In this document: positions 1 through 64,000 of the stretch, in pieces
Numbering within the stretch: the stretch's first letter is position 1
Layout: each line of letters opens with the position of its first letter
NCBI GenBank assembly: GCA_003024785.1
Contig: PUQB01000011.1
Location: forward strand, 558,001 to 622,000
Reading direction: 5' to 3'
Source: Selaginella tamariscina
Lineage: Eukaryota; Streptophyta; Lycopodiopsida; Selaginellales; Selaginellaceae
DNA: 64,000 bases
Translations under genes and position numbers: made by a program
The notes under the pieces: model-generated
What the model saw: only the letters and a program-made list of their open reading frames with translations
Database searches by the model: none
What the model was told of the DNA's origin: nothing

Positions 1-549
1 TCAGTCAGCACGTACAAAGTATGTCTATACATCTGTACCATCGTTTAGGTATGCATATGTATGCCATGGAAACAGCCGCACAGTACATGTCTCTCTGTGT
101 ATGGGCCATAACGTGTGTGTTACGTTTTGCATGTGTATGCATGGAGAGGGGCTGTAGTCTTAATCTTAACTGGATGTGATATGTAAACATCAGCATCATC
201 ATGTAGTGGAATGCACTGAAAAGCAACCTACAGAAACGGAATATGGATTATAAAATTAAATAGAATGAACATAATCTACGGTTGGTATGATGTGAAAGCG
301 AAGATACGAATTTAAATTGATTTTTACCAAATAATTTTACCAAAACACACGATATTATTTGGTGAAAGGAGAGGGTAGTCACATGGTTCACCAGAGTCAA
401 ATCAATGAACTTGAGGTGGTAAAAGGGAAGGGATAAATACACTTCTTCTTGTGTAGTTGGAGGAAAGCTAAAACAGGTTAGATGCGCTAGGGTAGAAGAA
501 TGTTTATCCGCGTTCTTTCTTGATTTCTTGCGTAACGGCTGCCATTTCG
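1..549. other. AT-rich intergenic sequence, no gene recognised
   Basis: Short open frames occur on the minus strand, but they have no recognisable domain, biased composition or splice context. I see no gene here. It is presumably the 5' flank of the hydrolase gene. Confidence 0.4.
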
Positions 550-1000
550 GATTCAAGGCGCAATCGGGGAGCGAGTCACGGCTCTCTGCTTGTTTTTGAA
601 GGATTCAAGGCTCAATCGCGGAGCGAGACGCTGAATTCGGTTTTCTTCTTGTTCTAGTCGCATTTCTGTTTCCAAGAATCGGTGGCGCTGGTTTTAGTTG
701 AGCGGATTTGGCTAGGGTAACATTCTTGTGCGCGATCGCGGAACGAGTCGCAGGTTTGTTAGTCGCGTTTTGGATCGGATGACGAATTACAGCTACGGAT
801 TTGGCTAGGGTCAACAGATTGTCCCATTTTTGGGCAATCGGAATTACTTGTTCTTCAAGGTTTCGTTTTGCATTGTTTTCCTCTGGATTTCGGGTAGCGG
901 ATTGCATTGCTTGTTCGCATTCTGCTTGAAAGCCGTCTCGATGATGAATCTCAACGGATTTCGCTAGGCATTCCTGTGCGCAACCGCGGAGCAGATTGGA
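550..1000 (+). repeat. Degenerate GC-richer repeats in hydrolase 5' leader
   Basis: A unit reading roughly GATTCAAGGCKCAATCG followed by GGAGCGAG occurs at about 550 and 601. A related unit (GGATTTGGCTAGGG, then TGTGCGCGATCGCGGA) occurs near 707-745, 798-815 and 957-992. The units lie just upstream of the hydrolase start codon at 1063, probably in the promoter or 5' untranslated region. No stable open frame explains them. Confidence 0.45.
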
Positions 1001-1062
1001 GGTTCTATTGGAATGACACCGCGAGGCAAAATCTTTGGCAGCGGCTTCTTCTTGATAGAGAA

Positions 1063-3071
1063 ATGATTGATCAGCTGGTCAACTTTGTAATCCGCCCTCC
1101 AAGGTGAGTTTTTCTGTATAATTTCTTGAGAATTCTGTTTTTTGTTTTAAGCTGGTTTGTGTGTGTGTACATATACATATAAGGAACATATGCAAACGTT
1201 CATATCGTGAAGATGACACACACACCTATATTGTGGACCCCTTGAGTAGAAGACGTGATCGCTTACAATATGGGTTGTTTATGCATACCTTTTGCAGGGC
1301 GGATTATAGTCCTGCCCATGATTTGCTAGAAAGACAGTTTGTGCTTAAGGGACACAGATACGAGCGTAAAGACTTAGAGGCAAGTTACAGTATTATTATG
1401 TAACGTTTATCTTAGTGACGTACTTGCAGATTACGAATGACAGAGGTCATGTCTTGAAGTGCAGTCATTACAGGCCTCACCCATTTCCTGACGACGCTTC
1501 ACTCCCTTGCGTTATCTACTGCCATGGAAACAGGTATTTAGCATGTAAAATACCTCCAGTCTTGCAACATGTATTTTCTTGCAGTGGCTGCAGAGCAGAT
1601 GCAAATGAGGCCGCTATAATTCTACTGCCTTCAAACATAACTGTTTTTACACTCGATTTCTCTGGGTCTGGATTGTCAGATGGTAAATATGTGAGCTTGG
1701 GGTGGTACGAGGTAAGGGTTGCATTACTCGTGTACTTCATATACCCCATGTTACGTATATACTATGGCGTCTTCTAACAGTAGGCAATGGAATGTTTATT
1801 TTGCAGACGGAAGATCTCAAAGCGGTTGTTTCGCACCTTCGTAAGGACCAGCAAGTAAGTCTTATTGGCTTGTGGGGACGCTCAATGGGAGCTGTTACTA
1901 GGTGAGCATAAGTACATCATTTACAGTTAACTTGATCTTAGTTAGATATCTTATGTCAATTAGTTTCATACGTGTTCATTTGTCGATGTATGTTCTATGT
2001 ACAGTCTAACCAACTCGTTTAAATACCTAACGATTAAATTTTTGCAGTTTGTTATACGGAGCACAAGATCCATCGATTGCTGGAATGATTTTGGATAGTC
2101 CTTTTTCCAATTTGTTTGACCTGATGCTAGAACTTGTAGATGTGTACAAAATTCGTCTTCCAAAGTTTACTGTAAGTGGTTTATATAGTTATTTATGTAC
2201 CTGTCGCTTACATCGTTCAGTTTTGTTATTATCATGGCCGACAGTGTGTGTATATGTATATTATATGTGATGCTATGCAGATATATGTTTTGTGTAAGTC
2301 AGTCACTTCTGATCTTGCAGGTAAAAGTAGCTGTTCAATATATGCGCAGGCTGATAAAGAAACAAGCACAATTCGATATTATGGACTTGGATGCTATCAA
2401 GGTCTGTTCTACAATGTATTTGAAGGTTTAGATTAATAGCATAGCTAGTAAATATGATTTAAGAATCTGTTATTCTTTTTTACTTCAGGCTGCACAGAAG
2501 TGCTTTATACCAGTTCTGTTTGGCCATGCAACAGGAGATTTATTCATCCAGCCACATCATTCAGATGATATTTTCAAGGCTTATTCAGTAAGAGAATTCT
2601 TCATATACATACGCACATACATTTATTATTGTGAAAATATCTTACAAAACACATATTCATCCAAGCCACATCATTCAGACGATATTTTCAAGGCTTACAC
2701 TAAGAGCATTCATTGTATATATACGCACATACATATATTATTGTGAAAATATCTTACAAAACACATTGTAGCAGCTTTCATGCTTTGAATAAGATTGCGA
2801 TTGTATATTGTGTAACATTTGATATAAATAGGAACTATTTACTGTTACTTATACTCAAGTTGGCAGGGAGACAAAAACATTATTAAGTTTGACGGCGACC
2901 ATAACTCTGCTAGACCACAATTCTATTATGACTCGGTGACAATTTTCTTTTACAATGTGCTGCACCCACCAAATGAAACGGTTGCAGAAGCGGTACCTGA
3001 CCCTGTATATTACGATGGTAATGGATACATGTTTGATGAAGACATTGACGAGGTGTGTGTTGTGTGTGTGT

Positions 3072-3143
<72 letters not shown>

Positions 3144-4571
3144 GCCGGGGGGTATTTGTTAACTTGTTTGAATTGCAGAACGTTCTGTATGAAATAATGG
3201 GTGGAATGCAGCAAGCTGCAACTTCAAAGCCTGCTGCCAATGTTGTAACACAGAGAACAGAAGGTAGGTATTAGTGTAGTCATTAATAAGTCGTTATTAC
3301 TACATGTCTTTATTAGTTTAGTCTGATTTTTAATGTAAGTCTTCTATGAGTTTCATGTTGATATAAGGTGCATACATAATAAATAGCTTTTTAAACATAC
3401 AGTTATAAGATTATTTTACATATAAAGGTTTATAAAACAAGCCTACTTATGTCCAGCAATTTACATATTAAATTGCTGCAGGTGTTGCTGTTAAAGACGA
3501 TTCTACAACTCAGGACGCTATTAACCAATCACGGTCTCGATGGCAAATGAGTAGGACTGTTGTATGTACTGATTTAAAGGATTTTATTAATGTATTCGTT
3601 TGTTAACTTTCTTTTTTGTAGGTTCCCTCCGATGTTGCTGATCAATCTGACGATATTGCTCAATTAATGAAGACGACTTGCTTTGATCAATGTGGGGAGT
3701 CTGGTTCATGTGCACATGTAGAGGTATTGCTAGTTAATTGAAACCATTAGCATATATAATCTTGTGTAGCACTTTAAAGTAAGCCATCCGACATCACCTG
3801 TGTAGTATCAGAAATGTTTTCACACAATTTTGTGTTTGAATTATATAGTATTTATAAACTTGTTGGTTAATGGTAAAGCATTGTATAATGATGTACCAAG
3901 CAGCTGCTGTAGTGCAAATAATTGATTGTGTTGTCAAGTATTCGATACTTTAGTTAACATAATCTTTGTCATAGGGAAATCAGAATGGAACTTGTGCTGG
4001 ATGTATTTCAAATTCATCGTCATTGAGAGAAGGTGGATCCTGTGCATCTGATTCATTTCAAGTCTCACCTGGCTCACCCCAAGGCTTTGCACATTTTCCA
4101 TCAAATTTCGACGATGAAGAACGGGTGTTGTGTGTCTATGTATATGTATATGTATGCATATATACATACATACATACAATGGCATACGTGTCATACACAC
4201 ACTTAAGTATTCTGCATGTATATGAATCCCATTAACCAGGACAATAAGTGATTGGTATTACTTTTAGTAATCTCTATAGTAATATGATGATAGTGTATAC
4301 CGAACTATGGTGGGGAAGCTTATGTAAGTTATGTTATATTTAGTGAGAATGTCTATTGCAGATGGTGATGGAAGCAATTGAAGCTTCACTTCAAGATATA
4401 AACAAGTTTGTAGAAGACCAACCAGCTACTGATGTAGCTGAGATGGCAGAACCTACCGAAGTGGCTCAAATGACTGGTGCCACATCAACAAGTAAACTAG
4501 AATCGTTTGGGCAGAGGTTAAGAACTGGAATATTCAAAGGCCTGGGAAGTAAAAGAAGTAACAATAGGTAG
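1063..4571 (+). CDS. Alpha/beta hydrolase (serine aminopeptidase-like S33) with C-terminal UIM-like motif
   Basis: Fourteen exons give one clean 521-residue protein: 1063-1103, 1298-1379, 1430-1533, 1585-1711, 1807-1901, 2048-2171, 2321-2401, 2489-2587, 2867-3052, 3179-3263, 3482-3561, 3622-3723, 3975-4124 and 4362-4571. The summed length is exactly 522 codons. The catalytic triad is visible: nucleophile Ser144 in GRSMG, acid Asp235 in HATGDLF and His263 in DGDHNS. An oxyanion-type YCHGNSG lies at about 71-77. The first 285 residues resemble, from memory, the conserved plant hydrolase family that includes Arabidopsis At4g14290 and At3g23540. The acidic C-terminal tail contains DEERMVMEAIEASLQD (about 449-464), which fits the ubiquitin-interacting motif. 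Natural substrate unknown. Start chosen because MIDQLVNFVIRPPR is the conserved N-terminus. Intron 2 begins with GC (GAG|GCAAGT). All others are GT-AG. Confidence 0.93.
2540..2765 (+). repeat. Tandem duplication of exon 8 end plus intron 8
   Basis: About 113 bp (2540-2652: end of exon 8, its donor site and the following intron) is repeated at 2653-2765. The second copy still reads like exon sequence (CATCATTCAGACGATATTTTC), but its donor has changed from GTAAGAG to CTAAGAG, so it should stay intronic. Confidence 0.8.
3054..3141. repeat. (GT)n(GA)n compound microsatellite in intron 9
   Basis: GT repeats followed by about 25 GA units start right at the donor site of intron 9 of the hydrolase gene. 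Length variation here could affect splicing. Open frames on either strand through it are low-complexity artefacts. Confidence 0.9.
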
Positions 4572-4959
4572 TACACATTGTAACATTTGACGGTGGTTCT
4601 TTTCCTTTTCTTTACACTAATTTTCATTTTTTTTTCTTTTCCTTTTCTTTCTTAAGTTTTACACTAATTTGTGATACTCTCCGAGGCCTGTTAATTGTAA
4701 ACAATATAACCATCAAACACTGGGACCTTATTCATCGGTGTACATCTCAGGTTCTTCTAACTCTCTCTTTCTCTCATCTAATATCTATATCATTATATAT
4801 TGAAGAGCTTTAGCAAGGTGAGTATTTATACGACACATTTACACAGATGTATACTCACAGACATACAGTTGTATGTCTGTGCTACAGATTATAAATGAAA
4901 GTTCGTGTGTGTTTTATATGATGCATTCGTTAGACATATATATAATAGATAGATCGTTT
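4572..4959. other. Convergent 3' flanks of hydrolase and M16 peptidase
   Basis: A 388-bp AT- and pyrimidine-rich spacer separates the stop codons of two genes that run towards each other. It must contain both 3' untranslated regions. No further feature is seen. Confidence 0.6.
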
Positions 4960-5565
4960 TTAAGCAGGCAAAGTGGTGCCAGCAATGCGATTTGCAGGAT
5001 CCAACAGTTTGGTGGCAACTCTAGCAACATCAATCTTGGACACTGATTCAATCTCTTCGGTCTCTTCTAATATGCGAGTCCAGGAGCCTGTGGTGGCATG
5101 GTAAGTGCTAAGGATCCTTGCCATTGCTGAGTTGCTTCCCAGTGCCTCAAGCAAGCTTGCTCTCGTGGACTTCCGAACAGGTATTAGCTCTTCTTCTTTC
5201 ACACCTCTGGTGCATAGCTCTTCAAGCTGTCTGTGAAGGAGGTTACTCACAGTTTTAGTTTGGGCAATTCCTGTAGGAGGGGATCCATATAGCAAGAACA
5301 GACATGGATATCTGTCACCAGGGAAGCTTGATACAGATTCTGCAGACAGAAGTCGACGAGGTGCAATGAGTCGTTTGTAAAAACGTGAAACTCGGCCTCC
5401 AGATAGGAGATCACTTATAACAGAGATGGCTGGGTCGTCACACGACCAGGATGCTGGCCTGTAATAGCCTTCCATGTACAGAGGCTGAGCTGGGGATGCC
5501 ATAGTAAAGAGATCCTGTGAAAAGACGCAAGGTAGGTGACTACATCTCTCTCTTCTAGACATGAG

Positions 5566-5599
<34 letters not shown>

Positions 5600-6720
5600 C
5601 TATGAGTGAGTACCTTGGGACGTATTGGAGGGGCTGAATCCTCCCATCCATTGGCAATCCTCCAAAGCTTGGATTCATCTACTTCATCAGAGCTACAAGG
5701 TGTACTCCAACTACCAAAGTACTTGACAGCCATTTTCTCGACTACATCACTGTCTATGTCTCCAACAACAGCACAGGTAAGCCTGCACGGAGTGTAGTTG
5801 TTTGTAAAGAAGTCAGTCACCTCCCTTCTTCCTATGGACTCGAAATCCTGTGGGTAACCGATGACAGGCCTACCATAGGCACGCCCTGGAAACGCTGCCT
5901 CTGTGAATGCCTGTGTAAACCTCCCGTAAGGTGAGTTTTCAACTCTTAACCTCCTCTCTTCCTTGACAACCTCTTTCTCAGAATACAAGTCTCTGAACAC
6001 TGGAGCAATGAACCTCTCACTCTCGAGTGCCATCCACAGCTCAAGCTTATTCGCAGGCAATGAGACAAAGTACTCAGTAGAGTCGTGTGAGGTCTGCGCA
6101 TTGAGCTGCACCCCGCCTTGCCTTTCGATCATGGAGCCGTACTCACTTGCCATGGACAGCGTTTTGGAGACTTCTGCTTGGGTTTGCTTGAGCTCCTCCG
6201 CAAGCTTCTGTGCAAGTTGGAGATTGTTGCTCGACCTGGCCTCTCTGAGAGCATAGAAAAGCTCATCCAGGTGATCCAGAGCTGCAGATTCGAGCTCGGG
6301 GTTTCTACTTCCCACTCTCTTTGTGCCTTTGAATGCCAAGTGCTCCAGGAGGTGAGCAATGCCTGTCAAGCCCTCGGGTTCGTCTGCTGCACCCACCGAG
6401 GCGTAAGTATGGCACGATATGATGGGCGCATTGCGCCTCTGGAGTACTATCCATTTCATGCCATTAGCGAGCTTGAATGTGGAGACTCTATTCTTCAGGT
6501 TCTGTATTGGGTTTCTTGAGTCTCTTTCTAGACCTGTTTGGATGAGGGCTCTCGCAGGATTTGGAGATGCCGCTACTAATGCTAATGCTGCTAGAGCCTC
6601 TCTGCGGGGAATGTGACATTTTGGAGGAGGAGGGCTTACTTGTTTCTTCACTTGGATTGATGAATGCTGTTGCTGGGTGCTTCTCAACAGCGCTAACTGT
6701 TGCTGCAGTGTCTCCTCCAT
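4960..6720 (-). CDS. Chloroplast M16 zinc metallopeptidase, probable thylakoid-lumen protein
   Basis: Two exons, complement(4960-5514, 5614-6720), separated by a 99-bp GT-AG intron holding a CA repeat, encode 553 residues. The inverted zinc motif HLLEH lies at 123-127 (HxxEH of family M16). A downstream Glu in the KEVVKEERR segment (about 249-257) is the presumed third zinc ligand. The second half carries the inactive-type M16 C-terminal domain (SGGRVSRFYKRL). The N-terminus has a Ser/Gln-rich transit region, then a twin arginine (39-40), a hydrophobic Ala/Leu stretch and an Ala-Arg-Ala end near 58, the layout of a bipartite Tat-type thylakoid-lumen signal. Resembles cyanobacterial processing-protease-like M16 peptidases more than the larger stromal processing peptidase. 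The substrate is not predictable. A helical insertion (about 145-190) separates the zinc motif from the third ligand. Confidence 0.9.
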
Positions 6721-7050
6721 TCAATTAAGTTCTGGATAATAAAGTCAACTGGACAACTACAAGTGTTTAAGTTTTAATCCGTTTTAAGCATTTTAAACTT
6801 TTCTATATAGGCAGTATACTTCAGGTATTGTACGGGTACGTACATCCCAAGTGTGTCAAACAATCTTTAAGACCCTGTGCTAATAATAAAACAGCATAAG
6901 TGAGGAAATCGTATTTGATTGTCGATGATCATTTGGGAAGATTTTTATCAGTTACAAGGTTGTGTACCACCCCACATTTCACTGAATGAGTGGAGACACA
7001 TGCGGGCTTCTTTCCACGACACATTACGCCAAGTGGCAGACTTAGGTCCT
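6721..7050. other. Divergent intergenic region between M16 peptidase and ELIP A
   Basis: The two start codons face away from each other, so this stretch should hold the M16 promoter and the distal part of the ELIP A promoter. A short open frame (6919-7110) overlaps the promoter and has no recognisable product. Confidence 0.45.
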
Positions 7051-7083
7051 GCCACGTTAGGTGTGGATTTCCGTATAAATACA
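7051..7083 (+). promoter_or_regulatory. ELIP A core promoter: ACGT-core motif plus TATA box
   Basis: GCCACGTT (7051-7058) is followed 12 bases later by CCGTATAAATACA (7071-7083), about 100 bp before the start codon. The same pair at nearly the same spacing precedes the other ELIP copies although the rest of the upstream sequence differs. CACGT cores are known bZIP (HY5/ABRE-type) targets. That they control light or stress induction here is inference. Confidence 0.6.
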
Positions 7084-7185
7084 CTACACATTAACGACGT
7101 AACGTATTAAAAAAAAAAGAAAAAAAAAAACACATTTGCATAGTACAGATTTTCAAATTCTACATTTCTCTTTCTAGATTGTGAT

Positions 7186-7960
7186 ATGGCTCTCGCTACT
7201 GTTGCATTGCCTACAACTCTTTCTGCATTCACTTCAGAGTCCAAGTTCCTTGGAACTAGCTCTCTGAGGCCATCCAGCAAAGCAGTGTCCTTCGTTGTTC
7301 GAGCTTCAAAAGACGATGGCCGACGTGGCGGTGTCTCAGGTGGTTTACTCGATGGTACAAAGAAGGAGATCACAAGGGAAGATGTATTGAGGAACATGGA
7401 GGAGAACGAGTCTGAGAAGAAGTCTGTGTTCGGAGCCATTCCCAAAACAGGCACTCTCGACCCAAGTCTGGACAGATTTGGAAGGCCCGAGATCGAGAGG
7501 AGACCAGAGACAGGAGACAGATCATTTGGAAGCTTGATGGCATTTGATGGAGCTGGTCCCGAGACAATCAATGGTCGCCTGGTAAGTTGCTTTCTTCTTC
7601 GTATTGATATGCCTTGGTCCTTGTATGATCCACAACAGTGTCTAACGAGTGAATTATGTACAGGCAATGGTTGGAATGGTGTGGGCATTTGTAGTGGAGA
7701 GAATGACCGGACTCACAGTCGGACAACAATTGTACACACCGGGGCAGAGTGGACTATTCTACTTCTTGGCAGTGACACAGATCATCTGGTATGCTTCCTT
7801 GGTGCCCATGTTCAGGGGTGAGAGCCCAGACAGCAGAGTGATGGGACCGTGGAAGGCACAGGCCGAGAGATGGAACGGTCGTACTGCGATGATCGGATTC
7901 CTCAGCCTGGTTATTACTGAGGCGTTCACGGGTTCTCCTGTGTTCAACATGCACATGTGA
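7186..7960 (+). CDS. ELIP: Early light-induced protein (ELIP), copy A, intact
   Basis: Two exons, 7186-7581 and 7664-7960, joined by an 82-bp GT-AG intron, encode 230 residues. Residues 1-40 are a Ser/Ala/Val-rich chloroplast transit peptide. Three transmembrane helices follow (about 131-150, 162-180, 203-222). Helix I has ETINGRLAMVG (Glu126, Asn129) and helix III has ERWNGRTAMIG (Glu200, Asn203), the chlorophyll-ligand signatures of the light-harvesting superfamily. ELIPs bind chlorophyll and carotenoid in thylakoids and protect against photooxidation during high light or desiccation. Copy A differs from the other four mainly at its N-terminus (MALATVALPTT). It also lacks their upstream region and has an A-rich leader (7110-7130). 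Frame and splice sites are undamaged. Confidence 0.95.
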
Positions 7961-10900
7961 AGATACCTTACAATTTTGTAAGCTATAAATTTTTTGGAGA
8001 ATTAGTGTATATACAAGTAATTTTATTTATGCGGAGCTTGCAGTTAAATTAAAATTAAACTTTCTTAGTTGCATCTTTCAAAATTATCCTTAAAAGTATT
8101 TTGCACGCTGTATGCACATTGCAATAAAGGGATTGCAAGTATGCACTAATGTTTTTCTCTTGCCATAATGCACAGTGAATCGAATGTTTTTTGCATCATA
8201 TATATATATATATATAATATAATACATTTAAGTGGAATGATGGGACATGTGAAATATATTTTTACTTAATATTCCACGTATATAGATGTCATATGCATAT
8301 TCATTTTAAAGTATAGGTGGAATTGACAATAAGAATGTACAATAAGAGATTTGAATTATCTTTATGTAGATCTTTAACATAATTATGTATAATAAAAGAA
8401 TTGAGTCTTTGCTATGCTATTTTGTGAGTTGTAATACTTTAATGCTATATAGATTGACATGAATGATTTTAATTTATAATCATATAATAATGTGTTTAAT
8501 GCATTGCATTTGAATGAACAATGTAATCAAGCATCTTGATTTTCTAATGCTATAATAAAAAGTAATTCTTTCTCAATATTTTAGATAGTACAACAGTATA
8601 CTCATTTTATAATAAGTTATAATTTTGACTTCTTCTCATATAAATACTTAATTTATTATTTATTATGGAGTTAGTGATGCACATAATATTAGCCACATGC
8701 TATTTAGGTTAATTACTTAATTGTCTTATTCAAGAGTATTATGGACCACCAAATTGGTATACACAAACACCAAAACATTCGTGAGTAGTGTTGGTCATCA
8801 CCTTGTTTTGTTCTCATGTAAAGTTAGGAAAGAAGATTTTTGAGGCACATAAATTTAAGTACAATAAAGGATTTACTTAATTATACACTAAGAAGAAAAA
8901 AGAATAATTACTGTTAAACATTATAAAAATATTACATGTGAGAAACGATTATGTGATGAGGGTTTTTGCAATTTTGATTGAAAAGGAGTGTATTCTTATA
9001 AGGTTATTATTATTATTACACATATTCATTCCTTTGTATAAGAATTAAATGAACTTGAGATATAAGATTTTATCACGTAAAATTTTTAATTTGGTTATAA
9101 TTATAATAAAGTTAATATAAAAAGAATCATTGCAATAATAAAGTTACTAAAAAATTTTGAGATATGTTTACACAATCACTATGTATATATTTATGTCACA
9201 TGGATTGTAAGGCATATAGCACATTCTAAGGTATTTGTGACATCTTTTTATATGTGGCTTATTGCAAATTTGTGTCTTGAGTGTTTATATGTTGTCATAA
9301 TCGATGAGTCGACTTGATACATTATTGGTTACATAGTATAAATTAGAAGTCCACAATAATATTTTATTACCGAAACTATATGTCATAGTCTTGTAAAAAC
9401 AATGATTAAAAAAAATAATTGTTCAAAACTTATTTCTAAAGAGTTGATCATTATTTAAGGTACCTAGTGATCGATACCATATGTGTTTAAAAAAATGACA
9501 TCAACTTTATTCTTGAGCAATCAAACTTATGAGCATCAAGAACATTTAATGACCAATACTATTTACATAATTTAGCATGTTGATTAAACTCATTATTTAA
9601 GTGAAAAGATAGGGCCCAATAGTGTTTTTACATGGTTTTGAATCAGAAACTTGTGAACAACAAGATTTCTTGGTGTATATTATATAAGTTAAACATGGTG
9701 AGGAATAAGTTTTGTACTTGTAACTATATCATCCCAAATCATGTAATCCCATATGAAAAAAATTATGATTGACTTATAATGCTTATTGAATTTGTGAAAT
9801 GAATCGTCTTTCATATTTCTTATTTTTTATTTAAGAGATCACCTTTAATAAAACAACCAATAACCACTTACCCCCGTTCATACATATGAATAAGCTAAAT
9901 CTAAACGCATGAATCAACTAAATACAAGAACCCTAAATCACATATTTAACAACCCTATAATCTCTATATAAGCTTACATATCAATTTGAAACATCTTATT
10001 AAATACCCCACTTGAGCATATTATGTATATATGATGTATTTACTTCATACTTGTGCACTCTATACAATATTCAAAAAAAGAAAAGACACACAAACAATTG
10101 TAGGAAAATAATTTTTCATGTGCATATGATTATATATCTTACATTTTCTACACATATACATCCACACACATATAGAGAGAGAGTCCCCATAGTCTTGAGA
10201 TGCCACAACCAGTTTGTTGTATTCTTTATATAAGGAGTTGAAAAACTTAGTAATAGTACAAAATCTTGGACTCTTAGCAACTCCATGTGTTACAATTCTT
10301 TTAGTTTTAAAAGTGTGGGGAGGATGAAGTGTCCATAACACACTTTATAATCTTGTTGCTTGCTTACTAAAGATAGATAGGGTTGGTTTTTTTTTTTTTT
10401 TTTGAGTTTGGCAAATGAGTTAATAAAAAGTCATTGGGTCAACAACAATGACTTATTAATTGAAAATATACCTATTGAGTTCGTGGCAAACTCAATAAAG
10501 TTTATTACAAACCCAATTAAATTCGTCATGAACCCAATGAGTTTATGGTTAACCCAATAAAGTTCACTATGAACCCAATTAAATTCGTCATAGACCTAAT
10601 GAGTTCACAATGAACCAATTAAATTTATTATGAATAAAACTCATCAACTCACCAACTCACTTCACATCACCTCACATTAAAAAATGGCCGCACTCTCAAA
10701 GAGGGGATGGGTTTTTTTTTAGTTTGTCCAATGTGGTGTAGATAAAGCATATGCAACTCTTTTTTCATATATGGGAAGCATGTGCAAAGATTGTACAAGA
10801 CTTGTCATGTAAGTTATGACTACCTCAGTCAATCATCAGCTTTCTTTCTTTCTTTTGCTAAAGTTCCATCTTATTCAATGCTTGTGTTTATCCATACATG

Positions 10901-12257
10901 ACTACTTTCATAGTAATGGATGCATACAAGTATACACACACATACATGTATGCTTGCACACATGTATGTATGCTTGTGTATAATGTGTCAAGGAACACAC
11001 ACATTGTTAGAGTAGGATTTAGCCACCATAGGAGTTCTCATATATGTTTCTTTCTTTGGAGTTTATGATAGGGATAATATAAAAACATAATATATATATA
11101 TATATATATATATATAACAAAAATACGAGAGTAACAACATTAAAGGAGTTATATAACTAACTAGATAAGGACAAAAAGAAGTTATGATAACCGCAAGTAT
11201 TGGATTGGAAGTACATATATAAATAAATAGAAATAGGAGTAGAAAGGAATCCTGAATATATTGAATAATGTGTCATTTTGTGGACATAATATAAATTCTC
11301 ATTTTACTCTCATTGTGTGTTTCTATTTGATTCTTTGTTTCTTAGTATATTTTTTTGTCTTCATTACTATGACGGGATCGTAGTATTACCTATTATTGTC
11401 ATCCTTACTTTATTCTAACCTTCTGAAGTCTAATTTTTATCTTATTATATATTCATCTTATTTCATTCATTCCTTATTACGAGTTAACGGTGGCGACCAC
11501 AATTACATTTGTAAGCTTAATAAATTTTAACTTAACAATGTCTCGACACATTTTTCCTTATTCTGACATATAACTTGTGCAAGTGTGGGTACTTGTGTGT
11601 TTGTTTCGGATGAAATTCAACTATTGCAATCAAATTATAGTGTTTCTCCCTTTTTACATAAATAAATTATTAAGTGCATATAAATAATAATAATTTTTTT
11701 AAAGAGATACATTTCAAAGAAAGCTTCAAAAGCTATTTGAAATGTTATAATAACATACAATTTATTTTAAATTTCAACAGTAATACACCATGTCCATTAA
11801 CAAATACAAACGGTTTTATGGCACAGTTTTAAAAATCTGTTTCTCTCTCTATACATGTGTGTACAATATGAAACAAATGGTATACAATTGAAATACCTAA
11901 TTTATTTGACTGAAATAAAAGTTTACTTAAGTTCATTTAAACATAGAAACCTGTTATCGTTTGACTTTGCATAATACATGAGAAAGGTTGAAGCAATATA
12001 TATTTTTACACAAACCTGTGGTTTTTTTACACTGCAAGGAATATACTTCAAAATATTTCTAGGGTGGTGACAACCACTTCATTTACCATACATGCGTACG
12101 TATGTGAATATATTATATAATGTCTATATGTATTTTAATACATCTCATATTTGTCTATGGAGATATCCTTGTGTGTGTGTGGGTACATGTGCGCGTAAAG
12201 TATTAAGCACAAAAAAAAACATGAATATTTAAGCACCTTTTAAGAATTATATCTAAC
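7961..12257 (+). repeat. ELIP 3' spacer S, first copy (non-coding, AT-rich)
   Basis: About 4.3 kb without a credible gene. It contains an (AT)n at about 8201-8216 and 11091-11115, a poly-T at about 10388-10403, and a degenerate tandem repeat of AACCCAATNAAATTCRTCATG-like units (10430-10640). Large parts recur inverted: about 9600-12250 matches 31620-34381, and about 7980-11700 matches 23640-25890. The spacer is therefore part of a duplicated ELIP unit rather than unique sequence. Confidence 0.75.
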
Positions 12258-12418
12258 TGTGAGAGCTCGGAATATAGAAATGTGTATCTCCATTAGTTCA
12301 GAAACCCTAACTTATATACAAGAGCGAGTGGTCCAGATTGAATCCAATCCGACGGCTATCAAAATCCACTACGCTAATAATAGTATGTGCACATGCAGCC
12401 GTACACGTGGATCTTACA
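12258..12418 (-). repeat. 3' LTR of retrotransposon 1
   Basis: 161 bp, matching 16949-17108 almost along its length. In minus orientation it begins TGTAAGATCC and ends GAGCTCTCACA, next to the purine-rich tract. Confidence 0.88.
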
Positions 12419-12450
12419 TCATCCCCTCCTCTCGGAAGGGTGTAAGTTGG

Positions 12451-15400
12451 TTAGGGTTCTCTTGTAGACGGGCCCGGATCTGGAGGAACATCAGGAGGAG
12501 GCACTGGTGGATCTGTAGGCGGCACAACTTGTTCCCGTTGCACAAAATGCTTCAACCGTTGTACATGTACAATCTCCGGAGGATCGGGTTGAATGTCGTG
12601 CCGAACCTCATAAACCTGTGGCCCTACTTGCCGTAGCACTCGATACGGTCCTTTCCACTGAGGAAGGAGACTCTTAGCTAAACCACGTACCGTAAGCTTG
12701 GGAAAACGAACCAACACCAGTTCATCAACCTTGTACTCCGTAGGAGGACGATGATGCGAGTTGTAGCGTTGTTGTTGTCCTACTTGTACGCGGCCCAAGT
12801 GTTCTGCTGACTCCGCACGAACCAATGGAAGAATGCTCGTCAGATACCGATCCCACGACCTAGCATCAGCAGCTCGCGGTAACCGAGAAGGCAAACCCAA
12901 CTCCGTTGGCAACACCGGGTCATGACCATACAAAGCTTATATGGGGAAGTACCAATGGAACTTTGAACTCCAGTGACATAAGCATATCGGAGAGACGGCA
13001 GATAACCATCCCAATCTGAATGTTGAAAGTTCACATACTTCGATCATCCCCTTGAAGGTTCTGACAAGCCGTTCCACTAAACCATCTGTCTGAGGATGAT
13101 AAGCACTTGTGAAAGTGTGGCGTATCCCTAATCGAGATGTCAAAACATGAAATGCCTCAGCCATAAATGCGGACCATTATCCGAGAGAATTCGCTCCGGA
13201 CAAGAATGCTGAAACACGACCCGATTCAGGAGAAACTGACCAACAGCAGAAGCAGTCGCACTAGCAAGAGCACCAACTTCTACCCAACGAGTTAGGTAAT
13301 CAGAAGCAATAATAACGTACTCGTTACCAGCAGTTGACCGCGGAAAAGGTCCCATCAAATCAAATGCCACCAATTCAAACGGACGAGAAACTGCAATTGA
13401 CTCCAACCGTCCTTCCGAAGCACATGGGGGAGTATTGCGAGCTTGGCACCACACACAGCTACGCACATACCGAATCACATCTCCTCGCAACTCCGGCCAA
13501 TAGAAAGATCTGTGCAGCTTCTCCATCACCCGACGATGTCCCATGTGCCCGCCAAGAATAGGAGAGTCATGGTAAGCATGGAGGAAGCGTGGAATGAAGA
13601 TTGAAGGCACCACCAACCGCAAAGGATCATCTGGATCAGTCCCCACAAAATAAAGAAGGTCATCCTGAAGGCGATACTGAATGTAAATGCCTGAAAGGCA
13701 AGTCATCAGCAAGTGATGCAGGATTTCAAACCCATCACGAAGCCTTCGAATCCACGGCTCAACCTTTTGAGCTTCCCGAACCTCATCCAAAGACGGCAAA
13801 TCTAACTCTGCATTCTGCGGACACTGAATGTCAAGCACAGCAACTGCTGATGGTACGGAATCTTCATCCAAAAAGTCCACTGAAGCTGGAACAACTGGTT
13901 CCTCTGGGGCAACAGAAGAGAGAGAAGGTGGAAGAGGAGCCCGAGAAAGAGCATCAGCATCAGCCATGGAACTCCTGGCGATGAACAACTTCAAAGTCGT
14001 AAATTTGAAGTTTCAAGGCCCACCGAGCAGTACGCCCAATCAAATTCTTCCGCTTCAACAACGAAGTGACTGCTGCATGATCGCCTTCCAACAACGTCCG
14101 CGAACCATGCAAGTAGGCATGGAGCTTCTCAAAACCCCAAACTGCTGCTAGACACTCCTTTTCATCGTGGAGTAATTCACCTCTGCTGGCTGCAATGTAC
14201 GGCTGATGTACGCAATGGGATGTCGTTGGCCAGGAACACTCGTACTCTCCTGCATCAATACGCCCCCGAGGCCGATGTCAGAAGCATCTACACGCAAGAT
14301 GAAAGGACGGTGTAATCCGGGTACGCCAAAACTGGAGGAGTCGTCAACAACTCTTTGAGATCTGCAAATGCCTGCTTGCAATCCTTAGACCAAACAAAAG
14401 AAGTCATTGACGATTTCAACAACGCGCAACGGTGCAGTACGATCTGAAAGATGATCCACAAAACGACCCAGATATTGTACCTTGCCAAGAAAGCGTTGCA
14501 CATCATTCACACACTTCGGCGTAGGGAACTTCAAAACTGCAACTAGTTTGTCAGGATCGACTTGCAAACCTTCACGTGAAATGCGATAACCCAGATAAGT
14601 GGTGTCCTTTGATCCAAACACACACTTAGATGGCTTCAACTTCAAACCAACTTCCCGCAGCGATCCAAAACCTTACGTACATCACCGACATGCTCCTCCC
14701 ACGTTCCATCCGAATGGATCAAAACATCATCGATGAAATCGGCAGTCACCTCCGGCATGTCGCAAAGAACCTCATCCATCATACGTGGAAAGTTGCTGGA
14801 GCATTGCTCAAACCGAAAGGCATCACCAAGAACTCGTACAGGCCAAATGGTGTCGAAAAGCAGTCTTGGGAATGTCCATGTCAGCCATCGGAACTTGCCA
14901 ATATCCAGATGCGAGATCTAACTTGGTGAACCAACGGCTCCGCCCCAGTCGATCCAAAAGGTCTGCAGTATGAGGAAGTGGGTACACATCTGAGACGGTT
15001 ACCTCATTTAATGGGCGATAGTCAATGCAGAATCGAACGCTCCCATCAGGCTTCGTCACAAGGTGAGGTTCGCACGCCCAAGGACTTCGAGATTCCGGAT
15101 AACACCCTTCTCCAACATCTCTTTGACATTCGCTCGTAAGATCTTGAGCTCCTTTGGTGACCGACGCCGAACAGGTACCTTGATTGGCCTAGCTCTCCAG
15201 TTGGAATAGGGTGGCGTGTCGCAATCTTGGCCCCAGATGACAAGTCGAAGTTGAAAAGATCAGCATACTCCTTCTTGAGTTGATCAACAACTACAGCACG
15301 ACGATCATCTGATGGATCCAAAGAAGAAAGGAAGAGCATGAAGGGAAAATGGTTGGAAATAGGGTGAGACAAAAGTGATGGAAGCAGAGGTGGAAGCAGA

Positions 15401-15770
15401 TGGACGAAGTGGAATAAAGTAAGAGGAATGGAAGAAAGACGAGGGAGAGTCAAACAAGGGGAGACTTTTCAAAGTCACACTTGGCATGATTGCGAGTTAA
15501 CCAATCCATACCAAGAATAAGGTGAAAAGCTTGACTCGGCACCACCCGCAAAGATTGAAGCTCGAGCTCACATCATCCACAAACAACAATGTCCACTTCA
15601 TCCCGCGAACAAGCATGAGTATGTCCGTTGCCGTACAGAATGAAGACTGGTTCTACCGCACGACGCAAATGAAGGCTGCAACGTGTAGCAACAGATTGAG
15701 AAACAGAGGACAAACTTGAACCTGTATCCACCAACACTGAAAGGAAAACAGGACGTGGCGTGTGATTAAA
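12451..15770 (-). pseudogene. Ty3/gypsy pol remnant (protease, RT, RNase H, integrase)
   Basis: Reading from the right: an aspartic protease with VDTGSSLS near 15740 and LILGMDWL near 15500; reverse transcriptase with SVRFCIDYRPLN (about 15020) and FIDDVLIHS (about 14740) as the polymerase-site motif; RNase H starting FILRVDASDIGLGG (about 14310); integrase with an HHCC zinc finger (about 13570-13480), the catalytic-core start VAFDLMGPF and HPQTDGLVERLVRTFKG (about 13080); and an SH3-like C-terminal segment (LPQWKGPYRVL, about 12650). No chromodomain is seen. The open frame is interrupted at least near 15050, 14640, 14380 and 13140, so no full polyprotein can be made. Confidence 0.85.
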
Positions 15771-15857
15771 CGAGCTTGAAAAGTGAAAACCGGATGATTT
15801 GGTGCCGAGTGAACCCCTTGATGATACTCCCGAAAGAAAGATGGAGGGGTCACTAAT

Positions 15858-16831
15858 TTATTCGCACGAGGACCCTCCTCTACTCGTGCGATTCGTCGTT
15901 TCCCGGAAGATCCACCGCATCACAACCTTCCACTGCAGCAGCACCAACCGGACGTTGTTGACGCCATGGCCTCCATCCTGGAAATGGGGGACGCCAATCG
16001 GGAAACCGTTGACAGCGCCGATACGTGTGTCCAACCTCATCACACGCCCAACAACGAACTGCACGTCCACGTCCTCGTCCACGGGCCCCACCTTGTGCTG
16101 GTACACGAGCGGCAACAGCCTCAACCTCCATCGGAGCAGGTCCATCCCCAACATGAAGTGGAACAGAGCACGTGAAGGCGCAAGTGGGAGAGGTGACGAC
16201 TCATATCGTTGTGCCAGCCTCAAAGCATCGTCAAGAGTCACTGGAGCTAGTGCATGCACAAGCCCCACAAGGTCTTGACGAAGTGCTGGCCACAACATAC
16301 CTAACTTGATGCGTTCCGACATGTTAGGTTCTGCACGCAGCAAAAGGCTTCGAAAGCGAACACCAAACTGCATCACCGACTCAGATGGCTCCTGACGAAT
16401 ACGATGCAACTGCTGAAAAGCATCATCACAGTCGTCCGCATGCCCAAATGCACGTTTGAAGATCTCTGGAAGAATATTCCAATCTCCACGAGTTGCAACG
16501 TCCAGACCATTGTACCACTGCAACGCCGTCCCTTGAAGACAAGTAGGAAACTCGCGCAAACACTGAGCACCGTCCCACGAATGATATGTGGCAACCACAA
16601 TGAAGTGGTCAAACCAATGGTACACATCATCTCCAGGATTTCCGCGAAAGAAATCCGGCCGGACACGGGGGTTTGCAACATGAGTAGGAGGAGTACCCTG
16701 GCCGTGAATGCTGCCATCAACTGAGAATGATTGTTCAGTTGCACACGCATGGCATCCAACAATTGCATGAGTAACTGCTCCACAGACAAGGGATTTGCCT
16801 GTTGTGGATTCATGGACAAAGAAAAGAACAA
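15858..16831 (-). pseudogene. Ty3/gypsy gag remnant of retrotransposon 1
   Basis: The capsid region contains VYHWFDHF, FPTCLQGTALQWYNGL and FQQLHRIRQ, typical of the retrotransposon gag domain. A CCHC zinc knuckle (CWACDEVGHTYRRC) follows near 16040. The frame changes once near 16640, between the N-terminal start (about 16812) and the capsid. A related but different gag fragment lies at the right edge of the window. Confidence 0.85.
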
Positions 16832-16948
16832 GAAAGGAATAGATCTAGAATAGAAAAACTAGATCTAAGAAGATAAAGAAAATTAATAAAAAGACACAAA
16901 TCCGAGCACTCCGTAGGGACAATTAGAGGTGCCCCTTACCTCCACTAA

Positions 16949-17108
16949 TGTGAGAGCTCGGAATATAGAAATGTGTATTTCCAATAGTTCAGAAACCCTA
17001 ACTTATATACAAGAACGAGTGATCCAGATTGAATCCAATCTGATGTTATCAAAATCCACTACACTAATAATAATATGTGCACATGCAGCCGTACACGTGG
17101 ATATTACA
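16949..17108 (-). repeat. 5' LTR of retrotransposon 1
   Basis: 160 bp, paired with 12258-12418. In minus orientation the element interior begins to its left, with TTAGTGGAGG as the presumed primer-binding area. I cannot assign the tRNA. Confidence 0.88.
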
Positions 17109-17816
17109 TAATAATTTTATGTATGGTATATATTTTATTAATTTTGGATGTGTTTAACTGCATAATCAATTCTTATTCGAGGCACTAATGACAATTAAAT
17201 TCACATGTATTGAGAATCAAACTTGAGGCTATTCCCAACTAGAGAGTGCGGTCTGGTTGAAGCCCCGCAGGACCCGCCACGTACCACCATCACGGAGTTA
17301 TAGGAGCATGCTCATGAATAGCATAAATCAAAATTAAAAAAACTCTTTTTAAACATACTAATCCATGCATTACCTTTTACATTTTATTACCCTTTGCAAA
17401 TAAGACTCGTCACAAATAATTAGGAACTTAATAATAACTAAATTACATATTAGATGATTTTATGCAGGACCAAAAATTAATTTTCTTATTATTAACTATT
17501 TAAGAATACATATTAATTTAATATCTTATAATTATTATAATCTCAACTAAATATACATGTTTATTGATTTGCCTTAAACAACTTAAAATCTTCTAATAAA
17601 TAATGTTTACATTATGCTGATCAATATATTTTTCATACTACATGTTACATAACATAAAGTAATTATTGTGTGGGTATGGATGTGTATAAATGAGCATACA
17701 AATACAAGTTTTATTTCAAAAGGCTGTGAAACACCCACTTTTCACGGAAACATTGGAGACACTTGCGTGATAGTTTTACGACACCTTATGTACGTCGTGT
17801 GGCGATTTACAATTCG
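17109..17816 (+). repeat. ELIP B 5' flank, homologous to flanks of C, D and E
   Basis: Continuous homology to the inverted 5' flanks of ELIP D (about 30870-31615), C (about 26830-27420) and E (about 60020-60310). No gene is seen. The boundary at 17108/17109 is the retrotransposon insertion point. Confidence 0.7.
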
Positions 17817-17848
17817 GCCACGTTGCAACTCTACACCGTATATATACA
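17817..17848 (+). promoter_or_regulatory. ELIP B core promoter: ACGT-core motif plus TATA box
   Basis: GCCACGTT (17817-17824) is followed 11 bases later by CCGTATATATACA (17836-17848). The pair is conserved upstream of ELIP C (reverse of 26785-26816), D (about 30834-30864) and E (about 59985-60016), and in modified form upstream of A. Confidence 0.6.
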
Positions 17849-17969
17849 TATAGTGTATACTCAAGTCCAATAAGAGAAAAAAGACAAGAAACATCAACAT
17901 TACTTACATTTTCAAGTCATTTCCTAGTGCTAAATTCTTCAATTCTTCTCCTGCATTTGTTAAAGCACA

Positions 17970-18742
17970 ATGATCTTGTTACAAGGAGTGTTCTACTGCC
18001 TGCATCCCTTTCTGCGTTCACTTCAGAGTCCAAGTTCCTTGGAACTAGCTCTCTGAGGCCATGCAGCAAAACAGTGTCCTTCGTTGTTCGAGCTTCAAAA
18101 GACGATGGCCGACGTGGCGGTGGCTCAGGGGGTTTACTCGACGGCACAAAGAAGGAGATCACAAGGGAAGATGTATTGAGGAACATGGAGGAGAACGAGT
18201 CTGAGAAGAAGTCTGTGTTCGGAGCCATTCCCAAAACAGGCACTCTCGACCCAAGCCTGGACAGATTTGGAAGGCCCGAGATCGAGAGGAGACCAGAGAC
18301 AGGAGACAGATCCTTTGGAAGCTTGATGGCATTTGATGGAGCTGGTCCCGAGACAATCAATGGCCGCCTGGTAAGTTGCTTTCTTCTTCATATTGATATG
18401 CCTTGTATGATCCACAACAGTGTCTAACGAGTGAATTACGTACAGGCAATGGTTGGAATGGTGTGGGCATTTGTAGTGGAGAGAATGACCGGACTCATAG
18501 TCGGACAACAATTGTACACACCGGGGCAGAGTGGACTCTTCTACTTCTTGGCAGTGACACAGATAATCTGGTATGCTTCCTTGGTGCCCATGTTCAGGGG
18601 TGAGAGCCCAGACAGCAGAGTGATGGGACCGTGGAGAGCACAGGCCGAGAGATGGAACGGTCGTGCTGCGATGATCGGATTCCTCAGCTTGGTTATTACT
18701 GAGGCATTCACAGGTTCTCCCGTGTTCAACATGCACATGTGA
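17970..18742 (+). pseudogene. ELIP: ELIP copy B, start-codon frame lost
   Basis: Exon 1 ends at 18370 (GT donor at 18371) and exon 2 is 18446-18742. From residue 4 onward the protein matches copy C closely, including both NGR chlorophyll-binding helices and the intact MHM end. The ATG at 17970 is followed by ATCTTG where intact copy C has ACTCTTG. This one-base deletion puts the start codon out of frame, and the ATG now opens a peptide of only about 28 residues. No in-frame upstream ATG exists; the open frame reaches back only to a GTG at 17927. It is probably silent, unless a non-AUG start is used or the base is a sequencing error. Confidence 0.8.
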
Positions 18743-19130
18743 AGATACCTTGCAATTTTGTAAACATAGATATATTATATTTGGATCAAACTGTATATTC
18801 CAGCTGTACAAAATATAAAAGTGTAATTCTTATTTAAGAACGTCAACTCATACCATAAAATAACTGGCAGTTTTGCCCCTTTCTAGTGTTTTTTCCCATT
18901 TAAACTGGCATTTCTTAAAATAACCATGTCAAAAACATATGCAATCGTGTGAAATTTTCCGACTTCCCAACTTGTAATTTTTTTAAAATGAAAAGTCCAA
19001 AAATTGGTGGACTTTTGGGTTGTACTAACCCGCATATTTTAGAAATATGAATTACCTTTAGAACATTCTTTTATATTTGGTAAGGATTGTCGATCAGGTG
19101 TGATTGAAATATAATACAATCAAACTAAAC
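18743..19130 (+). repeat. ELIP B 3' flank shared with D and E
   Basis: Non-coding sequence matching the inverted 3' flanks of ELIP E (about 58700-59090) and D (about 29600-29950). It contains no gene and marks B, D and E as one duplication lineage. Confidence 0.7.
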
Positions 19131-20810
19131 AACAATTCCTGTGTGAGAAACGCTAAGGTTTCCAAAATGACTCTAAAAGTTTAATTCAGATGCCTAGTTA
19201 AATAGAATATTTAGAGTCTTGCCCTAAGCCCCCCTAGAATGACCATCCCGAACCCTACAAGATATCCCGAGTAGACTTTAAGATCTTATTCCAATAGATC
19301 TAGACAAGCTCATGCCCTAATCCCACAAAAGAAATGTGTCTCATACATGCCCCCGTGACAAAGTTAAGGCATCGTCACTTACCTCTTGAGGAATCACCCT
19401 CATCCGGGAGAACAACCCCTTTAGGGTGACAAGGGGTACCTTGAACCATGACTAACCCTTAAGGGTTCGAGTGGCCAAGTTATACCCTAGACTTAGGACT
19501 AGTACTTAGTGAGGACATGAGTGTGCACCATAGGTGAACAAATGTTCTGCTTAAACAAACTCCCTAAGGCTAGGTTTGAATAACCCTAAGTACATGACCT
19601 TGCGAGTGTCTCATGATAGGGCTTCTGCTAATGAGCTTAGGTTGTTCAATCCTTAGATCCTAAGGAGAACACCCTTAGTCAAGTGTGCCAAAGCTCACCC
19701 AGTTACGAGACCTAACCTCCCTTGAGCAAATGCACAAGGTTTAGCACCCTAGTGCAAACACAAGCATGTATGTTTACTAGAGTATCCAACCCCTTGGCGA
19801 CAAACCCATGATACGACCCCAAAGGGCCTGCCTCAGGCGTTATATCGTGTGACTTCTAGCCCAGTGTCACATCTCCATGTGACACTGCCTTCCACGATGT
19901 GAGCTATCATGCCATAATCCTTAGATTCAAGAGTTGCACCAAGTGCCACAAACGTGGCTCGTAAATGCCAACTCTAGAACCCCTAGAAACTCAGGAATTG
20001 GGTAATGTGAACCCGTCAAACAAGATCCCACGCCCACGGTTGGACAAGGACACGAATGTGCTTTGCTTGGCCATGAGTGTTACATCTAGTTTGACGTGGA
20101 GGAGGAGGTTAAAGACAAGCCTCAACCTCTGCCTCTTGGAATTTCCGACAAGACCTTTCAAGCATGGATTCGCCAATGTTAAGGGTGTGCTACCCCGAAG
20201 GTGGACGTACCCCTGTCATCTGGAAGTTAGGGCGGCACAACAAAGGGTTGTACCTTAACAACACAAGCTGAAGCTTGTACCGACAGAAGAGCAACGAACT
20301 CAATCATGAACCCAGGAGCTCTCCTACTCATACTCTACCTTATTTATGTGACGGAGCCCCCCCCTTCTTTTCTTGAATATGTAAGTGGGCTAGAACGAAA
20401 TTAGCTAGCCTTTTATTAAGTTAATGAGAGAGTGTTTAACTTAGCCCAACTCTAACCCTAAAACCCTACCCAAGGGGGTGGGGGTTTTAGGGCGTGGGTT
20501 AGGGAAACCCTAGGGTTAGGTCAACCCTAGGGGTGTTCCTAACCCTATTAAACATGCTGAACTCATCTACATTAACCAATCAGCCTAACTGGGACGTAAA
20601 ATTGGGGATGGATTTTTAAAAAGTAAATTCTAGCTTCGCTTAGAGTTTTTTGCAAATACCTAATAACATCCAGCCGGACCATCATCAGATACCCAAGTGC
20701 ACTAAGCGGGCATATTTCCTACTACATCTAGGGTCCATTAACATAGTACAATAGGTAATAACAGTCAACGTCCAAAGTAAAGAGTCAAGTCATAGTAAAA
20801 AATTATGACA
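19131..20810 (-). repeat. 3' LTR of LARD-like element
   Basis: About 1.7 kb, collinear with 21038-22769 at moderate identity. Its distal end near 19131 is diverged or truncated against the ELIP B flank. Telomere-like AACCCTA and GGGTTAGG words near 20440-20550 are degenerate. Confidence 0.7.
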
Positions 20811-21023
20811 TGCCTTCTGAGTGATACCTTAGACATTGGAGTCCATAACCCACACTCACTTATTAAGTAGATGTTCTTTGAAGGGTATACATCTCAGGAC
20901 CAACTCTCCGTGCATAATTCAGATATGTTAACCGAAAGTAATAGAGTACTTCAAGAATGTAGAATCAATTAAACCCTAAAACACACTACAACTTTAAGCA
21001 ATCTTACTGACCGTAGAGAATAA

Positions 21024-21036
21024 GCTTTGATACCAA
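21024..21036 (-). other. Primer-binding site of LARD-like element
   Basis: The minus strand reads TTGGTATCAAAGC immediately inside the LTR end. It is close to TGGTATCAGAGC, the usual plant retroelement site complementary to initiator methionine tRNA. Confidence 0.7.
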
Positions 21037-21037
21037 T

Positions 21038-22769
21038 TGTTAAAGTTTTAATCCAAAGGGCCAACACGTGGCAACACGCAGTTGCCAAGTGGCCATCTGG
21101 CGTTATCACCTGAGTGAGCAACGCTAAGTTTTTTAAGATGACCCAAAAGTCTAACTCAAATGCTTAATTAGGCGACATGCTCAAAGTTTTACTCTAAGTC
21201 TCTTAGACTGACTATCCCCAAAACCCTAGAGGATAACCCGAGTAGACTTTAGGATCCTTTCCCAATAGACCTAGACATGCTCATGCCCTAACTCATCAAA
21301 GAGATGTGCCTTACACATACCCCTATGACAGAATTAAGGCATCATCACTTACCCCTTGAGGAATCACCCTCAATCGAGCGTACAATCCCTTTAGGGTACC
21401 ATGAACCATGACTAACCCTTGAGGGTTTCAGTGGCCAAGTTATACCCTAGACTTAGGGCTAGTAATTAGTGAGGACACAAGTGTGCACCATATGCGAACA
21501 CGAGTGTTATGCTAAATAAACTCCCCAAGGTTAGGTTTGGATAACCCTAAGTATATGACCTTATGAGTGCCTCATGAAAGGGCTTCTACTAATGAGCTTA
21601 GGTTGTTCAACCCTTAAATCCTAAGGAGAACACCCCCCAACAAGGTGTGCCAAAGTATACCTAGTTACGAAACCTAACCTCCCTTGAGCTTATTCCCAAG
21701 TCTTAACACCCTAATGCGAACACAAGCATGCATGTTTGTTATAGTATCCAACCCCTTAACGACAAACCCATGACACAACCCCAAAGGGTGTGCCTTAGGC
21801 ATTGTACTATGTGCCATCTAGCCTAATGTCACATGAAGATGTGACATTATTTCCCAAAATATGGGTTATCATGCCATAACCCTTTAGATTCAAGAGTTGC
21901 ACTAGGTGCCACGAATGTGGATCTCAATGCCAACTTTAGAACCTTTTGTTATCCCTCAAGAACTCGATAAGGAAACCCTATCAACTAAGAACCTACGACC
22001 ATAGTTTAGACAAGGACATGCACATGCCCTACTTAGTTGTGAGTGTTGCTCTTATTTTGATGTGGAGAAGGAGGCTGGAGACAAACCTCAACTTCTGACC
22101 CTTGGAACGTGCATTTCGACAAGACCTCCCAAGCATGGATTTTGCCAACGTTAAGGGTAAACTACCCCGAAGGTGGGAGATACCCTTGTTATCTGAAAGT
22201 TCGAGCAGCACAATAGAGGGTTGTACCTTAATAACACAAGACAGAAGAGTAACGAACTCAGTCATGAACCCAAGAACTCTCCTACATGTACTACTTAATA
22301 AATGTGAGAGAACCCCCCGCCCCCGCCCCGCCCCGCCCCTCGCCCTCCCCTCCACTCCCACTCCCACTCCCATGTTTTCATGTTTACATAAGTGGGCAGG
22401 ATGGAATCTCATTCCCAGAGGGAATATATTTAGTGAGTTAATTAATGACTCATTGACTCCTAAACCCTAACATGGGGGTTTTATGGCAACCCTAGGTCTA
22501 GGTCAACCCTCGGGATGTTTCTACCCATATCCGACATGCCGAACTCACCGAAACAACCCAAAAACCTAACTGGGACATGGAAAACTAGGGTAAGAGTTTT
22601 CTAAATGGAAGTGCTAGCTTCGCCCAAAGTTTCTTACAAATACCTAATGACACCCAATCGGACCATCACTAGATATTCAAGTGCAATAAGCTCTACACCT
22701 AATATAGTTCAGTATGTAACAACAGTTAATGTCCAAAATAAATAAGGAGTCATAATAAAAACTATAACA
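21038..22769 (-). repeat. 5' LTR of LARD-like element
   Basis: Begins TGTTATAG and ends CTTTAACA in minus orientation. It contains a strongly C-rich tract (22311-22348), giving a G-run-rich minus strand. Confidence 0.72.
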
Positions 22770-22976
22770 CTTAAAGTCTACTCAAGTTATTCTCTAGGGT
22801 TTGGGGGATAGTCATTCTACGAGACTTAGGGTAGAACCTTAAGTCTTAAATGCCTATTTGGGCATTTAAGTTAGACTCTTAGGTTTGCCTTAGAAAGACT
22901 TAGGCATTGCTCACACAAGTTAAATGGTCATTTAGCATTCACATGTTGTCATGTGTTAACCTTCCGGGCTAAAACT
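22770..22976 (+). repeat. Inverted LTR-end fragment of the LARD family
   Basis: About 207 bp that match, in opposite orientation, the LTR end at 21038-21250. It ends GGGCTAAAACTCTGACA. With 21038 it frames an imperfect inverted pair, so it is probably the remains of an older opposite copy next to which the element sits. Confidence 0.6.
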
Positions 22977-23640
22977 CTGACAAGTCAAGTGATGCCGAAT
23001 TTAGAACTTAATTATCAAATAAAAAATTTCACTTTAAATTTAATTAACTATATAAATAGGGTTATTTAACTTTAACTTACCTATTTAAATTGACCATATT
23101 AACTTTAAGTTTAATTAGCTTTATAAACATGTTTATGAAGTATTCAAACTTTTCTAGTAATATTTACATTAGAGTAATCTTTTTATATTTCCATGCAATA
23201 TTCAAGAATCAATCCATTAACCTTAAGAGCAAGCATTTTGCTTACTTCACTTCAAGGATGCACATGTATATATACATTACATAACATATTGTATTTTCAC
23301 ATAAATCTCCTAAAACTAAATAATATTGTTTTCCCCTCCTTAACTTATCAATGACGTTTATAGGTTAAATATTTTATTCATTTTTTGCATGTTCCCTATG
23401 AGTTAAAATTGTTGAATGTGTTATTTCAACATCGTTACTTGCAAAGTAAATAGGTGAATCACTAACTTGAAATTATTGTCTTTATTAAACATAAAATCTT
23501 TCATTGAACTGTGTAAATTTTTATTATTTTTACTATCCTATAAAAATTGTTTCTCAAGTTAAGTGGGAAACTTAATTTTTGGCATTCGACTATAGAGGGC
23601 TTGACATGCCCAACTAGGCATTTGTAGTACTCTTAATTCT
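22977..23640. other. AT-rich sequence, nothing recognised
   Basis: No gene, repeat or motif that I can support. Confidence 0.4.
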
Positions 23641-25890
23641 AAAGCATTCTGAAATTAATATTTATTTATTTGCATTTATTAATTTATTTATATAAAGAGG
23701 GAGAAACCCTATAGTTTGATTTTAATAGCCAAATTTTCAAAACAATGAATAACATGGACCATGGTTAATATTGATTGAAAAATGAATAATTGTACAAGAA
23801 ATTTAGTGCACACACATGCACAAACAAGTACAAGTTATAATAAGAATAAGAAGAAATGTGTTGAGATGTGTTTCTTGACACATTATACACAAGCATACAC
23901 ATATGTGTGTGCAAGCATACATGTATGTCTGTGTGATCTACTTGCATGCGTCCATTACTAATGGTTGTATAGATAAACACAAGTACTCGATAAGATGGAA
24001 CTCTAGTAAAGAAAGAAAGAAAGTTGATGACTGACTCAGGTAGTCATAACTTATATGACCAGTCTTGTACAAGTTCTCCACATACTTTCCATGTAAGAAA
24101 AGAGATACATCTCATCTGCTTCATCTACACCATCCCATTGGACAAACTCAAAAAAAGGCTATCCCTTTTTCAAGAGTGCAGCCATTTTTTAGGTGAGGTA
24201 ATATAAATTAAATTGGTGCGTTAATGAGTTTTATTCATAATAAATTTAGTTCGGTTCACCACAAACTCATTAGGTCCATTTTGAATTTAGTTGAGTTTGT
24301 AATAAACTTTATTGTGTTTATCATCAACTCAATAGGTTTATTTTCTAAGTTTATATTCATTTTGAATTTAGTTGGGTTTTGTAGTAAATTTTATTGTATT
24401 CACCATCAACTCAATAAGTTTATTTTCAATCGATATGTCATTATTAACTTGTTAACTCAGTGACTTTTTGCTAAGTCATTTGCTAATCTTAAAAAAATTT
24501 AAAAACAAAACTATCCCCATCTTTAGTATGCAAGCAACTAGGTTATAAAGTGTGCTATGGACACTTCACCCTCCCCACACTTTGAAACACTAAAGAGTTA
24601 TAGCACATGGAACTATTAAGAGTACATAGTGTTATATCATTACTAAGTTTTTGGACTCCTTATATAAAGAATATAATAAACTAATTATGGCATTCCATAA
24701 ATATATTTTTATTTGTCAATGTTGAATCTAAATCATGGGGACTCTCTCTGTATATGTGTGTGTGTATATGTGAAGTAAATGTAAGACATGTATTCATGAA
24801 AATAAATTGAAATTATTTTTTTTTTGAAGTTGTTTACATATCTTTTCTTTCTCTAGATATTGTACAAAGTGCACAAGGATGGAGTAAATACATTATATAT
24901 ACATAATGTATATATGATGAGACACGTTTACAAGGAACAACATTGCCTCTATTTATGTCAAAAAGTAAAATATGCTTAAGTGGGTATTTGACAAATTGAC
25001 ATAGAAGCTTATGTAAACATTACATCCAAAACCTCTTGACTTGAGGGTTCTTAAATTTGTGATTTAGGGTTTTTATATTCAGTTGATTCATGTGATTCCG
25101 ATTGATTCATTACTAACCATTTTATTAAAGGTAATAATCTCATTTCCTAAATATAAAGCAAGAAGAATAAAAATAATTTATTTCATAAATTCAATATGCA
25201 TTATAAGTTGAATCATAATTTCTTTCACATGGGATTACACAATTTAGGATAATAAAGTTGCAAGTATAAAACTTATATACATCATCAATGTTGGTCTCCA
25301 AAAAATCTTGTTGTTTACAAAATTTTAATTTAAGAGTATGTTAATATATGAAAATAGTATTGAAATTACACAAGCACCATTGATCATTAATTGTTCTTGA
25401 TACTCACACAAGAAGAAGCTAGTATTATCTTCTCCAACACGTATGGCTTTAGTCAATAAGTACCTTAAAGAGCAACTCTTTAGAAATAGGTTCATTAAGA
25501 TCATGTAATCTATAGGGATAATTTTTCTTTGTTGTTAAACATTGTTTTCACAAGACTATGACATATAGCTTTGACATATCCATAAAATATTCTTATGGAC
25601 TTTTGATTTGTAAAATATTTTGACTTTAAGGATAATTTTGAAACAAAATAAAAATAAAAATGACTTAGTCTAAAGCATGATATATATTATCAAAATATTA
25701 AACTTCTCTACTTAAATCTACAATTATATTCAAATTTTAATAAATCAAACAAATTTATCTATTTTTACAAAGAAAGTTTAATTTTATAACTGGAAGCTGC
25801 GTATAAATCAAATAAAATTACTGGTACAGTTGAATATACACTGATTTTACAAACATTTTATATCTATGTTTACAAAATTGCAGAGTATCT
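23640..25890 (-). repeat. ELIP 3' spacer S, copy next to ELIP C
   Basis: Inverted relative to 7961-11700 and in the same orientation as 32220-34381. Shared landmarks include the TTTTGCTAACTC-type minisatellite (24230-24480) and the CTTATATAAAGAATATAA block near 24660. Non-coding. Confidence 0.7.
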
Positions 25891-26664
25891 TCACATGTGC
25901 ATGTTGAACACGGGAGAACCCGTGAATGCCTCAGTAATAACCAGGCTGAGGAATCCGATCATCGCAGCACGACCGTTCCATCTCTCGGCCTGTGCTCTCC
26001 ACGGTCCCATCACTCTGCTGTCTGGGCTCTCACCCCTGAACATGGGCACCAAGGAAGCATACCAGATGATCTGTGTCACTGCCAAGAAGTAGAAGAGTCC
26101 ACTCTGCCCCGGTGTGTACAATTGTTGTCCGACTGTGAGTCCGGTCATTCTCTCCACTACAAATGCCCACACCATTCCAACCATTGCCTGTACGTAATTC
26201 ACTCGTTAGACACTGTTGTGGATCATACAAGGCATGTCAATATGAAGAAGAAAGCAACTTACCAGGCGGCCATTGATTGTCTCGGGACCAGCTCCATCAA
26301 ATGCCATCAAGCTTCCAAAGGATCTGTCTCCTGTCTCTGGTCTCCTCTCGATCTCGGGCCTTCCAAATCTGTCCAGGCTTGGGTCGAGAGTGCCTGTTTT
26401 GGGAATGGCTCCGAACACAGACTTCTTCTCAGACTCGTTCTCCTCCATGTTCCTCAATACATCTTCCCTTGTGATCTCCTTCTTTGTGCCGTCGAGTAAA
26501 CCCCCTGAGCCACCGCCACGTCGGCCATCGTCTTTTGAAGCTCGAACAACGAAGGACACTGTTTTGCTGCATGGCCTCAGAGAGCTAGTTCCAAGGAACT
26601 TGGACTCTGAAGTGAACGCAGAAAGGGATGCAGGCAGTAGAACACTCCTTGTAACAAGAGTCAT
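25891..26664 (-). CDS. ELIP: Early light-induced protein (ELIP), copy C, intact
   Basis: Complement of 26263-26664 and 25891-26187, with a 75-bp GT-AG intron, encodes 232 residues. The transit peptide begins MTLVTRSVLLPAS. The mature part is nearly identical to copy A: a charged stromal stretch, helix I with ETINGRLAMVG, helix II, and helix III with ERWNGRAAMIG. All chlorophyll-ligand residues are present. It is the only undamaged member of the B/C/D/E type. Its 3' flank resembles that of A, while its 5' flank resembles B, D and E. The promoter motif lies at 26785-26816. Expected role is photoprotective pigment binding in thylakoids under high light or drying. Confidence 0.94.
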
Positions 26665-26784
26665 TGTGCTTTAACAAATGTAGGAGAAGAATTGAAGAAT
26701 TTAGCACTAGGAAATGACTTGAAAATGTAAGTAATGTAGATGTTTCTTGTCTTTTTCTCTTATTGGACTTGAGTATACACTATA

Positions 26785-26816
26785 TGTATATATACGGTGT
26801 AGAGTTGCAACGTGGC
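26785..26816 (-). promoter_or_regulatory. ELIP C core promoter
   Basis: The minus strand reads GCCACGTT, then CCGTATATATACA at the same 11-base spacing as in copy B. Confidence 0.6.
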
Positions 26817-26829
26817 CGAATTGTAAATC

Positions 26830-29600
26830 GCCACACGACGTACATAAGGTGTCGTAGAAACTATCACGCAAGTGTCTCCAATGTTTCCGTGAAAAGTGGG
26901 TGTTTCACAGCCTTCTGAAATAAAACTTGTATTTCTGTGCTCATTTATACACATCCACACCCACACAATAATTTGGTTTATGTTATGTACAATAGGCATA
27001 AGTATGAAAAATATATTGATCAGCATAATGTAAATATTATTTATTAGAAATATTAAGTAGATTTTAAGTTGTTTAAGGCAAATCAATAAACATGTATATT
27101 TAGATATCAAATTTATATGTATTCTTAAAAAGTTAATATAAATAAGAAATTAATTTTTGGTCCCGCATAAATTCATCTAATATGTCATCTACAATTTGTG
27201 GTAAACTAAACAGTTATTGTAAGCTCCTAATTATTTCAATTAATTTCCTCATTATGAAATACTAGTTTGTGACGAGTCTTATTTGCTAAAATATAACAGG
27301 TGATTCAAAAGAGTTTATTTTAATTTTATTTATGCTATTGATTATGCAGTTAAACACATTAAAAATTAATAATATACACTATACATTAAATATAATTCTT
27401 AAAAGGCGCTTAAATATTCAAGTTTTATTTTCGTACTTAATACTTTACGCGCGCACGCACCCGCACACACACACAAGGATATCTACATAGACAAACATGA
27501 GATGTATTCAAATACATATAAACATTATATAATATATTTACATATGTATGTATGTATAAGTAAGTGAAGTGGTTGTCACCACCCTATAAATCAAAATAAT
27601 TATCTTCCTGATATTTTACATGTTTATGAATACTCATCCATTTTCTGAAAAATCGTTGTGGCTTTTTAAAAGGTGATTAAGAAATTTGTTCAGCACTGGT
27701 AAAATGTTGTGATTATGATTAATTAAAAAATAAATACATAGTAATTAAAATTTTCTTTTTGTTTATTCTAAAATAACAAACATTAGAAGGGGCCATCTCC
27801 ACCTCTCCATAACTTATTTTAAACTCATACCTAAGTAAAATTACCCTTCTATATTATATAATTTAAATATCTCTCTACTTAATAAACTTAAGTGTTGACT
27901 CCTTAAAACTGTATATTCTTATTGCATGTCAAAACTTAAAAGTTCCTAAGTGAATATTCTTAATTCTGTGTAAGAATTTAAGTATTTTGAAATAGGTTAC
28001 TTCAAAAATTTTAACTTTTGAAGCTTTTGGGCGTGGGCACATCGATAGTGGCACAATGTCAGAAAGATTTGGATTTGCGGCAAACATGGTAAACATCTTT
28101 GCCTCTTATTAATGCATCCTTGCATCACAATGTAGATAGCATTAATTTATTTCTAAAACTTAACATCTTTATATAAGGTTTTCATTTCTAATAAATAACA
28201 TAAGGTAACCCATCACCAACCTCCAAAACTTAACATATTTATATAAAATTCTGATTTTTAATAAATAATAAAAGGTAATCCATTATCAACACCTACTTTT
28301 CTTGGTTTTAAATTTAATAATAATAGGGTTGTTTAAATTTAGTCAAATCTCATCTGAGATGGTTGGACAAGGTTAAGACGTAAGTGGACAAACCCAATAT
28401 TTAATAATTTATAAGATTAAGCTTCCTTAAACCTACTAACCATTAATGAATGGGCAAAATCATTTATATCATCCAAATAGTAAAATAATGTCATATTTAA
28501 GAAATTTAGAATTGGTGTTAAAATGAGATTAGCAATGACATATGTTTTGGTTCATTTATAGCTATTGGTGTTGATTTCAACACAAATGACAATGGAGTAG
28601 ATCGAGTATGCAACACAATCACAAAGTCAATTAAGAGACATTAAATTCATAATTAGATTACAATTGGGACTTGACAACTTGTGAAATTGAAGAGGCAAGA
28701 ATTTTTTAACTGTCAAAACCTCTTGCAATAGCAAATTATTACACTAACAATAGTTTAACATTAGAAAATTATTGCATAACAAATTAATAAGAAAGAATTT
28801 ACAGACAAAAATGGAGATCATTATAAAAAGAAGTGTGAGAATATTTTAAATGATTACGAAGTTATTCTTGATTATTACAAGAGAACATATACTGCTTCAT
28901 ACTCATTGTTGATATGCTTAAGGATTAAAACTCTTAAATTCTCAATCATAAATGTTGATTTATACGATCTTATGTATTTATTTTAAAATGGCCATGCTAT
29001 TATAGCACCACAACACCATGTCAACTTTGACTTCATTTACTGTAGCTTATGTGAGTATACCAATTGAATATGATTGTGAAGATTTTCAACACGATTAAAT
29101 ATCAGTTTCAACGTTAACACAAGTAAAGAACTATTAATTTATTGATTTGATGTCGATGAATATGGAGATAATTTTGATATTTGTAAAGGTTATGAGAAGT
29201 ATTGCAAACCACATTACTAACTGCAACATGCAATAGAATCGAACAAAAGATATCATAATTGTAAATTTAAATTTAAATAAAATTAAATGGAGCATTCATA
29301 TAAAAAACACAATCAATTCTTAAGAATTTTATTAAGTTATATAAAGAACCTTTATAAAGCAAATGCACCTTAATTGAAGAATTACTTAATTCATAATGTT
29401 AGTGAAAATACAAAATAATTTACTTAAAAAAATAAGTAGAAGAGAAATTCATACTTATAATTAACTTAGCTTAAGTAGTGCCCTAGTACTTATATTTTAT
29501 ATATTAGTACTTACCATTAAAATGAGATATGGAACAGGAAAAATGCTCCCTAATCTTTATATTTTAAATATTAATACTTATTAGTTCGATTGTATCAGTG
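26830..29600. other. ELIP C 5' flank and AT-rich spacer
   Basis: The part up to about 27590 matches the 5' flank and spacer of ELIP D (about 30870-31790), including the CGCGCGCACGCACCC tract at 27448. From about 27600 to 29600 I see no gene, only AT-rich sequence. Confidence 0.5.
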
Positions 29601-29950
29601 GCAATGTATTTTAATACACTTTAATAACAATCCCTACAAAATATAAAAGAACGTTTAAAGGGTAATTCATATTTCTAAAATATGGGGGTTGTACAACTCA
29701 AAAGGCCACCGATTTTTGGACTTTCATTTTAAGAAAATTACAAGTTGGGACGTCGAAAATTTCACCCGATGCATATGTTTTTTGACATGGTTATTTAAGA
29801 AATGCCAGGTTTAAATGGGAAAAACACTCGAAAAGGGCAAAACTGCCAGTTATTTTATGGTAAGAATTACACTTTTATATTTTGTACAGTTAGAATATAC
29901 AGTTTGATCCAAATATAATATATCTATGTTTACAAAATTGCAAGGTATCT

Positions 29951-30712
29951 TCACATGTGCATGTTGAACACGGGAGAACCTGTGAATGCCTCAGTAATAA
30001 CCAAGCTGAGGAATCCGATCATCGCAGCACGACCGTTCCATCTCTCGGCCTGTGCCCTCCACGGTCCCATCACTCTGCTGTCTGGGCTCTCACCCTGAAC
30101 ATGGGCACCAAGGAAGCATACCAGATGATCTGTGTCACTGCCAAGAAGTAGAACAGTCCACTCTGCCCCGGTGTGTACAATTGTTGTCCGACTGTGAGTC
30201 CGGTCATTCTCTCCACTACAAATGCCCACACCATTCCAACCATTGCCTGTACGTAATTCACTCGTTAGACACTGTTGTGGATCATACAAGGCATATCAAT
30301 ATGAAGAAGAAAGCAACTTACCAGGCGGCCATTGATTGTCTCGGGACCAGCTCCATCAAATGCCATCAAGCTTCCAAAGGATCTGTCTCCTGTCTCTGGC
30401 CTCCTCTCGATCTCGGGCCTTCCAAATCTGTCCAGGCTTGGGTCGAGAGTGCCTGTTTTGGGAATGGCTCCGAACACAGACTTCTTCTCAGACTCGTTCT
30501 CCTCCATGTTCCTCAATACATCCTCCCTTGTGATCTCCTTCTTTGTGCCGTCGAGTAAACCGCCACGTCGGCCATCGTCTTTTGAAGCTCGAACAACGAA
30601 GGACACTGTTTTGCTGCATGGCCTCAGAGAGCTAGTTCCAAGGAACTTGGACTCTGAAGTGAACGCAGAAAGGGATGCAGGCAGTAGAACAACTCCTTGT
30701 AACAAGAGTCAT
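29951..30712 (-). pseudogene. ELIP: ELIP copy D, frameshifted
   Basis: Exon 1 corresponds to complement 30322-30712 and exon 2 to complement 29951-30246. Three lesions are visible against copy C. An extra T soon after the start codon (AGGAGTTGTTC) truncates the product at about 26 residues. A 12-bp in-frame deletion removes four residues of the Gly-rich linker. A missing C in exon 2 (near 30094, CACCCTGAAC) makes exon 2 296 instead of 297 bp. Splice sites and promoter remain. It is a young pseudogene, because identity outside the lesions is very high. Confidence 0.9.
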
Positions 30713-30833
30713 TGTGCTTTAACAAATGCAGGAGACGAATTGAAGAATTTAGCACTAGGAAATGACTTGAAAATGTAAGTAATGTTGATGTTTCTTGTCT
30801 TTTTTCTCTTATTGGACTTGAGTATACACTATA

Positions 30834-30864
30834 TGTATATATACGTGTAGAGTCGCAACGTGGC
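30834..30864 (-). promoter_or_regulatory. ELIP D core promoter
   Basis: GCCACGTT and CGTATATATACA on the minus strand, one base closer together than in copy C. Confidence 0.5.
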
Positions 30865-31619
30865 CGAATTGTAAATCGCCACACGCCGTACATAAGGTGT
30901 CGTAGAGACTATCACGCAAGTGTCTCCAGTGTTTCCGTGAAAAGTGGGTGTTTCACAGCCTTTTGAAATAAAACATGTATTTGTATGCTCATTTATACAC
31001 ATCCATACCCACACAATAATTTACTTTATGTTATGTAACATGTAGTATGAAAAATATATTGATCAGCATAGTAAATGAATAATGAAAGATTATTTATTAG
31101 AAATATTAAGTAGATTTTAAGTTGTTTAAGGCAAATCAATAAACATGTATATTTAGTTGAGATTATAATAATTATAAGATATTAAATTAATATGTATTAA
31201 ATAAATAGTTAATATAATAAGAAATTAATTTTTGGTCCTGCATAAAATCATCTAATATGTAATTTAGTTATTATTAAGTTCCTAATTATTTTAAATAATT
31301 ATTAAATACTAATTTGTGACGAGTCTTATTTGCAAAAGGTAAAAAAGTAAAAGGTAATGCATGGGATTAGTATGTTTAAAAAGAGTTTATTTTAATTTTG
31401 ATTTATGCTATTCATGAGCATGCTCCTATAACTCCGTGATGGTGGTACGTGGCGGTCCTGCGGGGCTTCAACCAAACCGCACTCTCTAGTTGGGAATAGC
31501 CTCAAGTTTACATGTGAATTTAATTCTCATTAGTGCCTCAAATAAGAACTGATTATGCAGTTAAACACATCCAAAATTAATAAAATATATACCATACATA
31601 AAATTGTTAAAAGGTGCTT

Positions 31620-34381
31620 AAATATTCATGTTTTTTTTGTGCTTAATACTTTACGCGCGCACGCACCCACACACACACAAGGATATCTCCATAACAAATA
31701 TGAGATGTATTAAAATACATATAGACATTATATAATATATTCACGTACGTACGCATGTATGGTAAATGAAGTGGTTGTCACCACCCTAGAAATATTTTGA
31801 AGTATATTCCATGCAGTGTAAAAAAACCACTGGTTTGTGTAAAACTATATACTGCTTCAACCTTTCTCATATATTGTGCAAAGTTGTATATTGTCAAACG
31901 ATAACAGGTTTATGTCTAAATGAACTTAAGTAAACTTTATTTCAGTCAAAATAAATTAGGTATTTCAATTGTATACCTTTTTCCGTAGGAGATCATTTGT
32001 TTCATATCGTACACACATGTATAGAGAGAGAGACAGATTTTTAAAAGTGTGCCATCAAAAGTATTTGTTAACGGACATGTTATGAATTTCATATAGCGTG
32101 TTACACGGTGTATTACTGTTGAAATCTTAAAATAAATTGTAATGTTTTATTATAACATTTCAAATAGCCTTTTGAAGCTTTTCTTTGAAATGTATCTCTT
32201 TCAAAAATTTATTATTATTTATATGCACTTAATAATTTATTTATGTAAAGAGGGAGAAACACTACACTTTGATTGCAATAGTCGAATTTCATCCGAAACA
32301 ATGAAGCTTATCACATATCATGGACCACGGTTAATATTGATCGAAAATGAAACTATTCAATACACACATGCACAAACACACAAGTACCCACACTTGCACA
32401 AGTTATATGTCAGAATAAAGAGAAATGTGTCGAGACATTGTTAATCTACAATTTATTAAGCTTACAAACATAGTTGTGGTTGCCACCGTTAACTCGTAAA
32501 AAATGAATGAAATAAGATGAATACATGATAAGATAAAAATCAGATTTCAGAAGGTTAAAATAAAGTAAAGATGACAATAATATGTAATATTACGGATCCC
32601 ATCATAATAACGAAGACAAAGAAGTATATTAAGAAACAAAGAATCAAATAGAAACACACAATGAGAGTAAAATGAGAGTTTATATCATGTCTACAGAATG
32701 GCACATAGTATAATATTCAATATATTTAAGATTCCTTTCTACTCCTATTTCTATTTATTTATACCTATACTTTCAATCTAGTACTTATAGTTATTGGAAC
32801 TTTTCTTTGTCCTTATCCAATTAGTTATATAACTCCCTTAATGCTATTACTCTCGTATTTTGTTATATATATATTTTTTTATATTATCCCATCATAAACT
32901 CCAAAGAAAAAACATATATGAGAACTCCTATGGTGATTAAATCCTACTCTAACAATGTGTGTGTTCCTTGACACATTATACACAAGCATACACATACATG
33001 TATGTGTGTGTATACTTGTATGCATCCATTACTATGAGAGTAGTCATGTATGGATAAACACAAGCATTGGATAAGATGGAACTTTAGTAAAAGAAAGAAA
33101 GAAAGCTGATGATTGACTGAGGTAGTCATAATTTACATGACCAGTCTTGTACAATCTTTGCACATGCTTCCTATATAAAAAAGAGTTGCATCTGCTTCAT
33201 TTACACACAAACTTAGAAAAAGGCCATCCCCTCTTTGAGAGTGCGGCCATTTTCTGATGTGAGTGATGTGAAGTGAGTTGGCGAGTTGACGAGTTTTATT
33301 CATAATAAATTCAATTGAGTCCATTGTAAACTCATTGGGTTTATGACGAATTTAATTGGGTTCATGATGAACTTTATTGGGTTAGCCATGAACTCATTGG
33401 GTTCACGACGAATTTAATTGGGTTTATAATAAACTTTATTGAATTTGTCACAAAATCAATAGGTATATTTTCAATTAATAAGTCATTGTTGTTGAACTAG
33501 TGACTTTTTGTTAACTCATTTGCCAAACTTAAAAAATAAAAAATAAATAAAAATCTATCTTTAGTAAGCAAGCAACAAGATTATAAAGTGTGTTATGGAC
33601 ACTTCATCCTCCCCACACTTTGAAACACTAAAGATTGTAACACATGAAGTTGTTAAGAGTGCAGAATCTTGTACTACTACTAAGGTTTTCAATTCTTTAT
33701 ATAAAGAATATAACAAACTGGTTGTGGCATCCCAAAACCATGGGGACTCTCTCTCTCTATGTGTGAGAATGTATATGTGTAGTAAATGTAAGACATATAT
33801 TCATATGCACATGAAAAATCATTTTCCTACAATTGTTTGTGTGTCTTTTCTTTCTTTGAATATTGTATAAAGTGCACAGGTATGAAGTAAATACATCATA
33901 TATACATAATGTATATATGATAAGAGACATTTATGAGGAACAACATCCCCTTTATATCAAAAAGTAAAATATGCTTAAGTGGGGTATTTGATAAGATGTT
34001 TCAAATTGACATGTAAGCTTATATAGAGATCTTAGGGTTGTTAAATATGTGATTTAGGGTTCTTGTATTTAGTTGATTCATGTGTTTAAATTCAGCTGAT
34101 TTATATGTATGAACGGGGGTAAGTGGTTACTAGTTGTTTTGTTAAAGGTGATCTTTTAAATAAAAAGCAAGAAGTATGAAGGATGATTCATTTCACAAAT
34201 TTAATAAGCATTAGAAGTCGATCATAATTTTTTTAACATGGGATTACACAATTTGGGATGATATAATTACAAGTACAAAACTTATTCCTCACCATGTTTA
34301 ACTTATATAATTGTCACCAAGAAATCTTGTTGTTCACGAGTTTATGGTTCAAAACCATGTGAAAACACTATTGGGCCCTAT
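31620..34381 (-). repeat. ELIP 3' spacer S, inverted copy next to ELIP D
   Basis: Reverse complement of about 9600-12250, followed without interruption by the ELIP 5' flank (31490-31620). It keeps the empty site of retrotransposon 1. It ends abruptly at 34381, where retrotransposon 2 begins, in the word GGGCCCTAT that is still intact at about 9609-9617. No gene is seen in it. Confidence 0.8.
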
Positions 34382-34585
34382 TGTTAAGCACCACTATGTA
34401 CAACTTAGAGACCCTCACAAAACCACCCGAGTTGTCTATAGTCTTCACACGCTACTCTCTCCAAAAAGGCTTCTAATAATAGTGTGCCCTTAATTCTCTC
34501 TTAGATCTAGGTATAGCTCTTTAGGAATATTCTAACTTATACCTTTTTGGGAAATATTCTTTGATTCATTATATGGGTCATAACA
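34382..34585 (-). repeat. 3' LTR of retrotransposon 2
   Basis: In minus orientation it begins TGTTATGACCC and ends GGTGCTTAACA, directly after the purine tract. Its partner is missing. Confidence 0.75.
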
Positions 34586-34641
34586 ATCCTCCCCCATTAG
34601 CAAGTCCTTGTCCTCAAGGGCAGTATAACTTACTTAATTGG

Positions 34642-37440
34642 TCATGTATCATTAACCTCGTACATCCACAAAGAATCTACTCGGGACTCGAGTACTCTCT
34701 TTAACTGGCTAACGTGAAACATTGGGTGCACCCTCACTCCTTCTGGCAGCCATAGTCGATATGCCACCTTACCGATACACTCCAGAATCTCATAAGGACT
34801 TGAGTACCTGGGAGACAACTTATCATTGCGTCCCTTTCGTAAGGCCACAATTGTGTTCCGCCTTACATGTGTGGCAAATACCACTCGGAGATATACATAA
34901 TCCCCCACCTAGAACTCTCGGAAGCTTCTGTGCTCATTAGCAAACTTAATAGCTCGGCTTTGAGTTGCTTGTAAGTTCTTCTTGCACAAACTCTGAATGT
35001 TTCCAAGTTTAACACTCAGATCTTTAGCTTCCTCATTTATGTTGCCTTGAGCCTTCTTACTTGCTAAACCGAGCTCAAAAGCTGTCTTGGGATGCCGTCC
35101 AAACATAGCATAGTATGGACTCATTCCAATGCCACTGTGCTGGCTATTATTATAAGCAAACTCGAGTAATGGAATATACTTATCCCATTGGCCTTCTTTC
35201 TGATTTATAGTGCACCTTAGCATATCTTCCAGAACTTGGTTCACCCTCTCTGTTTGCCCATCTGTTTCGGGATGATCTCCACTACACAGCTTAAGCTTCA
35301 CTTCTATGCATTTAGAAAAGCCTCTCCAAAAGCTAGAAGTGAACTTGGAGTCCCTATCACTTACAATATCATTTGAAAATCCGTGGATAGGAAATACATG
35401 TTGTAAATACATCGTAGCCAGCTCGGATGCATTCACATTCTTCCCCTTGGCAAATGGGTGACAAAGTCCATAGAGATACTGCCCCATCTGTCTGGAATAG
35501 GCAATGGTACTAATAGCCCACCTGGTTTTCCCTGGGCACCTTTACTTGCTGACACTTGTCACAAGTCCTGCAGTACTCTATGATATCAGCTTTCATATTC
35601 CTCCAGTAGAACCTCCTCTTGATCAACTCATACGTTTTCCTCCCCCCAAAATGACCAGCCTCCGGGCGATCATGATGAAAATATAGTACCTGGTTGATCA
35701 AATGGTCCACACGAGGAAGGTACACACGGCCATTGTAGTACAAAACCCCATCCTGAAATGAGAATGGTGGCTCTAGCTGTCCTTTGAGCTCCTGCACCTC
35801 GGCGTCTTGTGCTTGAGCATGTTGAACTACTTGGCTAAACTCACTGACCGTCCTTGTTAATGCATTACATAAGCGTGTTTGGAATTCTCCCACTACTGTG
35901 GCTCTCCTAACGCGTGACAAAGCATCTGCCACCACGTTAGTCTGCGCGATGCTCAATAGGAAATTCGCCAAACTCCATGAGCTTAACCATCCAGCGAGCT
36001 TGCCGAGAGTTTAACTCTTTCTGTGTGAACAGATACACCAAAGGCTTGTGATCTGTAAACACCTTGAAACTTGCACCATAAAGATAGTGCCTCCAAACTC
36101 GTAATGCATTAACAATAGCCAGTAGTTCTTGCTCATACGTTGAGTACCGTTGCTCTGCAGGATTCAAAGTACGACTCTCATAAGCAATAGGCCTTCCCTC
36201 TTGCATAAGTACAGCTCCAATGGCCACTCCACTTGCATCACACGATACCTCATAAGGCTTAGAGGGCAATACATAAAACTGGTGCACGTACCAAAGCTTG
36301 GAAACTGCTCTCCTCTGAAGCACTCCATGCAAAGGGAACGTCCTTCCTTAGCAACCTAGTTAACGGAGAAGCTTTCTTGGCATAATCCTTGACATACCGC
36401 CGGTAATAACCAGCCATGCCCAAGAAACTCCGTAACTCTTGTGCATTGCTAGGAACTGGCCATTGCTCCACCACTGCCACCTTCTGTGGATCAGTCTTCA
36501 CTCCACTTGGCGTCACAATGTGACCCAAATACTCCACTTCGCACTGAGCAAATGCACATTTGCTCTTCTTTGCATAGAGCTTGTTCTCCTCAGCAATTGA
36601 AGAACTCTCCGCAAATGCTCCACATGCTCCTTCATATTCTTACTGTAAATAAGAATATCGTCGAGGAAGATCTCCACAAAGTCATGCAAGTAGTCACCAA
36701 ACACCTCAGTCATCAACCGAGTGAATGTGGCTGGGGCATTTGTTAAGCCAAATGGCATAACAGTGAACTCAAAATGCCCGAAGCTAGTGTTGAAAGCAGT
36801 TTTGTAGATATCTGCCTCCTTCACAGCAATCTGATGATACCCGCTGCGCAAATCTATCTTGGTGAACACTCTGGCTCCACCGAGATGATCCATGATAGTA
36901 TCCACACGTGGCATGGGCATCCTGTCCTTCACTGTTTGCTTGTTGAGAGCTCTGTAGTCTATGCACATCCTCATGGTGCCATCCTTCTTCCTGACAAGCA
37001 ATACTGGTGCACCAAATGGAGACTTGCTCGGTTGTATGAAGCCATATTCCAATAGCTCCATCACTTGTCTCTTAACCTCTTGCTCCTCAGCATGGCTCAG
37101 TCGGAACGGCTTACGGTAAATGGCTTTCGTACCCTGTTCCAACACAATCTCATGCTCCACACCTCTTGCAGGTGGTAAGCCATGAGGTAGCTCAGGAGGG
37201 AAGACATCAGCAAATTCCTCAAGGACAACTTGCACAGCAGCTCCAATGTGACATTAGAAGAATCTAACTCACGTATATACATCAGAAAGACTTGATCTTC
37301 TTTATTACGGAGATATTTCTTCAAAGACATAGTAGAAAGATACTTGTTTGGAGACTCAAGCCTTGTTCCAAACCAAGTGTCTTTCACTCCACTGTACTCA
37401 AGCTTCACTCGCTTGATGCTCCACTTGATCTTAGATGCAC
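34642..37440 (-). pseudogene. Ty3/gypsy pol remnant (RT, RNase H, integrase)
   Basis: Reverse transcriptase has [22 protein letters not shown] and [10 protein letters not shown] (about 37020-36650). RNase H has SCDASGVAIGAVLMQEG (about 36240) and FTDHKPLVY. Integrase has an HHCC finger ending CRTCDKCQQ (about 35560), SDRDSKFTSSFWRGF (about 35350) and a C-terminal segment with VHPMFHVSQLKRV (about 34715). Frame changes occur near 36540, 36300, 35960, 35500 and 34900. The protein begins without the protease or gag because the element is cut at 37440. Confidence 0.88.
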
Positions 37441-37461
37441 GTTGTAACTAAAGTGGGCATG
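37441..37461 (+). repeat. Left terminal inverted repeat of large DNA element
   Basis: 21 bp pairing with 51062-51082 with a single mismatch (position 13, G versus A). The outer TGCA (37436-37439) also has a counterpart. Confidence 0.8.
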
Positions 37462-37706
37462 ATACGTGAAAATGGAAATATAAAATAAATTACTAATTAA
37501 TACTTAAGTTTTAGTTATTAATTAATCATTTAATTAATATGTAATTAAGCCTTAAATATTAATTAATTAATTAATTAATCCTTCAATAACCTTACTTAGT
37601 AAGGAATATTCCTAAAATATCTTAGAATATTCATATTATTCTAAAAATAGTTTACAATAATGAAGAAATACTATCAAACATAATTACAAATGAAATCATT
37701 TCCTTA
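37462..37706. other. AT-rich subterminal region of the DNA element
   Basis: Rich in ATTAATTAAT words, with no gene. The opposite subterminal region (50580-51060) has a similar character. Confidence 0.5.
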
Positions 37707-38760
37707 TCAACATGTTAATTTATTTATAAATACTTTCTTCCTAACCATACAGAGAAATCTCCTCATTTTATCTAAATCATCACTCTCCGGATTAATCAAA
37801 TCATTTTGGTCAATATATTGATGTTGTTGCCACCACGTAACACTCTCACGAATGCAATTGGGAGTTGCCATCCTTGTTAATACATAAGATGTAATAAGAC
37901 CAGGTGTGCATAAAGGCTCATCTAAAAAATGACGTTCCTTAAGAATAATATTATAAAGTGCCCGGTTGCTATCCTTCATTTTATAAAATTCAATATCACG
38001 AGAAAGAAAAGCTTCAGGAAATGTATGATACGGTGGACACTGCTCACAAAAATTTTCGAGATTCTTCTTTCTGAGGCACGTATCCAAGTAGTTCACTAGC
38101 TCATCCATGATATCGGTATCAGAATATGGATCGAAAGTGATTAGATGAATACAAGCAATGTTTTGGTTGAGCATAGCCTTCTAAGGAGAGTCGTCTACTA
38201 CTAACATCTGTGCGTTCTTCATTATCCTTAAGCGACTGATCTCCCCATGAGTCCCAATTATTCTTTCATTCTTGAAGAAGTATGGCTTGCTTTCCTTTCT
38301 TATATTGTGAAATTCGAGAGGGTTAAGTTATGAATCTGCATGCATGACCAAATCCCACAAGCGCACCCATCTCCTTAAGCTTTTGAAAGAGACGATCCAA
38401 CCCTGGACGAAAAATAATTCATATCGAAATTTACCATGACAAGGAATGAAATCTCCTTGTTTGATTTCTTTTTTCTATCCTCGGGCCTTTGTCGATGAAG
38501 CAGAACACCATTGACATCCAACAACACAATATGGCCATGAGTAACATGAGATAGCGTTGCCTCTTGAATACTTTGCAAATCACTTGTTTGCTCCCTTTCA
38601 CATTTATCCGTTGCCACTATCTCGTTGCCTATCCCTTCATCATTTAATTGTACATCATCCTTACAAGATTCAGATATTGCATGCGCTGAAGAAATTGATT
38701 TCGGAATGAAGCCAATAAAAATGATGATGAAGTGGCCCCCATGGTAACGATGTTTTGAGC
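37707..38760 (-). pseudogene. FCP1/NIF-type HAD phosphatase pseudogene
   Basis: Motif I of the HAD superfamily appears as HIVLLDVNGVLLHRQ (about 38535-38490), where canonical FCP1 enzymes have DLDGTL; the second Asp is replaced by Asn. RPGLDRLFQKLKEMGALVGF (about 38408-38350, another frame) matches the FCP1 segment after motif I. KESKPYFF, MLVVDDSP and FDPYSDTDI (about 38300-38110) match the motif III region. The C-terminal extension ends at 37707. A TAG interrupts the motif after VVDDSP, and at least two frame changes precede it. FCP1-type enzymes dephosphorylate proteins such as the RNA polymerase II tail. This copy cannot be functional as read and would lack a catalytic Asp even if repaired. 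Upstream exons before 38617 are uncertain. Confidence 0.75.
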
Positions 38761-39058
38761 TGCATTATTATCCATTTCCTGCATGAACTCTGTCATTCTG
38801 ACATGTGGCACAAGAAATTGTCGCCAAACCCCTCTCTTACCTCATGCAATGCTGAAAATCCATGTTCTCAATTTTTCATTACATCTGCAAAATGATAATT
38901 AGCTGACCTTAAAATTATCAAGGTATATTATTTACCTTGTTAATGTGTGACCCATGTTTGAACTAAAAGCTTCATTAATCCTTGAGAATTTATTTTCTGT
39001 ACAAATATAAAAGAAATATACAAAAATGCCTTATGTTACACTCATTTACAACTATTCA
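38761..39058. other. Spacer between FCP1-like and ParB-like genes
   Basis: No gene recognised. Presumably the 3' end of the ParB-motif gene and the 5' end of the FCP1-like gene, which run in the same direction. Confidence 0.4.
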
Positions 39059-42000
39059 TCACTCTATCAATTCATTAAATTCTTCTTCGCTATTACCTTC
39101 TGAGTGAGGCGAAGAAGGTCTAAGCCGCTTGTGAGATGGTTCAAGATCTTCTGCATCTTCTATTGATGTTTCCATGGGTCCTGGAGTGTGCGAATGTTCT
39201 GTACTCCTCGAGATAACTTCCGGTCTAATATCTGATTGAAGTTCGTTCTCAGACTCCGAGATTGAACCAGATTCACCTTCAGAGCTATCGCACTTATCTG
39301 GAGGGAACTTTCTCAAATACGCCTTTATGGATTCGTTGGGGTACTCAGTTGAGACCCAATCTATCCACTTGTTCAGGTCCTCAACCATGGTCTTATCCTT
39401 TCAACGGCAAACACACATGTATGCCGAAGGTAACACTCCTTCAAGACGGACCCCCTAGTGCAGTAGTCAAAAACCCACGCATCACTGTGAGGACCCCTGA
39501 TCAAGTTGACGATGCTCCGTGCCGCTTGACTTGTAATGTTTGGATAACGTACATTGCCGAATACGTCACTCCTATCGGTGTATCGGATGGAGGTTCAGGG
39601 CCGTTGGAGTGCAAACAGATGCCTGGCCAGTCATTTGGAAGCTTGAAATTGTTTGGCGCATTCCTAACAACCAAGTGAACAACGTATCAATGCACTTGGG
39701 ATTAGCATCGTTCATATAAAATCCTGTCCAACGATGTCTATTCTTCTTGGCGAAGGCGAAGGCAAAAGTATCGGTGACATGAGCAAGAATCAAGAAATAA
39801 ATACCTGAAAAAGTAGGTATCAGTGAAGAGCGCAAGCATGAATTCAATAATAAATACCTTCTATGTATATGCTTGCACGGCTAAGTTTCTCCACCAGATC
39901 CTCTAGTGCCCTATCTGTCGAAAGATTTTTTGACACCCGCCGATCCATCACGAACAATTGAAACGGTTTCCTACAAGCAGTGATGTTACCCCATAAAGTC
40001 TCCGAATCTAACAACAAACATCTGTAGGGCTTGTCGTGATTCGTAGCATCCTCCTTTATAAGGTTCAATTCGGTTCTCCGCTGCTGAAGGACTGCCATAA
40101 GAGAAGGCGTCATCCCAATGTTCTCCTTTTTGGCGTTGGCGTGCAATAGATTCTTGCCTAGATCTTCCGATTGGTTCACCCATTCGACAAGCATATCATC
40201 GTTCGTCACATGCAAATATTTGCTGACCTCTTCATATGTTGAAGTCGAGGTCCAACCCAGTTTGTGGCAGTGTATTCCCAACCACTCCTTGAAATGCCTG
40301 ACCGTCTTCAACTCCATTGCCTTGAGATGAAAAGGAGAGGTTGGGCTGCTGTTATTAATTTGTAGTTTGCCATCGATCACCAAATCAGCCAAGACTTCCA
40401 TCTCCTCCATCGTTGTTCCATTTAAAGGCTTCAACCATGTGAGCTTGAAATCGTTGTCTACATCCTTTAGATTGAACAGACTTAGCCTTCGGCGTCTTAC
40501 TGGGTTTCTTTGCAGACTTTTCTGAGGGCTCCCCTTCACTTGTCTGCTTCTTCTTCAGTGTTCCTTTTGAAAAGGATTCCATAATCCCCAACCATTTGGC
40601 AAAGATCCTATCTTCGGGGCAAGAAATCAACATCATCAGAAAGGATGTTTCCTTCCCGCCCACCTGGGCAAAATCAACTGCTGCAATTTCTTCAACTCTC
40701 TGAGGAAAAAACAGATTAATATACCGGCGAGATAAATCCCGCCCAAACAATTTGCTTACCCGGTATTCCGCAGATTGTGTATTCCCTGCGGTAGCTCTTT
40801 GTGGTCGCTGAAGAGATTCCCACACGGCTCGCGTGTGTTTAAACTTCTCCCATATTTTGCTGTTGTAGTGGTTGGTGTCGGCAGCGTCCCATTCCGCCGA
40901 TAACTTATGGTACTGCTCGATTGTGAGATTCGGCTTAGCTAAAAACGCCGATCTTTTTGTCAGCTTCTCACGGGTATGCTCGGAAAGTTTTGTTGCCATC
41001 GTTCCTTTGTTGTGTTCATCGAGAAGTCGTTGGGCTGCCGTTATTGTGTGCTGGCCACTAATGATGTAGTACTTGATAGATTTTTATTCTCCGTCTGAAT
41101 CTTCATGAGTTGTTCTGGTGTTGTGATCCAGACTTTGTCAGCCCTTCCTTCTTTCATAGTATGGACACAAAACAGCATTATGTGGAACGGTATAAGAATT
41201 GTCGTCCTTCATCTTCTCCATGAGCTCAGCTACACGTTCCTGGTTGAGTGGCCTGTAATTGAAGTTTGGGTTGACGCTGCAATATTTAACCCTACAAGGA
41301 TAAATCTTATCATCCAACATCATTTCCTTGTGACTTATTGCAGCATGAGATGCCACAGGTGCAGCTGACAAAACGATTGATGATTTTCTTTTGCGATCCG
41401 AATCAACATGTGTGATCCCCGACTGCAGCTGTTCTAGTGTTCTCGGCACACTCTTCCAGCTCCCGAAGCTTCCTAAGCAAATTGAACGTGATCTGTAGAG
41501 AACCTGAGACCGAGCCACCTCTCAATCTCCCTTATGATGTCGCTGTGTTCTTCTTCAATGTGAAGAGGGAAGATTGCTCCACTTGCTGATTTTCTGTATT
41601 GTGAAGCAATATCTCCTGACAATACACCTACTCGATGAGTCTGAAGATCTTCGAAGTAGACATCCAGATGGATCCCCTCCATAGATGGGCTTTCGTTGAG
41701 TTGAAGAAGAACTCCAAGGTCAACATCATTAGTGAACACGTGAACGTCATTATCCACAAGTCGACAAAACCACCCGAAATTAATGTTGTAACTGACGACC
41801 TCTGGATCCGAGAACGTGACATTGGATGGAACAAGGCATATCTGTCGAGCATCGTCCAATCTGGGTTCGCAGCCTGCTTTCGGGTGCTTGACTAGCGAAT
41901 CTACTTTCCATTGTTTTGCTTGTCCATGAGATGTGACAGAGGTTAATTTGACAGCAACCATGGTTGCTCCAATGCGCTTCCCATTTATCTTAAAATATGG

Positions 42001-42196
42001 CCAAGTTGATTCCAGAATCCCCCTGCCCATCTCTTCTCCTGCTCTTGTCTTTAATGTCACCTCAATTCCACATCTGAATACAAAAATGATTAGTTCAAGT
42101 ATCCGAGTATAACAGATTTTATTTTAATTCTTACCCAGAATTTGACGACGACTCCATACTAATGACTCGATCTCCTTGTTTGATCAAATCGTCCTT
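39059..42196 (-). pseudogene. Multi-exon gene with ParB-like nuclease-domain motif, frame-disrupted
   Basis: Visible exons on the minus strand: 42135-42196 (KDDLIKQGDRVISMES; acceptor TTTTGCAG), joined by a clean GT-AG intron to 42073-41473 (a novel 200-residue N-terminal region). Then comes a segment at about 41420-40940 with YRPLNQERVAELMEKM and YYIISGQHTITAAQRLLDE. The last matches the ParB/sulfiredoxin-fold signature (GxHR-like loop followed by AA). Further on are a helical Lys-rich region (40999-40385), a region of unknown fold (40539-39858), an intron of about 57 bp to 39801 (FLILAHVTDTFAFAFA), and an acidic tail ending NELIE at 39059. Frame changes without splice sites near 41470, 41090, 40480, 39640 and 39500 suggest a pseudogene or unrecognised introns. 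ParB-fold proteins include DNA-bound CTPases and nucleases. I see no helix-turn-helix. An upstream first exon is missing. Confidence 0.6.
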
Positions 42197-42300
42197 CTGC
42201 AAAATAATACACTATAATACAAATCATATAAAAACGCACACACACTTGTATAAACCCGAATATACAAAAATAATACACAGAGAGAAGTAGACGTAATTAA

Positions 42301-42382
42301 CTGTCCGAAGCTCACATTTGTGTAGTGCAAAAGAAAGATAACATTTCGTTTTAGAACCACCACAAATGTGAGCTCTGGACAG
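42301..42382. other. 82-bp hairpin with 22-bp stem
   Basis: Arms 42301-42322 (CTGTCCGAAGCTCACATTTG plus TG) and 42361-42382 pair at 20 of 22 bases around a 38-base loop. It lies between the ParB-motif gene and the left palindrome array. It could be a small-RNA precursor, a regulatory cruciform or a tiny foldback element. Confidence 0.7.
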
Positions 42383-42498
42383 TTTTACATAGATTCCTAG
42401 CTTTTACTCGAAATATTATGATAAGATGATAAAAGTAAATAAAATGAGATATGCAACTTATATATACTAATACACATATATATTCACATGGAAGGTGC

Positions 42499-44145
42499 GG
42501 CGGGATTAATCTCGCCACCCCTTCAATGCCTCCTGAAAGAGTGGGCGGGATTAATCTCGCCACCTTTCTGGAGGCCTTGAACGGGAGTGCGGAATTAATC
42601 TTGCCACCCTTCTCGGTCTCAGAGAGAACTGGGCAGGATTTATTTCTCACACCCCTTCAGTGACTCCAGAAAGGAGGCGGGATTAATCTCGCCCACCATG
42701 TAAGGGATGGTTAAATGAATTTCCCACCCTTCCCAGTCTCTCCATTGGTATGTTGTAAACCTTCTACGTCTCAGACAGAAACGTTTGGGATTGGTCCGAC
42801 TCACCAATGGAGAAAAAAGGAAGGGTGGCGGATTCATTCCTCCAACAGGCATTGAAGACTCGGCGGGATTAATCCCGCCGCCCAGGGCCTTCACTCGGTC
42901 CCTATGCGGCGGGATTAATCCCGCCGGACGCCAATTCCCTGCGCGGAATCGGGCGGGATTAATCCCGCCGCCTAGGCACTTCAGGGCCAATGGCGGCGGG
43001 ATAATCCCGCCCGATTCCGCGCAGGGAATTGGCGCGGCGGGATTAATCCCGCCTCCCAGGCCCTTCACTCGGGCCTTAGTCGGCGGGATTAATCCCGCCG
43101 AACGCCAATGCCCTGTGCGAAATCTTGCGGGATTAATCCCGCCGCCTAGGCCCTTCAGGCAGGCCAATGGCGGCGGGATAAATCCCGCCGATTCCGCGCA
43201 GGGCATGCGTACGCGGCGGGATTAATCCCGCCGCCCAGGCCCTTCACTTCGGCCGTAGGCGGCGGGATTAATCCCGCTGGACGCCACCTTTCTCGTTCTC
43301 AGAGAGAATTGGGCAGGATTTATTTCTCACACCCCTTCAGGGGCTCTGAAAAGGCGGCGGGATTAATCCCCCCACCATGTAAGGGATGGTGAAATTAATC
43401 CCACCACCCTTCTCAGTTCCCTCCATTGGTATTTTGTAAACCTTCTCCGTCTCAGACAGAGTTAGTCGGGATTGATTCAACATACCAATGGAGGAAAAAA
43501 AAAGGGTGGCGGGATTAATCCCGCCACCGGGCAATGAAGGTTCGGAGAGATTAATCCCCCGCCCTCTCGTAAATCATGCGCTCACACATATATATTGGCT
43601 GCGGCATTTTGAACAGGGATGGGTGGGGGGGATTAATCCCGCCGCTTATATCCTGCGGAAGTGCCTGAGCGGCGGGATTAATCCCGCCGCCCTCCGCGAA
43701 GGGCATGAGCGTGGGGCGGGATTAATCCCGCCGTTCATGTCCTGCGTGAATTCCCTGGGCGGCGGATTAATCCGCCCCTTACGCGCAGGACATGTCATGC
43801 AGGCTCTTCGGTTAGCCTTCCGTGCAGGATCTTTCATGCAGGTCTTCGGTTAGCCTCATGAGCGGCGGGATTAATCCCGCCGCCCATCCCCTGTAAATGC
43901 CCTGCGCGGAATCCACCGGGATTAATCCCGCCCATTAGGGCCTTCACACAGGCCATTGCCGGCGAGATAAATCCCGCCGCATTCCGCGAGGGCATGGGTG
44001 GGCGGCGGGATTAATCCCGCCGCCGAGGCCCCTCACGCAGGCGGGATTAATCCCGCCGCTCTTCGGTTTGTCCTAGAGCGGCGGGATTAATCCCGCTGCC
44101 GAGGCCATAACCTATAGCGGTGGGATTAATCCCGCCGCTCGAGGG
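42499..44145. repeat. Left array of the 18-bp palindrome GGCGGGATTAATCCCGCC
   Basis: About 28 copies, 12 of them exact by eye, the rest with one to four changes. Each copy equals its own reverse complement. Spacing is mostly 40-60 bp. Between 42862 and 43290 four palindromes with distinct spacers form a higher-order unit of about 174-179 bp (exact copies start at 42862, 43036 and 43215). Within the unit, spacers are inverted versions of each other (CGCCAATTCCCTGCGCGGAATC near 42930 against its complement near 43010). GC content is far above that of the surroundings. The array lies upstream of the ParB-motif gene. Long open frames here on both strands (GLIPP/GGINPA peptides) are by-products of the palindrome. 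Confidence 0.95.
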
Positions 44146-44213
44146 GCTTAGCGTGTGTGCGAGAGATAAAATTAATAATAAAAAAATTACACAGATAAAA
44201 ACACACACATATA

Positions 44214-44260
<47 letters not shown>

Positions 44261-44915
44261 GTATGTATAGGAGTGTACGTGTGTGTGCAAGAGATAGATA
44301 AATAAATAAAATTATACAGTACTGGTACACATAATATATGTGTGTACATAGGTATATATATGTGTGTATATGTATATCGTGTGTGTGCGTGTGAGCGAAA
44401 CAAATAAAATCATACAAATAAACAAACACACACACACACATATATATACACAGGAGTGTGCGTGTGTGTGCGAAAGATAAAACTAATAAATAAATAAAAT
44501 TATACAAATAACACACACATATATATGTGTGTATATAGATATATAACCCATAGAGAAAGAGAGAGAGTCTGTGAATATATAAGCATATATATAAACTAGT
44601 GTTGTATACTATTTGTTAATATGCATTGATTATATATATATATATGTAAAGCAGTGTGCGTGTGTGTGGGAGAGATAGATCAATAAAAAAAATTTATAGA
44701 TACTGGTACACATAATATATGTATGTATATATGTATATAGGTATATATATATGTGTGTATATGTATATCGTGTGTATGCGTGTGTGAGCGAAACAAATAA
44801 AATCATACAGATAAACAAACACACACCCACACACACATATATATACACAGGAGTGTGCGTGTGTGTGCGAGAGATAGATCAATAAATAAAATTATACGCA
44901 CACTCCTATACATAT

Positions 44916-44948
<33 letters not shown>

Positions 44949-45320
44949 GATCTCACCTGTGTGCACAGCCGCCGCCGCCGATTTCACAGCCGCCGCCTCT
45001 TGAAACCCTAAGAATATACCTAAACCCTAAAGGAATTAAATATATATATTAACCCTAATAGAATATTCCTTCTGAGAATATACTTAAACCCTAAAAAGAA
45101 TAAAATATAGATTCGCCCTAAACGAATATTCTTTCATTATATTATTAGCGGTGTGTGTGCGTGGGTGTATCACATACACCCCAAAAATATAAATCATGCA
45201 GGGATTTAACACGTGTGTGTCCATGAGAATGTTAAAGTTTCATGTGTATCAATACATACACATTACATATATTAATACACATAATATATACATACACACG
45301 TGTATACACACAGACATACA
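44146..45320. repeat. TA/CA-rich minisatellite between the palindrome arrays
   Basis: A unit containing GTGTGCGTGTGTGTGCGAGA followed by TAGATAAATAAAATTATAC occurs about five times (near 44150, 44275, 44450, 44650 and 44855), mixed with (TA)n and (CA)n tracts. Around 44970-44990 is a short GCCGCCGCCG stretch. Apparent open frames are low-complexity. Confidence 0.85.
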
Positions 45321-45332
45321 TACATATTACAT

Positions 45333-45763
45333 GGGTTTAGGGTTAGGGTTTAGGGTTTTGGATTTAGGATGGATCATGCATGGTGTGTATGTATAAGAGA
45401 AGAGAGAGTGTTGAAAAATTAATTTTGTACACATTGCATATATTAGTACACATATATACTTACACATATTATACACATATATACATACATAGTATATGAG
45501 AGAAGAAAGACAGTACATATTAACATGGATTCATGCATGGTGTGTATGTATGAGAAAAGAGAGAAAGTACACATATATACATACACACGTGTATACACAC
45601 AGACATACATACATATTACATAAGTAAATTCATTGTGTTACATATTAGGGTTTAGGGTTTAGGGTTTAGGATGGATCATGCATGGTGTGAAGAGAGAGTG
45701 TTGAAAAATTATTTTTGTACACACATGTATACACAGGGTTTAGGGTTTAGGGTTTAGGGTTTG
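45333..45763 (+). repeat. Interstitial telomere-type repeats (TTTAGGG)
   Basis: Three short runs: 45333-45359, 45645-45670 and 45735-45763, each of three to four TTTAGGG units, embedded in repeated GGATCATGCATGGTGTG-type sequence. The plant-type unit supports a land-plant host. Confidence 0.85.
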
Positions 45764-47340
45764 CTCCCAACAAGCTTAATATAAATATTACACATGTAAA
45801 TTCAATGTGTTACATACACACAGATTGAGTACATATATCATACATGCGTTGAACATGATGTTTTCAATAAAGAAGCAACATATTTCTTCAGTTTGGTTTA
45901 GGGTTGTGCATGTGTGTGCATATGTGTTTTTGTAAGTTCTTGTAATGCGTGTGTAAATTTATGATTGTGTTTATATATGTGTGCAAAACAAACATCGAAT
46001 AATTAAGAAATAATATTAATTAAACACACTATGAACATATTTTAAATTATACATAATAATATATGATTTTATCTAATATATAGCCATATATAGTTTTAAT
46101 AATATATATTAATTTAATATTGATAAAAAGGTTTAACATTGAAATATTCTTGAAATAATAAGAAATTAATTGAGAAAATCTCATTAATATATACAAATGT
46201 AAATTAAGTACTCAAATAATTAATTAAATTAATTATCATAATCATGTTTAATATTGGAATATTCTTGGAATAATAAGAAAATAATAAAGAATATCCCATT
46301 AATATAAAGAAGATTAATTACTCAAGTAATTAAGGAAATGATATTAATATACACACTATGAACATATTTTAAATTATACATAATAATACATCATTTTATC
46401 TAATATATAGTCATATATAGTTTAATAATATATATTAATTTAATATTGATAATAAGGTTTAACACAGGAATATTCTTGAAATAATAACAAATTAATTGAG
46501 AAAATCCCATTAATATATACAAATGTAGAATAATTACTGCAATAATTAAGAACAAGACTAATTTAATTATGATAATCAGGTTTAATATTAGAATATTCTT
46601 CAAATATTAATAAAATAATAAAGAATATCCCATTGATACTAGGAAATGAAAACTAAATACTCGAGTAATTAAGAAATAATAATAATAAACAGACTATGAA
46701 TATATTTTAAATGATACATAATAATATATCAATTTATTTATTGTATAAGTATATATTTATATATATATAATATATAATATACTTGAATACTAAGAATGTA
46801 GAATATAGTTTAAAATTTCGTAATATTAAACAGCTTGAATCACTTGAATAACATTAAATGCAATTTTAAAATACTCATTGGAACTGGAGAGTATATATGT
46901 CAGAGTGTCGGATATTTGTGTCAACTCATCTTTTATTTTCTGTTCTTTTTAAAAAATTTGAATTTCTGACATATGTATTGTCGGTCTGACATGTAAATTT
47001 GAAAATGCATTTAATTTCTCACTCAAATTCAGATCTGGTTCTTTCTCCGGCAAGGGTTTCTTCATTTCTGTTTTTTCACTCTTTAGATCTTCTTTTTTCT
47101 TCATAGTGATCATCTCAGGAGCAAGATTAAATTGGGTGCTATTCTTTATAGGAAAGCACGGCGCCTTCAGTGCTGTTTACAAGTAAGTATTATAAACAAA
47201 TTTAAAAATATTTATAAAGATTCACTCTCTTACATTCTCTCTTAAAATTACAATTTAGGGGTTTAGGAATGCATTAGGATTATAATATATTCCGTTAGGG
47301 ATTTATCCCGTTTAAATATCCTTTTAACTTAATATTCTAG
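45764..47340. other. AT-rich central region of the DNA element
   Basis: No gene. It contains two to three diverged repeats of a block with GAATATTCTTGAAATAATAA (near 46145, 46255, 46465 and 46590). The last part (about 47030-47180) has a TC-rich leader-like sequence before the right array. Confidence 0.5.
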
Positions 47341-48045
47341 GTTAACCGGGGCGGCGGTATTAATCTGGCCATTTCTTTTTCGCCTCTTCGAAGAGGTGGC
47401 GGGATTAATCCCGCCACCATCTCTCGGGAAATGCTTCTCCGCCACTGAAAAAGAGTGGCGGGATTAATCCCGCCAATAACCTTCTTAACTGAGGAAGAGT
47501 TACCAGAATTTATTAGAAAGAGTTGTCGGCGGGATTAATCCCGCCAACCATTTTAGGAGGCAGGGAAGGGGTGGCGGGATTAATCTCGCCATCACTTCCC
47601 TGTTTTAAGGATTTGGGGACAGGATTTATCCCGAGATCTCTTTGAAATCATAGTTTTGGAGAGAGTTATGTGCTGGTTTAATCCCGCCACCCATTCCCCG
47701 TCGTAAGAATTGTGGGCGGGATTAATCCCGCCTTGGACTCCCTCCGACAAGGAAGAGCCGGCGGGATTAATCCCGCCGCCTCTTCCTCCTGGGGGAGTCC
47801 GGCGGGATTAATCCGCCGACTCATCCTCGCCGGAGAGAGTCGGCGGGATTAATCCCGCCAGACTCCCCCGAGGAGGAAGAGGCGGCGGGATTAATCCCGC
47901 CGGCTCTTCCTTGTCGGAGGGAGTCCAAGGCGGGATTAATCCCGCCGACTCTCTCCGAAGGGGTTGAGTCGGCGGCGGGATTAATCCCGCCGACCGTTCC
48001 TCGTCGGAGGGATTCGTGGGCGGGATTAATCCCGCCCATCAGTTG
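47341..48045. repeat. Right array of the 18-bp palindrome
   Basis: About 14 copies of GGCGGGATTAATCCCGCC, ten exact. From 47715 to 47947 the array forms one larger palindrome of about 233 bp. The spacers GGACTCCCTCCGACAAGGAA and GCCTCTTCCTCCTGG on the left reappear as reverse complements on the right, centred near 47828. It lies about 150 bp upstream of the transposase-like gene. Confidence 0.95.
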
Positions 48046-48190
48046 TATTAATCAAACATGAGATATTATCTCTAAACATAATTATGTATTATTGCATATG
48101 CATATTATTAAGTAACCGTAATTCAGATTTCTTAAAAATATTGCATAAACAGATATCATAAATAATACAATTATTTATGTGCAGGACAAT

Positions 48191-50460
48191 ATGTTTAATA
48201 TTGGAGATAAAGTATGTCTTCTTCGGAATAACGAAATAGTTGGCACTAGAACTGTGGAAGTTCGAGATAATAATGCATCATGTCACAATATTGCCCAAGG
48301 ATCTTGTGTGTACGTATGGGTGAACATCATTTACAAGCATGTTTGAGGTTCTGGGAATGGAATTTGAGGAGGGTTTTCCTGTATTGTGGAATTTGGATGA
48401 AGTCAAGGCTGACACAGAATATGCAGAGTCACAAACAAATAGTAGCACGAGTTTACCAGATGATGGCTTGCCTGCTGTGATGGATGAGGTGATTCTCTTT
48501 CTTCGTGAGATTGAAGTCGGAAGAGGCATCATCACAGCTATAAATCCAATGGAAGCAGTGTCAGAAGAGAAACTAGGGTCCGACTTCGTGGTGTAGTTGT
48601 GATAAAGGTTTCACCTAATGGCACATTGTATCCTGGATCCCTCGTGAGGTGGCGAACATCTGAATTAAGACGGCAAGATGGTTCAACATATTCTGGGTTG
48701 GATTTCAATAATAACAACCCGGAAGAACAACTCATATTTGAAGAGGTTCCTTGCATTGGTCCTATTGTAAGAAAAAGGCGATTCATGGGTTGTAGATCTT
48801 CCCCTGCAAGTTTCAGCAAGAGGGTAAAGATGGGTCCTACATCTTCCGAAAGTGTTACGAGCATTTCCACGATTGACTGTTGCAAGAAGAAGTGTTGTCA
48901 GATGGCAGACCGGAATGAAATTACCCAATGTAGACATGTCTTTCGTATGCTCACCCAAAAGCAAAGGCATGAGTTTGTATATGCTGCACTAACTGGGTGT
49001 ATTGATGGAATGGCCTCGGACACAGGTTATCAGAGTACATCCATGGTATTTAATAAGGTGGCCATTTGCTTCAAAGCTTGGTACAATATATACGGGATCC
49101 CAAAGACCACATTCTACCGTCGGAGGGATGAGTGGCTAGATGGAGCACGAACCTCAATTCATGGGAACACTCGCTTGGTCAAAACCCGCTCTCACATCAT
49201 GGCAGCCATAGAGATACTCAAGGCTTTTGTGGAAGCAAATGCAAACAGGATGCCTCACATATGCCGAACCACAAATGTAGGGGTCAGGGAAAATCTCAAG
49301 GTTTTGCCTTCAATCTACACTCAATTGAAGCTGTGTGAACATGTGAACAAGTGCCTCAGTTTGATGGGGCTCCAAGCAATCTGCACTGGTACCTTCAACA
49401 ACATATGGAATACTCATTTTTAAGGATGTGGAGATTGCAAAACACTCTAGCTTTTCCAAGTGTGACACTTGTACATCATTGAAGGCTGCAGAGGCTTATG
49501 CAAAAACCTTGGTGGAGATCACTGCCATTCAAAAGAAAATGAGGCCCACATGATTGCGCAACAAACTTGCCGGTCTCAGTACTATGCACACCGCATGCTT
49601 TCTGTGTCACGCCCATCAGAGTGCAGAGGTGTGCTAACACATGGACACGGTTGTGAATCATATGGACACTTTTCACTTCCACATTGGTCTAGCGACTCCA
49701 ATTTCACTATTGGGTCGTTAGCCATGTGTTTTAGAAACCTTGAAGCTCACTCACAGACAAGTCCTATCAGTGATCTCAAAGTGAAGAAACAACACCTTCA
49801 ACCTTTACATAATGCTCTCATGAACACGTCTGCACTTGAGGCTACTTGGGAATATGAGAGGCATTGTCAACAGCCTGCTCAGTTTCCTTATGGTTGGTCA
49901 CACTCATGAAGATATTGATGTGTTTTTCAGCAAGGTCTCCAACTCTACAAAAAGGACAAGTGCACTTACTTTACCGCATATGATGAATCTTTTTGAAAAT
50001 TGCATCTCCAAAAAAAGTTGTGCTTTGCTTGTGACTGAGGTGCCAGACTTCAAAAAATTTCTCAAGGAGTATATAAAGAAGGGAGTGATTCTTTAGTTGG
50101 TCACCTTGTGCCGCTACAATTCTTTTCTCCATACGAGATGGTATACCCTATTATGCAGTACAAGTTACAGCCATCAGAGCAGGAGTGGTTACCGAAAGAG
50201 GGCTTAATGCTCTTCAAAAGTGGAGAGGATGGAAAGCCACTTCTCCCAGAAGGACAACCAGACCCTATTCCATTGAGTGCCCAGCTCAAGGAACAAGAGG
50301 TTATTATTGATGGATAATCAGCCTATTTGGATGGGTCAAATTATCGACACACCTGAAGTAATCACAAAAAATAGTATTGTTAAGGTTGCATGGTTCAAAC
50401 CACAAAAAAGGCGACACGAGAAGGAGAGCGAAAGATATAATGGATGCCTAGAGAAAACAT
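48191..50460 (+). pseudogene. Transposase-like gene with DUF7869-type GHTHEDID motif, decayed
   Basis: The ATG at 48191 opens a 51-residue start (MFNIGDKVCLLRNN), after which the frame moves to 48339-48595 and then 48599-49423. This last part holds a Cys-rich CCKKKCC segment and KTTFYRRRDEWLDGA. VEIAKHSSFSKCDTCTSLKA (about 49430) and AQQTCRSQYYAHRMLSVSRP (about 49558) follow in further frames, then GRSDSN-like HWSSDSNFTIGSLA (49690). The diagnostic LLMVGHTHEDIDVFFSKVS is at 49890-49945. A C-terminal WMGQI...VKVAWF segment ends at 50460. Family members I recall carry two conserved acidic blocks between these motifs. Here the stretch between about 49625 and 49870 appears shortened and lacks them. 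At least five frame breaks make it inactive. Role as transposase is inferred. Confidence 0.65.
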
Positions 50461-51061
50461 AGTCTCCCAATCAAAAAACCCAGCATGTTTATAAATGTTA
50501 AATCCATTCGATATGGGTGGATGTCAAGAAGCGTTGATAAAGTCACGATTAACAAAACTGCAAGGGAATGTATGTTTTCTGAAGCTTAAAGCAATTACAA
50601 AATTATAAAATATCATATATTTAATATTCATAATTATTATAAACTCTTTAATAATAGTACTAAATTATATACTTAACTATATAAATTTAAAAAATGATAT
50701 GGAAGATTGACTATATTATTATAGATATATATATTATTACTACTACAAATTTTTAATTAATAATGTTATATTTAAATATTAATATTTTAATAACAACATC
50801 AATATTTATATAATGTACCTCTTATGCTCTTCCTTAATGTTATATTAGGCAAATATTATATAATTTAATACCTTCTACTTTTATAATGTTATTAATTTTT
50901 GTTCAATGAATGCTATAATTTATTAAAGGGTAGAATACAAAATAGAATATTCTAAAGAATATTCTATTTTCAAACATATATTCTAAAGAATATTCCTTTA
51001 ATATTAAAAAATGCTAATTAAATAGCTAAAATTGCTAATTATTAGGAAATGGGACTATAGC
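50461..51061. other. AT-rich right subterminal region of the DNA element
   Basis: No gene. Short inverted words (AAAGAATATTC and GAATATTCT near 50945-50995) and AT-rich sequence, mirroring the left subterminal region in composition. Confidence 0.5.
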
Positions 51062-51082
51062 CATGCCCATTTTAGTTACAAC
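51062..51082 (-). repeat. Right terminal inverted repeat of large DNA element
   Basis: Complement of the left repeat at 37441-37461 with one mismatch. TGCA follows at 51084-51087. Confidence 0.8.
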
Positions 51083-51087
51083 TTGCA

Positions 51088-51486
51088 TTATAGGATATTC
51101 CTACAGGATATGCCTATAGGATATACCTACAGGATATGTTTGTAGGATATTCCTATAGGATATACTTATAGGATATTCCTATAGGATATATTACAAAATA
51201 TGCCTAGAGGATAAGGGTCACTATTTTTAGCTCATGACCAGATTAGACTCATGACCAGATTAGCTTGGAGTTGTGAGTATAAAAGCTTCGACCTAATTGT
51301 TGTACAATTAGTTACTATCAACACTAGTCTTTTTACGATCAATCTTGTCTTGTCTTGCTCCTTGCCTCCTGCTTTTGTCTTGTTCTGGTTCTTAGTTCAT
51401 GTCCTGCTCCTTATCTTGCTTCTGATTCAAGCTTCCTTGTACTCGGAATCCTGCTCACTTTCTTGTTCCTGGATCGTGACTTGATA
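51088..51486 (+). repeat. 5' LTR of retrotransposon 3, truncated
   Basis: Matches the second part of 56524-57060. It starts with 13-bp tandem repeats of AGGATATNCCTAY (51092-51205), followed by a TATA box and a CT-rich leader. The terminal CACA has become GATA. Confidence 0.85.
51278..51285 (+). promoter_or_regulatory. LTR TATA box
   Basis: TATAAAAG, also present at 56851-56858 in the other LTR. Confidence 0.6.
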
Positions 51487-51584
51487 GTTTGATAGTAACT
51501 GCTTTCATAGCTTTCCAATTTCTAGCTACTTTTTTTTTCCTTGATTCTTCTCCTTCTTTTTCTTCCTTTTTTCTTTCATAGATC

Positions 51585-52620
51585 ATGGCTGATTTTGAGC
51601 AATTTCAATGCGAGCACCAAATATTGCTTCATGAGCTGGCCACTTTACGCAAAGTGGTCACAGATCTGCAAGGTTCCACCAACGCGGCGCATGCAGCTCC
51701 TAATGCATCCTCCAAGGCTGCTGCACAGGCTCTCTCTCAAGCATCCGTGGTTTCCTTTCCATCGAACACTTCTTTGGAGCCGAAGATTAGCATGCCGGAA
51801 AAGTTCAATGGTAATCGTGCCGATTTCCAAGAGTTCCTGAATCAGATCAGGCTTTTGATCTGCATGCAACCATGCCACTACTCGACTAATGCACAAAAGG
51901 TTGGCCTTTTGGCATCCCTATTAGTTGGATCTCCACGGGCTTGGGTTGCCCCTTTGCTGGAGCATAACGACCCATTGATGGAAGACTTTGAAGGTTTTGT
52001 GGCTGCCTTTGAAGCTTGCTTTGGAGATCTTGATAAGTACTGTTCCGCATGCACGAAGTTATGAAAGCTCACACAAGGATCTCGACTAGCTTCTGTTTAT
52101 GCGTTTGAATTTCAACAACTTTGCACGAACATTCCATGGGATAAGACTGCATTGATTGAACACTTTCGTTTTGGGTTGAGGGATGACGTGAAGGACCTTC
52201 TCCTTACGTTACCGGATGCCCAAACATTAGCAAAGATCATGCAACAGGCCGTTCGCTGCAACAACTGCTTATTCAAGCGTCGTCAGGAAAAGTCCCGTCA
52301 GCAGTTCCTGCAAACCAATCCTACATACTCCTGCGACACCTTCTGGAGTAGTTCCTATGGAGGTTGAGAAATACAAGCGTGGCTCACTTTCCGATGTTGA
52401 GAAGCAATGTTGCCGCAGTGAGAATCTATGTTTGTATTGTGGTGAAGCAGGACACAAGGCAACGGAATGTCCTATTAAAGCCAGGAAGTTCAAGACGCGT
52501 GAAGTTGAAGTTGAAGTTCAGTCGGAAAACTTTAATGTTTACTTTGTTAGGAGCCACGAAGTTGGACGTAGGTGCAGGTTCCATTGGTGCTGCTCATACC
52601 ATTCCATCAATTAAGTTTTA
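51585..52620 (+). pseudogene. Gag remnant of retrotransposon 3
   Basis: Starts MADFEQFQCEHQ. The capsid has PEKFNGNRADFQEFLNQI and GLLASLLVGSPRAWV. A TGA at 52062-52064 interrupts it, but the same frame continues to about 52367. The CCHC zinc knuckle CLYCGEAGHKATEC (about 52430) is in another frame. At least one stop and one frameshift. Confidence 0.85.
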
Positions 52621-52936
52621 TGTACACATTCATCTCAATAATCGAGAGCTCAAGGAGTTTGCCCTGTTAGACACTGGTGCAAATGCATGCTTCATGGATG
52701 ACACTTTTGCAACTCAACATGGCATTCCGGTGGTGAAGTTGAAGAGTCCAGTTCCTGTAGAGGTGGCCGATGATCGTCTGATTGCTTCTGGCGCAGTTAC
52801 CCATGCTACCAAACCTCTCTCTTGCAGTCACAGCGCATTCAACTATTCGATTTCCTTCAACTTGATCAAGACTCGGTCGACTCCCATCATTTTGGGCATG
52901 TCATGGTTCGTTGTTGCAAATCCTCAGATCGACTAG
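52610..52936 (+). pseudogene. Aspartic protease domain of retrotransposon 3
   Basis: LLDTGANACFMDD (about 52666) gives the DTGA active-site motif, and PIILGMSWF (about 52886) the second conserved segment. The frame is open from 52364 to 52936, ends in a TAG, and is followed by a Pro/Ser-rich linker (about 53000-53590). Confidence 0.8.
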
Positions 52937-53261
52937 AGGTTTAGGACGCTCACGTTTTCCTCTCTGGCAACCAGGATCAATCATGTACCTTCCTGTGTGC
53001 AGGATACATCCTTAGTGTCTGAGGCAGTACAAGCTACAGGATTGACCGTGCTTGTTCCTGTATCAATGTTGAAGATTCCTCCTCGACAAGATTCACCTCA
53101 TGTCAATTCCTCAGCACATCCGCAGGCTCTCTCCACTCCTTTAAGTTCGCAGATTCCTATACAGGGTTCTTCCAATCCTGTATCAGTGTCGAAGGTTCCT
53201 CCTCAACAGGATCCACCTCTTATTGGTTCGTTCAACACACTCATAGGCTTTCCTCACTCCT

Positions 53262-56200
53262 GTGCATCCACAAACTTCTGTACAAGATTCTTCTAATCCT
53301 GTACACTTATCAACATCCACACATGTTTCTCCCAATCCTGCCTCTTTTAATTACTCTTCTTCTGTTCCACCCCCCAAGATCCTTCCTCTTTTTCAATCAC
53401 AGCTCTCTCCTTCTCCTCTCCGAGTTCTTACCACTACCATGCATGAACTTGCCACTGATCCTGCTCATTTTCATCTTTTTGCCTTCCAAGAAACTCCTAC
53501 GTCCTCTTCTACCTTTCCTGTATCTGACTCCCCTGTTTTTCAATCTCCTTCTCCTGTTCCTTCTTCTTCTCCTCCTTCTTCCCTACCATCCAAGTATCAC
53601 TCCTTTCAGAACGTTTTTGACAAGCATAAGGCTATAGTTCTTCCTGTTCACAGGTTCTACGACTGTCTTATCAATCTTGTGGAAGGAAAAACTCCACCGT
53701 CAGGACCGATTTATGCACTGTCACCTACAGAATTGGAGGTTCTTCGTCAGTACATCGAGGAAAACTTGGCATCCGGCTTCATTCGTCACTCAAAGTCCCT
53801 TGTAAGAGCACCTATCTTCTTTGTTAAGAAGAAAGATGGGAGTTTACGTTTGGTTGTGGACTACAGAGGTTTGAATTAAGTCACCATTCAAAACCAATAC
53901 TCGTTACCATTGATCCCGGGACTTTCTCGATCGGCTGCAAGGAGCAAAGATGTTTATGAAGATCGACTTACGAGGGGTTTACAATCTTGTACGGATTCAT
54001 CCAGGCGATGCCTTTCATACAAGGTATGGACACTTCGAGTACACGGTAATGCCTTTCGGACTTACCAATGCCCCAGCTGTGTTCCAACATATGGTACTTC
54101 TTGGACCAGTTTGTGGTAATCTACCTCGATGACATTTTGATTTTCTCCAAAGACTAGGCGGCTCATGACAAGCATGTACGACTAGTCCTATAGAGGCTTC
54201 GCAAGCATGGCCTGTATGTGAAGTTGGAGAAGTGTTTCTTCGATAGGGATATTGTGGAGTTCTTGGGCTACATCGTCTCTCCTGCTGGCGTTTCCATGGA
54301 CATGCACAAGGTGAAGACTATTGCGGAGTGGGAGAGGCCCAAGTCTGTACGAGACGTACAATGTTTCCTTGCTTTGCAAACATCTACAGGCGTTTCATAC
54401 AGGACTTCTCCAAGCGTGTACTTCCACTCATGGAACTCACCAAGCGCACAGGAGTGTTCTCTTGTGTTTGACAAGGCGGAACATGCATTCACAACACTCA
54501 AGGACGCATTCACGACAACTCCGATTTTAGCACATCCTGATCCTTCTCGTCCCTTCTTCGTTGAAGCAGATGCCTCAGATTTTGCAGTAGGATCTGTTCT
54601 ATCACAAGTTGGAGAAGATAAGTTGCTTCATCCTGTAGCTTTTCACTCTCGTAAGTTCCTTTTAATGGAAATCAATTACGGGATTCATGACAAGGAACTC
54701 AAGGCTATTGTGGATTCATTTGAGGAGTGGCAGTATTTCTTGGAAGGTGCTACGCATCCTATACAAGTTCTTACGGATCATAAGAACTTGGAGTATTTTC
54801 AAACGGCTCGAGTTCTCAGTCGGCGACAAGCTAGGTGGGTGGAGTTCCTATCACGTTTTGATTTCGTCATCATCTACAGGCCTGGTTTTCAAAATGGCAA
54901 GGCGGATGCATTGTCTAGGCGCTCTTACCTTGCACCAACCCCGGGCGATCTTGCATATGACTGTCAAAAGCAAGTGTTGTTGGGTCCTGATCGACTTCAA
55001 CTTGCAGCACTACAAGTTCATCAGGCTCCAGCAGATTCCACACTCCTACAAGACATCCGTTTGTAGTTGGCTACAGACGACTTGGCAAGGAATGTGTTTT
55101 CACACATTAGTACTCACATCGCAAGTTCCTTTTCCTTTAGTTCTCGTACAGACTACAAGTTGTTTGCCATACAGGACAGACTCCTGTACCGAGAAGGTCT
55201 CCTGTATGTTCTTGTTGGTGTTTGCAGGACTGTGTTACAAGATTGTCATGATACCCCGGCTACAAGACATTTTGGTGTGGCCAAGACAATTGAGTTGGTG
55301 ACTCACAACTATTGATGGCCTGGGTTGCGAGGTTTTGTGGACAAGTTTGTACAGAGTTGTGACACCTGCAATAGGTCGAAGATGCCTCGTCACGCGCCCT
55401 CTGGTCTTCTTCGTCCTTTTCTTGTTCCTTCTGCTCCTTAGAGATCCATTTCTATGGATTTTCTCACAGATCTTTCTCCTCGTGGATTTGATGCAGTTCT
55501 TGTGGTGGTTGACCGTTTCACCAAACAGGCTCATTTCCTACCATGTCACAAGACTGCTACAGGCTAGACAATTGCTGAGTTGGTGATCCGTGAAGTATTT
55601 CGACACCATGGTCTTCCTAAGAGCATTGTTTCTGATCGAGGCCCACAATTCATGTCCAAGTTTTGGCGAGAACTTCTCTGGAGTCTACATGTTAAAGCGG
55701 ACCTTTCTTCAGGAAACCATCCACAAACTGATGAGCAATCAGAATGCACAATCAGACCTTGGAGCAATATCTTCGCTGCTTCATCAGTTACCAACAGGAC
55801 AACTGGTTGGACCTTCTTCCAATGGCGGAGTTTGCCTACAACAACTCCGTTCACGCATCTACAGGCCAGACACCTTTCTTTGCTCTTACAGGCTACCATC
55901 CACGTTTTGACTTTGCTCCTCCTGCTTCTCCTTCTTCCGCTCCTGCAGTACAGGATCGTCTCCAGCATCTTCGTCAGGTACATGAGGATCTCCGGGTTCA
56001 TCTTCAGCAGGCACAGGAATGGTACAAGCGTCATGCTGATGCTCATCGTCAACCGCACCTGCATACAAGATTGGTGATCTCGTGTGGCTTCTTCGTCGGC
56101 ATATTCGCACCAACAGGCCTTCTTCTAAGTTGGATTTTCAGATTGGGCCCTTACAGGATTGCGGCTGAGGTCAATCCTGTAGCTTTCCGACTCGAGTTAC

Positions 56201-56561
56201 CATCTACGGTGAAACTTCATCCTGTGTTTCACACCTCTTTTTGGAGCCGTATCATCCTTCTTCTCTTCCTGGTCGTGCTTCTTCTCCTCCCCCTCCTGTG
56301 GTCATTACGGTGAACCTGAGTACGAAGTTGCAGCCATCCTTGATTCTCGTCTTCATCGCTGCCAACTTCAATACTTGGTGGATTGGAAAGGTTATTTGCC
56401 TACCGATCGCACTTGGGAACCTGCATCCAACTTACTCCATGCTTCTTCCAAAGTTGCTGCTTTCCATCGGTTATCCTGCTAAACCAGGTCCCAAGACTTG
56501 GAACTCGTCCTTAGGGAAGGTGCTGTCACGACCCAATACAGGATACGGTACATATCCTTAG
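53262..56561 (+). pseudogene. Pol remnant of retrotransposon 3 with chromodomain
   Basis: Reverse transcriptase: FFVKKKDGSLRLVVDYRGLN (53818), [15 protein letters not shown] (54032) and [14 protein letters not shown] (54114). RNase H: FFVEADASDFAVGSVLSQVG (54553) and LTDHKNLEYF (54769). Integrase core: SDRGPQFMSKFW (55632), NHPQTDEQSE (55720) and EFAYNNSVHASTGQTPFF. Chromodomain: YEVAAILDSRLHR and YLVDWKGYLPTDRTWEPASN (56319-56438), which in such elements directs integration to methylated-histone chromatin. Frames change at least at 53880, 54155, 55070, 55315, 55745 and 56290. Confidence 0.88.
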
Positions 56562-57060
56562 GATATACTTACAGGATATACCTACAGGATATGCCTAAGA
56601 TAGATATACTACAGGATATTCCTACATGATATGCCTATAGGATATACCTACAGGATATTCCTACAGGATATGCCTATAGGATATACCTACAGGATATGCA
56701 TGTAGGATATTCCTATAGGATATACCTACAGGATATTCCTATAGGATATGCCTATAGAATATATTATAGGATATGCCTAGAGGATAAGGGTCACTATTTT
56801 TAGCTCATGACCAGATTAGACTCATGACCAGATTAGCTTGGAGTTGTGAGTATAAAAGCTCCGACCTAATTGTTGTACAATCAGTTACTATTAACACCAA
56901 TCTTTCTACGATTAATCTTGTCTTGTCTTGCTCCTTGCCTCCTGCTCTTGTCTTGTTCTTGGTTCTTAGTTCCTGTCCTGCTCCCTGTCCTGCTTCTGAG
57001 TCAAGCTTCCTTGTTCTCGACATCCTGCTCACTTCCTTGTTCCTGGATCGTGGCTTCACA
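56524..57060 (+). repeat. 3' LTR of retrotransposon 3
   Basis: 537 bp, TGTCACGACC to GGCTTCACA. Carries about 17 units of the AGGATATNCCTAY repeat (56560-56790) and a TATA box at 56851-56858. Collinear with 51088-51486. Confidence 0.9.
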
Positions 57061-58690
57061 GTAGTGTGTGTTAGGGTTTAGTTGATTCTACATTCTTGAA
57101 GTACTCTATCACTTTCGATTAACACGTCTGAATTATGCACGGAGAGTTGGTCCTGAGATGTATAACCCTTCAAAGAACATCTACTTAATAAGTGGGTGTG
57201 GGTTATGGACTCCAATGTCTAAGGTATCACTCAGAAGGCATGTCATAGTTTTTACTATGACTTGACCCTTTACTTTGGACGTTAACTGTTATTACCTATT
57301 GTACTATGTTGATGAACCCTAGATGTAGTAGGAAACATGCCCGCTTAATGCAGTTGGGTATATGGTGGTCCGACTAGGTGTCATTAGGTATTTACAGGAA
57401 ATTCTAAGCGAAGCTAAAACTTACCTTTTAGAAACCCACCCCCAATTTACATCCCAGTTAGGCTGATTAAGGTTTTAGGGTTAGAGTTGGGCTAAGTTAA
57501 ACACTCTCTCATTAACTTAATAAGAAGCTAGCTAATTTCGTGTTAGCCCACTTACACATTCAGGAAAAGAGGGGGGGGGGAGGGGGCTCCGTCACATAAA
57601 TAAGGTAAAGTATGAGTAGGAGAGCTCCTGAGTTTATGATTGAGTTCGTTGTTCTTCTGCCGGTGCAAGCTTCAGCTTGTGTCATTAAGGTACAACCCTT
57701 TGTTGTGCCGCCCTAACTTCCAAATGACAGGGGTACGTCCCACCTTCGGGGTAGCACACCCTAGCCTCCTCCTCCACGTCAAACTAGGTGTAGCACTCAT
57801 GACCAAGCAAGGCACATTCATGTCCTTGTCCAATCGTGGGCGTGGGATCTTGTTTGACGGGTTCACATTACCTAGTTCCTAAGGGTTCACTAAGGGGTTC
57901 TAGAGTTGGCATTTAGGAGCCACATTTGTGGCACTTGGTGCAACTCTTGAATCTAAGGGTTATGGCATGATAACCCACATCGTGAAAGGCAGTGTCACAT
58001 GGAAATGTGACACTAGGCTAGAAGTAACACGATACAATGCCCGAGGCACGCCCTTTGGGTCGTGTCATGGGTTTGTCGCCAAGGGGTTGGATACTCTAGT
58101 AAACTTATATGCTTGTGTTCTAAACCTTGGGCATTTACTCAAGGGAGGTTAGGTCTCGTAACTGGGTGAGTGTTGGCACACCTGACTAGGGGGTGTTCTC
58201 CTTAGGATCTAAGGATTGAACAACCTAAGTTCATTAACAGAAGCCATATCATGAAACACTCGTAAGGTCATGTACTTATTCGTGTTCGCCTACGGCGCAC
58301 ACTCATGTCCTCACTAAGTACTAACCCTAAGTCTAGGGTATGACTTGGCCACTCAAACCCTTAAGGGTTAGTTGTGGTTCAAGGTACCCCTTGTCGCCCT
58401 AAAAGGGTTGTTCTCCCGGATGAGGGTGATTCCTTAAAGGGTAAGTGACGATGTCTTATCTTTGTCACGGGGGCATGTGTTAAACACATCTCTTTTGTGG
58501 AGTTAGGGCATGAGCCTGTCTAAGTTTATTGGGATAGGATCTTAAAATTTATTCGGGATATCCTCTAGGGTTCGGGAGATGGTCATTTTAGGGGCTTAAG
58601 GTAGAACTCTAAATATTCTGTTTAATTAGGCATCTGAGTTAGATTCTTAGAGTCATCTTGGAAGACTTAGCATTTTTCACATAAAGAATT
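57061..58690 (+). repeat. LARD-family fragment, inverted relative to 19-21 kb
   Basis: 57061-57240 matches the internal region (20811-20990, reversed) and 57241-58690 matches the 3' LTR starting TGTCATAG. A run of ten or more G at about 57571-57582 lies at the same place as the C-rich tracts at 20350 and 22311. Non-coding. Confidence 0.75.
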
Positions 58691-59090
58691 GTTGTTTAAT
58701 TTGATTGTATCGTTAGGATGTATTTCAATCACACCTGATCGACAATCCCTACCAAATATAAAATAATGTTGTAAAGGTAATTCATATTTCTAAAATATGC
58801 GAGTTAGTACAACCCAAAAGTCCACCAATTTTGGATTTTTCATTTTAAAAAAATTACAAGTTGGGAAGTCGGAAAATTTCACATGATTGCATATGTTTTT
58901 AACATGGTTATTTTAAGAAATGCCAGGTTTAAATGGGAAAAAACACTCGAAAGGGGCAAAAACTGCCAGTTATTTTATGGTATGAGTTGACGTTCTTAAA
59001 TAAGAATTACACTTTTATATTTTGTACAGTTGGAATATACAGTTTGATCCAAATATAATATATCTATGTTTACAAAATTGCAAGGTATCT
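58691..59090 (-). repeat. ELIP E 3' flank
   Basis: Reverse complement of 18743-19130 beside ELIP B. Non-coding. Confidence 0.7.
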
Positions 59091-59863
59091 TCACATGTGC
59101 ATGTTGAACACGGGAGAACCTGTGAATGCCTCAGTAATAACCAAGCTGAGGAATCCGATCATCGCAGCACGACCGTTCATCTCTCGGCCTGTGCCCTCCA
59201 CGGTCCCATCACTCTGCTGTCTGGGCTCTCACCCCTGAACATGGGCACCAAGGAAGCATACCAGATGATCTGTGTCACTGCCAAAAGTAGAACAGTCCAC
59301 TCTGCCCCGGTGTGTACAATTGTTGTCCGACTGTGAGTCCGGTCATTCTCTCCACTACAAATGCCCACACCATTCCAACCATTGCCTGTACGTAATTCAC
59401 TCGTTAGACACTGTTGTGGATCATACAAGGCATATCAATATGAAGAAAGAAAGCAACTTACCAGGCGACCATTGATTGTCTCGGGACCAGCTCCATCAAA
59501 TGCCATCAAGCTTCCAAAGGATCTGTCTCCTGTCTCTGGTCTCCTTTCGATCTCGGGCCTTCCAAATCTGTCCAGGCTTGGGTCGAGAGTGCCTGTTTTG
59601 GGAATGGCTCCGAACACAGACTTCTTCTCAGACTCGTTCTCCTCCATGTTCCTCAATACATCTTCCCTTGTGATCTCCTTCTTTGTGCCGTCGAGTAAAC
59701 CCCCTGAGTCACCGCCACGTCGGCCATCGTCTTTTGAAGCTCGAACAACGAAGGACACTGTTTTGCTGCATGGCCTCAGAGAGCTAGTTCCAAGGAACTT
59801 GGACTCTGAAGTGAACGCAGAAAGGGATGCAGGCAGTAGAACACTCCTTGTCACAAGAGTCAT
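59091..59863 (-). pseudogene. ELIP: ELIP copy E, frameshifted in exon 2
   Basis: Exon 1 (complement 59462-59863, 402 bp) is open and begins MTLVTRSVLLPAS like copy C. Exon 2 (complement 59091-59385) is 295 instead of 297 bp. One base is missing near 59284 (CCAAAAGTAG) and one near 59178 (CGTTCATCTC). Both disrupt the frame, so helix II and helix III with the second chlorophyll ligand pair are lost or mistranslated. Splice sites and promoter are intact, so a transcript could still be made. Confidence 0.9.
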
Positions 59864-59984
59864 TGTGCTTTAACAAATGCAGGAGAAGAATTGAAGAATT
59901 TAGCACTGGGAAATGACTAGAAAATGTAAGTAATGTAGATGTTTCTTGTCTTTTTTCTCTTATTGGACTTGAGTATACACTATA

Positions 59985-60016
59985 TGTATATATACGATGT
60001 AGAGTTGCAACGTGGC
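59985..60016 (-). promoter_or_regulatory. ELIP E core promoter
   Basis: The minus strand carries GCCACGTT and, 11 bases on, TCGTATATATACA. One base differs from copy C. Confidence 0.55.
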
Positions 60017-60185
60017 CGAATTGTAAATCGCCACACGACATACATAAGGTGTCATATAAACTATCACGCAAGTGTCTCCAATGTTTCCGTGAAAAGTGGG
60101 TGTTTCACAGCCTTCTGAAATAAAACTTGTATTTCTATGCTCATTTATACACATCCACACCCACACAATAATTTGGTTTATGTTA

Positions 60186-60571
60186 TGTAACATGTACAAT
60201 AGGCTTATGACATAAGTATGAAAAATATATTGATCAGCATAATGTAAATATTATTTATTAGAAATATTAAGTAGATTTTAAGTTGTGTAAGGCAAATCAA
60301 TAAATTAATAATATATATACTAATTTGTTATCCCACTTGTTTTAATTAATTATCTAATAATAAAATAAAGTAGGATATACTAATTTGTTATTAATTAAAA
60401 CAATTGGGAGTTAAATTTACATCATTCGCATGTAACTATTTTAATAAATAATCTTATCATTATTCATTTACATATGACACCAATATAATACATCTCTTAT
60501 TTGTCTATATAGATAAAAGTATTAAGCACGAAAATAAAACTTGTGTCATAAGCCTATTGTACATGTTACAA
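60186..60571. repeat. Inverted repeat pair enclosing about 320 bp upstream of ELIP E
   Basis: TAACATGTACAATAGGCTTA at about 60189 returns in reverse near 60542-60571, with about 30 bp paired. The enclosed AT-rich sequence has a second, inner inverted pair (ACTAATTTGTTA and AATTAATT words). It may be a foldback insertion that cut the ELIP flank. Confidence 0.55.
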
Positions 60572-61157
60572 GACGAAGAAAGTGATCGAGCTTTTCAATG
60601 TCTATGCAGGAGCGGAACTCGATCACATGGAACGCGATGATACAAGCTTACGCAGAGAAGGGGAAGATACCCGAAGCGATGGATGTATACAGGAGTGGAA
60701 TATAGTGATGATTCTGGCATATGCCATTGTGGGCATCTGGATATGGCTAGAAAAGCTTTCGAAGACATGCCTGTGCACGACATAGCTTCGTGGACTGCCA
60801 TCATCAAGGCGTATGGACATACCGGACTTGAGATGTTCTGGAAGATGGTGTTGGAGATCTCGTTCATCAACGTGCTCTCGGCGTGCAGTCACGCAGGGTT
60901 TCTCAAGCAAGGAGCTACGTGTTTCCATTCTTTACAAACGGATTATCACATTAAACCAATGAAGGAGCACTTCTGTGCGGTTATCGACCTGCTTGCGAGG
61001 AAAGGCGGAGGAACTTATACACGAGATGCCACACGACGCAGATACGTTTGCGTGGGGCGCACTCTTGGCAGCGTGCAAGATGCAGAGGGACGTTGTTCGT
61101 GGGGAGAATGCGTCCAAGGAGATGCTTGTGCTCGATCCTGAGAATGCAGCTCCTTGA
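60572..61157 (+). pseudogene. PLS-type PPR protein fragment
   Basis: Three frames together give PPR repeats: RNSITWNAMIQAYAEKGKIP (about 60610-60670), HCGHLDMARKAFEDMPVHDI (60722-60783) with ASWTAIIKAYGHTG, FINVLSACSHAG (about 60860) with FHSLQTDYHIKP, and AEELIHEMPHDADTFAWGAL (about 61005-61060), the start of the E-type C-terminus. Such proteins specify C-to-U RNA editing sites in plastids or mitochondria. There is a stop after the first repeat, a deletion after GHTG (60822) and a frameshift near 61005. It has no start codon and no DYW domain. It is a decayed gene piece, not a working gene. Confidence 0.85.
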
Positions 61158-61650
61158 GGCAACAAGTAGAGTAGAACGAGGAAGAAACACGTAAGAAGAA
61201 GTAGTAAAGGTGCAGATGGGAAGCAAGGGGCTGTGGTTGTTAGGAAACCTGCGAAGACTAAAGGGGTCGTCATCGCTATTTGCTAACATAACTTGACTGT
61301 AAACACACACGGAGTGCATATATAGACACAGAAGTCCCGTAGTATGAAGTATAATGCAATATAATATAGTTATATAAAAACTTATAGCATTTACTAATAT
61401 TTTCTTATTCATAATGTTTTGATTATTGAAAGTTTCTATTATATTATAATATAAGAAAAATCATAAAAGTTGATTGATTTTTATAAATTATGTTTGGTTC
61501 GTACGATGTGTTTTGCATATGTATATATGAGGTATATATTTACACAATATGTATATACGTTAAACTATATTTGGACCATAAAGTTCTATTAAAAAATAAG
61601 GTTAAAAGTCTCCATTTAAGGAATCGAGGAGTAGAAAGGGTCAGATCCTG
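61158..61650. other. AT-rich intergenic sequence
   Basis: Nothing recognised. The last 100 bp should hold the promoter of the following gene (TATA-like TATATATGAGGTATATA near 61520). Confidence 0.4.
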
Positions 61651-62719
61651 ATGAAGAAGAGGAAAAGAGAAGAAGAAGCGAACATAGGAGAGTTCATGAA
61701 AACATTACCACACGAGATAAGGCAAAATATATTAGACAGGTTAGATCCAATAGAATTACATAGTTCTTATTTCTTCTACGGTGTACCCAATCACAACGAG
61801 ATGGTAAAGAAACACCTAGACAATCGCTGGTATGGAATGGCACACAGGATGCTAAATGATATAAAGAGCGACGTAGAGACTTACCACATGGTTATACTTG
61901 AGACGCCCTTGAATAACAAATCAATACCCGAGTATGGTGACTCTCACTATGTAATACTTACACAAGCTATGGAGAAGATGAAGCGGTTAGGCTTTTCACG
62001 TAGTATGGAGTTGTTTGAAAAGTTGATCTTATATCCTTACAACCATGCAACTACTGTGAATCTTTATAATGACATGGTTAAAGAGTGCAGTGGTACAGTC
62101 AAGCCCCAAGTGTATAAAGCAGTTTTGCATGCTATGATTAATAGGGATATACAGGAAGCTATTAAGCTTGCAATGTCCCTCCTTAGTAAGGGTATTCAAT
62201 TTGATATGTCTTATCTTGTTAGAGACCTTGTACACAAGGACAGAATAAAAGATGTTGAGCATATTCTAGAGGCTTTCGGTGGATGTGAACCAGTGTTTAT
62301 TGAGATATTAGTCAAGCTCAGTCCCAAGGTCGAAACGTGGGAATACGCATACAACCTTGTGTACGAAAACGCAAAGTTAAAATCGCCCAGAACAGAGCAG
62401 CTTTTAAAGGCATTTGTGAGCAGCATTTGGAACAGAAAAATACTTATTATTAAGCTCTACGGAGGTTAATAATAATAATAATACGTGGGTGTTTCATAAT
62501 AAGGATAAGTGGCAGCTGCACATGTTGGAAAAGTGCTTTGAAATTGTGGTGATAATTGGAAAGGTGCCTGACAAGAATACATGTGTTGCAATCACATGTG
62601 CACTACAAAAATGTGGTAAGGAAGAAGAGGCTATGTTCATGTTCCAGCGTGGGGTCTGCGAGCCGGGTATTAAGAATTATAACGATTTAAAAGAATGGGT
62701 GCGTCGCAGTTTCTATTGA
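61651..62719 (+). CDS. Protein with F-box-like N-terminus and PPR-like helical repeats, frame interrupted
   Basis: An ATG at 61651 opens 272 residues. A basic start (MKKRKREEE) is followed by LPHEIRQNILDRLDPIEL (residues about 19-36), which fits the F-box consensus. Then come helical pairs resembling PPR units: VYKAVLHAMINRDIQEAIKL (about 155-174) followed by SLLSKGIQFD. The frame ends at 62469 in GGTTAATAATAAT. One base later the frame continues, through five Asn from the AAT repeat, to WVFHNKDKWQL and two further PPR-like helices, ending RRSFY at 62719. The total would be about 350 residues. Either a one-base slip at the microsatellite has broken the gene or a splice is hidden there. Family not recognised; an organelle RNA-binding or ubiquitin-ligase adaptor role is only a guess. 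Confidence 0.55.
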
Positions 62720-63640
62720 GAAAGGGTCTCGTTTGAGTTTATTTTAGTGAATTTAAGATAATCTTTTATAAAGTTTGAATAAAGATTTTTATATTAGTGA
62801 TTTATAAATAAATACTATGTTATTATAAACAAATAAGACATTAAAGCATGTTCAAAATAATTCATTAGTGAATTTAGTGTTTCATTAGCAAAGTTATTAA
62901 TATATATTTTTATTTCAACGTGTGACGTAACTATAGTAAATATGTAAGCAACTTTAGTAAATGTTCAATAATAACATAAATATTTTTAATCATTATCTAA
63001 TAAATAAACTGTCTTTATTATAAAATTAGCCACGTCATAAATATCTTTAGTAATTGTCCCTATATTAGTTACCACACACTTACACTTAGTACATATTTAT
63101 TTAAATTAGCTATATTTGAATATGAAAATCTCATTATTATGTACAAAATTTAACAAATTCAAGTTTAAAATTAATAATGCTATAATATAATATTTTAAAT
63201 TAAACTATATAACATATAATTTCAAAACAAAAAGATATAATCTCTTTAGAAGTTTAACATTAAATATGTAAAAAGCCATAGGACATGTGGCGTTCAAAAA
63301 AACCCATAAAGATGTGATTTATTAATATAAAATCATGTCTTTTAAGATACTGTATATACTCATGTACACACATGCGTAGTGACACATGGGTGGTGATCTG
63401 GATTATGTGTCAACTCCACATGTTGCATGTGTGTCATGTGGCAAAAGGTCTCTTGTATATAAACAAGGTTTTGTAATTAAATAAAGTATCACATTTTATG
63501 CATATTTATCTATTCTTTCATTAATGGAGAAGTTGGGTATTCCTTCTCTTCCTTTCTTGTTTTCATAACAATGAATGTGAAGACGGCTTTTTAGTATTAT
63601 TGCAACTACTATATGATGCATAAACTAAGTTATTTGAGCG
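62720..63640. other. AT-rich region, probably including an LTR
   Basis: No gene. TGTATATAAACAAGG near 63454 looks like a promoter TATA region, and TTTTCATAACA at 63560-63570 could be an LTR end because a gag follows. I could not find a partner LTR in the window. Confidence 0.4.
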
Positions 63641-64000
63641 CTTTGTTTAGGGTCCGTCTTCTTCTTCCCCACCTGAGCCTCCTATCGGGGGATCTGCTTT
63701 TAATACTCCTTCGTCTTCTTCACATGCCACAAATCCGAGGGTTCGACCGATCTTTTTGTGGTGATTTGAGAGATAATGTGTACCACTGGTTTAATCATTT
63801 CTAAGTTATTGTTCGTTACCATAGTTGGGATGAGGCCCGTGCTCTTAAAGAATTCCCTACATGTTTGAAAGGCCCGCGCTCAAATGGTATAATGAATTGG
63901 TTGTAGAGATTCAAGCCAATAGTAATCGGTTGATGGAATGTCTCAAACGTATGTTTAGCAAAGTTAAGTACTCAAATAATGCTTTTCAACAACTGCATGA
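63641..64000 (+). pseudogene. Ty3/gypsy gag fragment at window edge
   Basis: RSFCGDLRDNVYHWFNHF, then a TAA, then YHSWDEARALKEFPTCLKG and FQQLH resemble the gag of retrotransposon 1 (about 16650-16390) at roughly half the residues. In-frame stop at about 63802 and a likely frameshift near 63870. The rest of the element lies outside the window. Confidence 0.75.

Follow-up and report, generated by a model that had tools for sequence, protein, structure and literature searches.

The window, a 64,000-nucleotide stretch of the genome of the resurrection spikemoss Selaginella tamariscina, contains a damaged member of a transposon family that is very abundant and was recently amplified (Table 1). 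We favour, with a probability of roughly 0.7, the interpretation that the element is a giant cut-and-paste DNA transposon, most likely of the Sola type (Sola1-like), whose second protein binds the palindromes arrayed within it.

Table 1. Features of the element copy in the window (positions are those of the window).
Feature	Positions	Strand	Basis or position relative to genes
Left terminal inverted repeat, ATGCACGTTGTAACTAAAGTGGGCATG, 'G' end	37435..37461	+	End match, duplications, empty sites
NIF/FCP1-like phosphatase gene, broken in this copy	37707..38764	-	PF03031
Second (ParB-like) gene, several exons, broken here; ATG 42157	39059..42157	-	Start codon, codon test, N-terminal module
Palindrome array 1, 24 units of GGCGGGATTAATCCCGCC, mostly 44-46 bp apart	42499..44136	.	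341 bp upstream of second-gene ATG
AT-rich spacer between the divergent genes; simple repeats, TTTAGGG runs, ~330-bp tandem duplication	44140..47340	.	
Palindrome array 2, 14 units	47353..48036	.	End 154 bp before transposase ATG
DUF7869 transposase gene; segments with first and second conserved Asp missing, GHTHEDID kept	48191..50588	+	Pfam, homologues, alignment, model
Right terminal inverted repeat, ATGCAAGTTGTAACTAAAATGGGCATG on - strand, 'A' end	51062..51088	-	End match, duplications, empty sites

An earlier note, made from the sequence of this region, had described 21-bp inverted ends flanked by TGCA. Both were recovered in the window: the ends, GTTGTAACTAAA[G/A]TGGGCATG, share 20 of their 21 bases in inverted orientation, each having TGCA outside, and the 21-bp word has two matches there versus none in 100 shuffles. 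We read 21 copies in all (the one in the window, 10 other full copies and another 10 pairs of ends), and the 4-bp duplications found in other copies outside ATGCA..TGCAT, together with empty sites, fix the terminal repeat at 27 bp, ATGCA[C/A]GTTGTAACTAAA[G/A]TGGGCATG, with two mismatches between the window ends. Of the 21 copies, 15 have TGCA at both ends, and it is nearly invariant; because it recurs whatever the flank and is missing from the empty sites read, it is part of the terminal repeat. Its near-constancy, its absence from those sites and the duplications lying outside it led us to reject TGCA as a target duplication; it is also absent from the position of the window's left junction in all 11 paralogous Gypsy copies fetched. 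The true target duplication is 4 bp, exact in 10/21 copies versus 5/420 mismatched pairings used as a control. A search for empty versions of six insertion sites gave matches across the junction for two; in each of the nine places retrieved for that pair, neither the element nor ATGCA is present and the 4 bp occur once.

The surroundings of the window copy are more complicated. Its ends now adjoin two different Gypsy elements, a minus-strand one broken off mid-gene on the left and the truncated 5' LTR of a plus-strand one on the right, the missing parts have no blastn match elsewhere in the window, and the adjacent TTAG and TATA do not form a duplication; a simple insertion of this copy is therefore rejected. 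The flanks may reflect recombination between copies, another rearrangement or an assembly join. The copy itself is a dead, decayed member of its family.

The family as a whole is conspicuous in the 300.7-Mb assembly, where the exact 21-bp end occurs 2,938 times (1,490 + 1,448) and 27,128 places match the 18-bp palindrome, against zero for each in the control. The thousands of ends often form inverted pairs about 14 kb apart, which supports the proposal that they delimit a large plant DNA transposon. Full copies are 13.6-15.4 kb long, with ends, arrays and gene order common to the window copy and the 10 others, and 8 of these 11 diverge by just 0.5-2.2%. The arrays are tied to the ends: by eye, 8 of 10 palindrome clusters among the matches listed, all on one contig (C1), have an exact end no more than 8 kb away, and 11 of 12 exact ends in the listed stretch of that contig have palindromes within 15 kb. 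If the exact ends are halved, or the palindromes divided by 19.7 per copy, the copy number would be ~1,400, and the family would therefore amount to ~20 Mb, or ~6-7% of the assembly. The large size and the prokaryote-like gene labels might recall an endogenous virus or an integrated giant-virus fragment, but the 27-bp terminal repeats, with ends numbering in the thousands, the 4-bp duplications, a transposase and a Pfam scan of 10 window ORFs that named no virion gene make such an origin extremely improbable. A scan of viral contigs found no DUF7869 relative, and the palindrome only as one site at one locus, which we take for chance.

The putative transposase, previously recognized by its GHTHEDID motif, is identified by Pfam as a DUF7869 protein (PF25273, E-value 1.6e-18, 67.4 bits versus a gathering score of 26). 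Both of its exons are open (660 + 392 aa) in 11 of the 15 best-scoring loci, i.e. in at least 11 loci, and Asp 532, 667 and 709 are invariant (30/30, 35/35 and 35/35, respectively). The loss of the second Asp in the window copy was read from the alignment, as a regular expression for it also matched elsewhere there. In a structural model the invariant Asp residues follow an RNase-H-like order, with E706, D707 and D709 as candidate third acids, and besides this predicted fold order the model modestly resembles Mos1 and retroviral integrases; a Foldseek search with the model gave no PDB match at E <= 0.001.

Sola transposons are described, in the available text of two reports (PMC10741241, PMC9033089), as having 4-bp duplications, a DDD transposase, terminal repeats of 11-1124 bp and lengths mostly of 2-9 kb, with some above 15 kb; they are known in Physcomitrella and seemingly uncommon in flowering plants. 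The available text of another report (Genome Biol. 2025, PMC12477816) describes Sola1-1_Ec32 from the brown alga Ectocarpus sp. 7, in which a ParB-plus-methyltransferase gene lies opposite the transposase, and its authors suggest that proteins of this kind act on the very transposon that encodes them, binding and modifying it. The spikemoss element shares with these elements the 4-bp duplication, a 27-bp terminal repeat inside the Sola range and, with Sola1-1_Ec32 in particular, a ParB-like gene opposite the transposase. It differs from the latter, as described in that text, in its length, its NIF phosphatase gene and its unconfirmed methyltransferase domain, and it has ~20 exact palindromes per copy, whereas the text mentions no binding-site array. 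Physcomitrium has both Sola1 and a DUF7869 protein. Our literature search, largely of papers outside subscription, found DUF7869 named in no paper and no paper on a Sola transposon with Selaginella. The silence on DUF7869, and the fact that Sola was compared by description, would leave room for a new superfamily distinct from Sola and defined by this domain, but we regard this as unlikely given the 4-bp duplication, the putative DDD residues, the co-occurrence in Physcomitrium and the gene arrangement of Sola1-1_Ec32. Because the duplication, the putative DDD and the ParB-like gene opposite the transposase match printed Sola features, the suggestion of an undescribed class is unsupported. Likened to Sola by these features, the element probably belongs to the Sola(1) type, and is thus probably a new Sola-type variant with candidate binding arrays rather than a new class.

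The second gene combines an N-terminal barrel-like module and a ParB-like motif, NPNFNYRPLNQERV...[S/N]GQHTITAAQ, with a methyltransferase-like order of motifs in its C-terminal part, the motif and the motif order having been recognized by eye. The ParB-type motif reported earlier is thus visible, but the gene product found no significant match in Pfam, PHROGs, NCBIfam or the PDB; judged from the motif, the ParB label is plausible. A single-sequence model (pLDDT 38) was uninformative on a ParB fold. A GmrSD_N match (E-value 0.082) vanished with a better sequence. A methyltransferase domain is not claimed, as Pfam, PHROGs, NCBIfam, tblastn and two profile tests gave no support; in the latter, hhalign and hmmsearch against a narrow YhdJ-derived profile of N4/N6 methyltransferases (beta class) did no better than shuffles. 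A PDB match (E-value 1.7e-5) only adds up weak, repeated similarities to a designed protein. DNA methyltransferases of this class carry the motifs DPPY and FxGxG, where the second gene reads DRRV and DYC[T/S]RGS. Between older and younger copies its non-synonymous/synonymous changes number 35/59 and 109/108, compared with neutral expectations of 3.1 and 3.0 to 1, and these ratios indicate that the gene is under purifying selection.

The reported HAD phosphatase pseudogene likewise stands: the joined window pieces of the broken gene match the NIF family PF03031 (E-value 1.6e-7), as does copy E9 (E-value 1.7e-10, 41.3 bits versus a gathering score of 21.8). NIF/FCP1-SCP phosphatases have the catalytic motif DxD, instead of which the window copy, E8 and E9 have DVN.

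Both palindrome arrays were confirmed. With up to 3 mismatches, the window contains 39 sites, confined to 40.7-48.04 kb, against a shuffle mean of 0.00; one is exonic and the remainder lie in the two arrays, which have a period of ~45 bp and lie 0.15-0.4 kb upstream of both main genes. Arrays are present in all 11 full copies. Palindromes mismatch less than spacers both among young copies (2.3% versus 4.8%) and between young and old ones (6.5% versus 15.7%), i.e. they change ~2.1-2.4 times more slowly, and a half-site adjoining an exact half-site is 95% identical. Each half contains a CpG, and G+C content is 0.56-0.58 in the array stretches against 0.38-0.41 in the flanks, as might be expected if the arrays were CpG-rich promoters or decoys for silencing that host factors maintain, the element itself encoding no partner for them. 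We find this quite improbable, because composition alone would not preserve one 18-bp word that changes more slowly than its spacers, and spacer CpG is not elevated (observed/expected 0.64 versus 0.62 in flanks). Many transposases bind repeated internal motifs, and the distance between array 2 and the transposase ATG is 149-154 bp in the 7 of 11 full copies where this start was found; the transposase itself could thus bind the palindromes as an internal enhancer or subterminal-type repeats, the second gene being unrelated to them. This is doubtful, since the arrays, at 5-7 kb from the left end and ~3-5 kb from the right, are not subterminal, each main gene is preceded by one array, and a symmetric 18-bp site would suit a dimer, e.g. 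of a ParB-type protein.

According to the Sola-type interpretation that we favour, the DUF7869 protein, with its predicted RNase-H-like core and three invariant Asp residues, would excise the element at the terminal repeats and, with a stagger of 4 bp, insert it elsewhere. Upstream of both genes, a dimer of the second, ParB-like protein would bind the palindromes and could act on the chromatin of the element, whether by sustaining promoter activity, by marking DNA or by collecting transposase, so that copies retaining both protein and sites would spread better. The NIF-type phosphatase may be a third, less constrained accessory gene. In VANDAL elements, the transposon-encoded VANC protein recognises clustered short motifs of its own element and counters silencing; to our knowledge, its motif, protein and transposase are unrelated to those of the spikemoss element. 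In bacterial ParB-parS systems such as SopB-sopC of the F plasmid, a ParB-type protein reads an array of short palindromes in ~43-bp repeats; the likeness lies in the palindrome array and its similar repeat, ParB identity here being drawn from the motif, and inspection by eye showed no ParA-like gene. More tentatively, then, this could be a eukaryotic transposon with a ParB-parS-like system of its own, the second protein nucleating on ~20 palindromes per copy and coating or marking the element, which would keep up its expression or mobility. If so, the burst would have seeded the host genome with ~27,000 sites, grouped in arrays whose layout resembles that of a plasmid centromere. The earlier proposal that ParB-type transposon proteins bind their own element names no binding site in its available text (PMC12477816); because the spikemoss family is a young, high-copy land-plant family in which each of the 11 full copies read has a candidate site, it makes the self-binding idea directly testable.

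The matching inverted ends claimed by the earlier note are present: the end TGCANGTTGTAACTAAANTGGGCATG occurs twice in the window and in none of 100 shuffles, and the match grows outward to 27 bp, ATGCA[C/A]GTTGTAACTAAA[G/A]TGGGCATG, with two mismatches between the window ends. The genome search that the note proposed, made on an assembly of 300,702,823 bases in 1,391 contigs (where the window is C113:558001-622000), returned 1,490 + 1,448 occurrences of the 21-bp end (backward control, 0), including +/- pairs 10–18 kb apart, and 27,128 places for the palindrome (control, 0). Ends and palindromes, whose separation would have spoken against the note's element, are mostly co-located: by eye, among the places listed on contig C1, eight of ten palindrome clusters have an exact end no more than 8 kb away (the others are near 130 kb and 1.81 Mb), and palindromes stand within 15 kb of 11 of the 12 exact ends in the same part of C1 (all except 1,443,353).

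Twenty of the end pairs 10–18 kb apart, sampled among the places listed, were read, ten as full copies and ten at their ends. The full copies (13.6–15.4 kb) share gene order and arrays. Eight of 11 copies, the window's included, are 0.5–2.2% apart, while E1, E4 and E7 differ by 2.8–6.1% from one another and by 6.7–8.1% from those eight; the eight represent a young burst and the three an older layer. Nested or rearranged copies also exist, as at G000:C42:16205-26856 (ends L079 and L080), where by eye one end adjoins the apparent second gene of another copy and the other flank does not continue that sequence.

With the terminal repeat set at 27 bp, the next 4 bp outside are identical in ten of the 21 copies compared (TCTT, ACTT, TAGA, ATGT, GATA, CGTT, ATAG, ATAC, ATAA and ATTA), against 5/420 mismatched pairings. 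Among the other 11, a match of five bases is seen in E1 and one of three bases in E3; the flanks of the remaining nine, the window copy among them, do not match. The flanks of the window copy do not belong together, and this copy is dead. Joined flanks of six sites were compared with the whole assembly and 40 candidates scored; two sites (L81 and E9) gave matches spanning the junction, and the other four gave none among these candidates. All nine places fetched for L81 and E9 are empty sites: the three for L81 read TTTCATCGTT^GTTCG, with CGTT once, and the six for E9 read CTAG^AATAA, with TAGA once and one base less than the joined sequence. ATGCA is absent from the junction in all nine.

The palindrome GGCGGGATTAATCCCGCC has 39 sites in the window at ≤3 mismatches, all within the element; across 11 copies the commonest spacings are 45, 44 and 46 bp (81, 66 and 53 times). 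The 41 units in the window have a mean identity of 91%, a figure inflated because units were picked by similarity, and 28 spacers are 54% identical versus 49% for shuffled spacers. Free of such selection, the partner half beside exact half-sites (61 when both strands of the window are counted, all but one in the arrays) agrees at 95%. Palindrome columns differ by 2.3% and spacers by 4.8% between young copies, and by 6.5% and 15.7% between young and old ones, the ≤3-mismatch definition mildly biasing the comparison in this same direction. Array 1 lies 330–385 bp from the ATG of the second gene in 11/11 copies, and array 2 ends 149–154 bp upstream of the transposase ATG in the 7/11 copies that show the start pattern. 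Present in all 11 full copies read, the arrays are candidate binding sites of the accessory protein. A lone palindrome-like site within the second-gene coding sequence recurs at the corresponding place in 11/11 copies.

The second gene runs opposite to the transposase. By eye, its product has an N-terminal barrel-like module, the ParB-type motif reported in the earlier note and a C-terminal part ordered like beta-class methyltransferase motifs, whose motif positions read DRRV and DYC[T/S]RGS, unlike the expected motifs. None of the libraries searched (Pfam, PHROGs, NCBIfam and PDB among them) confirmed a ParB or methyltransferase domain; the ParB label stands as a motif seen by eye. A PDB match was discounted as a sum of weak repeats. 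Neither of two homologue searches returned relatives. The N-terminal module aligns with the second barrel of the transposase at an hhalign score of 23.9 and 17% probability (40 shuffles: mean 11.8, sd 2.4, maximum 19.9), and gives no hhalign signal with the first. Selection is firmer evidence on this gene than the domain matches.

Single changes, non-synonymous/synonymous, with the neutral expectation per segment; counts are summed over related copies and hence not independent
Segment	Old vs young	Neutral	Young only
Second gene, linker exon	35/59	3.1	5/26
Second gene, ParB exon	109/108	3.0	81/36
Second gene, C-terminal exon	54/28	3.2	35/26
Transposase, 5' part	55/55	3.1	22/24
Transposase, 3' part	34/18	3.3	9/7
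NIF gene (NIF/FCP1-like phosphatase)	29/18	3.4	47/18

P0004, a relative of the DUF7869 transposase, has two N-terminal barrels (residues 1-205), the first with Tudor/PWWP-like neighbours, and a C-terminal BAH-like domain (925-1046); it is possibly a transposase with chromatin readers. Elsewhere in the window, three ELIP-like genes fit the ELIP expansion of desiccation-tolerant Selaginella; a review table lists 74 ELIP genes for S. tamariscina (PMC8558194).

Positions of features in the window
Feature	Position	Strand	Remark
End	37436-37461	+	
End	51062-51087	-	
Lone palindrome-like site	40726-40743		2 mismatches
ELIP-like genes	25900-26680, 29930-30720, 59050-59870	-	very similar, chlorophyll a/b-binding fold; by eye
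TTTAGGG runs	45330-45760		plant telomere type; spacer between divergent genes
Tandem duplication	46000-46780		period ~330 bp, 85% alike; AT-rich spacer
Long open gene	61650-62720		plant-like

The earlier note suggested that the element may be an undescribed transposon class. Sola transposons, according to two papers (PMC10741241, PMC9033089), have a DDD transposase, 4-bp duplications and TIRs of 11-1124 bp; some of these elements exceed 15 kb, and they occur in Physcomitrella, seemingly being uncommon in flowering plants. In the Ectocarpus element Sola1-1_Ec32 (21.5 kb), as described in PMC12477816, the protein encoded opposite the transposase is 1,104 aa long and has a ParB-like domain and an N4C/N6A methyltransferase domain; accessory gene and transposase are likewise opposed in the Selaginella family. 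In these described features the Selaginella element works like a Sola element; it is probably of Sola1 type rather than a new class. What makes the family notable is that it is young and very abundant, that it carries candidate binding arrays for its accessory protein, and that it resides in a vascular plant.
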